From the IMG/VR virus record IMGVR_UViG_3300017967_004030, positions 1 through 64,000 of that record: a stretch of DNA of 64,000 nt; one strand, given 5' to 3'. Position numbers and translations under genes: made by a program. Each line of letters begins with the position of its first letter. The first letter of the stretch is position 1. Positions 1 to 64,000 of the stretch are shown here, piece after piece. The DNA is from a virus. The notes under the pieces are model-generated. The model did not search any database and was not told the origin of the DNA. It was given only the letters and a program-made list of their open reading frames with translations.

Positions 1-509
1 GTAGCAAGTGTAGCATACCAACCTGCACACAAATACACTGTGCCTAGATCAACTTTAAGTTTTTTTAATTCTTTGACTAGCCAAAGTTTACTTTGTAATT
101 GCCCTCTACTAAAACAATCGTCATCAATATCAATATTATTAACAAAAAAGTTTTTAAATGCAGATACAAATTGTGTATTTGTATAACGTTCTAAAACAGG
201 CCATAACTTCCAAATATTATCTTCTAGTACAAGTTTACGCAAATCATCATCGTTAAGTAATCTAAATACACTGTGTAAATTATTTTCTGTTACTGCCTTA
301 CGTAAATCTTCAGTATCATAATTGTTTACAACTCTAAAAATACTGTGAAGATTTTCCTCTATAATTGCTTTACGTAGTTCTTCATCTGCATTTAATAATC
401 TAAATAAACTACTTAAATCATTGTCTATATATGTTCTACGCAAATCTGCTAATTTTGTATTTGTTGGATACAACAATTCAAATCTATCTAGCAACTCAAA
501 TGTTTGCAT
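1..509 (-). CDS. Methyltransferase-like protein with N-terminal helical repeats (partial, C-terminus beyond window)
   Basis: I translated this by hand from the ATG at 507-509; the frame stays open for 169 codons to the window edge, so the C-terminus is missing. Residues about 22-110 hold four units of roughly 22 residues with the pattern D-L-R-K-x3-E-x-N-L-H-S-[IV]-F-R-L-L-N, probably an alpha-helical repeat. The visible end contains LGTVYLCAGWYATLA, which resembles motif I of phage class I SAM-dependent methyltransferases (VY-x-x-GGWY type). The start overlaps the end of the upstream glycosyltransferase gene by 14 bases, so the two are probably co-translated. The existence of the gene is secure. 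The methyltransferase call rests on one short motif and is tentative, and its substrate is unknown. Confidence 0.6.
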   Translation of the reverse strand, partial: MQTFELLDRFELLYPTNTKLADLRRTYIDNDLSSLFRLLNADEELRKAIIEENLHSIFRVVNNYDTEDLRKAVTENNLHSVFRLLNDDDLRKLVLEDNIWKLWPVLERYTNTQFVSAFKNFFVNNIDIDDDCFSRGQLQSKLWLVKELKKLKVDLGTVYLCAGWYATLA

Positions 510-1812
510 TTTTAAATTGCTCCTGTAACCAATCAAAATCATTAATCTTCTTTAGTGCTTCATTATCTCCTTGATACCTTGCACCATATGCTGCTCCGGA
601 TTTTGCACCAGCTATTACATATTTACCGAAAGGTTTATCTGCACCTACTGTACACCAAATCTTTAATCTATTATTAGTTTCTTCGTCTTTTTGTCGATCA
701 ATAATTTTACTACTTAATTTACAACATTCTCTAAATGCACTTTTCCAGGATTCAAATTCGCCTGTATTAAAACTTGTAATATTAGCAATCTTTTTTATAG
801 CATTAAATTTTCTACTAATACTTGTTGTCATATCAGTATTTGATACATCCATATTAATAGTCATACTAGTAGGAAACAATTTTACACCACCATATCCGTA
901 TACTAAATCATTTACAGGATTTTGTGATCTCCATACAAATACGTGATCGTGTTGCCATCTTGGTACTTGATAATCAAACTTAAAATCATCTACAATTATT
1001 GCATCTGCATCAACTATCCAAAACATTGATGTATCACATACTTTTGCAGCTTCAATATGTGCTTGGTGTATTCCAGTAATGCCGTGAACACGATGTATAA
1101 CTCTATCCGGAAACTGTTCTAATAAACATTCAAAATTTTCATCAGCGTTTGGTTCGTTATAACTTATAAAAACAATATCATATGGTATTGGCGAAGAAGC
1201 ATTTATTTCTACATCTATTTTTTTAGCAAACCAAGCATAATCATACTCGCGACGGGAAACGTGAAAATCTTTGTGCTGCAAAAAAATACCATCATTGTAA
1301 TAATGATTTTTAAACAAAAAAACAAGATCTTTATCCCAATAAGATACTTGATAGTTAAAATCAAAATTTACACTTATATCAGACGGTATTATCCATACAA
1401 ATTCACTAGTAACGTTTTTTAATTTTTCTTTATAATCGTCGTAATCTTTAGCGTATATTTTTTCAAATTCAGCAGATTTACTTGCTGTTATATCTACTTC
1501 TTTTTTATGTATAAATTGTCTTTGACTTATTTCTTCATCTGTTAAAATTACATCCTTTGGAAATAAGCATACACCGTCAAATTTTTCTCCGTTTTTAAAA
1601 ACGTGCGTAACATCTAAACTCCAATTATCGGCTTCATAACTAAAATCAAAAGAATCTAATGGAGTAATATCATTCCATATTACCCAAAACATTTTTGTAA
1701 AAACTTTTCTTTTTGCGCTATCTAACGAGTCTGCACGTTTTGCTGTAAAGAATTTTTTCTTTACATTTTTCCAATTACTTTCGTCGTTTCCGATATATAC
1801 AATATCATACAT
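496..1812 (-). CDS. Glycosyltransferase-like protein with a triplicated domain
   Basis: The 438-residue protein appears to contain one domain three times. The third copy, from residue 211, is complete. It has the opening YDIVFISYNEPNADEN, an acidic VDAD motif at 267-270 resembling the metal-binding DxD of GT-A glycosyltransferases, and a YGYGGVKLFP segment. It is clearly related to the protein at 9452-10372. Copies one (1-95) and two (about 96-205) are shortened. They keep the tryptophan/phenylalanine framework (FWVIWND at 42-48, FVWIIPSD at 138-145) but have lost the paired acidic motif. I infer one active domain with two degenerate copies used for binding or spacing. It lies 18 bases after the sugar-nucleotide dehydrogenase gene, which fits a role in transferring a modified sugar. 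The acceptor is unknown. Confidence 0.7.
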   Translation of the reverse strand: MYDIVYIGNDESNWKNVKKKFFTAKRADSLDSAKRKVFTKMFWVIWNDITPLDSFDFSYEADNWSLDVTHVFKNGEKFDGVCLFPKDVILTDEEISQRQFIHKKEVDITASKSAEFEKIYAKDYDDYKEKLKNVTSEFVWIIPSDISVNFDFNYQVSYWDKDLVFLFKNHYYNDGIFLQHKDFHVSRREYDYAWFAKKIDVEINASSPIPYDIVFISYNEPNADENFECLLEQFPDRVIHRVHGITGIHQAHIEAAKVCDTSMFWIVDADAIIVDDFKFDYQVPRWQHDHVFVWRSQNPVNDLVYGYGGVKLFPTSMTINMDVSNTDMTTSISRKFNAIKKIANITSFNTGEFESWKSAFRECCKLSSKIIDRQKDEETNNRLKIWCTVGADKPFGKYVIAGAKSGAAYGARYQGDNEALKKINDFDWLQEQFKNANI

Positions 1813-1830
1813 ACTTTATTATACAATCTT

Positions 1831-2964
1831 TTATTGTAAATGTCTAGTGTTGCCATAACTTACAGTATAGTTATCGCCTTTGTAAGTACGCCAAGGATCA
1901 AATACAGTAAATTGCCCTTTTGGAACTTTGTCGTTTTCGTGAGCTAAAACAAAAACGCTCGGATTTTCGTTCACTATCCAACCACCGTGTTCTTTTATAT
2001 AATGTTGTACAAGTAAACTGTAACTACCATCTGTATATTCTACGCCAGACTTGTAGCTATCACTACTAAATTGTATCTTATTTCCATATTTAAGTATTTC
2101 GATAGCCATATTTTGTGCCTGTTGTTCTCTTGCATTCATTATACTATCAAAAATGTCATATCCTAAATGTAATTTCTTTGCCATAAATCTTAAAGCAATA
2201 TTATCTCTAGGATGACAGGCTCCGCCGTCCCCCATACCGGCTTTCATATAACTAGGACCCATAATTCTTTGTGTACTATCCTTTAAAGCATTGGTTACAA
2301 TGTCAACATTTATATTACCTTGTTGTTGTGCTACATCTTGAATCATATTCACCAATCCAATTTTAGTTGATATAAATGTATTATAAAAAACTTTTATACA
2401 TTCACATTCGTCCCAAGTGCCAACAACATAGCGAGGATCATTTTCCATTATAGTTTTGTAAAAATCTACTAGTTGCTTTGCATCGCCTGTTTCGCTACCG
2501 TCTTCGGTACCAATCATTACCATTTCAGGATTTACCATATCCCAAGCAACTGTTCCCATTGCGATAAGATAAGGATTGTAAACAAATCTTGTATTAGTGA
2601 TTAACTGAACGAACTCTCTACGAACAGTACCTGGTAAAACTGTACTTATAAGTACTAGCAATTGATTTTTATTCATATGCTTGTTACACTCTGTTAAAAC
2701 TTCTTTAACAATGTTATAAGAGAAGTCTTTAGGCTCAAGGTGTGCTGTTGGAGCTCTGCCGTCATAATCTGGATCGTGTGGTGTAGGTACTGCAACAAAT
2801 ACAATATCTCTACCATTTACTGCTCCTTCTATAGTAGGAAACTGATCAACATTGTTAGTCTTATATTTTTTAATATCATAACCTGTAACATTATGTCCTT
2901 TAGAAGCAATAACCTCTGCACAAGGTAAACCTAATTTACCTAGACCTATAAAACTTATATTCAT
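1831..2964 (-). CDS. UDP-glucose/GDP-mannose dehydrogenase family protein
   Basis: NAD-dependent nucleotide-sugar dehydrogenase, a family that oxidises the C6 hydroxyl of a nucleotide sugar to a uronic acid in two steps. From the chosen start the 377-residue protein opens with the Rossmann motif ISFIGLGKLGLP (3-14). It keeps the conserved Lys201 and Asn205 (CIKVFYNTF) and the catalytic cysteine Cys250 in GGACHPRD. A longer reading frame begins at 3000, but I chose the ATG at 2962-2964 because AAGGAG lies 6 bases upstream and the Rossmann fold starts at once. The next gene on the same strand is glycosyltransferase-like. Which sugar is used (glucose, mannose or an N-acetyl sugar) cannot be told from these motifs. 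Confidence 0.9.
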   Translation of the reverse strand: MNISFIGLGKLGLPCAEVIASKGHNVTGYDIKKYKTNNVDQFPTIEGAVNGRDIVFVAVPTPHDPDYDGRAPTAHLEPKDFSYNIVKEVLTECNKHMNKNQLLVLISTVLPGTVRREFVQLITNTRFVYNPYLIAMGTVAWDMVNPEMVMIGTEDGSETGDAKQLVDFYKTIMENDPRYVVGTWDECECIKVFYNTFISTKIGLVNMIQDVAQQQGNINVDIVTNALKDSTQRIMGPSYMKAGMGDGGACHPRDNIALRFMAKKLHLGYDIFDSIMNAREQQAQNMAIEILKYGNKIQFSSDSYKSGVEYTDGSYSLLVQHYIKEHGGWIVNENPSVFVLAHENDKVPKGQFTVFDPWRTYKGDNYTVSYGNTRHLQ

Positions 2965-3011
2965 AGAAAACTCCTTATAGTCATACTTATCTGCGTACAT
3001 TACTCAACCCT

Positions 3012-3019
3012 AATAAATA
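3012..3019 (+). promoter_or_regulatory. T4-type late promoter motif AATAAATA
   Basis: TAATAAATATG lies 22 bases before the start at 3041, in the short space between two divergent operons. The octamer matches the late-promoter class read by gp55-type sigma factors, and a gp55 homologue is present at 59660. It would place the 3041-6865 operon under late control. Confidence 0.55.
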
Positions 3020-3040
3020 TGACATATATTGGATTTATGA

Positions 3041-3628
3041 ATGTTTGAAAAAATTTTAGATTTTGAAAATAAATTATCAGAATTTACAGGTGCTCCTTAT
3101 GTCGTTACTACCGATTGTTGCACTCACGCTATCGAATTATGTTTATATCTAGATGAAGTTAAAGAGTGCAATTTTAGTGCGTTTACATATATAAGTGTTT
3201 TACAAACAATGCACAAATTAGACGTTAATTACAATTTAATAGAAGAACACTGGATAGGAGAATATAATTTACACAAAACAAGAATTTGGGACAGTGCAAG
3301 AAGATTAGAACCTAATATGTACCGCAAAGGTCAACTTCAGTGTTTGAGTTTTGGTTATAGTAAACCGTTAGACATAGGGAGGGGTGGCGCAATATTATTA
3401 GATTCGAAAGAAGATTATAACAAACTTAAAAAATTAGGATACGACGGCAGAGATTTAGAAATTCAACCTTGGATTGACCAGCAGGAGTTTTCTATAGGAT
3501 ATCATTATAAATTAAATCCTGAAGAATGTATAAAAGGTATAACATATTTAGATTATTATATTAAAGCAAGAAAATTTGATCCAATAAATGTAGTATATCC
3601 CGATTGTAGGAAAGTAAAAATAAAATGA
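3041..3628 (+). CDS. Short DegT/DnrJ/EryC1-like PLP aminotransferase homologue
   Basis: This 195-residue protein resembles the sugar aminotransferases that make amino-sugars on nucleotide carriers. Visible hallmarks are the start EFTGAPYVVTTDCCTHAIEL, the WDSA motif with Asp84 (the position that contacts the PLP ring nitrogen) and SFGYSKPLDIGRGGAI, where Lys108 would form the Schiff base. Family members usually have about 370 residues. Here the large domain is compressed and most of the C-terminal small domain is missing, although the frame has no visible break and the stop overlaps the next start (ATGA). It may be an active minimal enzyme, a PLP-binding remnant, or need a partner subunit. 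Family assignment is fairly safe; activity is uncertain. Confidence 0.7.
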   Translation: MFEKILDFENKLSEFTGAPYVVTTDCCTHAIELCLYLDEVKECNFSAFTYISVLQTMHKLDVNYNLIEEHWIGEYNLHKTRIWDSARRLEPNMYRKGQLQCLSFGYSKPLDIGRGGAILLDSKEDYNKLKKLGYDGRDLEIQPWIDQQEFSIGYHYKLNPEECIKGITYLDYYIKARKFDPINVVYPDCRKVKIK

Positions 3629-4296
3629 AAATATTAATTTGTGGCGACAGTTGGACATCCGGTTACGGTGTTGATTATAAAGATAGTTGGCCAAACTTAA
3701 TTGGTTATGGGTATATTGATACTTCAGAAATAGGTGCTTCTAATGATTTAATAGTTACACGTTTTTTAGAAAATTATAATGATACTTATGATGCTGTAAT
3801 TATAGGATGGAGCGGAGTTACAAGATTTTGGGACGGAAAAGCTAGAGATTTTTCCAGTGTTGATAATAATGTAGTCGAATATTATAAAGATAAAAGTTTA
3901 AATGATATACTTGTAAATTGGGATAATCAAATTTCAAAAATTTTAGAAACTGCAAAAGTGCCAGTTATACAATACAGCGTATTTGGTGATATACCTATTA
4001 ACAAAGATTATTTTTTAGAAAAAAGTTATTTAGAATTTCTTGCTAATAAAAGCGGAGTATTTTTTAATTATCAAATACCTATATTTGAATTTGACTGGCT
4101 AAATGAAAATAATTTAAAAATGACTGAGTCATTTGGCGAAAAATATTTTCCTCGTAAATGGAAGAGAGCTTGTGTAGAAAGAGAAAACTTACGTGGTACT
4201 GGATATTTTTTAGATTGCGGACATCCTACTGCTGAAGGACACAAATTATGGGCAGAATATATAAAAGAGAAATTAAATGATATATTCAGTAAATGA
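3625..4296 (+). CDS. SGNH/GDSL-type hydrolase
   Basis: The 223-residue protein starts MKILICGDSWTSGYG, with the GDS block and nucleophile Ser9. It has GASND for the second and third SGNH blocks and ends with FLDCGHPTAEGH, where Asp197 and His200 complete the DxxH of the catalytic triad. Enzymes of this fold remove acyl groups from esters, including O-acetyl groups on polysaccharides. No signal peptide is visible, so it would act in the cytoplasm. It overlaps the upstream gene by 4 bases (ATGA) and the downstream amidinotransferase by 20. Within this operon, sugar deacylation or transacylation is plausible, but the substrate is an inference. Confidence 0.8.
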   Translation: MKILICGDSWTSGYGVDYKDSWPNLIGYGYIDTSEIGASNDLIVTRFLENYNDTYDAVIIGWSGVTRFWDGKARDFSSVDNNVVEYYKDKSLNDILVNWDNQISKILETAKVPVIQYSVFGDIPINKDYFLEKSYLEFLANKSGVFFNYQIPIFEFDWLNENNLKMTESFGEKYFPRKWKRACVERENLRGTGYFLDCGHPTAEGHKLWAEYIKEKLNDIFSK

Positions 4297-5191
4297 ATGG
4301 GACCAGTTAAAAAGAATAGTTGTAGGTTCAGCAACAAATGCTCACTGGCCTGTTCAATGTCCTATATTTAGAAATCAAGAAAAAACAACATTGTGGAAAG
4401 AAACTCCTGTCCCTGCTGGGCCTGTTGACGAAAATATAATTTTAGAAGCTAACAAAGACTTAGATAACTTTTCGTCAATCTTAAAAAACTATGGTGTAGT
4501 TGTTGAACGACCTACAGAACTTGATTTTCATTTATTTGACGGTATGTATAACTATTGCCCGAGAGACAGATTACTAATTGTTGGTGATAAAGTGATTGAT
4601 GCTCCTATGCTTTACCCTACTAGAAAAAAAGAAATAGAAGCATTAAATCATTTGTTGGACACAGAAATAATTATTTGCAATGATCCGGAAGCAACCTTTG
4701 ATGCTGCAAATATCTGTAGGCTAGGAAAAGATCTTTTATACTTAGTAAGCGAAAGTGGAAATATTAAAGGTGCTAAATGGTTACAAGAAACTTTAGGATC
4801 AAAGTACACAGTTCATATATTAGATAATCTATATAGCGGTGTACACATAGATAGTACAATTAGTCCAGTTCGAGAAGGATTAGTTGTTGTAAACGGTGAT
4901 AGAATTAATTCTAATAATATGCCAAGTGTTTTTAAAAAATGGGATGTTATTAGTATTTCGGGAAAAGATTTAGTGGCACAGCCTTTTATAGACTATCCTT
5001 ACGCAAGTAAATATATAGCACTCAACTTTTTAGCAATTAATCCTAATACTGTAGTTTGTGATCCATTTCAAACAGTTTTAAGAAACGAATTAGAGAAAAA
5101 AAACATAGAAACAATCGGATGTGAGCTTCGACATAGCAGAACCTTAGGAGGTGGACATCATTGTGTTACACTAGATTTAGAAAGGAATTAA
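4277..5191 (+). CDS. Amidinotransferase (glycine amidinotransferase-like)
   Basis: The 304-residue protein belongs to the guanidino-group modifying superfamily, which transfers the amidino group of arginine to an amine or hydrolyses it. The catalytic set is visible in order: Asp142 in FDAANI, His190 in GVHIDST, and the nucleophile Cys296 in LGGGHHCVTLD close to the C-terminus. The opening SVNEWDQLKRIVVGSA is typical of the amidinotransferase branch rather than of arginine deiminase. It starts inside the preceding hydrolase gene (20-base overlap). A product such as guanidinoacetate or an amidinated amino-sugar is possible; neither donor nor acceptor can be read directly. Confidence 0.85.
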   Translation: MIYSVNEWDQLKRIVVGSATNAHWPVQCPIFRNQEKTTLWKETPVPAGPVDENIILEANKDLDNFSSILKNYGVVVERPTELDFHLFDGMYNYCPRDRLLIVGDKVIDAPMLYPTRKKEIEALNHLLDTEIIICNDPEATFDAANICRLGKDLLYLVSESGNIKGAKWLQETLGSKYTVHILDNLYSGVHIDSTISPVREGLVVVNGDRINSNNMPSVFKKWDVISISGKDLVAQPFIDYPYASKYIALNFLAINPNTVVCDPFQTVLRNELEKKNIETIGCELRHSRTLGGGHHCVTLDLERN

Positions 5192-5192
5192 T

Positions 5193-5690
5193 GTGTGGTA
5201 TATAGACAAATTGCCTGAAGGTATAATTGACGATAGCTATAAAACATTGCCTTACATTAAAGAACCATTTAATGATCCTACAGCAGTTAAAGAATGGATA
5301 CAAATTTATGGTAATATTTTTGACACAGGTGAAATGGTAGATTATAGACACCCACAACCGGAGTGGACACAAAAAATTATTGAGTATACTGGTTTAGGTT
5401 TAGCAGGTAGTAGTTACTATAAAATGAATCCTGGAAAAATACTTCCTTACCATAGAGATGCATATGTAAGATATATCGATTATCACAAATTAGAAGAAGT
5501 TGAAAGAATACATCGTGCTATTATATTTTTAGAGGACTGGCAGCCGGGACATATATTTGAAATAGACGGATATCCTTTAACAAATTACAAATCTGGAACT
5601 ATAGTAGTATGGCAATATGACACTCCACACCTTGCCGCTAACTTAGGTACTAGTGACAGATACACTCTTCAAATTACCGGAATAAAATGA
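5193..5690 (+). CDS. 2-oxoglutarate/Fe(II)-dependent oxygenase-like protein
   Basis: The 165-residue protein has the double-stranded beta-helix iron ligands His87-x-Asp89 (PYHRDAY) and distal His146 (TPHLAANLG), followed by Arg156 (DRYTLQITG), the usual 2-oxoglutarate contact. It probably hydroxylates a small molecule or a peptide side chain. Translation appears to start at GTG 5193, two bases after the preceding stop and just after AAAGGAA. The nearby ATG at 5191 is in another frame and hits a stop after four codons. Its place between the amidinotransferase and a glycosyltransferase-like gene suggests tailoring of the same product. Confidence 0.75.
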   Translation: MWYIDKLPEGIIDDSYKTLPYIKEPFNDPTAVKEWIQIYGNIFDTGEMVDYRHPQPEWTQKIIEYTGLGLAGSSYYKMNPGKILPYHRDAYVRYIDYHKLEEVERIHRAIIFLEDWQPGHIFEIDGYPLTNYKSGTIVVWQYDTPHLAANLGTSDRYTLQITGIK

Positions 5691-6865
5691 AATATCCAAA
5701 TATTGAAATAATTACTGAAGATAAAAATATCTTTTTTGACGAGAATGGCATCTTCAAAGAAACATACTTATTCCGTGAATCAGACTATCTTTACCAAAAA
5801 ATAAACAAAGATACTGTATTACTTGTAATTTCGCAAAATATAAAAAAAGTAAATCCAGTAGTACAGTTCCTATTAGAGAATAAGATAAAAGAAATTATTT
5901 TTGTAATAGATGACATATTCCGTATATCTTACAAAGGACAAATTTTACCTATGATGGAGGGTAAGGTAATAGAATCTGATTTTGAAAACACAAAACTTTT
6001 AGAAATAGAAATAATATCAAACATTTTATCACATACACAAATAAAAAAATTTGATGTATTTCATTGTGAAATTATTCCAGATGATATTAAAAATAAAATA
6101 GGATATGATATAAAATATTACGACAAGTTTTTAAATACTTGGAAAAAATTCAAATCACATCATTTAGATAACATAGAAAATAATTTAAATTTTGAATATA
6201 AAGTATCTTCTTTATCAAACAGATGGGATTATCATAGAACATTTATTACGTCACTTTATTATGATAATCCAGAATTTTCTTATACATTTTGTGAAAAGCC
6301 TGATCAAGATGATATGTTAGACAATAATAGTTTAATTATTAAACAATTTCCAAAAAACGTTCGTAAAAGACTAAAAAACAAATTAAATAATTTTTTAGAT
6401 ACACCTTGTGTATATTTAGATGAAAAATACGAACAAACAAGTACAAATAATATACTAGACTATCAAGTACAAAACAACTTAAATGTATATACACATATAC
6501 AAAATAGTTTTGTAAATGTTACAAATGAAACTAGATTTGTTTCTCCTATGCAATATATAAGTGAAAAATCATTCAAGCCTATAATGTGCTTTAGGCCTTT
6601 AATAATGCTAGGACCGCCCGGAAATCTTAATATTTTAAAAACTTGGGGCTTTAAAACATTTAATCAATGGTGGGACGAAAGTTATGATTTCGAAAAAAAT
6701 CACCACAAAAGATTTTCAATGATTGTAAAAATAATAGATGAATTATTAATAAAAGACAAAAAAGAATTATGTGATATGTTAGATAGTATGCAAGATGTTT
6801 TAGAGCATAACTACAATATTTTTACAAAATTTAACAGCGAATTTTATAAGTTAGTAAGTAACTGA
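5687..6865 (+). CDS. Putative glycosyltransferase, paralogue of the 6844-8058 protein
   Basis: The 392-residue protein has no motif I can name with certainty in its N-terminal half. Around residues 290-330 it carries ISEKSFKPIMCFRPLIMLG followed by a GFKTFNQWWDESYD segment. The same arrangement occurs near the C-terminus of the convergent protein at 6844-8058, so the two are paralogues. The SEK-x-x-K-x6-P-[LI]-[IV]-x-x-G pattern resembles the sugar-nucleotide site of fucosyltransferase-like (GT10-type) enzymes, which supports the glycosyltransferase call only weakly. It is the last gene of the rightward operon, starts in a 4-base ATGA overlap, and is followed at once by a terminator-like hairpin. 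Confidence 0.6.
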   Translation: MKYPNIEIITEDKNIFFDENGIFKETYLFRESDYLYQKINKDTVLLVISQNIKKVNPVVQFLLENKIKEIIFVIDDIFRISYKGQILPMMEGKVIESDFENTKLLEIEIISNILSHTQIKKFDVFHCEIIPDDIKNKIGYDIKYYDKFLNTWKKFKSHHLDNIENNLNFEYKVSSLSNRWDYHRTFITSLYYDNPEFSYTFCEKPDQDDMLDNNSLIIKQFPKNVRKRLKNKLNNFLDTPCVYLDEKYEQTSTNNILDYQVQNNLNVYTHIQNSFVNVTNETRFVSPMQYISEKSFKPIMCFRPLIMLGPPGNLNILKTWGFKTFNQWWDESYDFEKNHHKRFSMIVKIIDELLIKDKKELCDMLDSMQDVLEHNYNIFTKFNSEFYKLVSN

Positions 6866-8058
6866 TTAACTAACAAAGATAAATCTTTGTTCCTTTTTTC
6901 TAGATTATTATAATTATGTTCTAAAATAGGTATCATTGAATTAAGATCCTTTTTAATATCCTCAAAGTCTCTAGAAATAAATTTATCAATAGAATTGCAG
7001 GTAGCTAAAAATCTTTTATTATAATTTTTTATTTCGTCGTAAGATTCATCAATAAAACTATCAAAGGTCTTATAGCCTAAAGATTTTAAATATTTTAAAC
7101 TATTTGCCTGTCCAAAAAGAATAAAAGGTCTCATAAAAAATATAGGTTTAATTATTTTTTCACTAAAAAACATCCTATCAGATTTATCAGTATAAAATGT
7201 TTCACTCACAATATGTAAATATGATTCGTAATATTTCCTTAGTTTGATATCGTGGGTAGGATTATTAAAAGTCATATCTTCATAATCTATTACTGCTGGC
7301 AGTGTTTTAGATAAATTTTTTTTGTTAAATCTTTTATATATTTTAGGAAATTTTTCTGCAAATTCTTTAATTGCAAAATCTATATTATCATTATTTGCAA
7401 TATCCACTGCTTGAGATACTAATCCGTATTGCTTATTATTAATAAATTCATAAAGAGCTAAACGTTGCGCACTAGGACGTCTATTTAGACACAAAAATTT
7501 ATATTTTAAATTTTCATTATTTTTTATTTTCTTTAATGATAATTCTTTAAAATTTATTTTGTGTTTATTATAGAAAAGATATATATCTTCAAATCTATTA
7601 TGATATATGTTTATTACACCGTTAGGGCTTTGTCTTACTAAATTACCTGTTAAATATATTACATTAGAAAAATCTAAATCATACTTTTTTAAAATTGTCT
7701 CATAAACAGTATTATCTAAATAACCCAAATTCCAACCTTCTAATGTGTTGTGAATTAAAAGTTTACATTTTCCATCTTTTATTGATTTAACAATATCAAT
7801 TGGGATAAAAAATGAATCCCAAAGCAACTTTCTGTCTTTTACATCTACATCGTAAGGAAAAAGCCAGTGTGATAGATACACAGGATAATAAAACTTATTA
7901 GTGCCTACACTGTTAATAAAATCTATATGTTTTGCATCTATCGGATCAGTTACACTATAATCATTATCAGTATACTTCCCCCAGGTATCATTATTAAATC
8001 CGTTGAAAAGTTTATTTTTATCTCTGTATAGGGGAACTTTTATACTAGGGCTTTGCAT
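6844..8058 (-). CDS. Putative glycosyltransferase, convergent paralogue of the 5687-6865 protein
   Basis: The 404-residue protein shares with its convergent neighbour a C-terminal block: FFSEKIIKPIFFMRPFILFG, then GYKTFDSFIDESYDEI and the ending LEHNYNNLEK. The N-terminal half is different from the neighbour's. The shared block resembles the donor-binding region of GT10-like transferases, so a role in sugar transfer is a reasonable but unproven guess. It is the last gene of the leftward operon that begins at 13012. Its start lies 19 bases inside the radical SAM gene, and its 3' end overlaps the end of the rightward operon by 22 bases. Confidence 0.6.
   Translation of the reverse strand: MQSPSIKVPLYRDKNKLFNGFNNDTWGKYTDNDYSVTDPIDAKHIDFINSVGTNKFYYPVYLSHWLFPYDVDVKDRKLLWDSFFIPIDIVKSIKDGKCKLLIHNTLEGWNLGYLDNTVYETILKKYDLDFSNVIYLTGNLVRQSPNGVINIYHNRFEDIYLFYNKHKINFKELSLKKIKNNENLKYKFLCLNRRPSAQRLALYEFINNKQYGLVSQAVDIANNDNIDFAIKEFAEKFPKIYKRFNKKNLSKTLPAVIDYEDMTFNNPTHDIKLRKYYESYLHIVSETFYTDKSDRMFFSEKIIKPIFFMRPFILFGQANSLKYLKSLGYKTFDSFIDESYDEIKNYNKRFLATCNSIDKFISRDFEDIKKDLNSMIPILEHNYNNLEKRNKDLSLLVNQLLTNL
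6872..6900 (+). terminator. Terminator-like hairpin after the rightward operon
   Basis: AACAAAGAT (6872-6880) pairs perfectly with ATCTTTGTT (6883-6891), followed by CCTTTTTTC. On the + strand this is a short AT-rich stem with a T-run, 6 bases after the stop of the 5687 gene. It lies inside the 3' coding end of the convergent gene. The stem is weak in GC content, so efficiency is uncertain. Confidence 0.5.
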
Positions 8059-9455
8059 ACGTGATAAAATTCTTCCATTTCAGGGAAAGTTTTTAAGAAG
8101 TCTGTTCCTCTGCGTCTATCGTGTTCTGTTACAAATTTATAAAAATCTGCTCTATTGCGATTTACTTCATCAATATGCTTATAACTTTCTGATAATTTTT
8201 CTTGGAATACTTGATAATTCCTTCTCATACGTGTTATTTCGTGTTCATAAAAACCCATACCACACAATGGAGGCCAATCAATTTGTTCTTTATTTAAGTA
8301 CATATAAGTAACCTGGTCTTTCATAATATTAAGGTAACTATGATCTAATATAAAAACACTCTGATGTTGTGGCCATCTAAGATATGCAGCATCCATACTT
8401 ACTGGATTTCGTCTTTCTGGGCCTGTGTTGAACTCATATCTAAACTTAATAAAGTCTTGCATAAACTCTTTGTAAGTTGTTACACTCAAAGCATTATAAG
8501 TTGCCATATTAGTTAATTTGCTTTGTGGGATTTCATTTAATATTCTATGACAGTTATCTAGCCATTTGTTATAATCCAATCCGTGTCTAATATATTCTGC
8601 TTTTGCGCCTTTTGCTTCACAACTTGTATACAATTTAAATTCTTTAATCATACCCTCTGATTGTATGCGTTTCATTTTTTCTATCAAACTATCTATCATC
8701 GAATCAGGAACGCACAAATTACTATTAATATTCAATTCTAATTTAGGATTAGGATTTTCAATTATATAATCAAGCACCTTAAATGTATCTTTACACATTA
8801 AAGGTTCACCGCCTGTTATTCTAAAAACTTGTAAGCTAGGATATAGTTCAGGCCACCATTTCCAAAATGCTTCTACATATGGATTGTGTTCTCTGTGTGG
8901 TATAGGTAATCTGTTTTCTCTTTCTAAGACATCCAAATTATTAAATCGAGTACTTGTAGGATAAGGTCCAAATTGTTTTATTTCTTCCATCCATTTACTA
9001 CTAACTTCAGGTAAACAATAAGAACATTTAAAATTACATACGCTACTAAAACTTACTTCTAAATATTTTGGATTAATATTTTTGGTAAAAGGATTATTTG
9101 TGATTTCTGAAAAATACGGATAGCTCCAATCTTCAGCACTTTTCATTACACGATCACTAAACACAACATTATCTTTATCCGAATCTTCAATATTCCAACA
9201 GTAATCGCACTCTTCAGGTCTTTCGCCTTCGAGCATTTGTTTGCGTTTTTCTTTTTTGTAACTAGTATTATGTAATGCACTAGGATCAACTTCAATTTCT
9301 TGTAAAGGTATTTTATGTGCAGGTACGTGGTGGCAGCTATGTGTCATTCCTGTTTGAAGGTGTAAAGTTACTTGTGTCCATTTGGCCAAACATAGTGAAC
9401 AACTTTTATTGTTTAGTTCACTTTGTACACTTCTATAATCGTTTGCTTGTGTCAT
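8040..9455 (-). CDS. Twitch/SPASM-like radical SAM protein
   Basis: The 471-residue protein has the [4Fe-4S] cluster motif C140-x3-C144-x2-C147 (CNFKCSYC) and the SAM-binding FRITGGEPL segment near residue 218, so it is a radical SAM enzyme. Extra cysteines at 19, 22, 41, 83 and 86 and one in PPLCGMGF near residue 400 could hold auxiliary clusters, as in the twitch/SPASM group. Those enzymes often modify peptides or sugars; the substrate here is unknown. The gene sits inside a row of glycosyltransferases with a 4-base overlap upstream and a 19-base overlap downstream, so it is tied to their pathway. There is no obvious peptide precursor gene beside it. Confidence 0.88.
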   Translation of the reverse strand: MTQANDYRSVQSELNNKSCSLCLAKWTQVTLHLQTGMTHSCHHVPAHKIPLQEIEVDPSALHNTSYKKEKRKQMLEGERPEECDYCWNIEDSDKDNVVFSDRVMKSAEDWSYPYFSEITNNPFTKNINPKYLEVSFSSVCNFKCSYCLPEVSSKWMEEIKQFGPYPTSTRFNNLDVLERENRLPIPHREHNPYVEAFWKWWPELYPSLQVFRITGGEPLMCKDTFKVLDYIIENPNPKLELNINSNLCVPDSMIDSLIEKMKRIQSEGMIKEFKLYTSCEAKGAKAEYIRHGLDYNKWLDNCHRILNEIPQSKLTNMATYNALSVTTYKEFMQDFIKFRYEFNTGPERRNPVSMDAAYLRWPQHQSVFILDHSYLNIMKDQVTYMYLNKEQIDWPPLCGMGFYEHEITRMRRNYQVFQEKLSESYKHIDEVNRNRADFYKFVTEHDRRRGTDFLKTFPEMEEFYHVCKALV

Positions 9456-10372
9456 TCTTTTTCCAAAAATTTGTTTGACATTCTCATTGGATTTTGATAA
9501 ATTTCTTTAAAAAATTTACTGTGAGGACCATCCAATGGTTTTGTAGAAATAGGAATATTTAATTTGTCTTTTAATATATCCCCTAAAACTTCAATTTCTT
9601 GTAATAGATTTTTTTCTGTTAAATTTTTTGTTAATCCGTCCCAGTGCGAATTTAAATATTCAAAATCTCTTACGTTAATATAATCCCAATCAGTACACAT
9701 TGTTTGATATAAACCTTCTCTAGCACCATAGATAGCCCAAAGTCCGTTTTCTACATCTGCGCCGACCATTAACCAAATATATAGTCTATGCAAGTTTTTC
9801 CAATGATTTTTATGAAAGTCCTCGACACTTACTTTTACGCCTCTATCTAGTGCCATTTTTACACCTTCACGAAATCCTGCTCTCCAGGCCTGATGTGGAG
9901 TAGAATTGTTATGCACATCACAATACACTCCTTCCATTTGAATGTATTGTACGTCCCAGCAAAAATCAACTTGTGCGTGAGGGTTATTAGGATCGGCATT
10001 TTCGTGAGTTTTCATATTCAAAACAAATTCTTTAGGCCAACATTTAAGTCCGCCATTACCGTATATTAGGCCGTTAATCATATTATTTCCTGCCCAACTT
10101 ATTACACAGTTTGACAAATTTTTGTTTTCGTCAAAGTCTATAGTTTGATTTAAAAACTCTTGCCTAATAATATTATCGCCATCTACTGTGATAAATCTAT
10201 CTGTTTCACTTAATTCAGCACAAGCTTTGTGTGCAGCATCTGAACCTTTTACACCGTGTACACGTTTTGCCCAAGGAACTTTGCTGCATAAGTCTGCGTA
10301 ATTTTTTTCAGCATTTGGTTCATCATAACTTAGATATATTATATCGTAGTCTAAAACTTTAAATTTTTTCAT
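9452..10372 (-). CDS. Glycosyltransferase-like protein (single-domain relative of 496-1812)
   Basis: The 306-residue protein starts with YDIIYLSYDEPNAEKNYADL and has an acidic VDGDN motif at residues 63-67, equivalent to the DxD metal site of GT-A enzymes. It then has the LIYGNGGLKCWPKE block seen also in the third domain of the protein at 496-1812. A conserved HQAWRAGFREGVKM segment follows in the C-terminal half. These shared blocks make the two proteins paralogues, this one with a single copy of the domain. It overlaps both neighbours by 4 bases (ATGA), which implies coupled translation with the radical SAM gene. Fold and family are likely; donor and acceptor are unknown. Confidence 0.7.
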   Translation of the reverse strand: MKKFKVLDYDIIYLSYDEPNAEKNYADLCSKVPWAKRVHGVKGSDAAHKACAELSETDRFITVDGDNIIRQEFLNQTIDFDENKNLSNCVISWAGNNMINGLIYGNGGLKCWPKEFVLNMKTHENADPNNPHAQVDFCWDVQYIQMEGVYCDVHNNSTPHQAWRAGFREGVKMALDRGVKVSVEDFHKNHWKNLHRLYIWLMVGADVENGLWAIYGAREGLYQTMCTDWDYINVRDFEYLNSHWDGLTKNLTEKNLLQEIEVLGDILKDKLNIPISTKPLDGPHSKFFKEIYQNPMRMSNKFLEKE

Positions 10373-10986
10373 TGTCTCACTTCATAATTATAAGTATCAA
10401 AATACTTTGCAGTGTATACACTTACGTTATTAGGATTAATTGTAGAATCAATTTGATCACTTATATTAACTTGTTCTTGATTAAGTAATGATTGATAATT
10501 TATTTTTATACTTTGGTGAAGTATGTTTGGATCGTTCTTATCAGTTATACTAAAATTCATCACTAAATCAAAAGATAATCTTTTATCTGCTTCAAAATGT
10601 TCTAATCTTTTTTCTTCATTCAAATATACAGTCCATTCATCTCGATAACAACATATGTTTATATCAGCATTTGGCACATTTTGTGGAATATTATATAATC
10701 TATCTCTTACATTAGGTATTTTTGTTTTTTCTAATTGATCTGTTATAACTAATCTATTTTTTGTTGGATTGTATGTTACAATAAAATCATCAATACGCCT
10801 TACACCGTGTTGTATATCTTTAACATCTTCATAATTGACATATATACTATGCAAGCCGGGTGCTGTTTCTTCTTTACTAGATATCTTGTTTATTTTTCCA
10901 GTATCAGGATCAAAATAAACGTGCATTCCTACATTTGATTTAGAAACTTCTAAATTTTCAACAAATTTTCTTAAATTGTTTATCAT
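10369..10986 (-). CDS. Protein of unknown function within the glycosyltransferase operon
   Basis: I do not recognise this 205-residue protein. It is acidic and polar, with no signal peptide, membrane segment or clear catalytic motif. It contains MHVYFDPDTGKINKISS near the N-terminus and predicted beta-rich stretches after it. It overlaps the genes on both sides by 4 bases, so it belongs to the same operon as the glycosyltransferases and radical SAM enzyme. Small beta-rich proteins of this kind in T4-like marine phages are sometimes virion-associated, so a structural protein is an alternative to a pathway component. Confidence 0.75.
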   Translation of the reverse strand: MINNLRKFVENLEVSKSNVGMHVYFDPDTGKINKISSKEETAPGLHSIYVNYEDVKDIQHGVRRIDDFIVTYNPTKNRLVITDQLEKTKIPNVRDRLYNIPQNVPNADINICCYRDEWTVYLNEEKRLEHFEADKRLSFDLVMNFSITDKNDPNILHQSIKINYQSLLNQEQVNISDQIDSTINPNNVSVYTAKYFDTYNYEVRQ

Positions 10987-11819
10987 TGCACTAATTCCAT
11001 ATAATTGTTTAACATATATGGTTTTAAGAAATCTTTTTCAGTATAATGTAAAATTCCTAACTGTTGAAAATTTCCTAATTTTATTTCGCCTTTATGATTC
11101 ATATATACGTCTACACAATCTTGCCAGTTTTTCTTTTTATTTGTCCATCCTTGTATCTGTGACTTCATATGGATAAAGTTAGGAAAGCTAGAAACTTTGT
11201 TAGTAATTTTATCTTCACAATCTAGTATTATTGTAACAATTGCACTACACACATCAATACTACACCAAGACGGTCTGTTTTCTTTCAAAAATATTTCATA
11301 AAATTTTTGCCAATTTTGTACCACAAATTCTAACCATTTATAAAACTTGTGCGCAAAATCGCCTTTATTAAAATAATGAAATCCGCTGTATATATTAGGT
11401 AAATTATTACTTACAAATGTTTTTCTATAATATGTGTCAGTTATAATGTCTCCTCTATAGGTAAAGACTTTACTTGTATAAAACATTTCATAATTTTCTA
11501 AAAAGTCCCACCAAGAAGATATAGATTGTAAAATTAAAGTATCTGTATCAAGTACAATTGTTCTATCATACGGTGATGAATGATAAATTTTCCATCTATT
11601 TTGAATCTTCCATTCAAATTCTGCGGCATCATCATCCCACATTATAGGAATAATCTTGTCAAATAAGTTTTTGTACTTTGCTGGAACTACATCGTCAGTA
11701 ATAATACTTATTAGTTCTGTAGGATTATGTTTTTTCAAACTTAGAGCAAGTAGACAAGCTTGTTGTACATAATTAACTTGTTCATTATTCTGTGCAAGTA
11801 CAACTATACCTTTACTCAT
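10983..11819 (-). CDS. GT8-like glycosyltransferase
   Basis: The 278-residue protein starts with a nucleotide-sugar-binding-like segment (GIVVLAQNNEQVNYVQQA). It has the sequence DRTIVLDTDTLIL with Asp91-x-Asp93, the metal and donor site of retaining GT-A enzymes of the glycogenin/GT8 type. A later NIYSGFHYFNKG stretch fits the acceptor side. It is related to the next gene upstream (11812-12663), which has the same opening and the same DTD spacing, so the two arose by tandem duplication. It overlaps its neighbours by 8 and 4 bases. Sugar and acceptor are not known. Confidence 0.78.
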   Translation of the reverse strand: MSKGIVVLAQNNEQVNYVQQACLLALSLKKHNPTELISIITDDVVPAKYKNLFDKIIPIMWDDDAAEFEWKIQNRWKIYHSSPYDRTIVLDTDTLILQSISSWWDFLENYEMFYTSKVFTYRGDIITDTYYRKTFVSNNLPNIYSGFHYFNKGDFAHKFYKWLEFVVQNWQKFYEIFLKENRPSWCSIDVCSAIVTIILDCEDKITNKVSSFPNFIHMKSQIQGWTNKKKNWQDCVDVYMNHKGEIKLGNFQQLGILHYTEKDFLKPYMLNNYMELVQ

Positions 11820-12663
11820 ATCCTACCTCGTCTATTATTCTATTTAGACTAAATTTATTCATTACGTGTACACTTTGATCTTTAATAGAAATAGCTGTAT
11901 ATTCGCCTCTGTAATTTTCTTTTTCTACTAAAAAAATAAATTTATTATCTTCTAATTTCCACAAAATGTCTCTATCTATTGTATATAAATGCTTTCCTGG
12001 CAATTCTGCAATAAAACTACCTCTAGAAAATCCATTCATAATATGACCTGCTATACTAAATGCAAAATCATTCCTAAATAATGAGCTTTCTAGCTGATAT
12101 ACTGTTGTGTAATGACTCCAATTTTCTTGTATGTGCTTAATTAAGTCAAAATATATTTTGTTAAGTTCAGTTTTTCGAAAAAAAACTACAGTAGCCCAAT
12201 AAAAGTCTATACTGTAATCGCTTATATAATCAAACTCTCTTTCGTCTCTTACTTTTGCAATATCTTCTGATTTTTTAAACATTTGAAGATCATTTGGAGA
12301 ATCAAAACAATTAGATAGTAAATTATTAGAAATTATATAATCAGTATCCAACAATAAAGTTTCTTCATAAGGAGACAAATCGTATGCTTCTACTCTATAG
12401 TTATTTTTAAAATTTAGTTTCTGGCTATAAAGAGTTCCATCGTGATAACTTTTTTTGTTAGGACTGTCGTCTTTGTAATCAATTTTAATAATTTTTTCAA
12501 ATGTGTCCTCAGGGAAAGAATCTTGAAGGTATAAGACACTATCTGTAATAATACTTACAGGAATATTTAAATATTTTTTTATTCTGTTTGCAAGGAATAC
12601 TGCTTGTTTTACATAATCAATTGTATCGTTATTTCTTGCAATTAAAAGTGCGCCTTTAGTCAA
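11812..12663 (-). CDS. GT8-like glycosyltransferase, paralogue of 10983-11819
   Basis: The 283-residue protein shares the opening KGALLIARNNDTIDYVKQAV and the DxD motif LLLDTDYII (Asp106, Asp108) with the following gene. Overall similarity is modest, so the duplication is old and the two may use different sugars. The C-terminal half (FIAELPGKHLYTIDRDILWK) has no recognised motif. It overlaps the small upstream gene and the downstream paralogue by 8 bases each, the pattern seen through this operon. Confidence 0.75.
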   Translation of the reverse strand: MTKGALLIARNNDTIDYVKQAVFLANRIKKYLNIPVSIITDSVLYLQDSFPEDTFEKIIKIDYKDDSPNKKSYHDGTLYSQKLNFKNNYRVEAYDLSPYEETLLLDTDYIISNNLLSNCFDSPNDLQMFKKSEDIAKVRDEREFDYISDYSIDFYWATVVFFRKTELNKIYFDLIKHIQENWSHYTTVYQLESSLFRNDFAFSIAGHIMNGFSRGSFIAELPGKHLYTIDRDILWKLEDNKFIFLVEKENYRGEYTAISIKDQSVHVMNKFSLNRIIDEVGYE

Positions 12664-13012
12664 TTTCTAATCCTACTAAATCAGTAACACTCCTATTTTT
12701 TTTGAGTTTTTCGTATTCGACAAAATAATTATTAGACGATGTAAAATACGTATTCAATATTTCATTGTAAAATTCTTGTATATTGTCAATTTGTAAGGGT
12801 ATGTTATTATCATCTACTAATACAATCTCATCTTGCTCCGATGACAACATTGTGTAGCAAAAATTTATTAGTTCTTTAGTAACTGTGAACTGGCAACCGT
12901 CATAAAAATAAATTAGATCTTCTAAATATTTTTCTTTTAACAATCTTTTCTGGTTGTTAAGTGTAACCATAAAATTAGAAAATTCAATAGCTTTTTCTAA
13001 ACGCTCGTCCAT
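12656..13012 (-). CDS. Small protein of unknown function, first gene of the glycosyltransferase operon
   Basis: A frame is open from 13048, but the likely start is the ATG at 13010-13012, because TAGGAG stands 7-8 bases before it and the earlier ATG lies at the promoter's -10 region. This gives 118 residues beginning MDERLEKAIEFSNFMVTLNN. The protein is highly charged and helical, with no recognised domain. It is the first gene after a strong sigma70-like promoter and overlaps the next gene by 8 bases. It could be a regulator or partner of the enzymes downstream; nothing in the sequence decides this. Confidence 0.7.
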   Translation of the reverse strand: MDERLEKAIEFSNFMVTLNNQKRLLKEKYLEDLIYFYDGCQFTVTKELINFCYTMLSSEQDEIVLVDDNNIPLQIDNIQEFYNEILNTYFTSSNNYFVEYEKLKKNRSVTDLVGLEID

Positions 13013-13036
13013 ACTTGTACTCCTATAAGATATAAT

Positions 13037-13065
13037 AGTATATAACAAAAAAAATTATTTGTCAA
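13037..13065 (-). promoter_or_regulatory. Sigma70-type promoter (TTGACA-N17-TATACT)
   Basis: Read on the minus strand, TTGACA (13065-13060) is followed after exactly 17 bases by TATACT (13042-13037). Transcription would start near 13030 and give a short leader with TAGGAG before the ATG at 13012. Two more promoters of the same form lie before gp55 and gp47. Confidence 0.8.
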
Positions 13066-13069
13066 ATAA
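13047..13069 (-). terminator. Terminator-like hairpin overlapping the -35 box
   Basis: On the minus strand TTATTT (13069-13064), loop GAC and AAATAA (13060-13055) form a 6-bp palindrome followed by eight T (13054-13047), 8 bases after the stop of the 13077 gene. The stem is AT-only, so strength is doubtful. It could end the long leftward virion transcript while the same bases serve as -35 box and spacer of the next operon. Confidence 0.45.
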
Positions 13070-13076
13070 GATCTGA

Positions 13077-13799
13077 CTACATTTTCCGCTGATGATCTAG
13101 AAATTTGTTACCTTGGGTGTCTTCACCACGCCAATATCTCTTTCCTACACCGTGCGGTTTTTTCTTGTCGACGCTGTTGCGTTCAATTCCTGCATTTTTC
13201 ATTTCTTGTTGTTCAAGTTGAATGGCGTTTTCACTAAAATAATTTTCAGCAAGTTCTATTTCAAATTTATCAACAAAATATCTAGGAATAGGCATAACTG
13301 CACTTATTATATCTCCTTTTTTTACTTCTACTACTAGCTTAGGAGAAAGTATTTTTAAGTTAAAAGTAAAGTCTCTACGTAAATTATCTGTTTCAACTAC
13401 TGCGGTCATATTAGATAAATTTGGTATAAAATAATTAGGAGGATTCATTACCATTAAATTAATACCGGGAGGAGTTCTAAATGTAAATCTATTTTGTACA
13501 GTAATAAGTCCACTTCCAAAATGAGCACTTATTGTTTGTTTACTGCAAGGACTTGTTTTTATTGTAACATCATTAGGCGCTTCTCCACCATTCCATTCTG
13601 CTGTAAAATCACAACTACTCCTTATTGCAAAACCGTATTGATTTCCAATGACTACAGGCAAACAGTGAGCAACGTGTTTGTTGACCCAGTCTCTTGTTTT
13701 CATTCCTTTTAATGGTTGTACTATATCTAGATAATCATCTTTATGATATATCGATTCTGGTACAACTAATATTTTGTTTTTTGGAAAATTATTAAGCAT
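13077..13799 (-). CDS. Conserved phage protein of unknown function (possibly DUF6065-like)
   Basis: The 240-residue protein contains NRFTFRTPPGINLMVMNPPN in its centre, flanked by beta-rich sequence, and ends in a basic tail (KKKPHGVGKRYWRGEDTQGN). The PPGINL-x-V-x-NPPN pattern reminds me of the DUF6065-type proteins found in marine phages and bacteria, but I cannot confirm this. It overlaps the 2OG oxygenase gene by 8 bases and is the last gene of the leftward virion block. No signal peptide or membrane segment is seen. An oxygenase partner or a minor virion protein are both possible. Confidence 0.7.
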   Translation of the reverse strand: MLNNFPKNKILVVPESIYHKDDYLDIVQPLKGMKTRDWVNKHVAHCLPVVIGNQYGFAIRSSCDFTAEWNGGEAPNDVTIKTSPCSKQTISAHFGSGLITVQNRFTFRTPPGINLMVMNPPNYFIPNLSNMTAVVETDNLRRDFTFNLKILSPKLVVEVKKGDIISAVMPIPRYFVDKFEIELAENYFSENAIQLEQQEMKNAGIERNSVDKKKPHGVGKRYWRGEDTQGNKFLDHQRKM

Positions 13800-14319
13800 T
13801 TTTTGTCAAAAATAGAACTATTGTATATCTTTCACCAGATTTAACTTCAGTTACTCCGTGTAAATATTCTTTTGTACCTTCAAATTGTACAAGTGTTCCC
13901 GGAGTTGTTTCTGGTTGTAAATTTTGGTTTGGAAAAAATATTTGGCCGCCTTCGTAATCTTCATTAAGATAGATTAATACACTATAATGTCTATTAGGAT
14001 AAGGGTGTAGAGAACCGTCGAGATGTTCACAATCTGCGTGAGGAGGGTCTAGTTTATCTCCTTTGCGCCATCTTACCAACTGAAATGTTTCTATCAAACA
14101 TTTGGTTTTGTATTTTGTTTCTATAATTTGTCGTACGTTTAATCCTATGTCGTCTAACAATTGTTGTATATCTTTATTAGATATATTACTTTTATGAATA
14201 AATTTTTCAGACCAATGGTCGTTTGTAACTATCCAGTCATTTGTTGTTGTTACATAATCTACGAGACTGTTAATATTATTCTTATTTAAAAAATTATTAT
14301 CTATATAAATGTCCTGCAT
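13792..14319 (-). CDS. 2OG-Fe(II) oxygenase, prolyl 4-hydroxylase-like
   Basis: The 175-residue protein has a full catalytic set for an Fe(II)/2-oxoglutarate dioxygenase: His94-x-Asp96 in DPPHADCE, distal His154 in EYLHGVTEV and Arg164 in GERYTIVLF. The segment YEGGQIFFP before the distal histidine is typical of the prolyl-4-hydroxylase-like branch. Such enzymes hydroxylate proline or other side chains. The gene directly follows a structural gene encoding three long polyproline tracts (14367-19742), so those prolines are an attractive substrate, though this is only inferred from proximity. It overlaps the next gene by 8 bases. Confidence 0.85.
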   Translation of the reverse strand: MQDIYIDNNFLNKNNINSLVDYVTTTNDWIVTNDHWSEKFIHKSNISNKDIQQLLDDIGLNVRQIIETKYKTKCLIETFQLVRWRKGDKLDPPHADCEHLDGSLHPYPNRHYSVLIYLNEDYEGGQIFFPNQNLQPETTPGTLVQFEGTKEYLHGVTEVKSGERYTIVLFLTKNA

Positions 14320-14366
14320 ACTTTATATATTTAAAATACACAGGACACTATATAGTAATTGGTTTA

Positions 14367-17300
14367 CTACGGAAGCAAACCGCCTGATATTGTGAACGAA
14401 GCACCATCTGAACCTGCGCCTGTTTGCGCAACTCCTACAGTATAGAAACCAGTTGGAAGTTGAGCAGATATAGTATCAGTACCGTTTGCATCTGTTGTTC
14501 TACTACCAGATGTATATGCTGCGCCGTCTTTGTACACTGAATACGCATACGATGTATTTGGTATTCCGCCTGTGATACTGACATACGCTGTCAAACCTAC
14601 TGCTACTGCCGTAACCTGAATAGCATACGTCGGAGGTGGCGGAGGCGGTGGTGGTGGCGGAGGCGGAGGTGGTGGCGGAGGTGGTGGCGGAGGTGGTGGC
14701 GGAGGTGTTGAGACTGCCGAAACTATTGTAAACGCTTGATCTACTACAGTGCCATTTAAAACTAAATCTGCTCTCCAAGTACCTACTTGCCCGATACCTG
14801 TACTTGTACTTCCACTAGCACTCGAACTAAATAATCCTTGGAATACATTATCTTTATAAGCGTTTACGGCCACAGTTGTTGCATTGCTACTGCTCCAGGT
14901 AATAGTATAAATGTCTGATGTAGTTCCAGATAGAGGAGATATACTAACACTTCCAGTTGGTCCAGGGGGCGGTGGTGGAGGTGGTGGAGGTGGCGGAGGT
15001 GGTGGCGGAGGTGGTGGTGGTGCTGCACTTACAAAGATAGTATCTGTATCTAGTGTATCTGTACCGTGCGCTAGTGCTGCTGTATGGATTCCTCCTGCAG
15101 TAGCAGTAAAAGTTCGAGAACCAGAAGTTCCATTAACTGGGCCAACAACTATACTATTCAATCCATAATAAGCATAAGCTGTAACTGTAGTGGTTGTATT
15201 ACTACTTGTCCAGGTTACTGTTATTGTGTCTCCTACGTTATATACACCTGATCCTTCAAAATAAATATTTCCAGTTGGTCCTGGTAAGCCGACTGCAATA
15301 GTATCACTTGCTGTTACGTACTTTAATGTGTTAGTGGCATCATAATAAGATGATGCAATACTTGCTCTCCAATTGCCTGTATTAGCTAGAACTTCGTATG
15401 TTAAGGCGCCACCCGGTTTTGTAGTTGAACTTACAACTGCTGTAGTAGACGATGGCGGATATATAGCAGCATAGGTAGTATTCGCACCAGTACCAGCGGT
15501 GTAATCAGCACGTATGGTTTCTCCTATAAACGCAGACGCAGCGTCAAACGCAATAGTTGGGTTTGGAATAGTTACTGCTTGATTAACAGTTAATGCTGGA
15601 TTAGTTGATACTGTAATTTCTAGGGATGTATCAATTAAATTATATATTTTAATATAACCAGTCCAGGTACCTACTTGGTCTGCTACGCCAGATGCTGATC
15701 CTGACTTTGTGTTATACCTATTAGGATTAACATTACCTGATGGACTTATTACATAAATGTCATACCCAAATAAGGTTGCAGAGTTATAGCCGCCGTCCCA
15801 AGATAATGTAAATGAAGTAGAATTTACTGTACCCGATGTTGGTGACCAAGATATTGCAACATTATCATAAGTAGGTGAGGGGTTCGCAACAGGTGTTTGG
15901 CTAGTGTCATTGATAGTTATTGACTGACTAGCAACTGCTCCGCCCGATGCTGTTTTTCTGACGTTAATTGTTTTAGATTCTGCACCTTCTGTGGTTGCAT
16001 CTGCTATAGGACTTAAACTAAAACTTCCGGAATTATTAAACATCGAGAATGATCCACTAGATGTACTAAAATCTGATCCGCCCGTTACATCCCAATATAA
16101 TGTAGGTGCACTTGCCCATCCTGTAGCTGTTACTGTATAAGTACCAGAACTTCCTTCGTTAATATTACTGGGTCCACTTATGCTATAAGTTGGTTCAACT
16201 GGAGTGACTGCATAGTATGCACTTGTACCGTCAGAAAAGTTAACAGTTATTGTTACACCTTCTCCGAAGCTTGTAGACATTGTAACAGGAAAAGTAGCTG
16301 TTCCACTAGCATTGGTTGTGCCCGACCCGCTATTGCCTGAAGTTAATTCTGTAGCAGACCAGGTAAAGTTTGTATTAGGGCGAGCATAATAGATATATAC
16401 ATCACCATCCGGATTTCCGGTAGCAGATACAATACTAACACTAGGACTATATACTGCTGTTACCGTAAATGTAAGTGAACTAGCTAGGTCAGGGTTAGGC
16501 ACTGATACATTATATGTTCTTTGTCCTGCTGAACCAAAAGATACTGTAGAAGTATAATTGCCGCTACTGTTAAAAGTTCCTGTAAATACGTCACTGCCCG
16601 AAACACTAAACGATCCATTAGGTCGACCTGTTATAGTTAAAGTTGCATTTTGATTTACATCAGGCGAACTAGGACTAATAGATATAGTGCTTTGATATAC
16701 ATCTGTTACAGTATAATTTAACGTTGTTGAGTTGTTACTAAATGCTTCTGCAATAGTAAAACTATATGATCCTGCAGGGGAAGTTTGTATTTGTATTGTT
16801 GCCGTTCCATTAGAATCAAATACAAAAGCACTAAGGGATTGACCATTAATACTAAACTGTCCGCCGGGGAAACCTCCAGCTATAGTAACTTCTCGATCTG
16901 CGCCTGTCGCGCCTTCTATTACTGTAAAATTATTTCTACTTAAACCTAGCACAGCAGTAATTGTATAGTTTGTCGAAGCTGTCAAAGGGCTATAACCAGA
17001 CACATTTTCAAAATGTGAAGTATATGTATAATTTCCAGGTTTTGCTTGTAACCTAGTAAAAACTAATTGTCCATTTGCAGGAATAGTTGCCCCTGTTCCA
17101 GGTAATCCTTTTGGTACATCAGCCACAGACGGATTATTACTAGTCACAGAACCAAGATGTTCGGTATTAGGAGGACCAACTACAGTATGTGTGAACGAAT
17201 TATACACAGGAGAAGATGTCGGATTAACTGTTGTACTGTTTACTCCCGAAGGTAAATCATCATTAATAAGCGTTAGTGAAGTACTAGCACTATCACCTGT

Positions 17301-19742
17301 ATCTCGATGTGTCCAAGTTACCGTCATAGTTTTGTTGCCATCATTGACAGATTCTTGTAGGAACTGCTTTACAATACCTACATATCCGCTGACGCCGCCG
17401 CCCGATTGTGCTTTCGAACCACTTAATGCACTGTAGGTGCTAGTAAAGTCTCCGGCGGTTATTGTACCAGAAATCGACCAATCCCAAATATCTCCCGCGT
17501 TATAGCCGGTTGACTCACATTGTAATATAATAGAATCACCTTCATTAGCTGATGTTATGAGACTTTGTAGTGCAGTACTCCAAAAATTTACTGTAATGCT
17601 TTTTGCAATTGGTGTTGTTGAAGTGTCTTGTATTATAGCAAATATAGCATTTGAACTATTGTTAGGTCCACTTACTCGTGTTCCAAAAATTTCGGATCCT
17701 TCAGTTGTAGAATCTGCAACAGATGTTCTAGTAAATGTGTATGAACCATCTCCTGTGTTTGGAAGATTAGTAATTGTTACAGATGCTGTGCCGCTCATAG
17801 CCCCGCCAACAAAGTCTGCTGCAACAGCATTTGTTCCACTAACTGCATTTACGTTAGACCAACTTACTCCGCCAGTTGTAGCTTCCCAGTTGCTTACTGT
17901 TCCTGTATATGTAAAGGTTTTGTATGTAGTTTCGTCACCGAGAGTTGGAGAACTATATCCAGTAGTAACATCTAAATCACTATTTACTACAGGAACGTTT
18001 GCAATTTCTGATTTTCCTGTCCAATAAATTTTAGTGCTTTGACCATTACCGTCTGATTGAAGAACTGTAAAATCATATGTTATGCCTGCACCTCTAGCAT
18101 CCAACACTGTTGTTGGTGTTACACTTACCGGTACTGTAACGCTTTGTCCAACACCTATGGTATAATTTTTACTTGCAACTCCGCTGGCTGAACTTACACC
18201 GTCGACATCTACAGTCCAGGCAGCAGGTCTGTTTGTTTCTTGAACTGTTATTGTTCCGCTACTATTGCCGGTGTTTGTAACAGTAATGTTTGTACTTGCC
18301 GAAGTATTGACAATTACATCTCCAATATCCCACGCAGTATTTTGAGTAAGGTATGCACTTGGGGTAACGCTAAAAGTGAATACCGCCGGTGGTGGAGGTG
18401 GTGGTGGTGGAGGTGGTGGGGGCGGTGGTGGGACACTAGTATCATTAATAACTATACTAATGGAATCTGCACCATTATCTAGACTAAGTGTTAATGTTTC
18501 AGGACCTTCTGCAAGTTGATCAGACACAGGACTAATTACTAAAGAATTTAAAGTTCCAACTGTAAAGGCTCCTTGCAAAGGTATTCCAATGTCTGCTTGG
18601 CTAGTTCCTGTAATAGTATAAGGGATAATAGTACCATTAGAAACATTTGTAGTTGTAAGAGTAATACTAGCACTGCTGCCTTCATTGACACTAGCAGCTG
18701 ATCTACTTAAAGTATAAGACGGAACAGGTGGCTGGCTTGCACTTAATTGTACTATTGTGCTGCCCACAGGAAGACTTGCTGTGGGAAATACTACAGTATC
18801 GTAAGCTGTACCATTAATATTTACTGTTCCATCTGGAATTAGTAGAGATACAGAACTTGTCCAATCACCTAATACAGCTTCATCTATCGAAAAACCTCCG
18901 GGATTGGGATCTGTAAATAAAACTTTAAATTGAATTGTTCTACTGCTTGTCTGTAATGCATATAACTCATATGCACTTTGACTATATGTATTACCTGCAT
19001 CTTTTCTATAACAAAGTTGATAACTACTACTTAAATTTGTAGCACCGATATTTTGACCTTGGCCTACACCTTTATTACTAAATGTACTATCGCCTTTAAA
19101 ACTAACAACTCCCATATTGTTCATTTCGGTTTGCCAGTCTATTGTTTTTTGCTGATTAAGATTATAGCTTACACTTGCATTAAATCGTATTTCACCACCT
19201 GCATTAAAAAAATGTCTACGAGCAGCATCTGAAGGGAAAGTAACACTAAAAATATGGTTTATATAACTAGTCCAATTTCCGCTTACAGAATTTAAATATG
19301 TACTTGATATTTGTGTACCTGAACTATTATTTAAATTTACTGTAGCTGCCTGATCAACAGTGTCGATTTCAAATTTATCATTTTCAATTTGAGTCATTAG
19401 GTTTTCTAATGACTGGATATATGCGATTTCTATTAGATCTGCATTCACAGGATCATTTTCAAAATCTCCAACAATAAAATCATTTATAGATACATTTCCA
19501 GCACCCACTTGATGTGCTCTACATCTAATTAGATCAACATAAAGATCTTCATATTGCTGTGCAGTTATTTTGTCTGAAGTTGGAGGATTAACAGTGCGAG
19601 TACCTTGCACATCGCTATTAGCATTTAAAGTTTCTCCGTAACCGAAACTTGGAGTACTAGCTAATGATAAACCTAGAACTTTTTCTAACCTATTTTGAAG
19701 GTTGTTAAATCTAGATGCTAAAATAGTTGTAGTTGTAGGCAT
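14367..19742 (-). CDS. Giant adhesin-like virion protein with Calx-beta/Ig-like repeats and polyproline tracts
   Basis: The 1791-residue protein has an N-terminal domain of about 330 residues related to that of the upstream gene 19801-24840. Shared marks are NNLQNR near the start, HQVG followed by G-[DN]-[LV]-S-I, and RRHFFN[AT]GGEIRF. This domain is probably the virion attachment part. The remainder is a string of serine/threonine-rich beta-sandwich units: Calx-beta type (for example SAASVNEGSSASITLTTTN) and Ig-like units of the TITWSSSNATTV type. Three proline runs of 15, 19 and 25 residues separate segments and would act as rigid linkers. No cytoplasmic enzyme motif was seen. A late-promoter motif lies upstream. 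Function in host adhesion is inferred from architecture. Confidence 0.8.
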   Translation of the reverse strand: MPTTTTILASRFNNLQNRLEKVLGLSLASTPSFGYGETLNANSDVQGTRTVNPPTSDKITAQQYEDLYVDLIRCRAHQVGAGNVSINDFIVGDFENDPVNADLIEIAYIQSLENLMTQIENDKFEIDTVDQAATVNLNNSSGTQISSTYLNSVSGNWTSYINHIFSVTFPSDAARRHFFNAGGEIRFNASVSYNLNQQKTIDWQTEMNNMGVVSFKGDSTFSNKGVGQGQNIGATNLSSSYQLCYRKDAGNTYSQSAYELYALQTSSRTIQFKVLFTDPNPGGFSIDEAVLGDWTSSVSLLIPDGTVNINGTAYDTVVFPTASLPVGSTIVQLSASQPPVPSYTLSRSAASVNEGSSASITLTTTNVSNGTIIPYTITGTSQADIGIPLQGAFTVGTLNSLVISPVSDQLAEGPETLTLSLDNGADSISIVINDTSVPPPPPPPPPPPPPPPAVFTFSVTPSAYLTQNTAWDIGDVIVNTSASTNITVTNTGNSSGTITVQETNRPAAWTVDVDGVSSASGVASKNYTIGVGQSVTVPVSVTPTTVLDARGAGITYDFTVLQSDGNGQSTKIYWTGKSEIANVPVVNSDLDVTTGYSSPTLGDETTYKTFTYTGTVSNWEATTGGVSWSNVNAVSGTNAVAADFVGGAMSGTASVTITNLPNTGDGSYTFTRTSVADSTTEGSEIFGTRVSGPNNSSNAIFAIIQDTSTTPIAKSITVNFWSTALQSLITSANEGDSIILQCESTGYNAGDIWDWSISGTITAGDFTSTYSALSGSKAQSGGGVSGYVGIVKQFLQESVNDGNKTMTVTWTHRDTGDSASTSLTLINDDLPSGVNSTTVNPTSSPVYNSFTHTVVGPPNTEHLGSVTSNNPSVADVPKGLPGTGATIPANGQLVFTRLQAKPGNYTYTSHFENVSGYSPLTASTNYTITAVLGLSRNNFTVIEGATGADREVTIAGGFPGGQFSINGQSLSAFVFDSNGTATIQIQTSPAGSYSFTIAEAFSNNSTTLNYTVTDVYQSTISISPSSPDVNQNATLTITGRPNGSFSVSGSDVFTGTFNSSGNYTSTVSFGSAGQRTYNVSVPNPDLASSLTFTVTAVYSPSVSIVSATGNPDGDVYIYYARPNTNFTWSATELTSGNSGSGTTNASGTATFPVTMSTSFGEGVTITVNFSDGTSAYYAVTPVEPTYSISGPSNINEGSSGTYTVTATGWASAPTLYWDVTGGSDFSTSSGSFSMFNNSGSFSLSPIADATTEGAESKTINVRKTASGGAVASQSITINDTSQTPVANPSPTYDNVAISWSPTSGTVNSTSFTLSWDGGYNSATLFGYDIYVISPSGNVNPNRYNTKSGSASGVADQVGTWTGYIKIYNLIDTSLEITVSTNPALTVNQAVTIPNPTIAFDAASAFIGETIRADYTAGTGANTTYAAIYPPSSTTAVVSSTTKPGGALTYEVLANTGNWRASIASSYYDATNTLKYVTASDTIAVGLPGPTGNIYFEGSGVYNVGDTITVTWTSSNTTTTVTAYAYYGLNSIVVGPVNGTSGSRTFTATAGGIHTAALAHGTDTLDTDTIFVSAAPPPPPPPPPPPPPPPPPPPGPTGSVSISPLSGTTSDIYTITWSSSNATTVAVNAYKDNVFQGLFSSSASGSTSTGIGQVGTWRADLVLNGTVVDQAFTIVSAVSTPPPPPPPPPPPPPPPPPPPPPPPPPTYAIQVTAVAVGLTAYVSITGGIPNTSYAYSVYKDGAAYTSGSRTTDANGTDTISAQLPTGFYTVGVAQTGAGSDGASFTISGGLLP
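14631..14705 (-). repeat. In-frame proline-codon repeat (25 prolines)
   Basis: Twenty-five consecutive proline codons, using CCA, CCT and CCG. Much of it follows a 12-base period (on the + strand TGGTGGCGGAGG). The triplet unit means that length changes would keep the frame. Confidence 0.9.
14964..15020 (-). repeat. In-frame proline-codon repeat (19 prolines)
   Basis: Nineteen consecutive proline codons between two Ig-like units of the adhesin, with the same mixture of CCA, CCT, CCG and CCC codons as the neighbouring tract 259 bases away. Confidence 0.9.
18387..18431 (-). repeat. In-frame proline-codon repeat (15 prolines)
   Basis: Fifteen consecutive proline codons that separate the first Calx-beta unit from the following beta domains of the adhesin. 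CCA codons dominate. Confidence 0.9.
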
Positions 19743-19770
19743 TAATTCTCTCTATACACTTTGCTTAGTG

Positions 19771-19779
19771 TATTTATTA
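19771..19779 (-). promoter_or_regulatory. Late promoter motif TAATAAATA
   Basis: On the minus strand TAATAAATA ends 28 bases before the ATG at 19742, in the 58-base gap between the two giant adhesin genes. It lies within an imperfect inverted repeat (GTGTATT ... AATACAC). Spacing fits a gp55-type late promoter. Confidence 0.55.
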
Positions 19780-19800
19780 AAAAATAATACACAACTATTT

Positions 19801-22800
19801 TTACGGTAAAATGCCACCAATGCCGCCATCATTTGGTAGTACTTCGATGTTAGCCTGATCTACAAATTCTCCATTTAACCATAATTGTACATAATAAAAG
19901 CCTTGAGTAGCAAAGTAGTACGAAGATGAACCGCTTGCACTAACTGTAGTTAACGGATTAAGGGTACTTACACCTTCTTTGCCTACTCTAATTTGGACAA
20001 CTCCTGCTCCTTCACTTGTCCAAGTATACGATTCTATTATACCTGTTTCACTAAACGGAGCATCCCAAGAAATACTTCCTGATGGTTCTGGCGGTCTAGC
20101 AATCATACTAGTTGAATCTGAAGCTAACTCTGTAGTTCCGTCAAATAATCTAACAGTCCACGTACCTATTTGGTTTAAAGTTACAGGTCCTATCTGTCCT
20201 GATGCAGCAGTACTCACTGGACCAATTGTTTGTCCGTCTGGTCTAGTAAATGAATATTTAGGTGAATCGGCATTTGCTGTGGTCCACTCTATAAAGACTT
20301 GTGTTTCGTCAACATATCCATTAGCAGGATAAACATCTAAAGTTCCAGTTGCTTCTGGTGCAACTACTGTAACAGTTGATGTATCAATAACTGTGCCATC
20401 TAATACTAATTCAAATGTATATGATCCAATTGTATTTAGAATAATTGTATCTGTACCTTGTGCTGTAACTTTATCATATTGTAAACGTAAACCATCAGGT
20501 TTTAATATATCCACTCTAACAGTTGACGCATTTGCCGCTGCCCAAGTATAGCTACATAAATTTGCACCTTGCATTTCAGCTGTAATTGTACCAGTAACTC
20601 TTGCTCCTACAGTAAATCCAACGGTATCAAGTGTTGCGCCTGTATAACTGCCTGTTCTAACTTGTACAGCCCAATTTCCTACAGGAGCATTTATAGGCAC
20701 ATCATAAATCCAATTTACGCTGTTACCGGTAATCTGTTGTACAGAAGATTGTGTTGTAGTGCCTAGCGGGTTAGTTACCGTTATATATACTAGTTCGCCA
20801 TCCGGAACATTAGTTGTAGTAAGTGTGTATCTTATAGCACTTTGTGCAAACACATCAACGACCCTCGGACTTAATGAATAAGTAGGATCTGGAACATCTA
20901 TTACTTCTCTTTGAACAGTAATAGTGTGTGTAGGGAATTCTCCACTAAAACCAGAAGCAGGTGCAGATATGGTAAATTGATATGTTTCTGCTTCGTCATC
21001 TGGAATAATTATAGCATAATAAACTAGTTTTGATTCAAAGTATTGTGTACCACGTGCATCTATAGACCAAGTTCTTGGATTTGTAGCTACTCCAGAAATA
21101 TTGCTCGGTTTATCAGAAAAATACACTTCGCCTGATACAACTGAATCTCTACCGTAATCTATATAATTATCTTTATAGTCATCTTCAAAAATAATTGTAA
21201 GTCTACCACTTATTGTGTGTCTTCCGGTAGAAGGAATAGTTAGTGTGTCGGAAGAACCTTCTTGGAATCTGATAGGAGAAGCTGTATATTCATTTGGTTT
21301 TTCATTTATTACTATTTGTACAGTATCAGCTTCAATGCCAGGATAATCATATGTAACATTATACACATAAGTACCAGCGGCGGTAATTTTGAATGTTCCT
21401 TCCCAATTACCTTGAGCATCAAATGTGCCAGTCTTTTCTTCTATTCCGTTATTAGCTCTCCAAATAGTATTTGGTCTGCCTCCTGAGGCGGTTACTGTAA
21501 AGAATTCTCCTTTAAAGGCTGATCCCGGTAGTGACCATTTTACGTCATACTCTGGATCTTCTTCTCCAGTTGATGTATCTACTATTGCAACCCAAGCAAC
21601 ATCTAATCTAGGACCAGATCGGCTTGTTCTTATTTCAGTACCGAATGTTTCGCCACCTTCTTTTAGTAAATCCTCTGCAAGTGTTCTTGAAAAAGTTCCT
21701 GTATTATTGTTAATTGTAATACTTCCTGACAATCTAAAATCAGTAAAGTCGTCTTCTTCTAAATAACGAGGTTGTCCTACAATATCACTATATTGTGTAT
21801 GATTCCAATATAAAGTAGTTCCGTTTGGAACAAATGTAGTATTAACTGTATAGGTAAGTGTCTCTCCTTCATTGACAGAATCTTTGTTTGCTGATATACT
21901 GTATGTTGGAGTTCGATCTATTGCTTTTTCGTATGTAACTGGTATTACTATATTATCTATGCCTGCTTCATTAGCCTCTAGGAAAAATGTCAAACTTCCA
22001 GTAAAATTGTTGCTGTTAGTATTAAAAGAAAATTCTAGTGTAGGGGAGAAAGTAGGCGTTGCTGTGAAATTTAAAATAGAGTCCGGAGTAGTTGAAGTTG
22101 GAGTATAGTTTACTGGAGTTAAACTAGTAGTTACACCAGATGGGAAACTTGGACTCCAGCCTATAACTTTATATTGACCGTTTTTAGCTTGGAACTGTAT
22201 CTGTCTAGTAGTGATAGTAGTAAAATCAAGGCTCGCCGGGGCAGTACTTGCTTCTAAAGGTGCCTCAGGTGGATCTACGTTCTCTTCCCATTCAATGTAA
22301 ACAGCTCCAACACCGCCACTACTTTGTCCTGAACTTGATCCGAATCCAATACCTGATACGTCTCCGCCTGTCGCTCCGCCGCCACCGCCGTATCTTCCGC
22401 CTGTACCATCTGAACCCGACCCGGAAGTTCCGTCGTTGCCACTGCCGCCTCCTGTTCCTGAACTACCAGAAGGAGTACCAAATGCGCCTCCGACTGTATT
22501 TGTAAATGCAAGACCGGTACCGCCGCCGCCTCCAGCATAAAGAGCCGGTTCAGCACTACCGCTGCCGCCGCCACCGCCTCCAGCGCCTGCGCCGCCTTCT
22601 ATACCTCGTATAGCGTCAATGCCTGTAAGATAACGGCCACCGCGGCCACCAGTCCCGCCATTAGAACCTCCCCAATATCCAGCGCCGCCTCCGCCGCCGC
22701 CACCATATTCGTAGTATCCTTGGCCGCCGGAACCGCCGTTTCCGCCAGTATCTCCATAGTAGCCTCCGCCGAGGCCGCCTGCACTAAGAACTGCATTGTT

Positions 22801-24840
22801 TACAATGTAGCCACCACGACGGCCGCCTAATCCTGCTATCTCTGTTTGAGATTTAAACCAAGATGGTTGCCCGTTTTGTCCTAGTTGACCAAAACTGCCT
22901 GCGCCGCCAGCCCCAACTTGAACATCAAATTCTTGTCCAGGAGTAACTGTGATTGTTTTTTCTGCTGCGCCGCCTCCGCCGCCTCCGCCGCCGCCGGTAC
23001 CTGAACCAGCGCCACCGCCTCCGATTACTCTTACTGTAAGTTGTGTTACATCATTAGGAACAATAAACTTATATAATCCCGGTACATCTTCGAAAACTGG
23101 TGACGAAAGGTTAGATATATATTGCACTGAGGGTGGAGAGAATGATGTCTCATTAATTATTGTTTGGGCGCCATTACCAACCTCTAATACCACTGTACCA
23201 GTATCAGATCCTAATCTTAATTGTACATCGTATGTTTCGTCTGCACCATCCGTAAATGCGTCCGCAGTGGCAGTTAAACTAAAGCTTCCTTCTCCATTAT
23301 TATCTAATGTAAATGATCCGCTAAGAGAATTACTTGTAAAATCACTTGCAGTTACATTATTTCCGACAATAGTATAAAACAGTTCTGTACCAGCATCTAA
23401 TCCAGTTGTTTGAACTCCGTAAAATGCTGTGTATTGTCCTTCTTCGATAATTGTATCGTCTACTGGATTTGTAGTGCTTACTGTAATTGCATAAGTAGGA
23501 TTAGAAGGAGTTTCTACTCCTTCTGAATTGTCAACAATAGTAACTACTCCAGTTTGATCAACAAATCTTGTTCTAGCAGAATCTGTGAATAACCGTAGTC
23601 TAAAACTTTCATTACCTTCTGTAAAACTATCTGCTACTGTTGTTCTAGTTATTGTTCTTTCAGCTTGTGTATAAGCTTCTGATATAGTTATACTACCTTG
23701 TAACGTATTATCACTAAAATCGCTTGTAGTAATGCTACCGTTAACAACTTGTGTATCCCAATACAAAGTAATCGGAAAATTATTTACACTTGCTGATACC
23801 ACAAAATCTAATGATACAATGCGAGAACCGTTCTCGTCATCTTCATACATAGTTTTTTCAAGGTCAACACCGATGTTATATTCAGGGGCAGCAGGCGCAG
23901 GAGGAACATCAAATCCAGAAATAGAAGTTGTTGTTGCAAAATCTGGCTGGGCAATCTGAACATAACTGCCTACAGCCCTATACATAACTATATTACTTTC
24001 TAATTTTCCGTCTACATTGTTGTCTACGTTTGTGCCTGTATCTAAATCATTAAATATAACTTTAAATTCAAGTTGACTTTCTGAAATTGCTCTAGCTTCT
24101 ATAGAGTATCTATTTACTTCATATATTTGTTGATAAAGTCCGCGGCCAGTTTGTCCAAAAATTTCTTGATAACTAGATGTTAAATCATAGTTGCCAATGT
24201 TTCCTACAACTACGCTACCTTTTTTAGTCGACGTATATCCAAAAGAAATTGTTCCTACTTGACTACAAATGTCAGCCCAATCTAATCCTTTAGGTGTATT
24301 TGCACCTGTATTTGCTGCTGTAAATCTAATCTCGCCGCCTGTATTGAAAAAATGTCTTCTATGATCAGCATTGTCAAATGTTACAGTAAAAATATGATAA
24401 ACCGAAGAGTTCCACGATGCAGATCTAAAATCTCTTAAGGATAGTTTTTGTTCTGCTTGAGATGGATGTACGGTGAATTTGTCTGCTTCTACTTGAGCAA
24501 TTAGTCTTTCAAAATCATCAAAACCTTTTTTGAATCCATCTGGATCTGTGCTTAACTGGCCTTGATTATTAATAAATTGACTAGTTTCTTCTGCAACTGT
24601 GTTTAAATTTGCTGTTACTTGCGCAATAGATAAATCGCCAGGTCCTACTTGGTGGACTCTTGCATTTAGAATATCAGCATAAATGTTATTAATGTCTGAT
24701 GCTCTAATTATACCTTCTAAGGCATTGACTTGTGAACTAGCTAGAACCTGTCCATATCCGCTTTGTCCTGAACCTGTCCCATAAATTAATGCAATTCTAT
24801 TTTGCAGGTTATTAATATCAGCTGCCTGAATACTTGCCAT
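19801..24840 (-). CDS. Giant adhesin-like virion protein with Calx-beta, glycine-rich and Ig-like domains
   Basis: The 1679-residue protein shares its N-terminal domain (to about residue 315) with the protein at 14367-19742, including HRRHFFNTGGEIRF. Next come two Calx-beta-type repeats (about 318-565; SFTEGNESFRLRLF is typical). Then a glycine-rich domain (about 600-850) opens with FIVPNDVTQLTVRVIGGGGA. A third Calx-beta repeat (about 990-1100; KDSVNEGETLTYTVNTT) and a C-terminal run of Ig-like repeats (TYTWTSEGAGVVQI type) follow. Glycine-rich domains of this type form polyglycine-helix bundles in some phage receptor-binding proteins, so this one is a candidate tip. It starts 9 bases after the preceding fibre gene's stop, with AAGGAT as ribosome site. 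Role in receptor binding is inferred. Confidence 0.8.
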   Translation of the reverse strand: MASIQAADINNLQNRIALIYGTGSGQSGYGQVLASSQVNALEGIIRASDINNIYADILNARVHQVGPGDLSIAQVTANLNTVAEETSQFINNQGQLSTDPDGFKKGFDDFERLIAQVEADKFTVHPSQAEQKLSLRDFRSASWNSSVYHIFTVTFDNADHRRHFFNTGGEIRFTAANTGANTPKGLDWADICSQVGTISFGYTSTKKGSVVVGNIGNYDLTSSYQEIFGQTGRGLYQQIYEVNRYSIEARAISESQLEFKVIFNDLDTGTNVDNNVDGKLESNIVMYRAVGSYVQIAQPDFATTTSISGFDVPPAPAAPEYNIGVDLEKTMYEDDENGSRIVSLDFVVSASVNNFPITLYWDTQVVNGSITTSDFSDNTLQGSITISEAYTQAERTITRTTVADSFTEGNESFRLRLFTDSARTRFVDQTGVVTIVDNSEGVETPSNPTYAITVSTTNPVDDTIIEEGQYTAFYGVQTTGLDAGTELFYTIVGNNVTASDFTSNSLSGSFTLDNNGEGSFSLTATADAFTDGADETYDVQLRLGSDTGTVVLEVGNGAQTIINETSFSPPSVQYISNLSSPVFEDVPGLYKFIVPNDVTQLTVRVIGGGGAGSGTGGGGGGGGGAAEKTITVTPGQEFDVQVGAGGAGSFGQLGQNGQPSWFKSQTEIAGLGGRRGGYIVNNAVLSAGGLGGGYYGDTGGNGGSGGQGYYEYGGGGGGGAGYWGGSNGGTGGRGGRYLTGIDAIRGIEGGAGAGGGGGGSGSAEPALYAGGGGGTGLAFTNTVGGAFGTPSGSSGTGGGSGNDGTSGSGSDGTGGRYGGGGGATGGDVSGIGFGSSSGQSSGGVGAVYIEWEENVDPPEAPLEASTAPASLDFTTITTRQIQFQAKNGQYKVIGWSPSFPSGVTTSLTPVNYTPTSTTPDSILNFTATPTFSPTLEFSFNTNSNNFTGSLTFFLEANEAGIDNIVIPVTYEKAIDRTPTYSISANKDSVNEGETLTYTVNTTFVPNGTTLYWNHTQYSDIVGQPRYLEEDDFTDFRLSGSITINNNTGTFSRTLAEDLLKEGGETFGTEIRTSRSGPRLDVAWVAIVDTSTGEEDPEYDVKWSLPGSAFKGEFFTVTASGGRPNTIWRANNGIEEKTGTFDAQGNWEGTFKITAAGTYVYNVTYDYPGIEADTVQIVINEKPNEYTASPIRFQEGSSDTLTIPSTGRHTISGRLTIIFEDDYKDNYIDYGRDSVVSGEVYFSDKPSNISGVATNPRTWSIDARGTQYFESKLVYYAIIIPDDEAETYQFTISAPASGFSGEFPTHTITVQREVIDVPDPTYSLSPRVVDVFAQSAIRYTLTTTNVPDGELVYITVTNPLGTTTQSSVQQITGNSVNWIYDVPINAPVGNWAVQVRTGSYTGATLDTVGFTVGARVTGTITAEMQGANLCSYTWAAANASTVRVDILKPDGLRLQYDKVTAQGTDTIILNTIGSYTFELVLDGTVIDTSTVTVVAPEATGTLDVYPANGYVDETQVFIEWTTANADSPKYSFTRPDGQTIGPVSTAASGQIGPVTLNQIGTWTVRLFDGTTELASDSTSMIARPPEPSGSISWDAPFSETGIIESYTWTSEGAGVVQIRVGKEGVSTLNPLTTVSASGSSSYYFATQGFYYVQLWLNGEFVDQANIEVLPNDGGIGGILP
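22290..23035 (-). repeat. Glycine-rich, locally GC-rich coding segment
   Basis: This part of the 1679-residue adhesin encodes many glycine runs (GGGGGGGGG and GGGGGGGGAGYWGG types). It stands out as a GC-rich island (GCC/GCCGCC strings on the + strand) in an AT-rich genome. The open antisense frames here are by-products of the GGN repeats. Confidence 0.8.
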
Positions 24841-24849
24841 AACAAATCC

Positions 24850-26325
24850 TTATACTTTTAGAACGCATTCAATTAATTTTTCATTTTCGTCATCGCTGCT
24901 TTCTAATGCAACTCCTACTAACCCGTTACTTGCAATAGTGGAAGCAACTCCATCCTGCCAAGCATAAACTGTTTGTCCTTTTGATACTGGTCCTGCAACT
25001 CTAACAGGTACTCTACCTTTTAGTCCTATTGCTTGGCCGTCTGCTTCTGAATTCATTAAGTATGCTGGTTTATCACTTATAACACCTATTACTAAATCAC
25101 TAACTTTAGCAGCTCTAGCTTCAGCTTCGCCACCAACTGCCATAACAGTTCCTACTGGATATTCTTGATCAGTAGTATATTTCTCTGCTAAGTCAGCATA
25201 TCTTGCGCTTGTAGCAGTACCTTGAAATAAGTTTGCTACTAAGTTACCATCTGCTGTTCTAACTGCAACAGTATTATTACTAAGTAATTGGCTTCCGCTT
25301 GCATATAATCCTGTTGCATATTTTAATTGATCAGCTTTATCTGATATTCCTCTAAAATTAGCTGCATAAACTTCGTTCCATCTTAAAGCAGTACTACCAA
25401 TATCAAAAATATTATCAGCACCTGGAACTATATTTGTAGGAGTAACTCTACCTATTTCTTTTGTTATTCCTAAATTATCTGTAGTACGCCAAATAATGTT
25501 TTGTGTAGGTAGTGTATTTTCTAAAATACCATCATTATTTTGAACGTAAATTCTAAACTCGTTATTATCGCCTATTGTTAATCCAGCATTTGGAAAATTT
25601 GTTATACCTACAAATGATGCACCATCTCTCAACAAGAAATCAGTCGATGGTCTGCCGTTCAATTTTGCTGCATTAGATGCTGTACCGTGGAATTCAAAAT
25701 TTCTATCAGGTATTTGTGCGCTATTAGTAACGCCTAAATCAACTTCTTGTGTATACTTTAATGTTACACCTTTACGTACTAGATCAAACCCAGCAATTGC
25801 ATTACTAGGATCTATTCTAAATTCAAAATTACTAATTATTGTAACTACTTGATCTTCGATTGTAGAAGCAATTACTGAATATGTAAGACCGTCCAAGCCT
25901 AAAATATCAAGACTTACCATTTGTGTAAGTCCTTCGCCAGCATTTTGTGGGCCTATTAATACAAAATTTGTTCCATTATATACATATAACTGTTCATTTA
26001 CTGTATCCCACCAAAAATCACCTACTGTTGCACCTGTGGGTTGAGATTCCGAAGCGTTTGCGCCTCCTGATGTTTTCCAAGCATTACCGTCATAAAATTT
26101 TAATTTTGTTGCATTACTATCATACCAAATTTGACCACTTAAAGGCCTTTGCGGTGCAACTGTGCCGGAAAAATTTTCTAACAAAAACAAAAAGTTTTCG
26201 TTTTGTATTTCGCCGTATCCGGCATAATTCTTACCTATAAATTTTAAGTCAGTTGTTTGATCAAGAGTTCCATCTTCAACTGTAGTTAAAATGGTATTAT
26301 TATATCTATCTATTTGGTATGCCAT
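24850..26325 (-). CDS. Tail fibre protein with shared N-terminal module (third of three paralogues)
   Basis: The 491-residue protein starts with the module common to this gene and the next two: a beta-rich stretch, K-x-Y-x-GYGE-x-x-NENF-x-x-LLE, then P-L-S-GQIWYDS, FYDGNAWK, and GDFWWDTVNEQLYVYNG. The module probably binds the fibre to the baseplate or to the next fibre. The C-terminal 130 residues (ADLAEKYTTDQEYPVGTVMA, then GLKGRVPVRVAGPVSKGQ) look like the terminal beta domain found on many marine phage fibres. This may resemble the self-cleaving chaperone domain (Peptidase_G2), but I see no decisive catalytic residues. A late-promoter motif lies upstream. Confidence 0.8.
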   Translation of the reverse strand: MAYQIDRYNNTILTTVEDGTLDQTTDLKFIGKNYAGYGEIQNENFLFLLENFSGTVAPQRPLSGQIWYDSNATKLKFYDGNAWKTSGGANASESQPTGATVGDFWWDTVNEQLYVYNGTNFVLIGPQNAGEGLTQMVSLDILGLDGLTYSVIASTIEDQVVTIISNFEFRIDPSNAIAGFDLVRKGVTLKYTQEVDLGVTNSAQIPDRNFEFHGTASNAAKLNGRPSTDFLLRDGASFVGITNFPNAGLTIGDNNEFRIYVQNNDGILENTLPTQNIIWRTTDNLGITKEIGRVTPTNIVPGADNIFDIGSTALRWNEVYAANFRGISDKADQLKYATGLYASGSQLLSNNTVAVRTADGNLVANLFQGTATSARYADLAEKYTTDQEYPVGTVMAVGGEAEARAAKVSDLVIGVISDKPAYLMNSEADGQAIGLKGRVPVRVAGPVSKGQTVYAWQDGVASTIASNGLVGVALESSDDENEKLIECVLKV

Positions 26326-26352
26326 TCCTATAAACCCCTAAGTGCTATATGT

Positions 26353-26360
26353 TATTTATT
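26353..26360 (-). promoter_or_regulatory. Late promoter motif AATAAATA
   Basis: AATAAATA on the minus strand lies 27 bases before the ATG at 26325, immediately after the stop codon of the preceding fibre gene. It could give the 24850 fibre gene and the adhesins an extra late start. Confidence 0.5.
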
Positions 26361-26363
26361 CGT

Positions 26364-28292
26364 TTAAAATGAATAAGGTGATGTTGTGCTAACGTGATCC
26401 CAACTTGTTCCGTTTGATGTAAATACCATCAATGTGCGTACAGGTGTAAGTATTACATTACCGCTTGCTGTGTTAGATGCTACGATGTCTTGTATCACTG
26501 ATTCATTTTGTGTTCCATTTGAGTCTACATCTAATGCAGATTTTGTTAAAACTCCTGTTGTGTCTGGTGACAATGTTACGCTTACATTGATACCTTCAAC
26601 TGTTGCTCCTGCATATGAAGTAGCGTGTATTTTTGCTTCTTTTCCAATATTAATAGTGTGCGCAGGGTACATAGATTGTATTACTAAAGCTACGTTGTTT
26701 TCTAATGTTATGCCAGAACCTAACCCAGTAATATCCATACTAAAAACAATAGGTTCCTCAGCTATTGAGCTATCAACATAATTTTTTGTTGCAGCATCTT
26801 GCAAATTTGATGGATCAGCTAAGCCAGTAATTTTTTGCGAATCTTGTATTGCTATATCTCCGCCGGCTGTTAAATTAACACCGTTATTAGAAACAATTGC
26901 AAATGTACCCGAAGAAGGAGATGCTGTAATCGTCGCACCATTTATTCCTATATCATCTACGTTCAAATATAGTAATGTGCCTATTTCATCTAAGTCTAAA
27001 CCCTTTTGTATATTGGTTAAGCTTGTATTTGTAAGCTTATCAACTCCGCCGATTTGATATGTTTTTGTAGCGTCACTTATATCTAAATTTACATTAGATG
27101 TCCAAGCATCTTCTGCTGCTATCCAAGTCCAAGATTTAGAACCAACATCATTTGTATCTAATAATAATCCTGCATTGTCTGCTTCTACACCATTTAGTCT
27201 GCCGCCATCGGCAGTTTTTGCAATTTCTATGTTTTTATCTTCGACTCTTAATGTTGCTACATCAATACTTGTTGTATCTCCTTCAACTAATAAGTTTCCA
27301 GTAACTCGTAAATCACCGTCAACATCTAACGTATATTCAGGTAATCTCGAAGATGTGCCAGTAGGATCTTTAGTAAAAATTCCTACTCTTTCTGTACTAG
27401 CATCTATATAAATTGCATCAACTGTAACACTTCCAGCTTGACTAGACTTAATTCTTAAACTAATATCTTCATCTGTAATCTGATTTTCAATATAAAACCT
27501 TGGACCAACTATACGTTGTACAACGTTTTGTGATAATCCTAATGTTAAACCACCATTATTAGCAACTGTTAAAGTTCCGGTAGTAGTTCCATTTGCAGCT
27601 GAAGGTAAAAAAGAATCAGCTGTTCTTACAATTCCGCCTTCAGTTACAAGTGCGTTAGCAGAATCAGCTATTCCTCTATATTTAAAATTGTCTTTATCTA
27701 TAATGTTGAATCCTTTATAGATAATTCCATCTGGGTTTGCATCTGTAACTAGTCCTAAAATTCTTTGGCTATAAGTAGGTGTAAATTCTATTTCACTTAC
27801 AACTGCTGTAATTACACCTCCTATATATAAACTTGCTACAGTTCTAGATCTACTTTGAGAATCTAAAATACTTTCTACTCTAAAACCTGTTTCTTGCTGA
27901 GTAGTAGTATAACTAGGCCCTATTAATATAAGATCGGTCCCGTCATATGCATAAAGCTGATTGTTTAGGTTATCAATCCACAAATCGCCTGCAACCATTT
28001 GTGGCTGGCTATCTTGTACAAATGGTCCACCACTAGCTTTCCATTGCTCTCCGTCAAAAACTTTGAGGCGTTTATCACTTGTGTCCCACCAAACTTGTCC
28101 AGTTAACGGATTACTAGGTGCAGCAGAATTAGAAAAGCTTTCTAATAATCTAATAAAGTTTTCATTAAAATATTCACCATACCCTGTATAGTTTCTTCCT
28201 ACAAGCACTAAGTTAGTACTGGTATTATCTATTTGTCCATCAACTAGATCAGTAAGTATGGTTCCGTCTGTTTTATTTAATTGATAACTCAT
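26364..28292 (-). CDS. Tail fibre protein with shared N-terminal module (second of three paralogues)
   Basis: The 642-residue protein begins with the same module as its two neighbours (NYTGYGEYFNENFIRLLESF, then PLTGQVWWDTSDKRLKVFDG and GDLWIDNLNNQLYAYDG). The middle carries LRVTGNLLVEGDTTSIDVAT and RVEDKNIEIAKTADGG, a pattern common in marine T4-like fibres that is probably part of a trimeric beta shaft. The segment SQKITGLADPSNLQDAATKN is another fibre signature. The C-terminal 120 residues have no recognised domain and differ from the other two fibres, so receptor specificity could differ. It starts 3 bases after the stop of the collar-domain fibre. Confidence 0.8.
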   Translation of the reverse strand: MSYQLNKTDGTILTDLVDGQIDNTSTNLVLVGRNYTGYGEYFNENFIRLLESFSNSAAPSNPLTGQVWWDTSDKRLKVFDGEQWKASGGPFVQDSQPQMVAGDLWIDNLNNQLYAYDGTDLILIGPSYTTTQQETGFRVESILDSQSRSRTVASLYIGGVITAVVSEIEFTPTYSQRILGLVTDANPDGIIYKGFNIIDKDNFKYRGIADSANALVTEGGIVRTADSFLPSAANGTTTGTLTVANNGGLTLGLSQNVVQRIVGPRFYIENQITDEDISLRIKSSQAGSVTVDAIYIDASTERVGIFTKDPTGTSSRLPEYTLDVDGDLRVTGNLLVEGDTTSIDVATLRVEDKNIEIAKTADGGRLNGVEADNAGLLLDTNDVGSKSWTWIAAEDAWTSNVNLDISDATKTYQIGGVDKLTNTSLTNIQKGLDLDEIGTLLYLNVDDIGINGATITASPSSGTFAIVSNNGVNLTAGGDIAIQDSQKITGLADPSNLQDAATKNYVDSSIAEEPIVFSMDITGLGSGITLENNVALVIQSMYPAHTINIGKEAKIHATSYAGATVEGINVSVTLSPDTTGVLTKSALDVDSNGTQNESVIQDIVASNTASGNVILTPVRTLMVFTSNGTSWDHVSTTSPYSF

Positions 28293-28295
28293 CTA

Positions 28296-30428
28296 TTATT
28301 GCCCCGTATAAATTATGTAATTAACAGCTAAGAATGGATTTAACACATTAATTGCAGCACCCACATATTCAGGATTCTCGTCTGTGCCTAAATTCCTGAA
28401 GTCGCCTGTGCCTGTCGCTCCGCCGCCTGAAACGCCTCCACTAGATGATAATCCTTGTGTTCCACCTAATCCCGGTTCAACAGTTAATCGTATTGCATTG
28501 TCATCAGCAGGTTCACCTGCTGCTTCTCTAATAGCGTAATATTGATTTCCGCTTGCGCCTTCTAAGTCGTGTTCGTGTTCAGGTAAATTAGTATTTCTAA
28601 TTGTAACTTCTTCTTGGCCTGCATTGCCACCTATTGCATCTGCTGCATCGTTTGTAACTCGATTTGCCGAGGTATCGTTCATATTGTCTAAGCCCAAAGG
28701 AAATCTACCTCTTAAATCAGGCAAGCCAAATGTTGTAGCTCCATTATTAGCTAATAATGATCTGTCTTTAAATGAATATTCAATTGCTGCAAATAAAACA
28801 CTGTAATCTGATATATTTACAATAGATCCATCGCAAAATAGCCATCCGTCCGGTAAATTTATTCCGCCAAAAGGAACAATAACTCCAGCCGGTACTAAAG
28901 GTATTGTACTTAAAAAAGTACTTTTATTAATTTTATAAACACCTGAGTTGTAGCCGCCGGATGAATTTACTTTGTTTATAAGTAATTCATCTTCGTTGTT
29001 AGAAAAAGGTATTCTACCTTTGTTTGATATAAAACTGTTACCTATTCTTACATCGAAAGTTTTGTTAGTGCCGCCTGTTTGTCCGTCAAAATCAAAACTT
29101 ACAGTGTTCACATCTCCAGTCAATTGGAAGGTAGTTGCTGTAGCTAATTTATCTGCTGATCCGGCTCTTCCTGACACAGTACCACTAACATTTCCTTGTA
29201 TATTACCGTAAAACGTTGCAGCGTGTATTTCTTCATACTTATTACTAGATGTACCTATAAATCTTGTGCCACTCCCGTCTGGAACAATATTTCCAGATGT
29301 TATAACGCCTGCACCGTCACCTGTGCCCATTGATAAGTCGCCGCCAACATATAAGTTTCTTGAAATAGCGGCGCCGCCTTTTGTTACAATAGTCCCAGTG
29401 TTAAGATCTGTAGCTTGGAAGGTAGTATCTATTAAAATTTGACCTGTAGTAGGATCACCTGTTTTGGAATTTACTTTTATATTACCTTTTACATCTAATT
29501 CTTCTTCAGGAGCAGCAGTGTTTATACCAACTAGTCCTCTTGCATCAACTCGCAAAACAGTAGAATATGTAGTGCCGTTAAGCATTCTAAAATCAATAGA
29601 TGATCCTGAACTATTATGCTGTATTATACCGCTTTGATTTTCTACTTGTAGACTAAGTTGACCACTAGTTCCAATAGCAATGCCTTGATCGTTTTTAACA
29701 CTTAATTTAAAGTCGGAACTAGTTTCTGCATCAGCACGTAAAAAATTAGCTGCTGGGATTGTTGCGCCGCCAACTACAAGTGCATTAGCTTTTTCTGCGG
29801 TACCATAATATTTTAAACTTTCTGATCCTACTAGTGGTTCTGTGCTTAAATTAATACCTGCACCGACACCTCCAGTAAATCCTGGAATTACAGTTTTTGG
29901 AATAAACGAAGAATCACTAATTATTATTGCAATTTTGTTTTTTACTTTAATTGTAAAAACGCTATATGTCACATCGTCGGTACCAACAACTGATTCAGTT
30001 TGACCTCCAGTTAACAGTCCATCACTAAAATCAGGACCTACTAAAATCCAGCCCGCTCCAGTAAATAGATATAATTGTTGAGTTTCAGTGTTTACCCAAA
30101 GATCTCCTGTAGTACTATTAGCAACCGCTGGCTGATTAGTTGCTTTTTTTACACCACTAGCTGCAATCCAAGTAGTTCCATCGTAAATTTTTAATTGGTC
30201 AACACCCTGTGTAGTATCATACCAAAGCTGGCCTTCTACAGGTCGTTCAGGTGAATTCTCGCTTGCAAAGTTTTCTAGTAAATGTAAAAAATTTTCATTT
30301 ACTGCTAAACCATATCCAGTATAACTTTTTCCCGGAAACGATAATGAAGTATCTTGGTTAAGAGTATTATCTTCAACAACAATAGTACCTTTATTAACAA
30401 TATCGGTAAATTTTATTTCATATGCCAT
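28296..30428 (-). CDS. Tail fibre with phage tail-collar domain (first of three paralogues)
   Basis: The 710-residue protein starts with the shared fibre module (GKSYTGYGLAVNENFLHLLE, RPVEGQLWYDTTQG, TGDLWVNTETQQLYLF). It continues with a shaft segment (AAPEEELDVKGNIKVNSKTG). Residues from about 520 form a tail-collar domain: VIVPFGGINLPDGWLFCDGS, then TFGLPDLRGRFPLG and a histidine pair in LPEHEHDL, which in T4 gp12-like tips can bind a metal. The end is rich in glycine and serine. It is the only one of the three with a collar tip and so the best candidate for the host-contacting short or long fibre. Confidence 0.85.
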   Translation of the reverse strand: MAYEIKFTDIVNKGTIVVEDNTLNQDTSLSFPGKSYTGYGLAVNENFLHLLENFASENSPERPVEGQLWYDTTQGVDQLKIYDGTTWIAASGVKKATNQPAVANSTTGDLWVNTETQQLYLFTGAGWILVGPDFSDGLLTGGQTESVVGTDDVTYSVFTIKVKNKIAIIISDSSFIPKTVIPGFTGGVGAGINLSTEPLVGSESLKYYGTAEKANALVVGGATIPAANFLRADAETSSDFKLSVKNDQGIAIGTSGQLSLQVENQSGIIQHNSSGSSIDFRMLNGTTYSTVLRVDARGLVGINTAAPEEELDVKGNIKVNSKTGDPTTGQILIDTTFQATDLNTGTIVTKGGAAISRNLYVGGDLSMGTGDGAGVITSGNIVPDGSGTRFIGTSSNKYEEIHAATFYGNIQGNVSGTVSGRAGSADKLATATTFQLTGDVNTVSFDFDGQTGGTNKTFDVRIGNSFISNKGRIPFSNNEDELLINKVNSSGGYNSGVYKINKSTFLSTIPLVPAGVIVPFGGINLPDGWLFCDGSIVNISDYSVLFAAIEYSFKDRSLLANNGATTFGLPDLRGRFPLGLDNMNDTSANRVTNDAADAIGGNAGQEEVTIRNTNLPEHEHDLEGASGNQYYAIREAAGEPADDNAIRLTVEPGLGGTQGLSSSGGVSGGGATGTGDFRNLGTDENPEYVGAAINVLNPFLAVNYIIYTGQ

Positions 30429-30438
30429 TATCTACTCC

Positions 30439-31041
30439 TCACCCTGCCAAGCTCTGAACTCTAACAGTATAGTCGATTTGTATTAAACGATTGAGCGATT
30501 TTTGTACAGGATGGAAAATAACGTGTGTAATTAATCTACCAGAACCGTCTGCAGAGTAACTTTTTAAACCTAGTTCGTCAAATACATAGTTATTTGTCTG
30601 ACTGGCAGCAGTATCAAATGCGTCCTGTCCATCAGGTTCGCCATAATCTAACAAACAACTTACTAATATATCTGTATAATTAGTTCCGCTTAAATGACGT
30701 ACTTCTGTTTTGTTTCTTACAGGATCTGTATTATTAACACTACGTTCATCTACAACTTTTGTGTATGTTTGATTATATAAAGCAGCATTTGTACCTGTTG
30801 AATTTGGTGTCAAATAAGTAATTATACCTGTAGGATCTACGCTAGTACCTCCATTGCCAAAGGCCATTTCATATATAAAACCTTGCCCTTGATTAGCTAA
30901 ACTTTCTGCTAAGGCAATACTCATATTTTCATAGTGAATTGCATTACGTTTATCAATGTAAACCTTTTGTGATTCAGGATCATATATTTTAATATGTCCT
31001 TGAACTAATACTCCACTGTTATCTTGCATTTTATCGCTCAT
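30439..31041 (-). CDS. Small virion structural protein (conserved, function unknown)
   Basis: The 200-residue protein has no enzyme motif. It contains VQGHIKIYDPESQKVYIDKR at the start, a YEMAFGNGGTSVDPTG segment, and SLNRLIQIDYTVRVQS at the end, a beta-rich pattern I associate with structural proteins lying between gp7-like and fibre genes in marine T4-like phages. Position between the giant gp7-position gene and the fibres suggests a wedge or fibre-connecting role comparable to T4 gp8-gp10, but no direct similarity to those is visible. AGGAAA precedes the start, and a late-promoter motif overlaps the stop codon of the giant gene. Confidence 0.75.
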   Translation of the reverse strand: MSDKMQDNSGVLVQGHIKIYDPESQKVYIDKRNAIHYENMSIALAESLANQGQGFIYEMAFGNGGTSVDPTGIITYLTPNSTGTNAALYNQTYTKVVDERSVNNTDPVRNKTEVRHLSGTNYTDILVSCLLDYGEPDGQDAFDTAASQTNNYVFDELGLKSYSADGSGRLITHVIFHPVQKSLNRLIQIDYTVRVQSLAG

Positions 31042-31059
31042 TTTGATTTTCCTATACTG

Positions 31060-31067
31060 TATTTATT
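31060..31067 (-). promoter_or_regulatory. Late promoter motif AATAAATA overlapping a stop codon
   Basis: GAATAAATAC on the minus strand contains the TAA stop (31063-31065) of the giant gene and lies 18 bases before the ATG at 31041. It could restart late transcription for the fibre genes after a 16-kb gene. Confidence 0.55.
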
Positions 31068-34000
31068 CAGGCAGTTCAGATGTTCCTGCACGTAAGAATC
31101 TACCTATACTATTTTCTGATTCTCCTAAAGTTTTGGTTCCTTCATTCCATATTTTACCTTTTCGTCTAATAACAGTGATCTTTACTCCCTCTAAAGGTGG
31201 AGTTTTTAAATAGATATTTTGACTCACAGTGTCTAATTGTATATCAGATGGTAAGTTAAAATCACCTTCCGGACTGGTTTGTTCAAAAACAGGCAAATAT
31301 TTTGTAATATCATTTTTATCTAACCTTTTCCCGCCAACAAATACTTCTATTTCATTTACACTTGCTGTAGGTGTGTTAAGTTTAAAGGTTTGAGTTTGTC
31401 CATCACCAATAAAGGTTTGAACAATTGTTTCGTCTCTGTAAGGAATAGTCTTACTTATATTCTGGTCGTAAACTTTAGAATTAACTTCGTGTATTTCTTT
31501 TATACCTGTACCTAGTGTGCCTCTACGTAATTGTCTTAGCGTATTTCCTTCTTTTACAAAATATTCTATTCTTTCTCCGTTTATAAACAATATACCTGGG
31601 AGGTTTTGTCCTTTATTTGGTTCAGATAATAAACTTCCGTCTTGTACTTCGATGCGTAAATCATAATATGTAAGAGGTTCAGTAAGCACCGTAGCAGGAG
31701 CATCTAAACGTTTAAAGTGAGTTCTGTTAAGAATATCTTTAAACTGTCTAAATGCAAATTTGCTTACACTAGTTTCAGCAGTAAAATGTATTATATCTAA
31801 CACATCATCTTCACTAGGATATTGCGACAGTATTACTTTATCTTTATTATCATTAATATAATAATCAACATCATTTGTAAGTAATGTTCCGTTTTGTATT
31901 ACCCAAACATACTTGCCGTCTATAGCTGGTTTCCTTAAAGATATTTCTCCAACCGATAGTCTATTGTAGTCTATATAATTTGTTGTACCTGGTGCCATTG
32001 TTATTCTTGAAACAACATCATAATTAATTCTTTCAATTTCTAAAATGTCGTGATTACTAAATTGGTAGATTTCTATAGTAGTGCTATCTGCAGGAGGATT
32101 GTAAATTCTTACAGTATCTTCTGCGGATAATGTATAATCTCCATCAGTAATAACAAATATTTCTAATACGTCTCCGGGCTGACCGACATCGTCCGCTAAC
32201 ACAACACTACTATTTGCAATATCAAATCTCCATTGTAGTGACTCTACAGTAATACGTTCGCCATTAATATATACAACAATATCACTTGTAAGTAATGATC
32301 CTGAAGGCTGTTGGAAAACTTCTAATGCAAATTCTCTTTGTCTGTTTTCTGGAATTGTATATTGTATATTGTATCCAGGAGTCAATATTAAATTACCTAC
32401 TTTTACAATTAGGTTGTATTGAGACGGTTTACTGTAAAATGGAGCACTACTTAATTGAAAATCTGTAGTTAACCCATCTCCTGTAAACTGATCTTTTTTC
32501 AGTTGACTATAGTTTACTACACTATCTCCTGCAAATAGTGCAATATAAACAGCATCATTTAGATTTGGTGCATTATCAAAACTTATAATAAGATTGCTGT
32601 CTGTAGAATCTTCTCCAAATGTTACATCTTGCTTAACACCATTAATACTTGCATAAACGGAAATATTTTCTTGTAATCTTACATTAGTTTCAAAATCTCT
32701 AGTTTGTCCATCACCTTTGTAATTATAGAAATCAAGGATACTTTGACCTGCTTGCGCTATAGAAACAATACTTAATGATGCTCCGTTAACATAATTAGGT
32801 AGTTCTGTAAAAATACTATTCAATATTACTGTATTACTATTCCAGTTAATGCTGTAATCAATTCCTCTTCTTAAAATAAAGTTATTCACTTTTACAAAAA
32901 CACTATCAATTGTACCAGGAGTAACCCCTAGATCGTACTCACTAATATCTTCATTCACTCGATAATTTTGTACAAATATTTTACCTTGTCCAGATCCTTC
33001 TCTAGTAAATACTTTCAAATCTAATGTATCGTATATTTGTCCAGGAACAAGTTCCTCTGGGCCTGCCATTGCAGCTTCAGAAATAAATCCGTCGCCGTCT
33101 GTAATAATATCTTCTGCATTTATACCAGTTGCATTGTTATAAGATAAGTCTCCGCCACTTAATTGTGTATCATAACTATTTGTATCAGGTAATACACTTC
33201 CATCACTTGTGGTTTTTCTTACAATTAATGTATCACCGTCTAACAATTCAACAGATAATTCTGCTAGATCTATTATATCGGTAACACCGTCTCCGGTTAA
33301 AGTTTGCATTTCTGCGTCTTTATTAGTTACTGGTGTAATAGTTCCAAAGTTAGGATCATCTATTCTTACAAAAGGATTAGGATTAGGTAATACTGAACTA
33401 TATTTTCTTCTATAAACATTATATTCGACACCCGATTCTAACGGAGAACTGAGTTGAACTGCAACAGTTGATTGATCTGCAACAAAGATTTCATCTTCAA
33501 AAGTATCGTCAAATTCGTCCCAATAATCGGTATACCATCCTTTAGAATCCCAACCTGACACTCCTGCAAACTCATAACTTCTAACTTCAACACCGCCATA
33601 ATCTATACCAGTCATTAACTGAGAAAGATCTTTTCCGTACATATCACTCAAAGGATTATATGAATGTAAAATTCTATCTTCGGCACCTAACATACTTAGA
33701 GGTATTTGATATTCAATATATATCAAATCATCAGTAGCCGGCGGCGTTGTAAAGTTAATTCTACCTTTTTCTACAGCAAATCCTTTTGAATTATCTACTA
33801 CATTTTCGTATGTGTATTTGCTTCTAAGTTGTTCGACCTTATTAATATATACTTTTACTTTTGTATTTTCAAGATCCATAGGAAACGGTAGAGTGAAAAC
33901 TGTATTAATATTTGTTCCTGTAAATGATGCTGTTTTTTGGATAGTATCGTAAGTATATGTTCCAGACAGTCTATCAAATTTAACTCTTATGTGCGGAGAT

Positions 34001-37000
34001 CTAACTTTTCCGTTGCCTAAGACTGCAACTGCTTTGGCTTGAATACTATTTTCCTGTTGAGACCCTTCTATAGTTACCGTAGGAAGACTAGTGTAGCCAT
34101 TGCCGGGATCTGTAACTATAATTTTAGTTATTTTACCATATCCTAAAACTGCCTTTGCTTTGGCTCCTGAGCCGCCGCCGCCACTGATATTTACAACTGG
34201 TGTCCAAGTATAACCTGTACCAGGCTCTGCTACATTTATTTCTTTAATTTGATAACCTAAATTATCTCTCCAATGTTTTCTTGGATATTGAGCAGTGTTA
34301 GATTCGTCACCTATTATTATATCTTGGGTGATACTAGCGTTGCTTGACGAAATTCTTCCAATTTCATCGTTAAAATAAGGTGCATTGTCAAAGTCAGTTG
34401 TTACACTATTAGTGTTATCTAAATTTTCGTAATTATCAACAAATTCTCTTATGTTTGTGCTATAAGGTTTTACTTCTTTCACATAAGATTCGTAATCTTC
34501 TAAATTACTATACTTAAATGTAGGGCTTTGTTCTAATGTACCTAATTTATGTTTAGCTGATATAAAGCTAGTTTTAAACATCCAATCTACACGAGCCTGC
34601 TCAGATAAAATATATCTCAAACTTGCAAAAAATAATTGATTATATTCTATTTCAAGATTTGTGGTAAAAATGTAATCTCTAATAGTATCAAATATAATGC
34701 GTAATTCTTTAACCGGATTAGTATCATAGAATGAACTATCAAAACTTGTATTATCATAACCAATAGAATTCTTTATAAAATCATAAAGACTAGATTTAAA
34801 TTCTATAGTTCCGTTTTGTCTGCCAACTGTTGAATAGTTAATTGTATAATCTTCAGTTTGTTCATTGGAAACTTTTTGTAATAGTAGCCAACCTCCGGAA
34901 CCTACATTGTTTATTTTAACAATATCTCCTATTGAATCATTTATACTAGGTAATTCATAAGAGTTGTCAACACTGTATTTTACATTTGTAAACTGATTGT
35001 AACCTTCGTCATACCAATCTATATAATCCCAATACACGCTAACATCATAGGACTGTATAGCAGTTCTAGTCCATTTGTTTAAAGTATTATTCCAATCATA
35101 AATTGTCCACTTATTAAATGCTGTATTGTCAGAATTAATTAATACACTAAATTTACGAGTGTTTATGATTGTATTTTCTTTATATCCCGAACCTTGTGCA
35201 GTTACAGTTACATCTGTAATTTGTCCTAAATTATTAATAGTAATGTCAAAAGCTGCTCCAGATCCTTCGCCTTCAATATCATAGCTAGGAGGAACTTTAT
35301 AGCCTCTTCCAGGATTTGTGATTATTATCCTTAATATTTTTCCATTTACTACTACAGGTGTAAGCACTGCAGGTGTAAGTTTGTTGGTACTTACAAATGC
35401 TAATTCTTCATATGTATCAATCTCTACATCAAATCTATTACTAATAGTTGTAGGTTTAATTTCATTTTCAAATAATCTAGATAAATTCTTTTCATCTACA
35501 ATAAGATTTTTTGAACACACATAATTAATTCTTTCTATAGTTTGTTTTAAAGCTTCTACTCTATTGACAAACATACCCTGTCTTGGTCTATTTTGTATAC
35601 CAATTCTTTTTGCTACAGGAATAGTTATATCAGGAACACGTCTTAGTTGAGTATCTACTCCGATAAGACTGTCTATCCATTTGCGTTCTATATCTGAATT
35701 CGGTTTGCTAGTAGGCAACTTATCAGAAATAATTTGATATTGTTTATGCTCGTTTTGAGATTTTCCAGTTTCTTTTTTATATCTAATATTGAGAACCAAA
35801 TCATCTGAGGTTATTAGTTTATCAAAATTATTTAAGATTAACTTATTATTTCCAATTAAACTTAAAAATCTATAGCCCGATTGTCTAGGTCTTGCAATCA
35901 AACCTACCATAGTTAATAGATTTATATTTCTATTTTCTACCCTTGGAACTGTTTGTTTGTTTTCTACCCAGAAATAATATTTGGTGCTGAAAGTTTTACT
36001 TACTTCGTTGTATGATAATTTGGCACTATACTTAGCGTCTCCGTAGATAGCTGTACCACTGATACCTAGTTTTATGCCATTGTCAGTATCTGCAAGCTGA
36101 TTCCATTGACTAGGTAGATAGTCACTTTCTACCCACTCATAAATATCTATTGTTGATCCTGGAAGTAATCTATTCCATTCATTTTTCTGGAATGTTGTAG
36201 TTCCTTGATATGCATAACTAAATCTTGCATTAGTAATATTCCACCAAACCTGTCCTACATTTTTGTCAGTCCAAGCTACTTTAGGATCAACATCACTATC
36301 TGCTAATGGTCCAACATTATATCTAGCTGGGTCTAAATTAAGTTTATATGTAATTTCTTGATCAACTGTTCCTGCAATTTTACCTTGAATAGGATCAATA
36401 TAGTCTATGTAAGAAATAATTTCGTTTGTTCTTTTATTATATAGGAATGCTCCATCAATTTTATCTATATCAACTGGAACTTGGCTACTTCTTTTATTAG
36501 TCCAAGCAAGTTTATTTTTTGGCTTACGATAGTCAATTACATAACCTCTTTCGTCACCTAAAGGATTTATAGCGTTAGGTACACCCACATAAATGTGATT
36601 ATTTTTAGCTTTTAAATTTTTTCCAAATTCAAATTGTACCGACGGATATATAAGTTGTTCTGAATATATAAACCCATTACCTAATTTTTCAAATATGTAT
36701 ACTGTGCCTCTGTCTACTTTTTTGTTGGCAAAGGTTGTATAACCGATATCAAATGTTGTTGGCGTTCTAGCATCTGTATCAGAATCTAAAATATAACTAT
36801 CATCAGAAATTGTATTAACAAATGTATCAAATCTAGTTGGAATATTCATATCTCCGTTTAAACTTGATATAACTAAATTATCTTTGCCAAAACTGATAGT
36901 AGAACCAAATTTTTCAACTTCTTCGTTATTTGGCGATCTTAGCACAAACGTTGGATTAGTCACATCATTATTAACAATTCCATAATAACTATTATCGTAA

Positions 37001-40000
37001 TCAAAATTATAAATCCAAACTTCGCCTTGTTCTTCTTTCTCAGTATCAATATATGGGACACTTACTGCTAATGCTGAACCATCTGGAGACAAACTAATAC
37101 TATCAGCCCATTTATTAGAATCAATATATACTTCCGGAGTAGCATTTGGATTAGGAACTCTAGTACCTACGACATCTTGATTTGTTGTATAATGCAATCC
37201 TGCAGGATTAGTGTCTTGATATACTGCTGGTATGTTACTATTATTAGCGTCTTTCAGCCATCTATCATTATCATTATCTTGTAATGTTTGTCCTGATGCC
37301 GGTGCTTTAATTATTTGTTTTAACGTATATTTTTTGTTTTCTAAATTATAAACAACAAGAGAAACTTCATAACTACTATCAGATAAAACTTGTCTAGATT
37401 TAACTATTAATGTTTCTCCATCTTCACTAACCTCAAAGCTATCTGCAAACTGCTCAATATTTTCATCTGGATCAAAAACTTGCTCTGCAAGATAGTTAAA
37501 CCCAGATAAATTTGGTAGATAACCTAAATAATCTATTGTTGCAATTTGCTGCTGCCAAGAACTGTTAAGTGAATTTGGTGATACAGCTCCAGCACTAATA
37601 TTAGTAAGTGCCTTCCAGAATAATCCATCTTGTAATACTATATTTCCTTCTGCATAAGAATATAGATTGTTAAAGGCGCCTCTGTAGTTAGAATCTTTAC
37701 TACGTCTCCAAGATATTTTATTCCAAAATATCGAATTATTAATTTCATTACTAGAAGATGATATTGTTTTTCTTGCAGCAAAATAGTCATCTTTATAAAG
37801 AACTACATCGCCAGTTAGGTATTCAACTCCGAGAAGATAATCTCCTTTAAAAGTTTGATCTTCAAATACACCGTGATTATAAATTTCTATAGCACCAGGA
37901 TTTTTCCTCCATTCGTATGGATCATTTCTTGCATCTCCTGTAGGTTCATTAGAAATTAATAGTTTATATAAATTATTCTTTTTCGTTATCTTAACATTAG
38001 AACCAAACTGTTTATCTTTTCCAGCATATTCAGACGTTAACACTATTTGTAGTTGATATAATCCTGAAACATCTCTTCTATAAATTGTCACGGCTCCTTG
38101 GTTTTCAAAACCGCCAGTACCAGTTCTGTCTGCAGGAATATTATAAATTTGAGTGTAGTCTTTATTCAAAGAGTACGGTGCATTTTGCTCTCTATCAATA
38201 CCAGTTAATGTATCTTCATTATAAAAATAATATTCTTGATCAACTATCGGAATAATATCATCCCAATTATCTACTGCTGGAAATGTTGAATCTGCTTCGA
38301 TAACTAAAAGTTTTCCAATAAGTGATGTTCCTAATGCTATATCATCATTAATATCTAAAATAGTACCAATAACTTGATCAGGATCTCCAGCACCACGTAA
38401 GGTTGGATTAGATAAACGTTTGACTTGGAATCTTCCAATATTTGTTAACTGTGACCAATTGCCTGAAGCAATATCTGTACGTAATTTAACGTAAACTCTT
38501 ATTCTATTAAAGTTTCTTTGATAATAAACAACTTCAGCTGCACTTGTAGTTGAACTTGTTACAGCTAAACCACCTTGGCCATCTCTAGGTGTTTGTACAT
38601 CGACTAGAATATCTCCAATTTCTGGTTCAAAAACATTACCTTGGAAGTCAAATTCAGTAAAATCAAATTCAATAAACCCGTCCCACATATCATTAATGCT
38701 ATGAGTTTTTGTTAAGTCAGATACTTGTAAGCCAGTAGAGCTTATATCATAATCTGGATTATCATAATATTTCATTTCTATAGAAAGATTATTAGGTCCT
38801 TCTGATAAAAATCTAGGATACAGTAAATCAGAATATGTTTTAGACAATCTTACTACAAACTTATTACTAGGATACGGACTATTTACTCCTCCATTATCAC
38901 CATTAAAAGATAAGTGGGTAATAAAACTAGCTTGATTTTTTCTATTAAGGTATGGTCCAATTGTTCCTACAGTATCTTGAATATTACTATAAGCATTAAT
39001 AGGATGATTTTCCTGTATTTCGGAAATACGTCTCACATCAGAATAAACCAATCCTCTACCTACATCATAGTATCTACTGTTATTACTATATGTAAATGTA
39101 TCTCCAGAAAAATTAGGAACTACGTGAGTTGGTACAGGGTCTTGGCCGATATCATATGTTTTAAACAACCAGTAACCGCCTACAGAGTCAGTAGTAGAAT
39201 AAGTATTTTCTTCTGTATAAAAGCCTACAAAATCTTTATTATCAGTAAACATTTCGCCAGTAATTGGAAAGACACCATTTGCATCAGTAATATAAATTAC
39301 TGCACTATCACCTAGAGTAGCTCTATAATAGACTATTCCTGAACCTGTGTCAGTTTCTATTCTATCACCAACATTAGGAAGTGTTACAAATGTTTCTAAA
39401 AAGAAAATGTTATCAATCTTTTGTTGTATAATGTGTTCTTGCGAAATATAAGCAGCACTTAGTTCTGAAATTTCTTCATCAAAAGGAAAATATCTATCTA
39501 ATGTTGGAAATGCATAACTTCTCGAATTCCAAGATAATGATACTCCGTCACCTACTTGGGTTCCATTATACATATCAGCAGGAGCTCTAACTAAGAAATG
39601 ATCTACAACACTATTTTCTAAACCAGGATTTCCTGCAACTAAAAGTGTAAGTGTAGTGCTATCTGCATCCTGTTGTTCAGTAATGTTAATGTAAGAGTCA
39701 AATGTAGTAAACGGTTGATCTTCGATTTTAGGTAATATTTCTCTATTTGCTTTCCATAAACTTTCTCTATATCTAACTATATCGCCCTTTATGTATGTGC
39801 GAGTTGAATCAAATTCTCCTAAAAATCTAGTAGGAACATAGCTTGCGTTTGGAGATCCTACTGCTAAAAATTCGCCGTCTGCAGAAACATCAATTGATTT
39901 TCCGAATTGACTATTATATGGATCAAAATACGCAAATGCATTTGTAATTTGTTCCCAATAAGTACTTGCTTCTGTGTCACTAAAAAATGTGCCACTAGTA

Positions 40001-43000
40001 TGATTGTCAATTGCTTTCCAATACGTGCGTGTACTGTCAACATCGTATACAATAACGTTATTTCTTAAATAATCTTTATTCGGTTCCCATACATCGATTG
40101 TATCTGGAGGTAAAATTGTTTGATCAATGACAAAACCTTGAACATCATTAGATCTTCTATAATAGTCAACTTTTCCATTTGCATCAGAATAAGATGATAT
40201 AAACAAATTCTTATTATCACTACTTACTGCAATGCTATCAGAAAATCCTTGCATTTCATTTAAAAAACTATTTGTGTTAATAATTGTTTGATTTGCCTCA
40301 TAAACACTATTATTTTCTATTACTTTCCAATCGTTGTTTTCAAAATTTTCAACCCAAAAACGTTGTCCTTGATAAACTTTTTGTTGTGCTAATGTATTTG
40401 CTGCTTCAATATCTTTTACTCTTACATTGCGTAGTATAGTTACTAAGAAATTTTCATTTGTAAAACTTGAAGGTTGATTGTCAGAAGAAGTTTTAATTGT
40501 AATTTTATCAAGATTTGTATTATCAACAATATAAAGTCCATTTAAGTCATATTCTTGAGCTCCTTTAACTCCTATAATATCACCTACTTTTATTATGTCT
40601 CCGGGCCATCTATCAATTTTTATTTGCCAAAGTTGATTTCCGTCTGTATCGGTAGTTTCTAAATCAGTAAAATCTATTGCTTTTGCACCTGATTCTATAT
40701 GTTGATAAACTGCCCAAGGATTTTCTCCTTGTTCAACTACCCAAATATAGGAACCTAAAATAAGCTGATTTACATCTCCTGTAGGCAATTCCGCATTATT
40801 TCCTGCTACAAATGCAACATCTTCCTCGTTAACAAAACCACCCGATTTTATAATCTCCGTATCTAGTATTTTTGTAGGGAACGGCTTGTGATCATAATCA
40901 GCTGGCTTATCATACATTTGAAATGGTAAAATTCTATAATGACGATCATAGTTTGTGTCTGGTAGAGACGTTACTAATTCTATAGCCTGAGGAGAATCAA
41001 CAATTTTTTCTTCTTCAAAATTAATTTCTATTTGATTTTTATTATCAACGTTTCCGTATCTACCTACTTGAATTGCCCATTCTTCGTAAAATTCTAATGT
41101 GTCTTGGCCCGAATTACCTAAAGAAGAAAATAATTTATCTAGTGCATTCTTTGTGCCTTTATCTTGGATAAATCCTTGATAGAATTTATATTGGCTTACA
41201 TCATCTTGAATTATATTTGCAAGATATTGTCTTTTTTGGAATCCAGTAAGATGCTTAGCCATTTTTTGTAATTCACTATCAAATCCTGTTGTATCTAAAT
41301 TATAAAAATCACTAAACTGATCAATTCTGTAGTCAAAATTTGTAATTAGTTCTGATTCTGGTTTTTTGCTTAATCTATACCAATCATTAGAATTAAATTT
41401 GTTAGTTCCAGGAATATTATTTGTAGCTACATAATAAAACTGTCTATATTTTACTATACTACCTATAGCGTAATCTTTCCAATTTGTCCAATCTGTAACT
41501 TTAGCATCATCATACACAAATCCTGGAATATTTAGGCCTCCGTTCCAATCAGCTGCACGATATCCTGTGACTTTGATTCTTTCTTGTCTGTAACCTGTTG
41601 AAGGTTCGAACACCACATCATTGAACACAGTTTTGTTATCAATTACAACTACGTGTTCTTTATGCACAAGAGGTAATGCAGCACTATACAATCCTTCGGT
41701 AGTGTCAATGGTTTCTATACCAAAACTATTTTTGTTTCTGAGTAAACTTGTAAATTCTGTAGATAATGGCTCACCGTTAGCTTGCAAAATACTATAAGGA
41801 TAAAATGCATCATTTATATTATCAACTACAAAATAATCTTGTTTAAAGTTAAAACTATTAGCAGCAGGTGATAATGTAATAACTGTTCCACTTGCCCATC
41901 CTTGTGTGGTCCAGAATAAAAATTCTTTACAAATTTGATCCCAGTTGTTAACTAATCCTTCGCCTTCTACATAATTAAACTCAAAACCTATATCTTGTAG
42001 TCTTTCACCATAGCCAAGAAGGAAATCTACTACATCTTGCGAGGTTGAAAGTGTTGTACCGTATTGTAAGCTTAGAACTTCAGTTTTATCAAAATTACGT
42101 TTAAAACCAGCAGTTTTGCCGCCAACAGTTGGCAGTTCAGGTAACTTGACAAAATTTTGTAAACTAAAACTTTCACCTGACGTATGATCTTTTAAAGCTC
42201 TATAAAAATTATTATTATATTCTACTACTGTATCTTTTACATAAAACTTTGCAGATTGCCAGTCTGTAGAAGATTCGGATATACCACCAACTGTTACATT
42301 TACTGATTTACTACCTATTCTTGGAGTATAATATTCAAAAAATGGATTCTCGTTATTATATCCTCTAATAGTAAATCCGTTAGCTCTTTTTTCTACAACA
42401 ACTCCACTATAGGTTGCAATTTTTTGAGGAGAACTAGTATTGAAAATAATTTTATAATTTTCTTGAGGAATATATATTCCTCCTTCCTCTAATTGTTGTT
42501 GTGGACTACGGCTATCTAAAACTAAATTTAATTTTGAAGTATCACTAAAACTACCTAATTTAAAGCCTAATTGGTTTTGTATTGACTTTACTTCATTTTG
42601 ATAATCTTCGTAGATTGTGAGTATATCATTTGCTACTAGATTATATATAAAGTTGATAAAACCAGCAGCCAAAACTCTTTGATTGTCAGCATATGTATTA
42701 GGAAATACAATACTGTCTGTTCTAATATGCTTATTGTTATTATATACATACTGTCCTGCAAGATTTTTTGAAATTCTTGATACATCAAACCCTTTACTTA
42801 ATGTATCCGAAGGTTTATTCAACAACATACTAGATATAACAGCAAATGGATAATCAGAACTTCTTCTCCACGCAGTTTCAACTGGGGCCTCGTCGCCAAA
42901 ATTGAAATTGTTTGTGCTTTGTCTAAGTACAAAACCTTTTACATAACCGCTTTGTTGTGGCGGCTTTAATTTACCTTTTGAATCAACCGGAATGTGTGAA

Positions 43001-46000
43001 AGTATTCCAGGTCGGCTATATTGAGTTGTATATCTTGTATTTTCAGGATCAGCAATTTTTCCTGCTTCTATATCTCTCCATAAAATTAAATTATCACTTG
43101 TGTATGGGGCAGGACCGTATACTGTATCCCACCATTTTGGTTTACGTTTTATTCCTAGTATTTCCCAAGGCTGCGAATGTGGTTTATCTGTGCCAAACGC
43201 TCTTTTGTAGATTCCTCTCCAAAAACCAGGTAAAAGATTTCCGTTAGGATCTAATGCAGTTGAATAGTTAAATGTGAAAGAGTTATTGCGATCATAAAAA
43301 TAATTATCTGAATAATCAGCGTCAACTAATGTGAGCCATCTTTTAAAGTATTGCAGTAATGAACTATTAATTTCTGCTCTAGAAAAAACGTTATTAGATT
43401 TATCATCACCTAAAAACTTATCAACATCTAATCCTGTATTTTCATAGTTTACTTTTATATTATTAAAGATTCTTTTTTCTAATTCTAAAAGTAATTCATC
43501 TCTATAATCTAAGTATGCTCTAACATAACTTCCGTCGTGACCTCTAATAAATGGAATACCGGTTGGATAAGAATCTATTTCAACATTATCTTCGCCGCCG
43601 TGAACTCCTCCAGTATTTGGCATATAAAGAGTAACATTTAAACCTTTAAATTGGTGTTTGTGTATTTCTCCTGTGCCACCATTTTCAATGTCTGCTGATT
43701 TAGCTGCTTGTTGTGTAGTAAACAAAGGATAGAACCATCCTCGCATTTTAGCGTTTTGGAATCCTTCAGAAACTTCGCCATAAACTTTATATTTTTTATC
43801 GTCTAACGCATTTTCTGTTTGGTAAGTGTCATCTAAAAGAAGTTCAGGATAGTATTTTGGATACAATCCTAATTTTGTCGGCGTAGGAGCAATGTAAGAA
43901 CCGTCAGTAGTTTCAAACTCGTATATTTCAATAATATCATCTTCAGTTTGTCCTGCTTCAATTATTACATAACCGTCATTACTGAAACTGTAATCTAATT
44001 CTGCTGTAAGTTGAACTCCGTTCAAATATACATTAATAGCTTTTGCTGATAATTCGTCAAGGCTAAATGCGTTGCTTAGAGCATATTGACTTATTCTAGA
44101 ATCTAATACTTTATATGCTAGTCTATTGTAAGGACCATAACCTAGCATATCTGAAAAGTAAAACGGTTGAGACTTTACTTTATCTTTATTAATTTCTTGT
44201 AGAATTTTATCGACGTGCTGCTTTGTTTCTCCGTCATAACCTAAAGATTCAGATGTTTGTAAAAAAATTCTTTTAAATCTATTGTATTCAGTATTCGAAT
44301 ACCTGATAGCTTTTACTAAATTATAATTTTTATTTGTAATGTGATAAAGAGATAAGTTTAACGGACTAGAATGTTTAACAAATCTTTTTCCGTATTTGCT
44401 TACATTTCCTATATCTCTAATATTTCCTACTCCGGGAAACGTACCAATAAAATTAGGAATTTCCGGCACCATACTATCTACGTGATCAATTACTTCACCT
44501 AGAGTAAATTCACCTATGTCATCGTTCATAGGATTTCTATCTAAATTTATAGGAACTTCATAATATCCTAAATTATTTTTTATAGCACTACTATAGGCTT
44601 TAATAATTATTGAATCATTAATAGATAGATCTGTATTAAATCTAATTAATGCTTCTTTGTTGATACGGTTAATTACATAGTCTGTATTTTTAATTTTTAA
44701 CTTATTATTAACGTATACAATTACTTTTAAATCATTTAAGTCACCGGCATCTTTAAAAACTCTGACAGGAAAATCGTTTGTTTTTTCTAAACTAACGACC
44801 CTTTGATCTATTACATACTGCTTGCTATATTGTGGTGTATTAGACCAGCCATTTACATAATTAAACGTAGTTCTATCTTTATATTTTCTTAAAAACGCAG
44901 TATCTGTGTTAACAGTTACAATTTGATCATTGTTTTGTACTGTAAACTTGTCAGTTTGTAAATTAAAATCAAATAATATATCACCAGAATTTTCTATAGA
45001 TCGATACGATAAAGCAAATCCTAATTCTGAATCGATAAATCCATCTTCGTTTTCTTTGTAAGAAAATATTTTTGTACCTTTAAAAGTAGATGAATTAAAT
45101 ACATCCAAATCTCCGTAAGGATTGCCTTGTGGACAACATAAATCAAACATAGGAGGTTGGTTTACTTTATTTTTTTCTTGTGCTACTTTCCAAACGCTGT
45201 TTTCATAAAAATACGTTTTACCACTATTTTTGGTTCCATTTTTAACAAATACAGTTTCTAAATCTAAAGGTTGGCTATCTTCAGCTTCTACTAAAGATAT
45301 TTGTCTTTGATTGTTAATTGTTAGAAATTTTACAATAAAAATTTTACCGTTAACTAATAAATCTGTATCAGCAGTAAAAAGTATTCTCATTCCTTCTGCT
45401 AGATTTACACCATCTATATTATATCCTAGCTGACCTTCGATTGTAGAGAAAACGTCAGTTGTAAATGTATCAACTAAGTCAACGTCTGATTTAGCAAAAA
45501 CTCCGTAATTATAAAGTTTCAATCCGGCTTCAAATTCTAAAATTGGCCTGCGAGCCCTAAAATCTTCATTTAGATTGATAGGAATATTATTAAATTTATA
45601 ACTTTGTTCTATTACATCTCTATGAAACCATTTATTATATCTAGACCAAGCATTTTTATCTTTACTTGCTCTGTTTATGATAATATAATCTTTATCTGTG
45701 GCATATGCACTTGCGTTTGAAAAAGGCAATGCATCAAACTGGTCGGAATCAAAAGGTATAAGAATATCTTGCGTATATCCGGAGGGTATTATAACATCCT
45801 TTTCGTTAATTAAAGTTATCTTGTCTCCTACACCTTCAACATACCATTGATCTTGTTCATATATTTTTGGTGTAATATTTCCTTGGAATCTAATTTTCAT
45901 TCCATTAGAAAGAGTTACGCCGTTAGAACTTGTATAAGTTTTTTTACCTAATATTTCATTTTGTACATCTAGTGAAGTATTTTCTTCTATATCGTAAATT

Positions 46001-46998
46001 CTAAAAACACCACTTGTGTCAATATCATTTTGTGAAATATAATATAATCTATCTGGGGCATTAAACGGAATAGTAAATTCTATTGTTCCGTTAGAAATAT
46101 ATACAACTGCAACTTCTTCGCCGTCTTCTCCTAGTTTTCTAATACCATCAGGATAAAGAGTAGAAACATTATCTCCTTCAGTAAATGTAACATTTCCACT
46201 TTCAGGTAATACAATAAATTCTCCTACATCATAACTTAAATTATTTGCGTCATATAGATTTGCATCAAACAATCCAGAATCTCTAATACCTTCTGTACCA
46301 GCAGTAAGTATTGCTGTGCCAGGAGTAAATGTTCTGCTTATAGCTATAGCCATAGGATGATCAGGTGTATTAATTTCAAATCTGTAAGTCTGACCTCTAT
46401 ACAATTTTATAGACGGGTTACGTACAAATCCGTCATTAAATACGTAAGCAACATTATCACCCTGATCTTCTGTTGTAACCGTATATGTACTAACAATATC
46501 TTGACTTTGTCCTCTTACAGGAATAGATAATGGTCCGTTAGGCATCCAATAGTATTCACGGAAATTTGCAAATTTATCCCAATCTATGCCTGGATTCCAA
46601 GTGTAATATTCAGAACTGTTTAATCTACTATGATTTTTTGTATTTCCGCCAAAGTAATTCAATGTACCAAGATAATCGTTATAATCTTTATAGAAAGTAA
46701 TGTTTTCTAGATTATCTTTTATAATAGTTGCAGGTTCTAATTGATAAGCTTCTCTTTCTGGAGTGATATCACCTAAATAATTGTCAGAATATTTGTAAGA
46801 TTTAGCAGTTTTTCTTCCTACATAATCATTAATTTTTTCAGCAACACCGGGTTGGATAAGCTGATCTATTGTTCCTTGTAAAAATTTTCTATTTGCTTCA
46901 GAGCGGAAAAATTTAGGTAAAAAGTCACTTGCTGTTCGATTTTTATTTGTATCGTCTGGCAATGAACTTTCGTTATTGTAGTTATCATTATAGGACAT
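31063..46998 (-). CDS. Giant baseplate protein in gp7 position
   Basis: The 5311-residue protein fills a quarter of the window. It follows gp6 with a TAATG stop/start overlap, the place of gp7 in T4, whose product has about 1030 residues. The gp7 name rests on position, not on recognised similarity. Modules visible: at least six carbohydrate-binding-like units (about 1578, 1834, 2302, 2393, 3048, 3103) of the form W-x4-Y-x2-G-x-[IV]-V-x-Y-x3-[FLY]-[YW]-x-A. There are six FG-GAP-like blades (about 2250, 2362, 3183, 3297, 3360, 3454; example FGKSIDVSADGEFLAVGSPN). PGxGY repeats occur near 3887-3937 and 4250-4317. Fibre-like repeats with F-x-GDG-x-T-x-x-F occur from about 4300 to the end. It is probably a wedge arm fused to sugar-binding surfaces. 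No internal frameshift is seen. Confidence 0.75.
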   Translation of the reverse strand: MSYNDNYNNESSLPDDTNKNRTASDFLPKFFRSEANRKFLQGTIDQLIQPGVAEKINDYVGRKTAKSYKYSDNYLGDITPEREAYQLEPATIIKDNLENITFYKDYNDYLGTLNYFGGNTKNHSRLNSSEYYTWNPGIDWDKFANFREYYWMPNGPLSIPVRGQSQDIVSTYTVTTEDQGDNVAYVFNDGFVRNPSIKLYRGQTYRFEINTPDHPMAIAISRTFTPGTAILTAGTEGIRDSGLFDANLYDANNLSYDVGEFIVLPESGNVTFTEGDNVSTLYPDGIRKLGEDGEEVAVVYISNGTIEFTIPFNAPDRLYYISQNDIDTSGVFRIYDIEENTSLDVQNEILGKKTYTSSNGVTLSNGMKIRFQGNITPKIYEQDQWYVEGVGDKITLINEKDVIIPSGYTQDILIPFDSDQFDALPFSNASAYATDKDYIIINRASKDKNAWSRYNKWFHRDVIEQSYKFNNIPINLNEDFRARRPILEFEAGLKLYNYGVFAKSDVDLVDTFTTDVFSTIEGQLGYNIDGVNLAEGMRILFTADTDLLVNGKIFIVKFLTINNQRQISLVEAEDSQPLDLETVFVKNGTKNSGKTYFYENSVWKVAQEKNKVNQPPMFDLCCPQGNPYGDLDVFNSSTFKGTKIFSYKENEDGFIDSELGFALSYRSIENSGDILFDFNLQTDKFTVQNNDQIVTVNTDTAFLRKYKDRTTFNYVNGWSNTPQYSKQYVIDQRVVSLEKTNDFPVRVFKDAGDLNDLKVIVYVNNKLKIKNTDYVINRINKEALIRFNTDLSINDSIIIKAYSSAIKNNLGYYEVPINLDRNPMNDDIGEFTLGEVIDHVDSMVPEIPNFIGTFPGVGNIRDIGNVSKYGKRFVKHSSPLNLSLYHITNKNYNLVKAIRYSNTEYNRFKRIFLQTSESLGYDGETKQHVDKILQEINKDKVKSQPFYFSDMLGYGPYNRLAYKVLDSRISQYALSNAFSLDELSAKAINVYLNGVQLTAELDYSFSNDGYVIIEAGQTEDDIIEIYEFETTDGSYIAPTPTKLGLYPKYYPELLLDDTYQTENALDDKKYKVYGEVSEGFQNAKMRGWFYPLFTTQQAAKSADIENGGTGEIHKHQFKGLNVTLYMPNTGGVHGGEDNVEIDSYPTGIPFIRGHDGSYVRAYLDYRDELLLELEKRIFNNIKVNYENTGLDVDKFLGDDKSNNVFSRAEINSSLLQYFKRWLTLVDADYSDNYFYDRNNSFTFNYSTALDPNGNLLPGFWRGIYKRAFGTDKPHSQPWEILGIKRKPKWWDTVYGPAPYTSDNLILWRDIEAGKIADPENTRYTTQYSRPGILSHIPVDSKGKLKPPQQSGYVKGFVLRQSTNNFNFGDEAPVETAWRRSSDYPFAVISSMLLNKPSDTLSKGFDVSRISKNLAGQYVYNNNKHIRTDSIVFPNTYADNQRVLAAGFINFIYNLVANDILTIYEDYQNEVKSIQNQLGFKLGSFSDTSKLNLVLDSRSPQQQLEEGGIYIPQENYKIIFNTSSPQKIATYSGVVVEKRANGFTIRGYNNENPFFEYYTPRIGSKSVNVTVGGISESSTDWQSAKFYVKDTVVEYNNNFYRALKDHTSGESFSLQNFVKLPELPTVGGKTAGFKRNFDKTEVLSLQYGTTLSTSQDVVDFLLGYGERLQDIGFEFNYVEGEGLVNNWDQICKEFLFWTTQGWASGTVITLSPAANSFNFKQDYFVVDNINDAFYPYSILQANGEPLSTEFTSLLRNKNSFGIETIDTTEGLYSAALPLVHKEHVVVIDNKTVFNDVVFEPSTGYRQERIKVTGYRAADWNGGLNIPGFVYDDAKVTDWTNWKDYAIGSIVKYRQFYYVATNNIPGTNKFNSNDWYRLSKKPESELITNFDYRIDQFSDFYNLDTTGFDSELQKMAKHLTGFQKRQYLANIIQDDVSQYKFYQGFIQDKGTKNALDKLFSSLGNSGQDTLEFYEEWAIQVGRYGNVDNKNQIEINFEEEKIVDSPQAIELVTSLPDTNYDRHYRILPFQMYDKPADYDHKPFPTKILDTEIIKSGGFVNEEDVAFVAGNNAELPTGDVNQLILGSYIWVVEQGENPWAVYQHIESGAKAIDFTDLETTDTDGNQLWQIKIDRWPGDIIKVGDIIGVKGAQEYDLNGLYIVDNTNLDKITIKTSSDNQPSSFTNENFLVTILRNVRVKDIEAANTLAQQKVYQGQRFWVENFENNDWKVIENNSVYEANQTIINTNSFLNEMQGFSDSIAVSSDNKNLFISSYSDANGKVDYYRRSNDVQGFVIDQTILPPDTIDVWEPNKDYLRNNVIVYDVDSTRTYWKAIDNHTSGTFFSDTEASTYWEQITNAFAYFDPYNSQFGKSIDVSADGEFLAVGSPNASYVPTRFLGEFDSTRTYIKGDIVRYRESLWKANREILPKIEDQPFTTFDSYINITEQQDADSTTLTLLVAGNPGLENSVVDHFLVRAPADMYNGTQVGDGVSLSWNSRSYAFPTLDRYFPFDEEISELSAAYISQEHIIQQKIDNIFFLETFVTLPNVGDRIETDTGSGIVYYRATLGDSAVIYITDANGVFPITGEMFTDNKDFVGFYTEENTYSTTDSVGGYWLFKTYDIGQDPVPTHVVPNFSGDTFTYSNNSRYYDVGRGLVYSDVRRISEIQENHPINAYSNIQDTVGTIGPYLNRKNQASFITHLSFNGDNGGVNSPYPSNKFVVRLSKTYSDLLYPRFLSEGPNNLSIEMKYYDNPDYDISSTGLQVSDLTKTHSINDMWDGFIEFDFTEFDFQGNVFEPEIGDILVDVQTPRDGQGGLAVTSSTTSAAEVVYYQRNFNRIRVYVKLRTDIASGNWSQLTNIGRFQVKRLSNPTLRGAGDPDQVIGTILDINDDIALGTSLIGKLLVIEADSTFPAVDNWDDIIPIVDQEYYFYNEDTLTGIDREQNAPYSLNKDYTQIYNIPADRTGTGGFENQGAVTIYRRDVSGLYQLQIVLTSEYAGKDKQFGSNVKITKKNNLYKLLISNEPTGDARNDPYEWRKNPGAIEIYNHGVFEDQTFKGDYLLGVEYLTGDVVLYKDDYFAARKTISSSSNEINNSIFWNKISWRRSKDSNYRGAFNNLYSYAEGNIVLQDGLFWKALTNISAGAVSPNSLNSSWQQQIATIDYLGYLPNLSGFNYLAEQVFDPDENIEQFADSFEVSEDGETLIVKSRQVLSDSSYEVSLVVYNLENKKYTLKQIIKAPASGQTLQDNDNDRWLKDANNSNIPAVYQDTNPAGLHYTTNQDVVGTRVPNPNATPEVYIDSNKWADSISLSPDGSALAVSVPYIDTEKEEQGEVWIYNFDYDNSYYGIVNNDVTNPTFVLRSPNNEEVEKFGSTISFGKDNLVISSLNGDMNIPTRFDTFVNTISDDSYILDSDTDARTPTTFDIGYTTFANKKVDRGTVYIFEKLGNGFIYSEQLIYPSVQFEFGKNLKAKNNHIYVGVPNAINPLGDERGYVIDYRKPKNKLAWTNKRSSQVPVDIDKIDGAFLYNKRTNEIISYIDYIDPIQGKIAGTVDQEITYKLNLDPARYNVGPLADSDVDPKVAWTDKNVGQVWWNITNARFSYAYQGTTTFQKNEWNRLLPGSTIDIYEWVESDYLPSQWNQLADTDNGIKLGISGTAIYGDAKYSAKLSYNEVSKTFSTKYYFWVENKQTVPRVENRNINLLTMVGLIARPRQSGYRFLSLIGNNKLILNNFDKLITSDDLVLNIRYKKETGKSQNEHKQYQIISDKLPTSKPNSDIERKWIDSLIGVDTQLRRVPDITIPVAKRIGIQNRPRQGMFVNRVEALKQTIERINYVCSKNLIVDEKNLSRLFENEIKPTTISNRFDVEIDTYEELAFVSTNKLTPAVLTPVVVNGKILRIIITNPGRGYKVPPSYDIEGEGSGAAFDITINNLGQITDVTVTAQGSGYKENTIINTRKFSVLINSDNTAFNKWTIYDWNNTLNKWTRTAIQSYDVSVYWDYIDWYDEGYNQFTNVKYSVDNSYELPSINDSIGDIVKINNVGSGGWLLLQKVSNEQTEDYTINYSTVGRQNGTIEFKSSLYDFIKNSIGYDNTSFDSSFYDTNPVKELRIIFDTIRDYIFTTNLEIEYNQLFFASLRYILSEQARVDWMFKTSFISAKHKLGTLEQSPTFKYSNLEDYESYVKEVKPYSTNIREFVDNYENLDNTNSVTTDFDNAPYFNDEIGRISSSNASITQDIIIGDESNTAQYPRKHWRDNLGYQIKEINVAEPGTGYTWTPVVNISGGGGSGAKAKAVLGYGKITKIIVTDPGNGYTSLPTVTIEGSQQENSIQAKAVAVLGNGKVRSPHIRVKFDRLSGTYTYDTIQKTASFTGTNINTVFTLPFPMDLENTKVKVYINKVEQLRSKYTYENVVDNSKGFAVEKGRINFTTPPATDDLIYIEYQIPLSMLGAEDRILHSYNPLSDMYGKDLSQLMTGIDYGGVEVRSYEFAGVSGWDSKGWYTDYWDEFDDTFEDEIFVADQSTVAVQLSSPLESGVEYNVYRRKYSSVLPNPNPFVRIDDPNFGTITPVTNKDAEMQTLTGDGVTDIIDLAELSVELLDGDTLIVRKTTSDGSVLPDTNSYDTQLSGGDLSYNNATGINAEDIITDGDGFISEAAMAGPEELVPGQIYDTLDLKVFTREGSGQGKIFVQNYRVNEDISEYDLGVTPGTIDSVFVKVNNFILRRGIDYSINWNSNTVILNSIFTELPNYVNGASLSIVSIAQAGQSILDFYNYKGDGQTRDFETNVRLQENISVYASINGVKQDVTFGEDSTDSNLIISFDNAPNLNDAVYIALFAGDSVVNYSQLKKDQFTGDGLTTDFQLSSAPFYSKPSQYNLIVKVGNLILTPGYNIQYTIPENRQREFALEVFQQPSGSLLTSDIVVYINGERITVESLQWRFDIANSSVVLADDVGQPGDVLEIFVITDGDYTLSAEDTVRIYNPPADSTTIEIYQFSNHDILEIERINYDVVSRITMAPGTTNYIDYNRLSVGEISLRKPAIDGKYVWVIQNGTLLTNDVDYYINDNKDKVILSQYPSEDDVLDIIHFTAETSVSKFAFRQFKDILNRTHFKRLDAPATVLTEPLTYYDLRIEVQDGSLLSEPNKGQNLPGILFINGERIEYFVKEGNTLRQLRRGTLGTGIKEIHEVNSKVYDQNISKTIPYRDETIVQTFIGDGQTQTFKLNTPTASVNEIEVFVGGKRLDKNDITKYLPVFEQTSPEGDFNLPSDIQLDTVSQNIYLKTPPLEGVKITVIRRKGKIWNEGTKTLGESENSIGRFLRAGTSELPE

Positions 46999-49900
46999 TA
47001 GTAACTAGTTCCTCCGCTATTATTACTAGTAGTGTTTGTTGTACTTGTTAAACCGCCGGAATTTGTTGTAGTGCTAGAACTACTAGAACTTGCTATGTCA
47101 GTTGTTGTGCTTGTAGAAACACTTGTTACAACTTTTCCGCTTGCTTTTATTTCCGTTGCTGTTATTTCATCAATAATTTCTATGTCAGAAACCTTTGCAG
47201 CACTTATAAAAATTTCGTCAAATTCTGATTTTATTTCAAATAAACTACCAAAACTTTGATCAGCTTTTTTAGGTACAATTATAATACTTTGTAGTTTTGG
47301 ACTAAGAGTATTCATAATGTAAGCACTAAGCTCTTGGAAATAAAATGTTTCGCCGAAATCCCAATTTTCTAATTCAAAGAAAGTGTCAATAGCAGAAATA
47401 ATATCGGCCTTTAGTTCATTTTCGTTTACAACTAAGTCTTTATTTCTAACAATTTTGAAATTTACTTGCAAGTCTTCTTTCGCCTTACTTCCAAACAATA
47501 CTTTATACTTAACTGGATGATAGACAACTTCGTCGCTTATTGATTTTATTGCATTTATTTCTGATCCGTATGATCTTGTTAAAATATCGTTGCTAGGTGG
47601 TAAGGGCATTAATGATAATGCTCCGCTGATATACTTCCTTACATCTATATCATAATTTTTTGTAAGGATATATGTATCAATAATATTACTTGCACTTGGA
47701 TCAATTCTATAAGAACTATCAGCAACGTGAATATAATGGAATTTTAAGTTTGATCGTCCAACATATGCTTTATAATCTGTATTAATTGTTAAATTACTAG
47801 CTGTTTTATCAAGTTGTTTGAAAACTTTTTCTTCTACAAGGTAAAAAACTTGTCTATCTTTATGAGTAGAATATGATCCAATTGCATTCTCATTTGTAAC
47901 TATTTTTATTTCGCTAGAGGTATTATTAAAAAATTTAAAATCTTCTACGCCATCAGTAGTAGTGTATTTTTTTTGAAAAACTGTTTTATTAGCTACAGTA
48001 ATATCACTATTATTTTCGTCTACTATTTCATAAAAAAGATCAAGATTATCAACTGCTCCGTCATCATCTAAGTCAAAAAACTGAATTTGTATTTTTCTTG
48101 AATCTACATAACCTTCTTTGTCTCTATATGCATCGCTAATACTCCAAACATAATCTTGGCTATAAGAAGATGTTCCGCCTGCTTGTTTGTTAATACTTAA
48201 AACTTTGATTTGGTCTCTTACAATTTTTCCTGTTTTAGGATCATATATTTTATCAGCATTATCAAAGAAAAATCTAATCTCATTTTCACTTTCAAAAATG
48301 TATCTTTGATTTCTATTTTTTACAGTATACTTTTCTCCATCAGTTTTAAAATATAATAACCAGCTCGAATCTAAATTTTCTCCAGTAGCGTCACCGGCTT
48401 TACCTAAAGCAAAATTATTAATAGTATTGATATTTTCATTTAATACTATTTTCCAATCTCTTTCTTCAATATCATATCTTAATGCAAAATCTTTGTAAGC
48501 AAATGCTTGATCAATAATTTGTACTTTAGTATCATTATTAAGTATCTTACTAAATTTTGCAACTATTTCTACTAATATACTATCTTCATTTATTACGTCT
48601 GTTAATACAATGTCTCCAATGTTATTAAGCACTCCGTCGCCTTCATTTGCAACTGAAAAGACTTTAGTCCATCTAATCATAGAAGCACCAAATTCTTCTG
48701 CATTTGTAGTTAATGAGCCATTAGGTAAAAAATATTGTTGCGTACCATTTAGCTTAGGTGCTTGGAATTTTAACATTGATCCTGCTTCTACAAATCTTAA
48801 ATTATTTGATGTAAAAGTTCCTGTTTTAAACTTCGACTGGCTATCGGCACCGGAAGACAACGTGCCTGTATTTTGGTCTGTTGCTTGATAGCTATTTTTC
48901 CAAACAGCATTTAGATCTAATGTAGATATTCTAGGATACTCGCTGTAATAAAAATTACGTAAATTTGTAGATTGTATAATACCTTCTATAGTATTATAAA
49001 TTACTCCCTCAATATCACTTTGTGTTACAAATGTAAATGTAGATGTTGAATCAAAAAACTCTTTATAAATTACACCATCGTCTGCAAATAAACTTGTATT
49101 TGAATATTTTCCGCTTGCGTCTATTAAATCAAAATATCTACTGATACCACTTGATATTCTGTTCACTGATTTTGTCTTAATGATATCTTGACTTATAGCT
49201 AAAGGTCCTATGTTATAATCTTCAGCCGTTATAAGTCTGTTTTGTGTATAATAAGTTGCAGGTGCATTTTGTTTTATACTTGTATTTGTTTCTGTAGTTG
49301 TACTATTAGATACTGTATAATTTAATCTAAATCCTAAAGTTAGTGTTTCAAGATTTCCGTTTCTACCTTGATAAGGGATTTCGATATTTACATTGCCTAT
49401 GCTTGCAGGTGTTACTACCATATTTGTGTTTGCACTTGTTCTATAAAACACTTTAAAGTTACCTGAAGGTAAGTTTCCAAATACTCCGTCACTGAATACT
49501 AAGTTTACTCTATCGCCTATTCTAGTTGTGACTGCAAATACATTTCTTATACCTTCAAACAAGCTGTTGTATATAACATTATTACCTTCTACACTAGATA
49601 ATTTTGTCCAAGAAGTTGTTTCAAAGCCATTTGAATCTGTATTGTATAACCATATATCATCATTGTTAATATTTTCTGCATCTATAGCAATAATTTGATT
49701 AGGAATAGGATTTGAAATTGAAAAATTACCAGTATCTAATTTGCCCTGACGGAAATGCATAAAGAATCCTGTGTTCACACTTGCAGCGCCTTGTCCATCA
49801 TCTCTAAATAAAAATGCAGGACTAGTTCCTGGAACAGGCGGCTCTTCTATTATAACATCACCTTGTATATCAGTGCTAACTATTTCAAAAACAGTGCTAA

Positions 49901-50522
49901 TACCTTCTATATTTTTTGAAAATGGAAATATTGCACTTGTAGTATTTGTAGCATTGAATCTGTATTTTTGTGTTTGTACACCATCGATGTTTTCGCTTTT
50001 TAATGGACTACCTATTGAATTAGTAACAGGCAATGCAGCATTAAGAATCTTAATAAACTGTTCAAAATAATTTGTATTTGTTTGGTCATTCCACTTGATT
50101 ACTCTTCCAGCTAATTGAGCACCTGTACTGTCAGTAAGATTTTCCGAAGTTTTTACTGTGGCTAATTTCAACAATCCTCTAGAAGGTTGATTTCTACGGG
50201 GATTGTAAGAAAGCATACGTGCAAGTCGTAGTATGCTTTCTCTGCGTTCTGCTGTTTCAAGGAAGTTTTCTCTAGCGTTTAAGTCAATACGGAACGATAA
50301 GTTTTGCCCAAGGAATGCAATCATATCAATTAGTGCAAGATATTCACTAGATTCAATATAATCGTTAAAATCTTCTGGATAATTTTGACGTAGATAATTA
50401 ATCATTGTTCTACGTAAATTATCAAAATCATAGCTTTGAAAATCAGCATTTCTAAAACTTTGATATATTTTTTTCCAATCTTCTGCTACAAGTAGTCTGG
50501 ATTGTCTTTCGCTTGACGACAT
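46998..50522 (-). CDS. 6: Baseplate wedge protein gp6
   Basis: The 1174-residue protein opens with the typical gp6 N-terminus: NADFQSYDFDNLRRTMINYL, YPEDFNDYIESSEYLALIDM, FLGQNLSFRIDLNARENFLE and RESILRLARMLSYNPRRNQP. In T4, gp6 dimers join neighbouring wedges into the inner baseplate ring and the protein has 660 residues. The marine version here is nearly twice as long, with extra beta-rich segments in the middle. The C-terminus ends in a serine/threonine-rich tail of about 40 residues, probably disordered. AAGGA precedes the ATG, a late-promoter motif lies upstream, and it follows gp25 as in T4-like genomes. Confidence 0.9.
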   Translation of the reverse strand: MSSSERQSRLLVAEDWKKIYQSFRNADFQSYDFDNLRRTMINYLRQNYPEDFNDYIESSEYLALIDMIAFLGQNLSFRIDLNARENFLETAERRESILRLARMLSYNPRRNQPSRGLLKLATVKTSENLTDSTGAQLAGRVIKWNDQTNTNYFEQFIKILNAALPVTNSIGSPLKSENIDGVQTQKYRFNATNTTSAIFPFSKNIEGISTVFEIVSTDIQGDVIIEEPPVPGTSPAFLFRDDGQGAASVNTGFFMHFRQGKLDTGNFSISNPIPNQIIAIDAENINNDDIWLYNTDSNGFETTSWTKLSSVEGNNVIYNSLFEGIRNVFAVTTRIGDRVNLVFSDGVFGNLPSGNFKVFYRTSANTNMVVTPASIGNVNIEIPYQGRNGNLETLTLGFRLNYTVSNSTTTETNTSIKQNAPATYYTQNRLITAEDYNIGPLAISQDIIKTKSVNRISSGISRYFDLIDASGKYSNTSLFADDGVIYKEFFDSTSTFTFVTQSDIEGVIYNTIEGIIQSTNLRNFYYSEYPRISTLDLNAVWKNSYQATDQNTGTLSSGADSQSKFKTGTFTSNNLRFVEAGSMLKFQAPKLNGTQQYFLPNGSLTTNAEEFGASMIRWTKVFSVANEGDGVLNNIGDIVLTDVINEDSILVEIVAKFSKILNNDTKVQIIDQAFAYKDFALRYDIEERDWKIVLNENINTINNFALGKAGDATGENLDSSWLLYFKTDGEKYTVKNRNQRYIFESENEIRFFFDNADKIYDPKTGKIVRDQIKVLSINKQAGGTSSYSQDYVWSISDAYRDKEGYVDSRKIQIQFFDLDDDGAVDNLDLFYEIVDENNSDITVANKTVFQKKYTTTDGVEDFKFFNNTSSEIKIVTNENAIGSYSTHKDRQVFYLVEEKVFKQLDKTASNLTINTDYKAYVGRSNLKFHYIHVADSSYRIDPSASNIIDTYILTKNYDIDVRKYISGALSLMPLPPSNDILTRSYGSEINAIKSISDEVVYHPVKYKVLFGSKAKEDLQVNFKIVRNKDLVVNENELKADIISAIDTFFELENWDFGETFYFQELSAYIMNTLSPKLQSIIIVPKKADQSFGSLFEIKSEFDEIFISAAKVSDIEIIDEITATEIKASGKVVTSVSTSTTTDIASSSSSSTTTNSGGLTSTTNTTSNNSGGTSY

Positions 50523-50548
50523 AGCTTTTTCCTTGTTAAACTTAAAAA

Positions 50549-50556
50549 TATTTATC
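50549..50556 (-). promoter_or_regulatory. Late promoter motif GATAAATA upstream of gp6
   Basis: GATAAATA on the minus strand lies 26 bases before the gp6 start, in the 61-base gap after gp25. A second, weaker TTAAATA occurs at 50574-50580. Position and sequence fit a gp55-dependent promoter for gp6 and the giant gene. Confidence 0.6.
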
Positions 50557-50583
50557 TGTTATGAAAAAGTGCGTATTTAATTT

Positions 50584-51021
50584 TTACAGCAAGCCGTTAG
50601 CTTGATCAAACTTAAATTTTAAACTTTCAGAAATGTCATACGGAAGATATGTTAGGTTACATTCAATGCTTATACCTTGTTCGTAGGTATCTACAATAAC
50701 TTCATTAACTTGGAGTCTTTTATCATAATTTACAATATTTGTAACATTTTCTATAATAGCTTCTTGTATAGCAGGAGTAAACGGTTCAAATAGTAGATCC
50801 CATATTATACAACCAAACGCAGGATTACTTAATTTTTCCCCTTGACGAATATGAAAGTGGTTAATCAAATCCTGTTTGATTAGTTCAAAATCATATAAAC
50901 TATATCCCTTTTTGCCTATAGCAAGGGTACTGAACCCTCTGTAAGCTCTGCCTTTTTTAGCAGTCCTTTTAGAGTTAGTAACAGTAACACGTTTATATAA
51001 ATTTTTTTCTAATTCGCTCAT
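50584..51021 (-). CDS. 25: Baseplate wedge protein gp25
   Basis: A small protein of the gp25/GpW family, which forms part of the inner baseplate and the sheath-initiation site. I chose the ATG at 51019-51021 (145 residues, MSELEKNLYKRV) rather than the upstream start at 51087, because the longer form overlaps the C-terminus of gp5 and family members have about 130 residues. Marks are GYSLYDFELIKQDLINHFHI, RQGEKLSNPAFGCIIWDLLF and the conserved EPFTPAIQEAI. The start lies 7 bases after the gp5 stop, with AAGGG a little upstream. Confidence 0.9.
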   Translation of the reverse strand: MSELEKNLYKRVTVTNSKRTAKKGRAYRGFSTLAIGKKGYSLYDFELIKQDLINHFHIRQGEKLSNPAFGCIIWDLLFEPFTPAIQEAIIENVTNIVNYDKRLQVNEVIVDTYEQGISIECNLTYLPYDISESLKFKFDQANGLL

Positions 51022-51028
51022 ATTGTAT

Positions 51029-53782
51029 TTACCCTTCGTTATTAGGGGTACCGTCACTATTTTGCGGTCCTGGTAAATTTGTTTCATCCTGATCTGAAGG
51101 TTCTTCTAGATCGTTTCCTCTTTCTTCGTCAACAATCGGATGTGTTGTTTCGTTATAATTAGATGGGCCTGCAGGTATTGTTCCGTCTCTTGGGAATGTA
51201 TATGCGCCGCCTTCTTGTGTATGGGCACTGAAGTGCATAGCATCGTCTAAGCTAGTCCAAGCGCCGCCCCAGCCTAATCCGTGTTTATTAGCAATTTCTT
51301 TAGTATTTGCTGGCATATCTGTCATAGGTGCGTTAGCAGGTCGTGGATCATAAAAACCATTTGGATATGTATCTCTCACCGGATTAGGCCAATTAATGTC
51401 AATCGCTGCACCACTAGCGTGACAACTCCAGGCCCTTCCAGTAATAGTTTCTCTATATGCATATCCGCCTAATTGTTTAATTTCATATCCGGTGGCTTCA
51501 AACTCGTCTAAGAAGTCTTGGAAATTCTTCTGGAATACTTCTGCAACTTGGCAACTTAGTCCTGCTCGTCTAGCATAAACTGTAACAAGTTTACCTTGGC
51601 CGTTAGGATCAAATTGTGTATCACTACGCTGTGTTGAATTTGGATTTCTGTTTACATTACCGTCTCCAGTTCGACCGTCAAAATCTCCGCCGTTGCCGCC
51701 AGATCCAACTACTGTTCTTGATGTTGTATTAACTGCTTTATTTTTGTTAAATGTATCTGGGCTTTCAATACGTGTAGAAGGATTAAGCGGTCCAGGACTT
51801 TCTCTATCTGTTTGTTCTTTCTTAAATGATGCTGGATTCATATTTTCGTGATGCATCCAGGGTTCGTGTTGTGGAGCACGAGTTAGTATACTTTCATAAG
51901 GAACAGGCTGTTGCGCACCGGGGAACATATATGGCAATACTACTGTTGTAAGTGGAGATATCGGAGCTGCATCTTGAGGATCGGATGCTTCTGTTGCATC
52001 AAATGCTGTAAGTGAAACAATAGGATCATCACCTTCAGATGCTGCGCTACTTAATCCACTATTTAAATGTATTTGATCTGCATCTTCTTGTATAACTCCT
52101 ACTGCTTGAACATTTACATTTGTTGCAGCATTATGATATGAACTTTGTGCAGTAATAACGTGATGCGACCCAGTAGCTTCTTGGTGCATATTTCCGCCAC
52201 TAATATCTGTCATATTTGCTTCGGTTTCTGTTACAATGTTACCAGTAACTTTAAGGCTTAAATCTCCATCAATATCTCTGTGATCCCATCCGGTTATTTT
52301 TCCTTCCATATTACCATTAATACGGAATCTACAATCTCCACTGTCCATTCCTGCGCCAGTGGTTGATAAATTATAACTTGCGGATTTGTCGTATCTTAAA
52401 CCAGCTGTAAGATCGTGCATATTAACTCCTGCATAACGAAACGTACTTGCACCACTCTTTTGATGCATTGTTCTATCTGCTTTGAGTCTTATGTTTCTAT
52501 TACTATGTACTTGGTAATCTTGTTTTACTGTGGTTTTCATACCTAAACTTACATTCGTATCAGATTCGCCTACAACTGTAAGTTTATAATCTTTTCCTAC
52601 GTGTAACTTAGTATTAAACTTGCTTTCTATGTGTACTCTTCCGCTTTCCTTTCCGTCGAAATCTTGTTGACCATCACTCCATCTTGCAGTAGCTGATAAA
52701 TTAATATTTCTTCCAGCTTCTATATTAAAGTCTCTCTCTGCTGTAAAATTTATATCGTTGTCTGACATTATACTAATACTGTCTTGGGCGTGAATATCAA
52801 TTTTACCATCTGATGTTAATTCAATCCAAGCTGTTCCGCGGCTGTTCGCTATGTAGATTAGATCTTCTGAATTATGTAAAAGTATCTGATGACCTGTTCT
52901 AGTACGCAATCTAATTAATTCATTATGAGGTATAGTTTCGTCGCCGCCAGTTTCGCCATTTAATCTATTAAGATATCTAGGTGGTCCGTCTTCAGCGTGT
53001 GTTGCTCTAACAAGTTTATCATTGCCATCGTCCATTACAAAGCTAGATCCGCCTAGTCTATTATACGGGATATTTGCTTTTCTACCAGTAGTACCAACAT
53101 CTACTCTTGGACTTCCTGCTCTTTTATCTTGGGGACCTGGTGTACTCCAACCAAAAACACCACTAGGTATTTCTCTACGAGCACTAGTTGACGTTGTTCC
53201 TCTAGTTTCGTCAAAAATCAAACCTTGGATTTCTAAAACATTTGTAAAATCTTTATTGTAAGGTTTATTAAATAAGTTTGTATCAATAAGCTCGCCTGTT
53301 TCTATTTTTTTATTATATTCGCCTACAGGCAACTTTGCACCTTTTAACGGTTGAGGTGTAACTTCAGTGGTCATTGATGTAGATGCTCTTCCATCAGGAA
53401 CCATAAAGTTCATATAATCATCTTGAATACAACCTATCCAATATCCAAAATTTGTATTTCCTTCTGCAAATATTACAAGAACTTTAGTGCCTATATCCGG
53501 AGGAACAGCCCAAAATCCATAACTTTTTTGAGAATATTGATATCCGTCTTGTTCTTGTAACCCGAACACAGGTGTTACTCCGTAGAATGGACTAAGATAT
53601 TTTACGTTTAATAATTGTCCACTACGTTCAGGGGTGCCGCCGGCACCTGTATAACGTAAAATTTCTACTTCTAATGTACCCATCATTTTAGTATCAAGAT
53701 GGTTTGTTACAATAGCTTCGTAAGGTCCACTATCATAAACTCCGGTAAGTTCTGCTGTAGTTCTTGTATAATTTCCTGACAT
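51029..53782 (-). CDS. 5: Baseplate hub spike gp5 with a C-terminal M15 peptidase domain
   Basis: The 917-residue protein has an N-terminal OB-fold region (GTLEVEILRYTGAGGTPER, PPDIGTKVLVIFAEGNTNFG). A VgrG/gp5-like beta-helix follows at about 310-450 (GTAWIELTSDGKIDIHAQDS, DINFTAERDFNIEAGRNINL). Instead of the lysozyme of T4 gp5, the C-terminal 200 residues resemble D-Ala-D-Ala carboxypeptidase (peptidase M15). CHASGAAIDINWP supplies the His and Asp zinc ligands near residue 790, and DDAMHFSAH supplies the third ligand near 848. It would pierce the outer membrane and cut peptidoglycan peptides during injection. No internal cleavage site like that of T4 gp5 was identified. Confidence 0.88.
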   Translation of the reverse strand: MSGNYTRTTAELTGVYDSGPYEAIVTNHLDTKMMGTLEVEILRYTGAGGTPERSGQLLNVKYLSPFYGVTPVFGLQEQDGYQYSQKSYGFWAVPPDIGTKVLVIFAEGNTNFGYWIGCIQDDYMNFMVPDGRASTSMTTEVTPQPLKGAKLPVGEYNKKIETGELIDTNLFNKPYNKDFTNVLEIQGLIFDETRGTTSTSARREIPSGVFGWSTPGPQDKRAGSPRVDVGTTGRKANIPYNRLGGSSFVMDDGNDKLVRATHAEDGPPRYLNRLNGETGGDETIPHNELIRLRTRTGHQILLHNSEDLIYIANSRGTAWIELTSDGKIDIHAQDSISIMSDNDINFTAERDFNIEAGRNINLSATARWSDGQQDFDGKESGRVHIESKFNTKLHVGKDYKLTVVGESDTNVSLGMKTTVKQDYQVHSNRNIRLKADRTMHQKSGASTFRYAGVNMHDLTAGLRYDKSASYNLSTTGAGMDSGDCRFRINGNMEGKITGWDHRDIDGDLSLKVTGNIVTETEANMTDISGGNMHQEATGSHHVITAQSSYHNAATNVNVQAVGVIQEDADQIHLNSGLSSAASEGDDPIVSLTAFDATEASDPQDAAPISPLTTVVLPYMFPGAQQPVPYESILTRAPQHEPWMHHENMNPASFKKEQTDRESPGPLNPSTRIESPDTFNKNKAVNTTSRTVVGSGGNGGDFDGRTGDGNVNRNPNSTQRSDTQFDPNGQGKLVTVYARRAGLSCQVAEVFQKNFQDFLDEFEATGYEIKQLGGYAYRETITGRAWSCHASGAAIDINWPNPVRDTYPNGFYDPRPANAPMTDMPANTKEIANKHGLGWGGAWTSLDDAMHFSAHTQEGGAYTFPRDGTIPAGPSNYNETTHPIVDEERGNDLEEPSDQDETNLPGPQNSDGTPNNEG

Positions 53783-53785
53783 TTT

Positions 53786-55024
53786 TTATCCTACTCCTAC
53801 TCCGCTACTATCTGTCCAAGAAGAACCTGCAATCGAAGTAGTAGTACTTTGTGTTATTGGCTCTGGACACGGTTGTTGTGTCGGTGGTGGAGGTGGTGGA
53901 GGTGGAGCTCGACCTTCTAAAACTTGATTTTGTTCTTCTGGCGTAGGTATACTTCTTTGATCTGTTCCTCTAGGATCTGCTGCATCTGGATCAATATTAT
54001 CTTCTACAGGAGCTCCTTCACCTCCAAACGCTTCTAATGGATCTGTTGTATCACTTGGTGCAGGAGCACTTTCAGGAATTTGATCTCTGCCTCTAGGATC
54101 AGTTAGGTCTGAATCTGTTCCGGGAGGAACTACACCTGTATTAGTTACAGCAACATTTGACGGACCTACATTTGTTTCAACGTGGGGTGTTGCTGCTGCT
54201 GCTCCGGTGCCGTGAACTAATAAGTCTTTTACTTTTGTTCCGGTCCTAAAATCATATCTATCATCTAAAGGATCAGTAGGTTCGTATACATAAACAGCTA
54301 CTCCGCCAGGAAGTGAAGTTCTTCCTATTGGCTGAGATCCAGGACGTCCTGTACCAGAGACTGAACCTACACCCGTACCTGCTGCTGCTCTAGCAACTTG
54401 TGTTCTAGGACTTTGTCCTGTTTCTGGTATAGCACCACTTGGACCATCAGAATTTACATCAACTAGTGTAGATTCGCCTACTTCGCCTGTTCTTATTTCT
54501 TCTAATTCTTGGTATAACGTATCGGGATTGTGACTAGCTCTATTTAAACCGTCGCCTGCGTAATAACTTTGTCCTTTATTAACTCTTCTTGACTGTCCTT
54601 GCATAGCATAAGGTACAGGCATACTTGCAAATTCTTGTGCAAGTTTAATCATAAATTTATCTGTAGCGTAAGTACCAGCAAGCCAATCATTTAGTCTTCT
54701 ATATCTTTTTAAAATACCTATAATTAGTGCATCTTGCACATCGGCAGTATATCTTGTAGTTAAAGGGTCTATTCCAAGTGTTTCAATTGCTGCTGTAAGT
54801 GTTCTTTTAATAAACTGATACCTTCCGCAAGCACTTGATCTAAATCCGTTGTCTATTCGTTGTTGTTGGAAGCGTTGTACTTCAGCACAAGTCATTTGAA
54901 CTAGTGCTGGTTCCGAACTTCCAGGCCACAAACTTGTATAAGGGTCTGCGCCTGCGACAGCTTCACCTTTTGCAATTAAATCTAGCAAAGATTTTTCTTG
55001 GTCTGTTATTGTAACCGCTGGCAT
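53786..55024 (-). CDS. Baseplate-associated muramidase-like protein (GH104-like) with proline-rich tail
   Basis: The 412-residue protein has an N-terminal domain (1-165) resembling lambda endolysin-type lytic transglycosylases. LLDLIAKGEAV places a candidate catalytic Glu21, followed by SSACGRYQFIKRTL (66-76), DVQDALIIGIL and LAQEFASMPVPYAMQGQS, in the order seen in that family. The rest is low complexity, rich in Gly, Pro, Thr and Asp, with a run of eight prolines encoded at 53882-53905, and is probably a flexible tether. There is no signal peptide or holin beside it, and it sits between hub-like genes, so it is more likely a tail-associated enzyme for entry than the lysis endolysin. Confidence 0.75.
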   Translation of the reverse strand: MPAVTITDQEKSLLDLIAKGEAVAGADPYTSLWPGSSEPALVQMTCAEVQRFQQQRIDNGFRSSACGRYQFIKRTLTAAIETLGIDPLTTRYTADVQDALIIGILKRYRRLNDWLAGTYATDKFMIKLAQEFASMPVPYAMQGQSRRVNKGQSYYAGDGLNRASHNPDTLYQELEEIRTGEVGESTLVDVNSDGPSGAIPETGQSPRTQVARAAAGTGVGSVSGTGRPGSQPIGRTSLPGGVAVYVYEPTDPLDDRYDFRTGTKVKDLLVHGTGAAAATPHVETNVGPSNVAVTNTGVVPPGTDSDLTDPRGRDQIPESAPAPSDTTDPLEAFGGEGAPVEDNIDPDAADPRGTDQRSIPTPEEQNQVLEGRAPPPPPPPPTQQPCPEPITQSTTTSIAGSSWTDSSGVGVG

Positions 55025-58000
55025 TAAACTCCTCCGTTTCCGCCTGGTCCTGAAGGTCTAGCGTTTGCAACAATATTTGCTTGTTGTAATGTTTTTTCAA
55101 TTTGTTGAACTGTAGAAGTAGCCTGTGTTACTGCTGCGGCAGCTTGTTTAGCTGCTTTTGGCGCACTTGCAAATATATTTTGGTTAGGCGTCCAAGCAAA
55201 TTCGCCTATTTGAATTACGGGTTGACTAAACACTACATCATCTCCTGCTGTTGTTGACTTATTATTAAATACCGGCATACTCATTAACAAATCCTCTGCA
55301 GATGCTTGCGTTATATTTTGAACTGCTTGCACTGCATTTACAGGAGATGTTATATCACAAGGATTTGATGCTCCTGCTGTGCTATTTACAGAATTGTTTG
55401 CGCCTGCACCCTCACCATTGGCTCCTAATGTTCCATCAGTAGTTTCTTTAATATTTTTGTCGTCACTTGGTTTAATCGGAACATTGCTTGTAGTTGGAGT
55501 GTCATCTTGTCCTCGACGGCGTATAAGTTTTAATGTTTGTCTAAATTGACCTCTGCTAAACGTATTTGTCACAGCCCAAATAGAATATAACCCACTAAAT
55601 TGAGGTACAGTTTGCGGGAACTCCATTGTTGCACCTTGAATTTGATAATCAAATGGTGTTTTAAAATTTACAATACACATCACTTCGTTTTGCAAATAAT
55701 TCATAGTTTGTTCAGCAAGGACATTTGGATTACCTGTAGGCGTTCCTACAAAGTTACCTGTTTGTTGTGGTAAGAAAAACGGATCTCCCCATATTTCCAT
55801 TTCAGCCGTTACCATATCTGCAGGAGAGTTTATAAGTGTATTATGAAATTGTTCTGCTATGCGTTGCCTCATATCTCCGCTTACTGATGCAGCATTATAT
55901 CTCATTTCATTTGTTTCTTTAAATTGGGCGCCGGGTTCTCTTTTTCCACCACCACCTTCTACAACAACTTCACTACCTTTTACTTCGTTACTATTTTGTA
56001 ATGTTTTCTTATTAGCTCCATCTAAAGCGACTGTACCGCTGTTTTGACCATAGTTAGCAAATGCTGCTTGGAAAAATGCATTATTAAATGATATATCAAA
56101 ATTCAAAACATCTTCATTTTGTCCGGTATAAAAGTAATTGTATTCTTTAGGTGCTAACGCTTTTAATCCTTCAGTATTTGATGGAGACTGTGTAGGTGCT
56201 AAAAATTTAGCTTCATCTGTGAAATAAGGTAATATACTATAAACATAAATTTTTGGTGAGCGGCCTCTTTGTAGTTCTGCGGCAGGGTTTCTGTCTATAA
56301 AAACTTGTGTATCAATCTTAAACCACTGCTTAGTTCCGTTTGTAGATTCTTCAGTAGATTTTTCTTTGCAATATTCGCTATCTAACAAAACTTTTGTTAT
56401 TATATCTGTTATTGTTTCACCTTGTCGAAATCTAAAAACTCTGCCTTTTTCAGCTGCTGCTGCTTCGGAAGATCCTAAATCTACTACATCTCCGAATTCG
56501 TCATAAGTTGCATCCTGTTCAGCTTGTGGAGTATCTCCTGGAGCGTTAGTATCAATTACTAAGTCACTTAAACCAATAGGATTCATACTGCCTGTGTCCG
56601 ATGCATAAGCTTTTAATACTGTAAATAAATTGCTAGGTGCTTGTACAGAATTGTCTTCAATACCTTGCTGTTTTTTCTCAGTGCTTCTGTCAATTTCAGG
56701 ATTAGCCATCCCTTTTTCTCTTCTTTGTTGTTCAGGTGCATCGACGGTTAAAGAAGTTGAACCAGCTAGATCGCCTCCGGCGTTTTTTACAATATTAACT
56801 AGTGCATCTGGAGTTTTTGGAAATGCAATAATATATCTATCTTCTTGGATTGTCGTTCCTGCTTGTTCTAATTCTTGTACTCTTTCGTTATAAACTGCTT
56901 GTACACTCTTTTCATCGCCATTAAGTATTTCGTGTACTTTTTGACCTGCTGCTTGAATTTGAACTTTAGATTCTTGGATTTTATCGTCTAGTCCTGTTTC
57001 GCTCATAGGAACAGCTTTTACAGTATACATTGCTCCTTTTCCTGTTACTGAAAATTCTATTTTCGTAATTAAAATAGGTATATAAATCGGTTGTGTAAAT
57101 GTTCCTGCAGATTCTCCATATTCGTCCCAGCCTACAAAATCTATTCTTAAACAAAACGGAGCATCAGTATAATTTGCATATCCAATCTCTGACGAAGCGC
57201 CAATTATTGCCTCAATAAATTGTCCCATTGAATAGGGTTCTACAACTTCAAATGAAAGTGATGTTCCTAGTGCAACGTTAGTTGCTCTATTAGGAGCAAT
57301 AACGGCATCCATTTCTAAATTTTCTATATAGTATTCAGCATCTTGATCGCCTTCTAAATAGGTTTTATATCTTTTACCTAAATTTCCGCCGCCAGATTTA
57401 AGTATGTAGGTTTGTGTAAAATCTGTTTCTCTATACTGACTTGGAAAATTAAATTCGCTGTCATTTAATATACCAAGTGTAATAATATAATTCCAAGAAA
57501 TTGCTTCACGTAATGGATTTGGAATTCTACTCTTTGCAGTGCCTGCACTAACAGTTCCTCCGCTAGAAGCATTTCTAACAAGATTTTCGTCCCAAGGATT
57601 TTTAAAAGTAAGGTCTAAAAAGTCTCCTGTTATACCAGAAAGATCACCTTGTTCTGCAAGTTGTCTCAAACGATCAAATTCACCGCCAACTGCACCAATT
57701 AATTCTCCAATATCTCTTGGCACAACTGTTACAACATTTTGTACTAAATTTGTAAAATCTCCAAAAGATCCAACTAAACTATTAAGACTGCTTATATTAA
57801 ATCCATTTAAAGAACTTAACTTGCTTTTTATAGATCCAACACTAGAACCAAACTGAGAACTTACTCTACTCAGGGTATTTGCAACTCCTGCAATAGATCC
57901 TAAAGTATTAGAAACTTTTGATAAACCGCTTGTTAATCCACTGTTTACATTAACAGTTCCTCTACCTGAAACACCCTGTATAGCATTAGCAACTGTACTT

Positions 58001-58317
58001 GCTGCGGCAGCAACATTTCCAATTTGTCCAGGATTTGAAACAAGACTATTTAATCTACTAGGATCAAATACATCAAGTTGGCCTCTTTGTTGAAAACTTT
58101 TTGATACTTGCAAAAGATCGTTTTCTGATACATTCAAATTACTGCCAACTGCAATTCTTATATCATTTGCTGCTTTTGAAATTTCTCCTGAAGCCCTTGC
58201 TGCACTATTAAGTGATGAAGCAGATGTTTGGGCTGCCTTAGTAATAGAATTTACACTAGCTACTGCATTAGAAACTTGTGCTGCTTGATTAATTATTCTT
58301 GAGAAATTAATAGCCAT
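55024..58317 (-). CDS. Large baseplate hub-like structural protein
   Basis: The 1097-residue protein lies between gp53 and the muramidase-like gene. The first 200 residues are Ser/Asn/Ala-rich amphipathic helices, like the N-terminus of the neighbouring gp48. From about 270 a beta-rich domain follows (ISWNYIITLGILNDSEFNFP, LSFEVVEPYSMGQFIEAIIG) that reminds me of tail hub proteins of the gp27/late-control-D type. The C-terminal half contains MVTAEMEIWGDPFFLPQQTG, another hub-like feature. It ends in a Gln/Ala-rich helix. I assign it as a hub or tube-joining protein by context; a direct gp27 match is not shown. The stop overlaps the next start by one base. Confidence 0.7.
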   Translation of the reverse strand: MAINFSRIINQAAQVSNAVASVNSITKAAQTSASSLNSAARASGEISKAANDIRIAVGSNLNVSENDLLQVSKSFQQRGQLDVFDPSRLNSLVSNPGQIGNVAAAASTVANAIQGVSGRGTVNVNSGLTSGLSKVSNTLGSIAGVANTLSRVSSQFGSSVGSIKSKLSSLNGFNISSLNSLVGSFGDFTNLVQNVVTVVPRDIGELIGAVGGEFDRLRQLAEQGDLSGITGDFLDLTFKNPWDENLVRNASSGGTVSAGTAKSRIPNPLREAISWNYIITLGILNDSEFNFPSQYRETDFTQTYILKSGGGNLGKRYKTYLEGDQDAEYYIENLEMDAVIAPNRATNVALGTSLSFEVVEPYSMGQFIEAIIGASSEIGYANYTDAPFCLRIDFVGWDEYGESAGTFTQPIYIPILITKIEFSVTGKGAMYTVKAVPMSETGLDDKIQESKVQIQAAGQKVHEILNGDEKSVQAVYNERVQELEQAGTTIQEDRYIIAFPKTPDALVNIVKNAGGDLAGSTSLTVDAPEQQRREKGMANPEIDRSTEKKQQGIEDNSVQAPSNLFTVLKAYASDTGSMNPIGLSDLVIDTNAPGDTPQAEQDATYDEFGDVVDLGSSEAAAAEKGRVFRFRQGETITDIITKVLLDSEYCKEKSTEESTNGTKQWFKIDTQVFIDRNPAAELQRGRSPKIYVYSILPYFTDEAKFLAPTQSPSNTEGLKALAPKEYNYFYTGQNEDVLNFDISFNNAFFQAAFANYGQNSGTVALDGANKKTLQNSNEVKGSEVVVEGGGGKREPGAQFKETNEMRYNAASVSGDMRQRIAEQFHNTLINSPADMVTAEMEIWGDPFFLPQQTGNFVGTPTGNPNVLAEQTMNYLQNEVMCIVNFKTPFDYQIQGATMEFPQTVPQFSGLYSIWAVTNTFSRGQFRQTLKLIRRRGQDDTPTTSNVPIKPSDDKNIKETTDGTLGANGEGAGANNSVNSTAGASNPCDITSPVNAVQAVQNITQASAEDLLMSMPVFNNKSTTAGDDVVFSQPVIQIGEFAWTPNQNIFASAPKAAKQAAAAVTQATSTVQQIEKTLQQANIVANARPSGPGGNGGV

Positions 58318-58318
58318 A

Positions 58319-58618
58319 TTATATGCCTAACTGTGATTGCAAATTACTACCTTGCGGCAAATAAATTTCTGTTCCTGAAACAAAATCAAATACAGGATCT
58401 TTTAATACGTCTGGATTCCTTTGTGCAAAAACCCACCATAATTCTTTTTTGCCGTATAAATCATTTGCTAACAAATCTGGTCTATAATTATACGCAGGCA
58501 AAATTGTATATAACACATCGTCGCCTGCAACAGGAATTGGTCTAGGAACAAAAATGTCAAGATATCCGTTTGAGTTTATTTTTGTTTTACCATAAGGTCC
58601 AAAATTATTTCCAGCCAT
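58319..58618 (-). CDS. 53: Baseplate wedge protein gp53 (short form)
   Basis: The 99-residue protein has the gp53 core: YNYRPDLLANDLYGKKELWW, followed by VFAQRNPDVLKDPVFDFVSG and the LysM-like end TEIYLP. In T4 gp53 has 196 residues and joins adjacent baseplate wedges. Only the conserved core is present here, a size often seen in marine T4-like phages. It sits between gp48 and the hub-like gene, overlapping gp48 by one base. Confidence 0.85.
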   Translation of the reverse strand: MAGNNFGPYGKTKINSNGYLDIFVPRPIPVAGDDVLYTILPAYNYRPDLLANDLYGKKELWWVFAQRNPDVLKDPVFDFVSGTEIYLPQGSNLQSQLGI

Positions 58619-59580
58619 TATACAAATCCTTGATCTTGACCTACAAATGTACCATTAGCATAATCAACAAGACTAAATCTAGCCTGTGATCTTCTTGCGT
58701 ATTGTGGCGTAGCTGTTATCGTTACTGTTGCTTGAGCAGGAACGTAGTTTGTTTCGTTACCTACAACTGTTTGTATATAATCTACATCAGCTGGAAAATC
58801 TGTTGTAAAGTTTGTTATAAGGACAGGAATATTATTTAAAACGTGTTTACCATATCCATTTAATCTACAAACAGGAGGTGGTTGTCCTACTAAGTCTCCT
58901 TCTCCGCCATAAAACATTTTTGTAACAGTCCTTAAAAAATGAAGCGTAGCAATAAAGTATTGCGCATCTGCTGTTGTTTCATTTAAAAATTCTCCAGCAA
59001 TAGTATAATTGTCTACTTGACTATTTTCATATGCATTATAAGGAAAATTAGAGTGTGTTGGCGTAATTTGACTGTAATTCGCACTATGTCCTATTAACAC
59101 TGTTGGGTTAAATGGAAATATCATTCTGTTTCCAGTTCCTGCTAATGGAGCAAGTATTGGCGAGGATGCAAAAATACCAGGAACACTTATACTCACTCTC
59201 CAGTCAGTTTCGTCAGCCGACGAAACATTAGCAGACAATATTGCTCTTGTAAGTTCTCTTGATCTAGGAGCAGCATTATAACCAACTCCTTGCGAAGCAT
59301 TACCAATCATACGTATAGCAGCACCAATATTCGAAAGGCTGTTTCCGCGATTTATTAAATTATCTACAGCACCTACTGTATTCCTTAAATTTCCTGCAAT
59401 ACTTGTTACTTGGTTTAATGTATTAACTAAACCACCCGATGTACTAAAGTTACGTATTCCACTAGCAGCTCGATTAAAACTACTAGAAACGTTGTTAATT
59501 GTTCTCGATACTGAATTTATATTGCTAAACGCATTATTGACACTAGTAGCAAGATTGTTAAATGCACTAAACAGTCCCAT
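58618..59580 (-). CDS. 48: Baseplate tail tube cap protein gp48
   Basis: The 320-residue protein has an Asn/Ser-rich helical N-terminus (about 1-100) and a conserved core: MIFPFNPTVLIGHSANYSQI, FPYNAYENSQVDNYTIAGEF and DAQYFIATLHFLRTVTKMFY. These match the tube-cap group represented by T4 gp48 and gp54, on which the tail tube polymerises. It could serve as both gp48 and gp54, since no separate second copy is seen nearby. It is the first gene of the leftward baseplate block, with GGAGA 10 bases before the ATG and a CTAAATA element at 59601-59607. Confidence 0.8.
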   Translation of the reverse strand: MGLFSAFNNLATSVNNAFSNINSVSRTINNVSSSFNRAASGIRNFSTSGGLVNTLNQVTSIAGNLRNTVGAVDNLINRGNSLSNIGAAIRMIGNASQGVGYNAAPRSRELTRAILSANVSSADETDWRVSISVPGIFASSPILAPLAGTGNRMIFPFNPTVLIGHSANYSQITPTHSNFPYNAYENSQVDNYTIAGEFLNETTADAQYFIATLHFLRTVTKMFYGGEGDLVGQPPPVCRLNGYGKHVLNNIPVLITNFTTDFPADVDYIQTVVGNETNYVPAQATVTITATPQYARRSQARFSLVDYANGTFVGQDQGFV

Positions 59581-59600
59581 AAAATATATTTCTCCATTAG

Positions 59601-59607
59601 TATTTAG
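59601..59607 (-). promoter_or_regulatory. Weak late-promoter-like element CTAAATA
   Basis: CTAAATA on the minus strand lies 21 bases before the gp48 start. It deviates from ATAAATA at one position but is the only candidate for starting the leftward baseplate block. It directly abuts the -35 box of the gp55 promoter on the other strand. Confidence 0.35.
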
Positions 59608-59636
59608 TTGACAAAATTATCTACGTATATTATAAT
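59608..59636 (+). promoter_or_regulatory. Consensus sigma70 promoter (TTGACA-N17-TATAAT) upstream of gp55
   Basis: TTGACA at 59608-59613 and TATAAT at 59631-59636 are both perfect matches with a 17-base spacer. The host RNA polymerase should read gp55 early from here. AATAAATA (59634-59641), a late motif, overlaps the -10 box. Confidence 0.88.
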
Positions 59637-59659
59637 AAATACTATAACTGGAGCAGTAT

Positions 59660-60502
59660 ATGAGACCTAAAAATTACCTCAACAACAAAGACATTTTAAA
59701 AGAAATACACAGATCAAAAAACACATTTAACAGCTACGTAGAAAAAGATTATGCCGACTATGACATCATCTTAGAAAGCGTAGAGAAAGTTAACATAAGA
59801 ACGATTGCAGAAGCAAAAAGAAATAAAGCAAAACGTTTATCTAACGAAGATTACGAAAAAAGAAAAATTAATGGTGAAAAAGTAAAACAAGCAGATTGCG
59901 AAGTTGATTATAAAACCATTACTAAAGAAGAAATAATCTTTCGTATAATGACGTATGATCACATTCCGGAAGAGCCAGGACGTAAAAAGAATCCAAAAAC
60001 TGTAGCTGATACAAAAACTAAACTAAATTTTCCACCTTTCCAGCATTATAAATTTAACGATGACGGTGAACTTGTTTGTGTAGGCAAATCTCACTGGGTT
60101 GGAGGAATGGAGAATGGACATTTTTCTAAGGATCACGGCAAAGCAACTAACAAACTTGCACTTATGTGGATGAAACTATGTGACAGATATGCAACACGAG
60201 GAAATGTGAGAGGATACACTTATAATGACGAAATGCGAGGACAAGCAATATTGCAACTTGCTCAAATTGGTCTACAGTTTGATGAGTCTAAAAGTCAAAA
60301 CCCCTTTGCTTATTACACAGCAGCAGTTACAAACTCATTTGTGCGTGTTATCAACATTGAAAAACGCAATCAAAACATTAGAGACGACATCCTCGAAATG
60401 AACGACTTAACACCGAGTTATACAAGACAACATCAAGGCGAATGGGAAGCTAGTGTAAAACGGAATGAAGATGCTAGTATTTCATCATTTTCAAAAGAAT
60501 AG
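59660..60502 (+). CDS. 55: Late-transcription sigma factor gp55
   Basis: The 280-residue protein resembles the T4-type late sigma factor that directs host RNA polymerase to ATAAATA promoters. The sigma region 2-like core is at about 185-245: TYNDEMRGQAILQLAQIGLQ, FDESKSQNPFAYYTAAVTNS and FVRVINIEKRNQNIRDDILE. T4 gp55 has 185 residues; the basic N-terminal extension of about 90 residues here is of a kind seen in marine relatives. GGAG lies 6 bases before the ATG. The gene has its own consensus early promoter, as expected for a regulator that must act before virion genes. Confidence 0.92.
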   Translation: MRPKNYLNNKDILKEIHRSKNTFNSYVEKDYADYDIILESVEKVNIRTIAEAKRNKAKRLSNEDYEKRKINGEKVKQADCEVDYKTITKEEIIFRIMTYDHIPEEPGRKKNPKTVADTKTKLNFPPFQHYKFNDDGELVCVGKSHWVGGMENGHFSKDHGKATNKLALMWMKLCDRYATRGNVRGYTYNDEMRGQAILQLAQIGLQFDESKSQNPFAYYTAAVTNSFVRVINIEKRNQNIRDDILEMNDLTPSYTRQHQGEWEASVKRNEDASISSFSKE

Positions 60503-60505
60503 CGG

Positions 60506-60534
60506 TTGACAAGTGTATAATTACATAGTATACT
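60506..60534 (+). promoter_or_regulatory. Sigma70-type promoter (TTGACA-N17-TATACT) upstream of gp47
   Basis: TTGACA (60506-60511), a 17-base spacer and TATACT (60529-60534) start 4 bases after the gp55 stop. It is identical in both hexamers and spacing to the promoter at 13065. It would drive gp47, gp46 and the genes after them. Confidence 0.85.
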
Positions 60535-60561
60535 TTAACAAGTATATATGGAGGATTTTCT

Positions 60562-61578
60562 TTGTTTAAGAAAGCTGCGGTGTTTACAGACATCCATTTT
60601 GGCCTAAAAGGCAACAGTCGCATACACAACGACGACTGCGAAGAATTTATCGATTGGTTTATTGCAACTGCAAAAGAAAATAATTGTGAAACAGGTATTT
60701 TTTGTGGAGACTGGCATCACAACAGAAATTCGCTTAATCTTACTACTATGGATGCAACAATCCGTAGTATGGAAAAATTAGGTAAAGCTTTTGAACAATT
60801 TTTCTTTTTTGATGGCAATCACGACTTGTATTATAAAGACAAGCGTGATGTAAATTCTACTGCATTTGCAACTTATATTCCAGGTATCACATTTGTTGAC
60901 GAAATGACAACTATCGACGATGTTACACTTGTGCCTTGGCTTGTAGGCGACGAATGGAAAAAAATGACCAAACTTAAAAGCAAATATGTATTTGGTCATT
61001 TTGAACTGCCGTCATTTTATATGAATGCTATGGTACAAATGCCAGATCACGGCGATTTAAAGGCTGAGCATTTTGCTAATCAAAGTTATGTGTTTTCAGG
61101 ACATTTTCACAAACGACAAAAACAAGGCAAAGTACATTACATTGGTAATGCTTTTCCGCATAATTATGCAGATGCTTGGGACGACGATCGTGGTATGATG
61201 ATACTCGATCGAGAAAACAATGCAGAACCAGAATATATTAACTGGTCAAACTGTCCTAAATATCGTACTGTTAAACTTTCTCAATTATTAGACGAAACAG
61301 AAACACTTGTCAAAGATAAAATGTATCTAAGAGTAACGCTTGACTTGCCTATTAGTTATGAAGAAGCAAACTTTATCAAAGAAACATTTATTAAACAATA
61401 CGGATGTAGAGAAATTACATTAATTCCTCAAAAACAAATAGAAGAAATTTCAACTGATTTAGACATTGCACAGTTTGAAAGTGTAGATCAAATTGTTGCC
61501 GGTGAAATTGCAGAATTAGATACAGAAAACTACAACAAAAAGATGCTGTTAGACATCTATAATGGACTTGAACAATAA
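60562..61578 (+). CDS. 47: Recombination endonuclease subunit gp47 (SbcD/Mre11-like)
   Basis: The 338-residue protein is a calcineurin-type metallophosphoesterase with the full ligand set: Asp10 and His12 (FTDIHFG), Asp50 (CGDWHHNR), Asn86-His87 (DGNHD), His146 (FGHFE) and His181/His183 (SGHFHKRQ). With gp46 it forms the complex that resects DNA ends for recombination-dependent replication. The start is TTG at 60562, 7 bases after GGAGG. The ATG at 60548 is in another frame. The length matches T4 gp47 (339). It is followed directly by gp46 without a gap. Confidence 0.95.
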   Translation: MFKKAAVFTDIHFGLKGNSRIHNDDCEEFIDWFIATAKENNCETGIFCGDWHHNRNSLNLTTMDATIRSMEKLGKAFEQFFFFDGNHDLYYKDKRDVNSTAFATYIPGITFVDEMTTIDDVTLVPWLVGDEWKKMTKLKSKYVFGHFELPSFYMNAMVQMPDHGDLKAEHFANQSYVFSGHFHKRQKQGKVHYIGNAFPHNYADAWDDDRGMMILDRENNAEPEYINWSNCPKYRTVKLSQLLDETETLVKDKMYLRVTLDLPISYEEANFIKETFIKQYGCREITLIPQKQIEEISTDLDIAQFESVDQIVAGEIAELDTENYNKKMLLDIYNGLEQ

Positions 61579-63351
61579 ATGATTCGTATCAAAGATTTAA
61601 CTGTAAAAAACTTTATGAGTGTGGGCAACCAGACTCAGGCTGTTGACTTTAATCGCGAACAGCTCACTTTAGTGCTTGGCGAAAACTTAGACCAAGGAGG
61701 TGACGATTCCGGATCCCGTAACGGTACAGGCAAAACAACGATAATCAATGCATTATCTTACGCTTTGTACGGTCAAGCACTGACTAACATCAAGAGGAAT
61801 AATCTTATTAATAAGACAAATTCTAAAGGGATGTTAGTCACCCTACACTTTGAAAAGAATGGCGTAGATTATAGGATTGAGCGCGGTCGCTCTCCTAATG
61901 TACTTAAATTCTTTGTCAATGATCAAGAACAAGAACTAATTGACGAATCGCAAGGTGATAGTAGAAAAACACAAGAATCGATTAGTGAACTTCTTGGTAT
62001 GAGTCACGATATGTTTAAACATATTGTTGCACTCAACACTTATAGCGAACCGTTTCTTTCAATGAGAGCAAACGATCAGCGTGATATTATTGAACAATTG
62101 TTAGGTATAACATTATTAACTGAAAAGGCAGAATTGTTAAAAGAACAAATTCGAAATACAAGAGATACAATTACACAAGAAACACTAAAAATTGAAGCTA
62201 TTCAAACTGCAAATTCAAAGATTGAAAATACTATTGATAGTTTAAAAAATAATCAACGTGCTTGGTTAGCAAAAAAACAACAAGACATAAAAAAACTTAG
62301 CAACGGTATTGATGAATTAGAGAAAGTTGATATTGATTTAGAATTAGATGCGCACGAAAAATTGCAAAACTGGACTGAATTAAACAATGCAATTACGGCT
62401 CTTAATAAAGAAAAAAGCACATTAGAGAGTGCATTGCTACGTGCTACTAAGAGTGTTGAAAAAGCCGAAAAAGACATCGCAAATCTTGACGATGCTACTT
62501 GTTATACTTGTGGACAAGCATTACACGAAGATAAAAAAACAGAAATTGAGTCAAGAAAAGCAAAAGAACTTAATGATGCAATGGCGTATCAAACCGAAGT
62601 AGGTAATAAACTGCAAGAAGTATTATCTGGCCTTGAAGAAATAGGTAATATTAACGGAAAACCGAATACGTTTTACGAAACTGCAAAAGAAGCATATGAA
62701 CACAGAAACAACGTAGATAACTTAAAGCAAGCATTGCTAAGTAAAGAGCAAGAAGATGATCCATATCAATCACAAATAGACGATTTAACAAATACAGCAC
62801 TTCAAGAAATTGACTGGAATATCGTAAACGAACTAACTTCGTTTAAAGAACACCAAGAATTTTTGTTAAAGCTACTTACAAACAAAGATAGCTTCATTCG
62901 TAAAAAGATTATTGATCAAAATCTTGCATATTTGAACAACAGGCTCACATATTACCTCGATAAACTAGGCTTACCGCACCAAGTAGTATTCCAAAACGAC
63001 TTAAATGTAGAAATTACCCAACTAGGACAAGACTTAGACTTTGATAACTTGTCAAGAGGTGAGCGTAACCGTTTGATTCTTGGATTAAGTTTTGCATTCC
63101 GTGATGTTTGGGAAAGTTTATATCAACATATTAACTTGTTGTTTATCGACGAGTTGATCGATAGTGGTATGGATACTGCTGGTGTTGAAAATTCACTAAG
63201 CATCCTTAAAAAAATGGGCAGAGAACGTGACAAAAACATTTATTTGATTAGTCACAAAGATGAGCTAGTAGGAAGAGTTAACCACGTTCTAAAAGTTATT
63301 AAAGAAAATGGATTTACTAGCTACGAAAATGACATAGAAGTAATAGACTAA
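61579..63351 (+). CDS. 46: Recombination endonuclease subunit gp46 (SbcC/Rad50-like ATPase)
   Basis: The 590-residue SMC-type ATPase carries Walker A GSRNGTGKTT (45-54), a coiled-coil middle, a zinc-hook CYTC (Cys308, Cys311), the ABC signature LSRGERNRL (491-499) and Walker B LLFIDE (Asp524, Glu525). It pairs with gp47 to process DNA ends during recombination. The length is close to T4 gp46 (560). The ATG directly follows the gp47 stop, and its own stop overlaps the next start by one base (TAATG). Everything visible is intact. Confidence 0.95.
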   Translation: MIRIKDLTVKNFMSVGNQTQAVDFNREQLTLVLGENLDQGGDDSGSRNGTGKTTIINALSYALYGQALTNIKRNNLINKTNSKGMLVTLHFEKNGVDYRIERGRSPNVLKFFVNDQEQELIDESQGDSRKTQESISELLGMSHDMFKHIVALNTYSEPFLSMRANDQRDIIEQLLGITLLTEKAELLKEQIRNTRDTITQETLKIEAIQTANSKIENTIDSLKNNQRAWLAKKQQDIKKLSNGIDELEKVDIDLELDAHEKLQNWTELNNAITALNKEKSTLESALLRATKSVEKAEKDIANLDDATCYTCGQALHEDKKTEIESRKAKELNDAMAYQTEVGNKLQEVLSGLEEIGNINGKPNTFYETAKEAYEHRNNVDNLKQALLSKEQEDDPYQSQIDDLTNTALQEIDWNIVNELTSFKEHQEFLLKLLTNKDSFIRKKIIDQNLAYLNNRLTYYLDKLGLPHQVVFQNDLNVEITQLGQDLDFDNLSRGERNRLILGLSFAFRDVWESLYQHINLLFIDELIDSGMDTAGVENSLSILKKMGRERDKNIYLISHKDELVGRVNHVLKVIKENGFTSYENDIEVID

Positions 63352-63554
63352 TGGAAAATGATGTTCACGATCAGTTAGTCAAAGCATATTTAGAATATTT
63401 TAAGGCTAACGAAAAGTTTGAAAGGCAAAATAGTGTTCGCACACATAGATATGTACGTAAATGTTTACGTGACATTAGACAACTAGCAAAAGACAGAGCA
63501 GACGAAATACACGTATATCATAACACTACACGAAAAACCAGAAAAGGCACTTAA
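63351..63554 (+). CDS. Small conserved protein downstream of gp46
   Basis: The 67-residue basic, helical protein starts MENDVHDQLVKAYLEYFKAN and contains RTHRYVRKCLRDIRQLAKDR. I recall similar short proteins next to gp46 in marine T4-like phages, but their role is not known to me. The positive charge suggests nucleic-acid binding. It overlaps gp46 by one base (TAATG), so it is translationally coupled and made early. Confidence 0.75.
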   Translation: MENDVHDQLVKAYLEYFKANEKFERQNSVRTHRYVRKCLRDIRQLAKDRADEIHVYHNTTRKTRKGT

Positions 63555-63579
63555 CTGTTTAGGTAGAAATACATAATGT

Positions 63580-64000
63580 ATGAATTGGACATATCAAGGT
63601 AAACAAATAGACACTATACCAGACGAGTATGAGGGTTTTGTTTACTTAATAACCAATATTACTACTGGACAAAAGTACATAGGCAAAAAACTAGCAAAGT
63701 TTAAAACAACTAAGCCACCTCTCAAAGGCAAAAAGAACAAACGTAGAGGCTACAAAGAAAGCGATTGGCGTGACTATTGGGGATCATCTGATAGACTACA
63801 AGCTGATGTTGAAGCACTAGGCCCAGAAAACTTCACAAGAGAAATATTATATCTTTGCAAAGGCAGAGGCGAAATGTCTTATCTAGAGGCTAAAGAGCAG
63901 TTTGACCGTCGTGTATTAGAGACAGATGAGTATTATAACGGAATTATTAATGTAAGAGTTGGCGGCTCAGACAAATTAAAACAAGCTCTATTAGAACACA
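63580..64000 (+). CDS. GIY-YIG-like endonuclease family protein (partial)
   Basis: I translated this by hand from the ATG at 63580; the frame stays open for 140 codons to the window end. FVYLITNITTGQKYIGKK resembles the GIY-YIG core, and DYWGSSDRLQADVEALG with ENFTREILYL matches the remaining part of that domain in phage members. It could be a homing-type nuclease or a stand-alone DNA-processing enzyme. There is no sign that it interrupts another gene. The ATG at 63576 is out of frame and stops after eight codons. The C-terminus lies beyond the window. Confidence 0.7.
   Translation, partial: MNWTYQGKQIDTIPDEYEGFVYLITNITTGQKYIGKKLAKFKTTKPPLKGKKNKRRGYKESDWRDYWGSSDRLQADVEALGPENFTREILYLCKGRGEMSYLEAKEQFDRRVLETDEYYNGIINVRVGGSDKLKQALLEH

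Follow-up and report, generated by a model that had tools for sequence, protein, structure and literature searches.

A candidate late-promoter box overlapping the early promoter of the late sigma factor gene gp55 in one lineage of marine jumbo-type phages

Can the gene for a phage late sigma factor be opened by the host polymerase and later read from a site that its own product recognises? The question is raised by 11 bases, TATAATAAATA at 59631-59641 (+), in the 64,000-nt stretch of viral DNA analysed here (the window; positions 1 to 64,000 of IMG/VR record IMGVR_UViG_3300017967_004030, a 64,263-base viral contig). A first-pass annotation had described these bases as a late motif fused to the -10 box of the gp55 promoter, and proposed a positive feedback switch. 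The two elements are where it put them, TATAAT at 59631-59636 and the late box at 59634-59641, both on the + strand. It had included neither the -35 box nor the divergent late-type partner described below.

The gp55 locus

The gene downstream is gp55, as annotated: the reading frame at 59660-60502 (+) encodes a 280-aa gp55-type late sigma factor, so assigned by homology to curated families (phrog_12791, E 1e-79; phrog_234, E 4.8e-21). Its closest counterparts in the phage collection are those of MIJ3 (46.8% identity) and PA5oct (~47%), followed by the Phosso, Atu_ph07, 121Q and RaK2 types. On the other strand a virion structural gene (320 aa, 58618-59580; phrog_12050, E 2.8e-40) points away from gp55, and the divergent operon is mostly structural. 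The gp55 loci of the RaK2, 121Q, CBB, BF and MIJ3 type likewise have gp55 followed by an SbcD-like gene, with divergent structural genes and a late box facing away, as in the window; unlike the window they have no late box facing gp55, and their -35 box is weaker or different. T4 gene 55, the same gene with a product of the same family, lies instead in a co-directional cluster.

The early promoter of gp55 has a -35 box TTGACA (59608-59613), a 17-bp spacer (59614-59630) and the -10 box TATAAT, with a start predicted near 59643. It scores 12/12 as a host sigma70-type promoter, and is the only 12/12 site in the window with a spacer of 16-18 bp (0.18 expected). We collected 80 loci from IMG/VR with relatives of this gp55 (78-100% identity), of which 78 have upstream sequence (L013 and L027, lacking it, were dropped; L015 and L062 fall outside the anchor of the promoter alignment). 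The pattern TTGAC-N18-TATA[AC]T matches 76 of the 78, making the sigma70 core near-invariant in relatives. A second sigma70-type promoter, TTGACA-N17-TATACT at 60506-60534 (+), precedes the SbcD-like gene (60562) and was used as a control. At the window and orthologous loci this promoter recurrently begins TTGACA[AG]GTGT, and its spacer varies.

Late promoters of the window family

The late consensus was derived from the window and seven long related contigs, totalling 797,061 bases and 573 predicted genes; the contigs are incomplete genomes. A search of 232 intergenic upstream stretches that assumed no motif ranked ATAAATAC, GATAAATA and TAAATACT highest among 8-mers, and the aligned late consensus was RATAAATACTAT. 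ATAAATA lies 8-60 nt before a same-strand gene in 76 of 159 occurrences, mostly at 25-34 nt, versus 20 of 517 for ATAAATT. The box is strongly avoided elsewhere: the window has 8 copies of NATAAATA versus 49.7 expected (60 simulations), 6 of AATAAATA versus 17.9, and none of TATAAATA versus 15.2. Five of the six AATAAATA copies begin 26-36 nt ahead of a same-strand reading frame, as does GATAAATA at 50556 (-). Among five window genes behind late boxes that were scanned, two have PHROG matches that include virion families (24850-26325, tail fibre and structural; 46998-50522, baseplate wedge), a third matches an uncharacterised family, and the other two have no PHROG match. A single 5311-codon reading frame (31063-46998, -) also lies among the virion genes.

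The T4 late promoter, TATAAATA at -13 to -6, is likewise an 8-bp box at the place of the -10 box, followed by A+T-rich DNA. The window family differs in that the box preferably begins with A or G and is followed by C. An A at -13 is also found in T4, at nine of fifty late sites (PMC2988020).

The fused late box

The late box at gp55 is AATAAATA (59634-59641, +), followed by CTAT; the site as a whole reads AATAAATACTAT, fits RATAAATACTAT and lies 26 nt ahead of the gp55 ATG, with a late start predicted near 59647. It is thus a NATAAATA-type box close before a gene start, like T4-type late promoters and distinct from chance. The -10 box runs into it within the promoter of a single gene, an overlap of the RB49 type, so that the last three bases of TATAAT are reused as three of the eight late-box bases. 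TATAATAAATA occurs once in the window, and with a shuffle mean of 0.5 the 11-mer alone is not improbable. TTGACA-N16-18-TATAATAAATA also occurs once, and in none of 60 simulated windows. The arrangement is therefore present as annotated, non-random, and stronger than first described.

Among 75 late boxes before genes in the window and the seven contigs, an overlapping 12/12 sigma70 promoter was found at three, all of them gp55 (window, L097, L102); the next-best sigma70 scores were 10 and then 9. TATAATAAATA occurs at two other late boxes that do not have a full -35 box (L089, L108), so its TAT may be mere A+T context. Given the perfect -35 box, the fit to the late consensus, the avoidance of late boxes elsewhere and the confinement of the fused 12/12 promoter to gp55, this marine jumbo-type phage probably does have a dual early and late promoter before gp55.

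Sigma70-type and gp55-type late promoters before one gene are known from RB49, S-PM2 and Syn9, overlapping in RB49, and the overlap is reportedly thought to give middle expression (PMC2984593); a Kayvirus is described as having combined promoters (p33, p116 and p150; PMC7698491). The gp55 promoter might accordingly be a middle promoter of this kind, expressing the gene continuously or at middle times and involving no special feedback. We consider this rather unlikely: unlike in RB49, the fused form is confined to the gp55 gene in the contigs examined and is paired with a divergent late-type box, and since the product is gp55, feedback would be automatic if the late box works. A genome-wide class of RB49-type middle promoters was rejected for the same three-of-75 count, which comes from incomplete genomes. 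RB49 gene 55 itself has CCTAAATA 24 nt upstream and no ATAAATA. For CBB, the literature describes late promoters of ATAAATA type and, ahead of gp55, a predicted promoter of non-classical type (PMC5259590). A literature search, thin on subscription papers, turned up neither a fused late box at a gp55 gene nor a back-to-back arrangement.

Distribution of the fused box among relatives

The fused AATAAATA is present in 13 of the 78 gp55 loci with upstream sequence, always in the same register, and missing in 65. Adding a promoter-pattern scan gave at least 117 distinct promoter cores, 55 of them from that scan only; among the matches listed, the fused box is in 14 of the 117 and missing in 103, and only two of the 55 scan-only cores have it. 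Treating columns as independent, 3.6 fused boxes would be expected among these listed cores, and 20,000 shuffles never gave as many as 14, a comparison uncorrected for kinship.

A tree was made from 109 gp55 proteins among the matches listed, eight of the 117 cores being left out for want of a qualifying gp55 reading frame. All 14 rows with the fused box fall within one 47-row part of this tree (SH-aLRT 80 at the fork), with at least eight changes; the remaining 62 rows have no fused late box. Within the 47-row part, six rows carry AATAAGTA, which differs from the fused box by one base, and the four-row clade that contains the window keeps the fused box in all four. It is found in none of nine distant jumbo-type phages (MIJ3, 121Q, RaK2, Vibrio 2.275, BF, Atu_ph07, Phosso, CBB and fENko-Kae01). 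Nor was N[AC]TAAATA found upstream of gp55 in P-SSM7, S-SSM5 and P-SSM4 (250 nt each) or of T4 gene 55 (400 nt).

These counts reject the idea that gp55 promoters generally include the late box, and the absence of the box from most relatives and from all nine distant phages indicates that it is dispensable. With full retention in the window's clade, the pattern is that of a lineage-specific addition, and not of a conserved design or core switch. The proposal of dual use stands as far as both elements look functional, with a near-invariant sigma70 core and a consensus late site at the usual distance, and fails as a core switch. The first-pass annotation had named lack of the overlap in close relatives as a ground for refutation, and on this the outcome is split: the overlap holds throughout the window's clade and in only a minority of all loci.

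The same distribution bears on whether the late box works at all. Possibly only the sigma70 and divergent late promoters work, AATAAATA being a neutral A+T-rich extension and gp55 an early gene only; TATAAT supplies three of the eight bases free, and the box is missing in most relatives, in the distant phages, and before T4 gene 55 and the three cyanophage genes. To this we give an appreciable chance, though it sits poorly with an excess over the column expectation among the listed cores, with retention throughout the window's clade and with a match that runs on into CTAT. Moreover, these genomes otherwise avoid ATAAATA, so that a neutral copy would be unlikely to persist. For the window lineage, then, positive feedback of gp55 on its own gene is plausible; as a general design it is not.

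The divergent late-type box

A second late-type box faces the other way. ACTAAATA at 59601-59608 (-) may serve the divergent structural operon as its late box, with a start predicted near 59595. It adjoins the gp55 -35 box and shares one base with TTGACA: read on the + strand as TATTTAGT, its final T also opens the -35 box. TATTTAGT is present in 77 of the 78 loci, L062 being the exception, and each of 12 long contigs has a single copy of TATTTAGTTGAC. The distance from TATTTAGT to the divergent start is 20-39 nt in all 76 measurable loci and 25-34 nt in 68 of them, the spacing of late boxes elsewhere in the window family; an ATG with a Shine-Dalgarno sequence was preferred as the start, and four of the 80 loci gave no start (L013, L022 and L027, which are incomplete, and L062, without the block).

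The idea that TATTTAG is an UP-like component common to the sigma70 promoters of these phages was rejected: TATTTAGTTGA occurs once, at gp55 only, in 77 of the 80 records, being absent from L013 and L027 (incomplete) and L062, and the other sigma70-type promoters of the gp55 loci are without the TATTTAGT block.

All nine distant phages have a NATAAATA- or ACTAAATA-type late box directed at the divergent gene. In seven of them that gene is annotated as structural or is a hypothetical one in the corresponding place; in Phosso and Atu_ph07 it encodes a nucleotidyltransferase. Phage Aeh1 has CTAAATA as its late consensus (PMC1524935 and PMC2988020), and the divergent minus-strand site has the same seven bases. 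Unlike in Aeh1, CTAAATA does not appear to be a general late box in the window family: [CGT]CTAAATA is upstream of genes in 7 of 178 cases, near baseline, and ACTAAATA outside the gp55 site in 3 of 13. These window-family counts weigh against the divergent site as a late box. In Atu_ph07 the count for CTAAATA is 11 of 35, versus 6 of 73 for CTAAATT. The top upstream 8-mers of Atu_ph07 (L327-L346) are ATCGAAAC and its neighbours (19 versus 0.4), akin to the CBB -35 box TGAAACG.

The conserved unit is probably a back-to-back pair, the gp55 sigma70 promoter and the divergent late-type box, to which the fused box would be an add-on in the window lineage.

Proposed regulation

Our reading of gp55 as a gene with a dual promoter, sigma70 acting first and the fused late box later on top of the older back-to-back unit, is one that we hold somewhat probable. 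Host sigma70-RNA polymerase would use TTGACA-N17-TATAAT to make the first gp55; gp55-RNA polymerase would then recognise AATAAATA and start about 4 nt downstream of the sigma70 start, so that gp55 would stay on when sigma70 promoters fade. With the -10 box running into a full late box, the late sigma factor could sustain its own production. The predicted starts (near 59643 for sigma70, near 59647 for late gp55, near 59595 for the late divergent gene) assume T4 spacing, the late ones with a T4-like late box at -13 to -6 (PMC1524935).

The divergent box could also give negative feedback on gp55, abutting the -35 box as it does. Two polymerases do not fit back-to-back about 48 bp apart. The starts near 59643 and 59595 are only that far apart, so both promoters would not be occupied together, and early transcription of gp55 should suffer whenever the divergent late promoter fires. 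In the window lineage the fused box would counteract this and keep gp55 on.

We infer occupancy and both feedbacks, like the start sites, from motifs, spacing, conservation and uniqueness, which are themselves observed. A fuller scheme has the passage from early to late expression in this group of jumbo-type phages set by a conserved bidirectional switch in which gp55 limits itself through the divergent late promoter, perhaps with a regulator on the spacer, while the fused box turns self-limitation into self-maintenance and AATAAGTA stands one mutation from its loss; taken whole, this is speculative and improbable. If true, a late sigma factor would be timed by promoter geometry alone, through a host-driven early start, divergent late competition and self-maintenance in some of the lineages. 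A natural comparison set exists in the relatives, whose common sigma70 promoter is followed by AATAAATA, by AATAAGTA or by neither of them.

The gp55 spacer

The spacer of the gp55 promoter, TTA[AT][CG]T[AG]CGTATAT-like, is unusually conserved by column entropy (mean 0.66 bit, versus 1.54 for 51 further sigma70-type promoters found at these loci) and may be a regulator site. By eye, no covariation was found between its halves in the aligned related gp55 loci. A spacer-like element, TTA[AT][CG]T[AG]CG[TC]A.., occurs 15 times in the 797 kb versus 1-4 in simulations, and the gp55 spacer resembles the copy ahead of another gene, whose product we take, from its sequence, to be baseplate-hub-like (gp26-like). 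The constraint and this resemblance together make a further regulator possible.

TATTTAGT might on these grounds be an activator or repressor site acting with the conserved spacer in a middle-type gp55 promoter, and not a divergent late box. Atu_ph07, which keeps TATTTAGTTGACAAATTAACTAC at gp55 despite a poor -10 box, is consistent with such a site, as is the CBB gene behind its predicted non-classical promoter with -35 TGAAACG (PMC5259590). We find this unlikely, in that the eight distant phages besides Atu_ph07, which do not have the block, all still have a NATAAATA box facing away, and TATTTAGT stands as far from the divergent start as other late boxes do from theirs; the back-to-back pair remains our reading of TATTTAGT. 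The perfect dyad TTAACTACGTAGTTAA was tried as an operator and set aside as only a weak candidate, with four sites (up to two mismatches, 797 kb) versus 0, 0, 0, 1 and 2 in five simulations.

Copies of the spacer-like element lie inside the gp55 spacer and ahead of several late boxes (window 59617-59630 and 2987-3000; L103 2153-2166, -; L107 9697; L098 13195). In three cyanophage gp55 promoters (L323-L325), 30-60 nt before gp55, the sigma70 spacer holds an inverted repeat TTGACA..TGTCAA. About 60 nt before the match start in L234-L258 is the promoter of a gene that is presumably gp26-like; it has a conserved TTAACTACGTATATAAATA and, near the ribosome site on the opposite strand, a TATAAATA box, so that two late boxes face each other.
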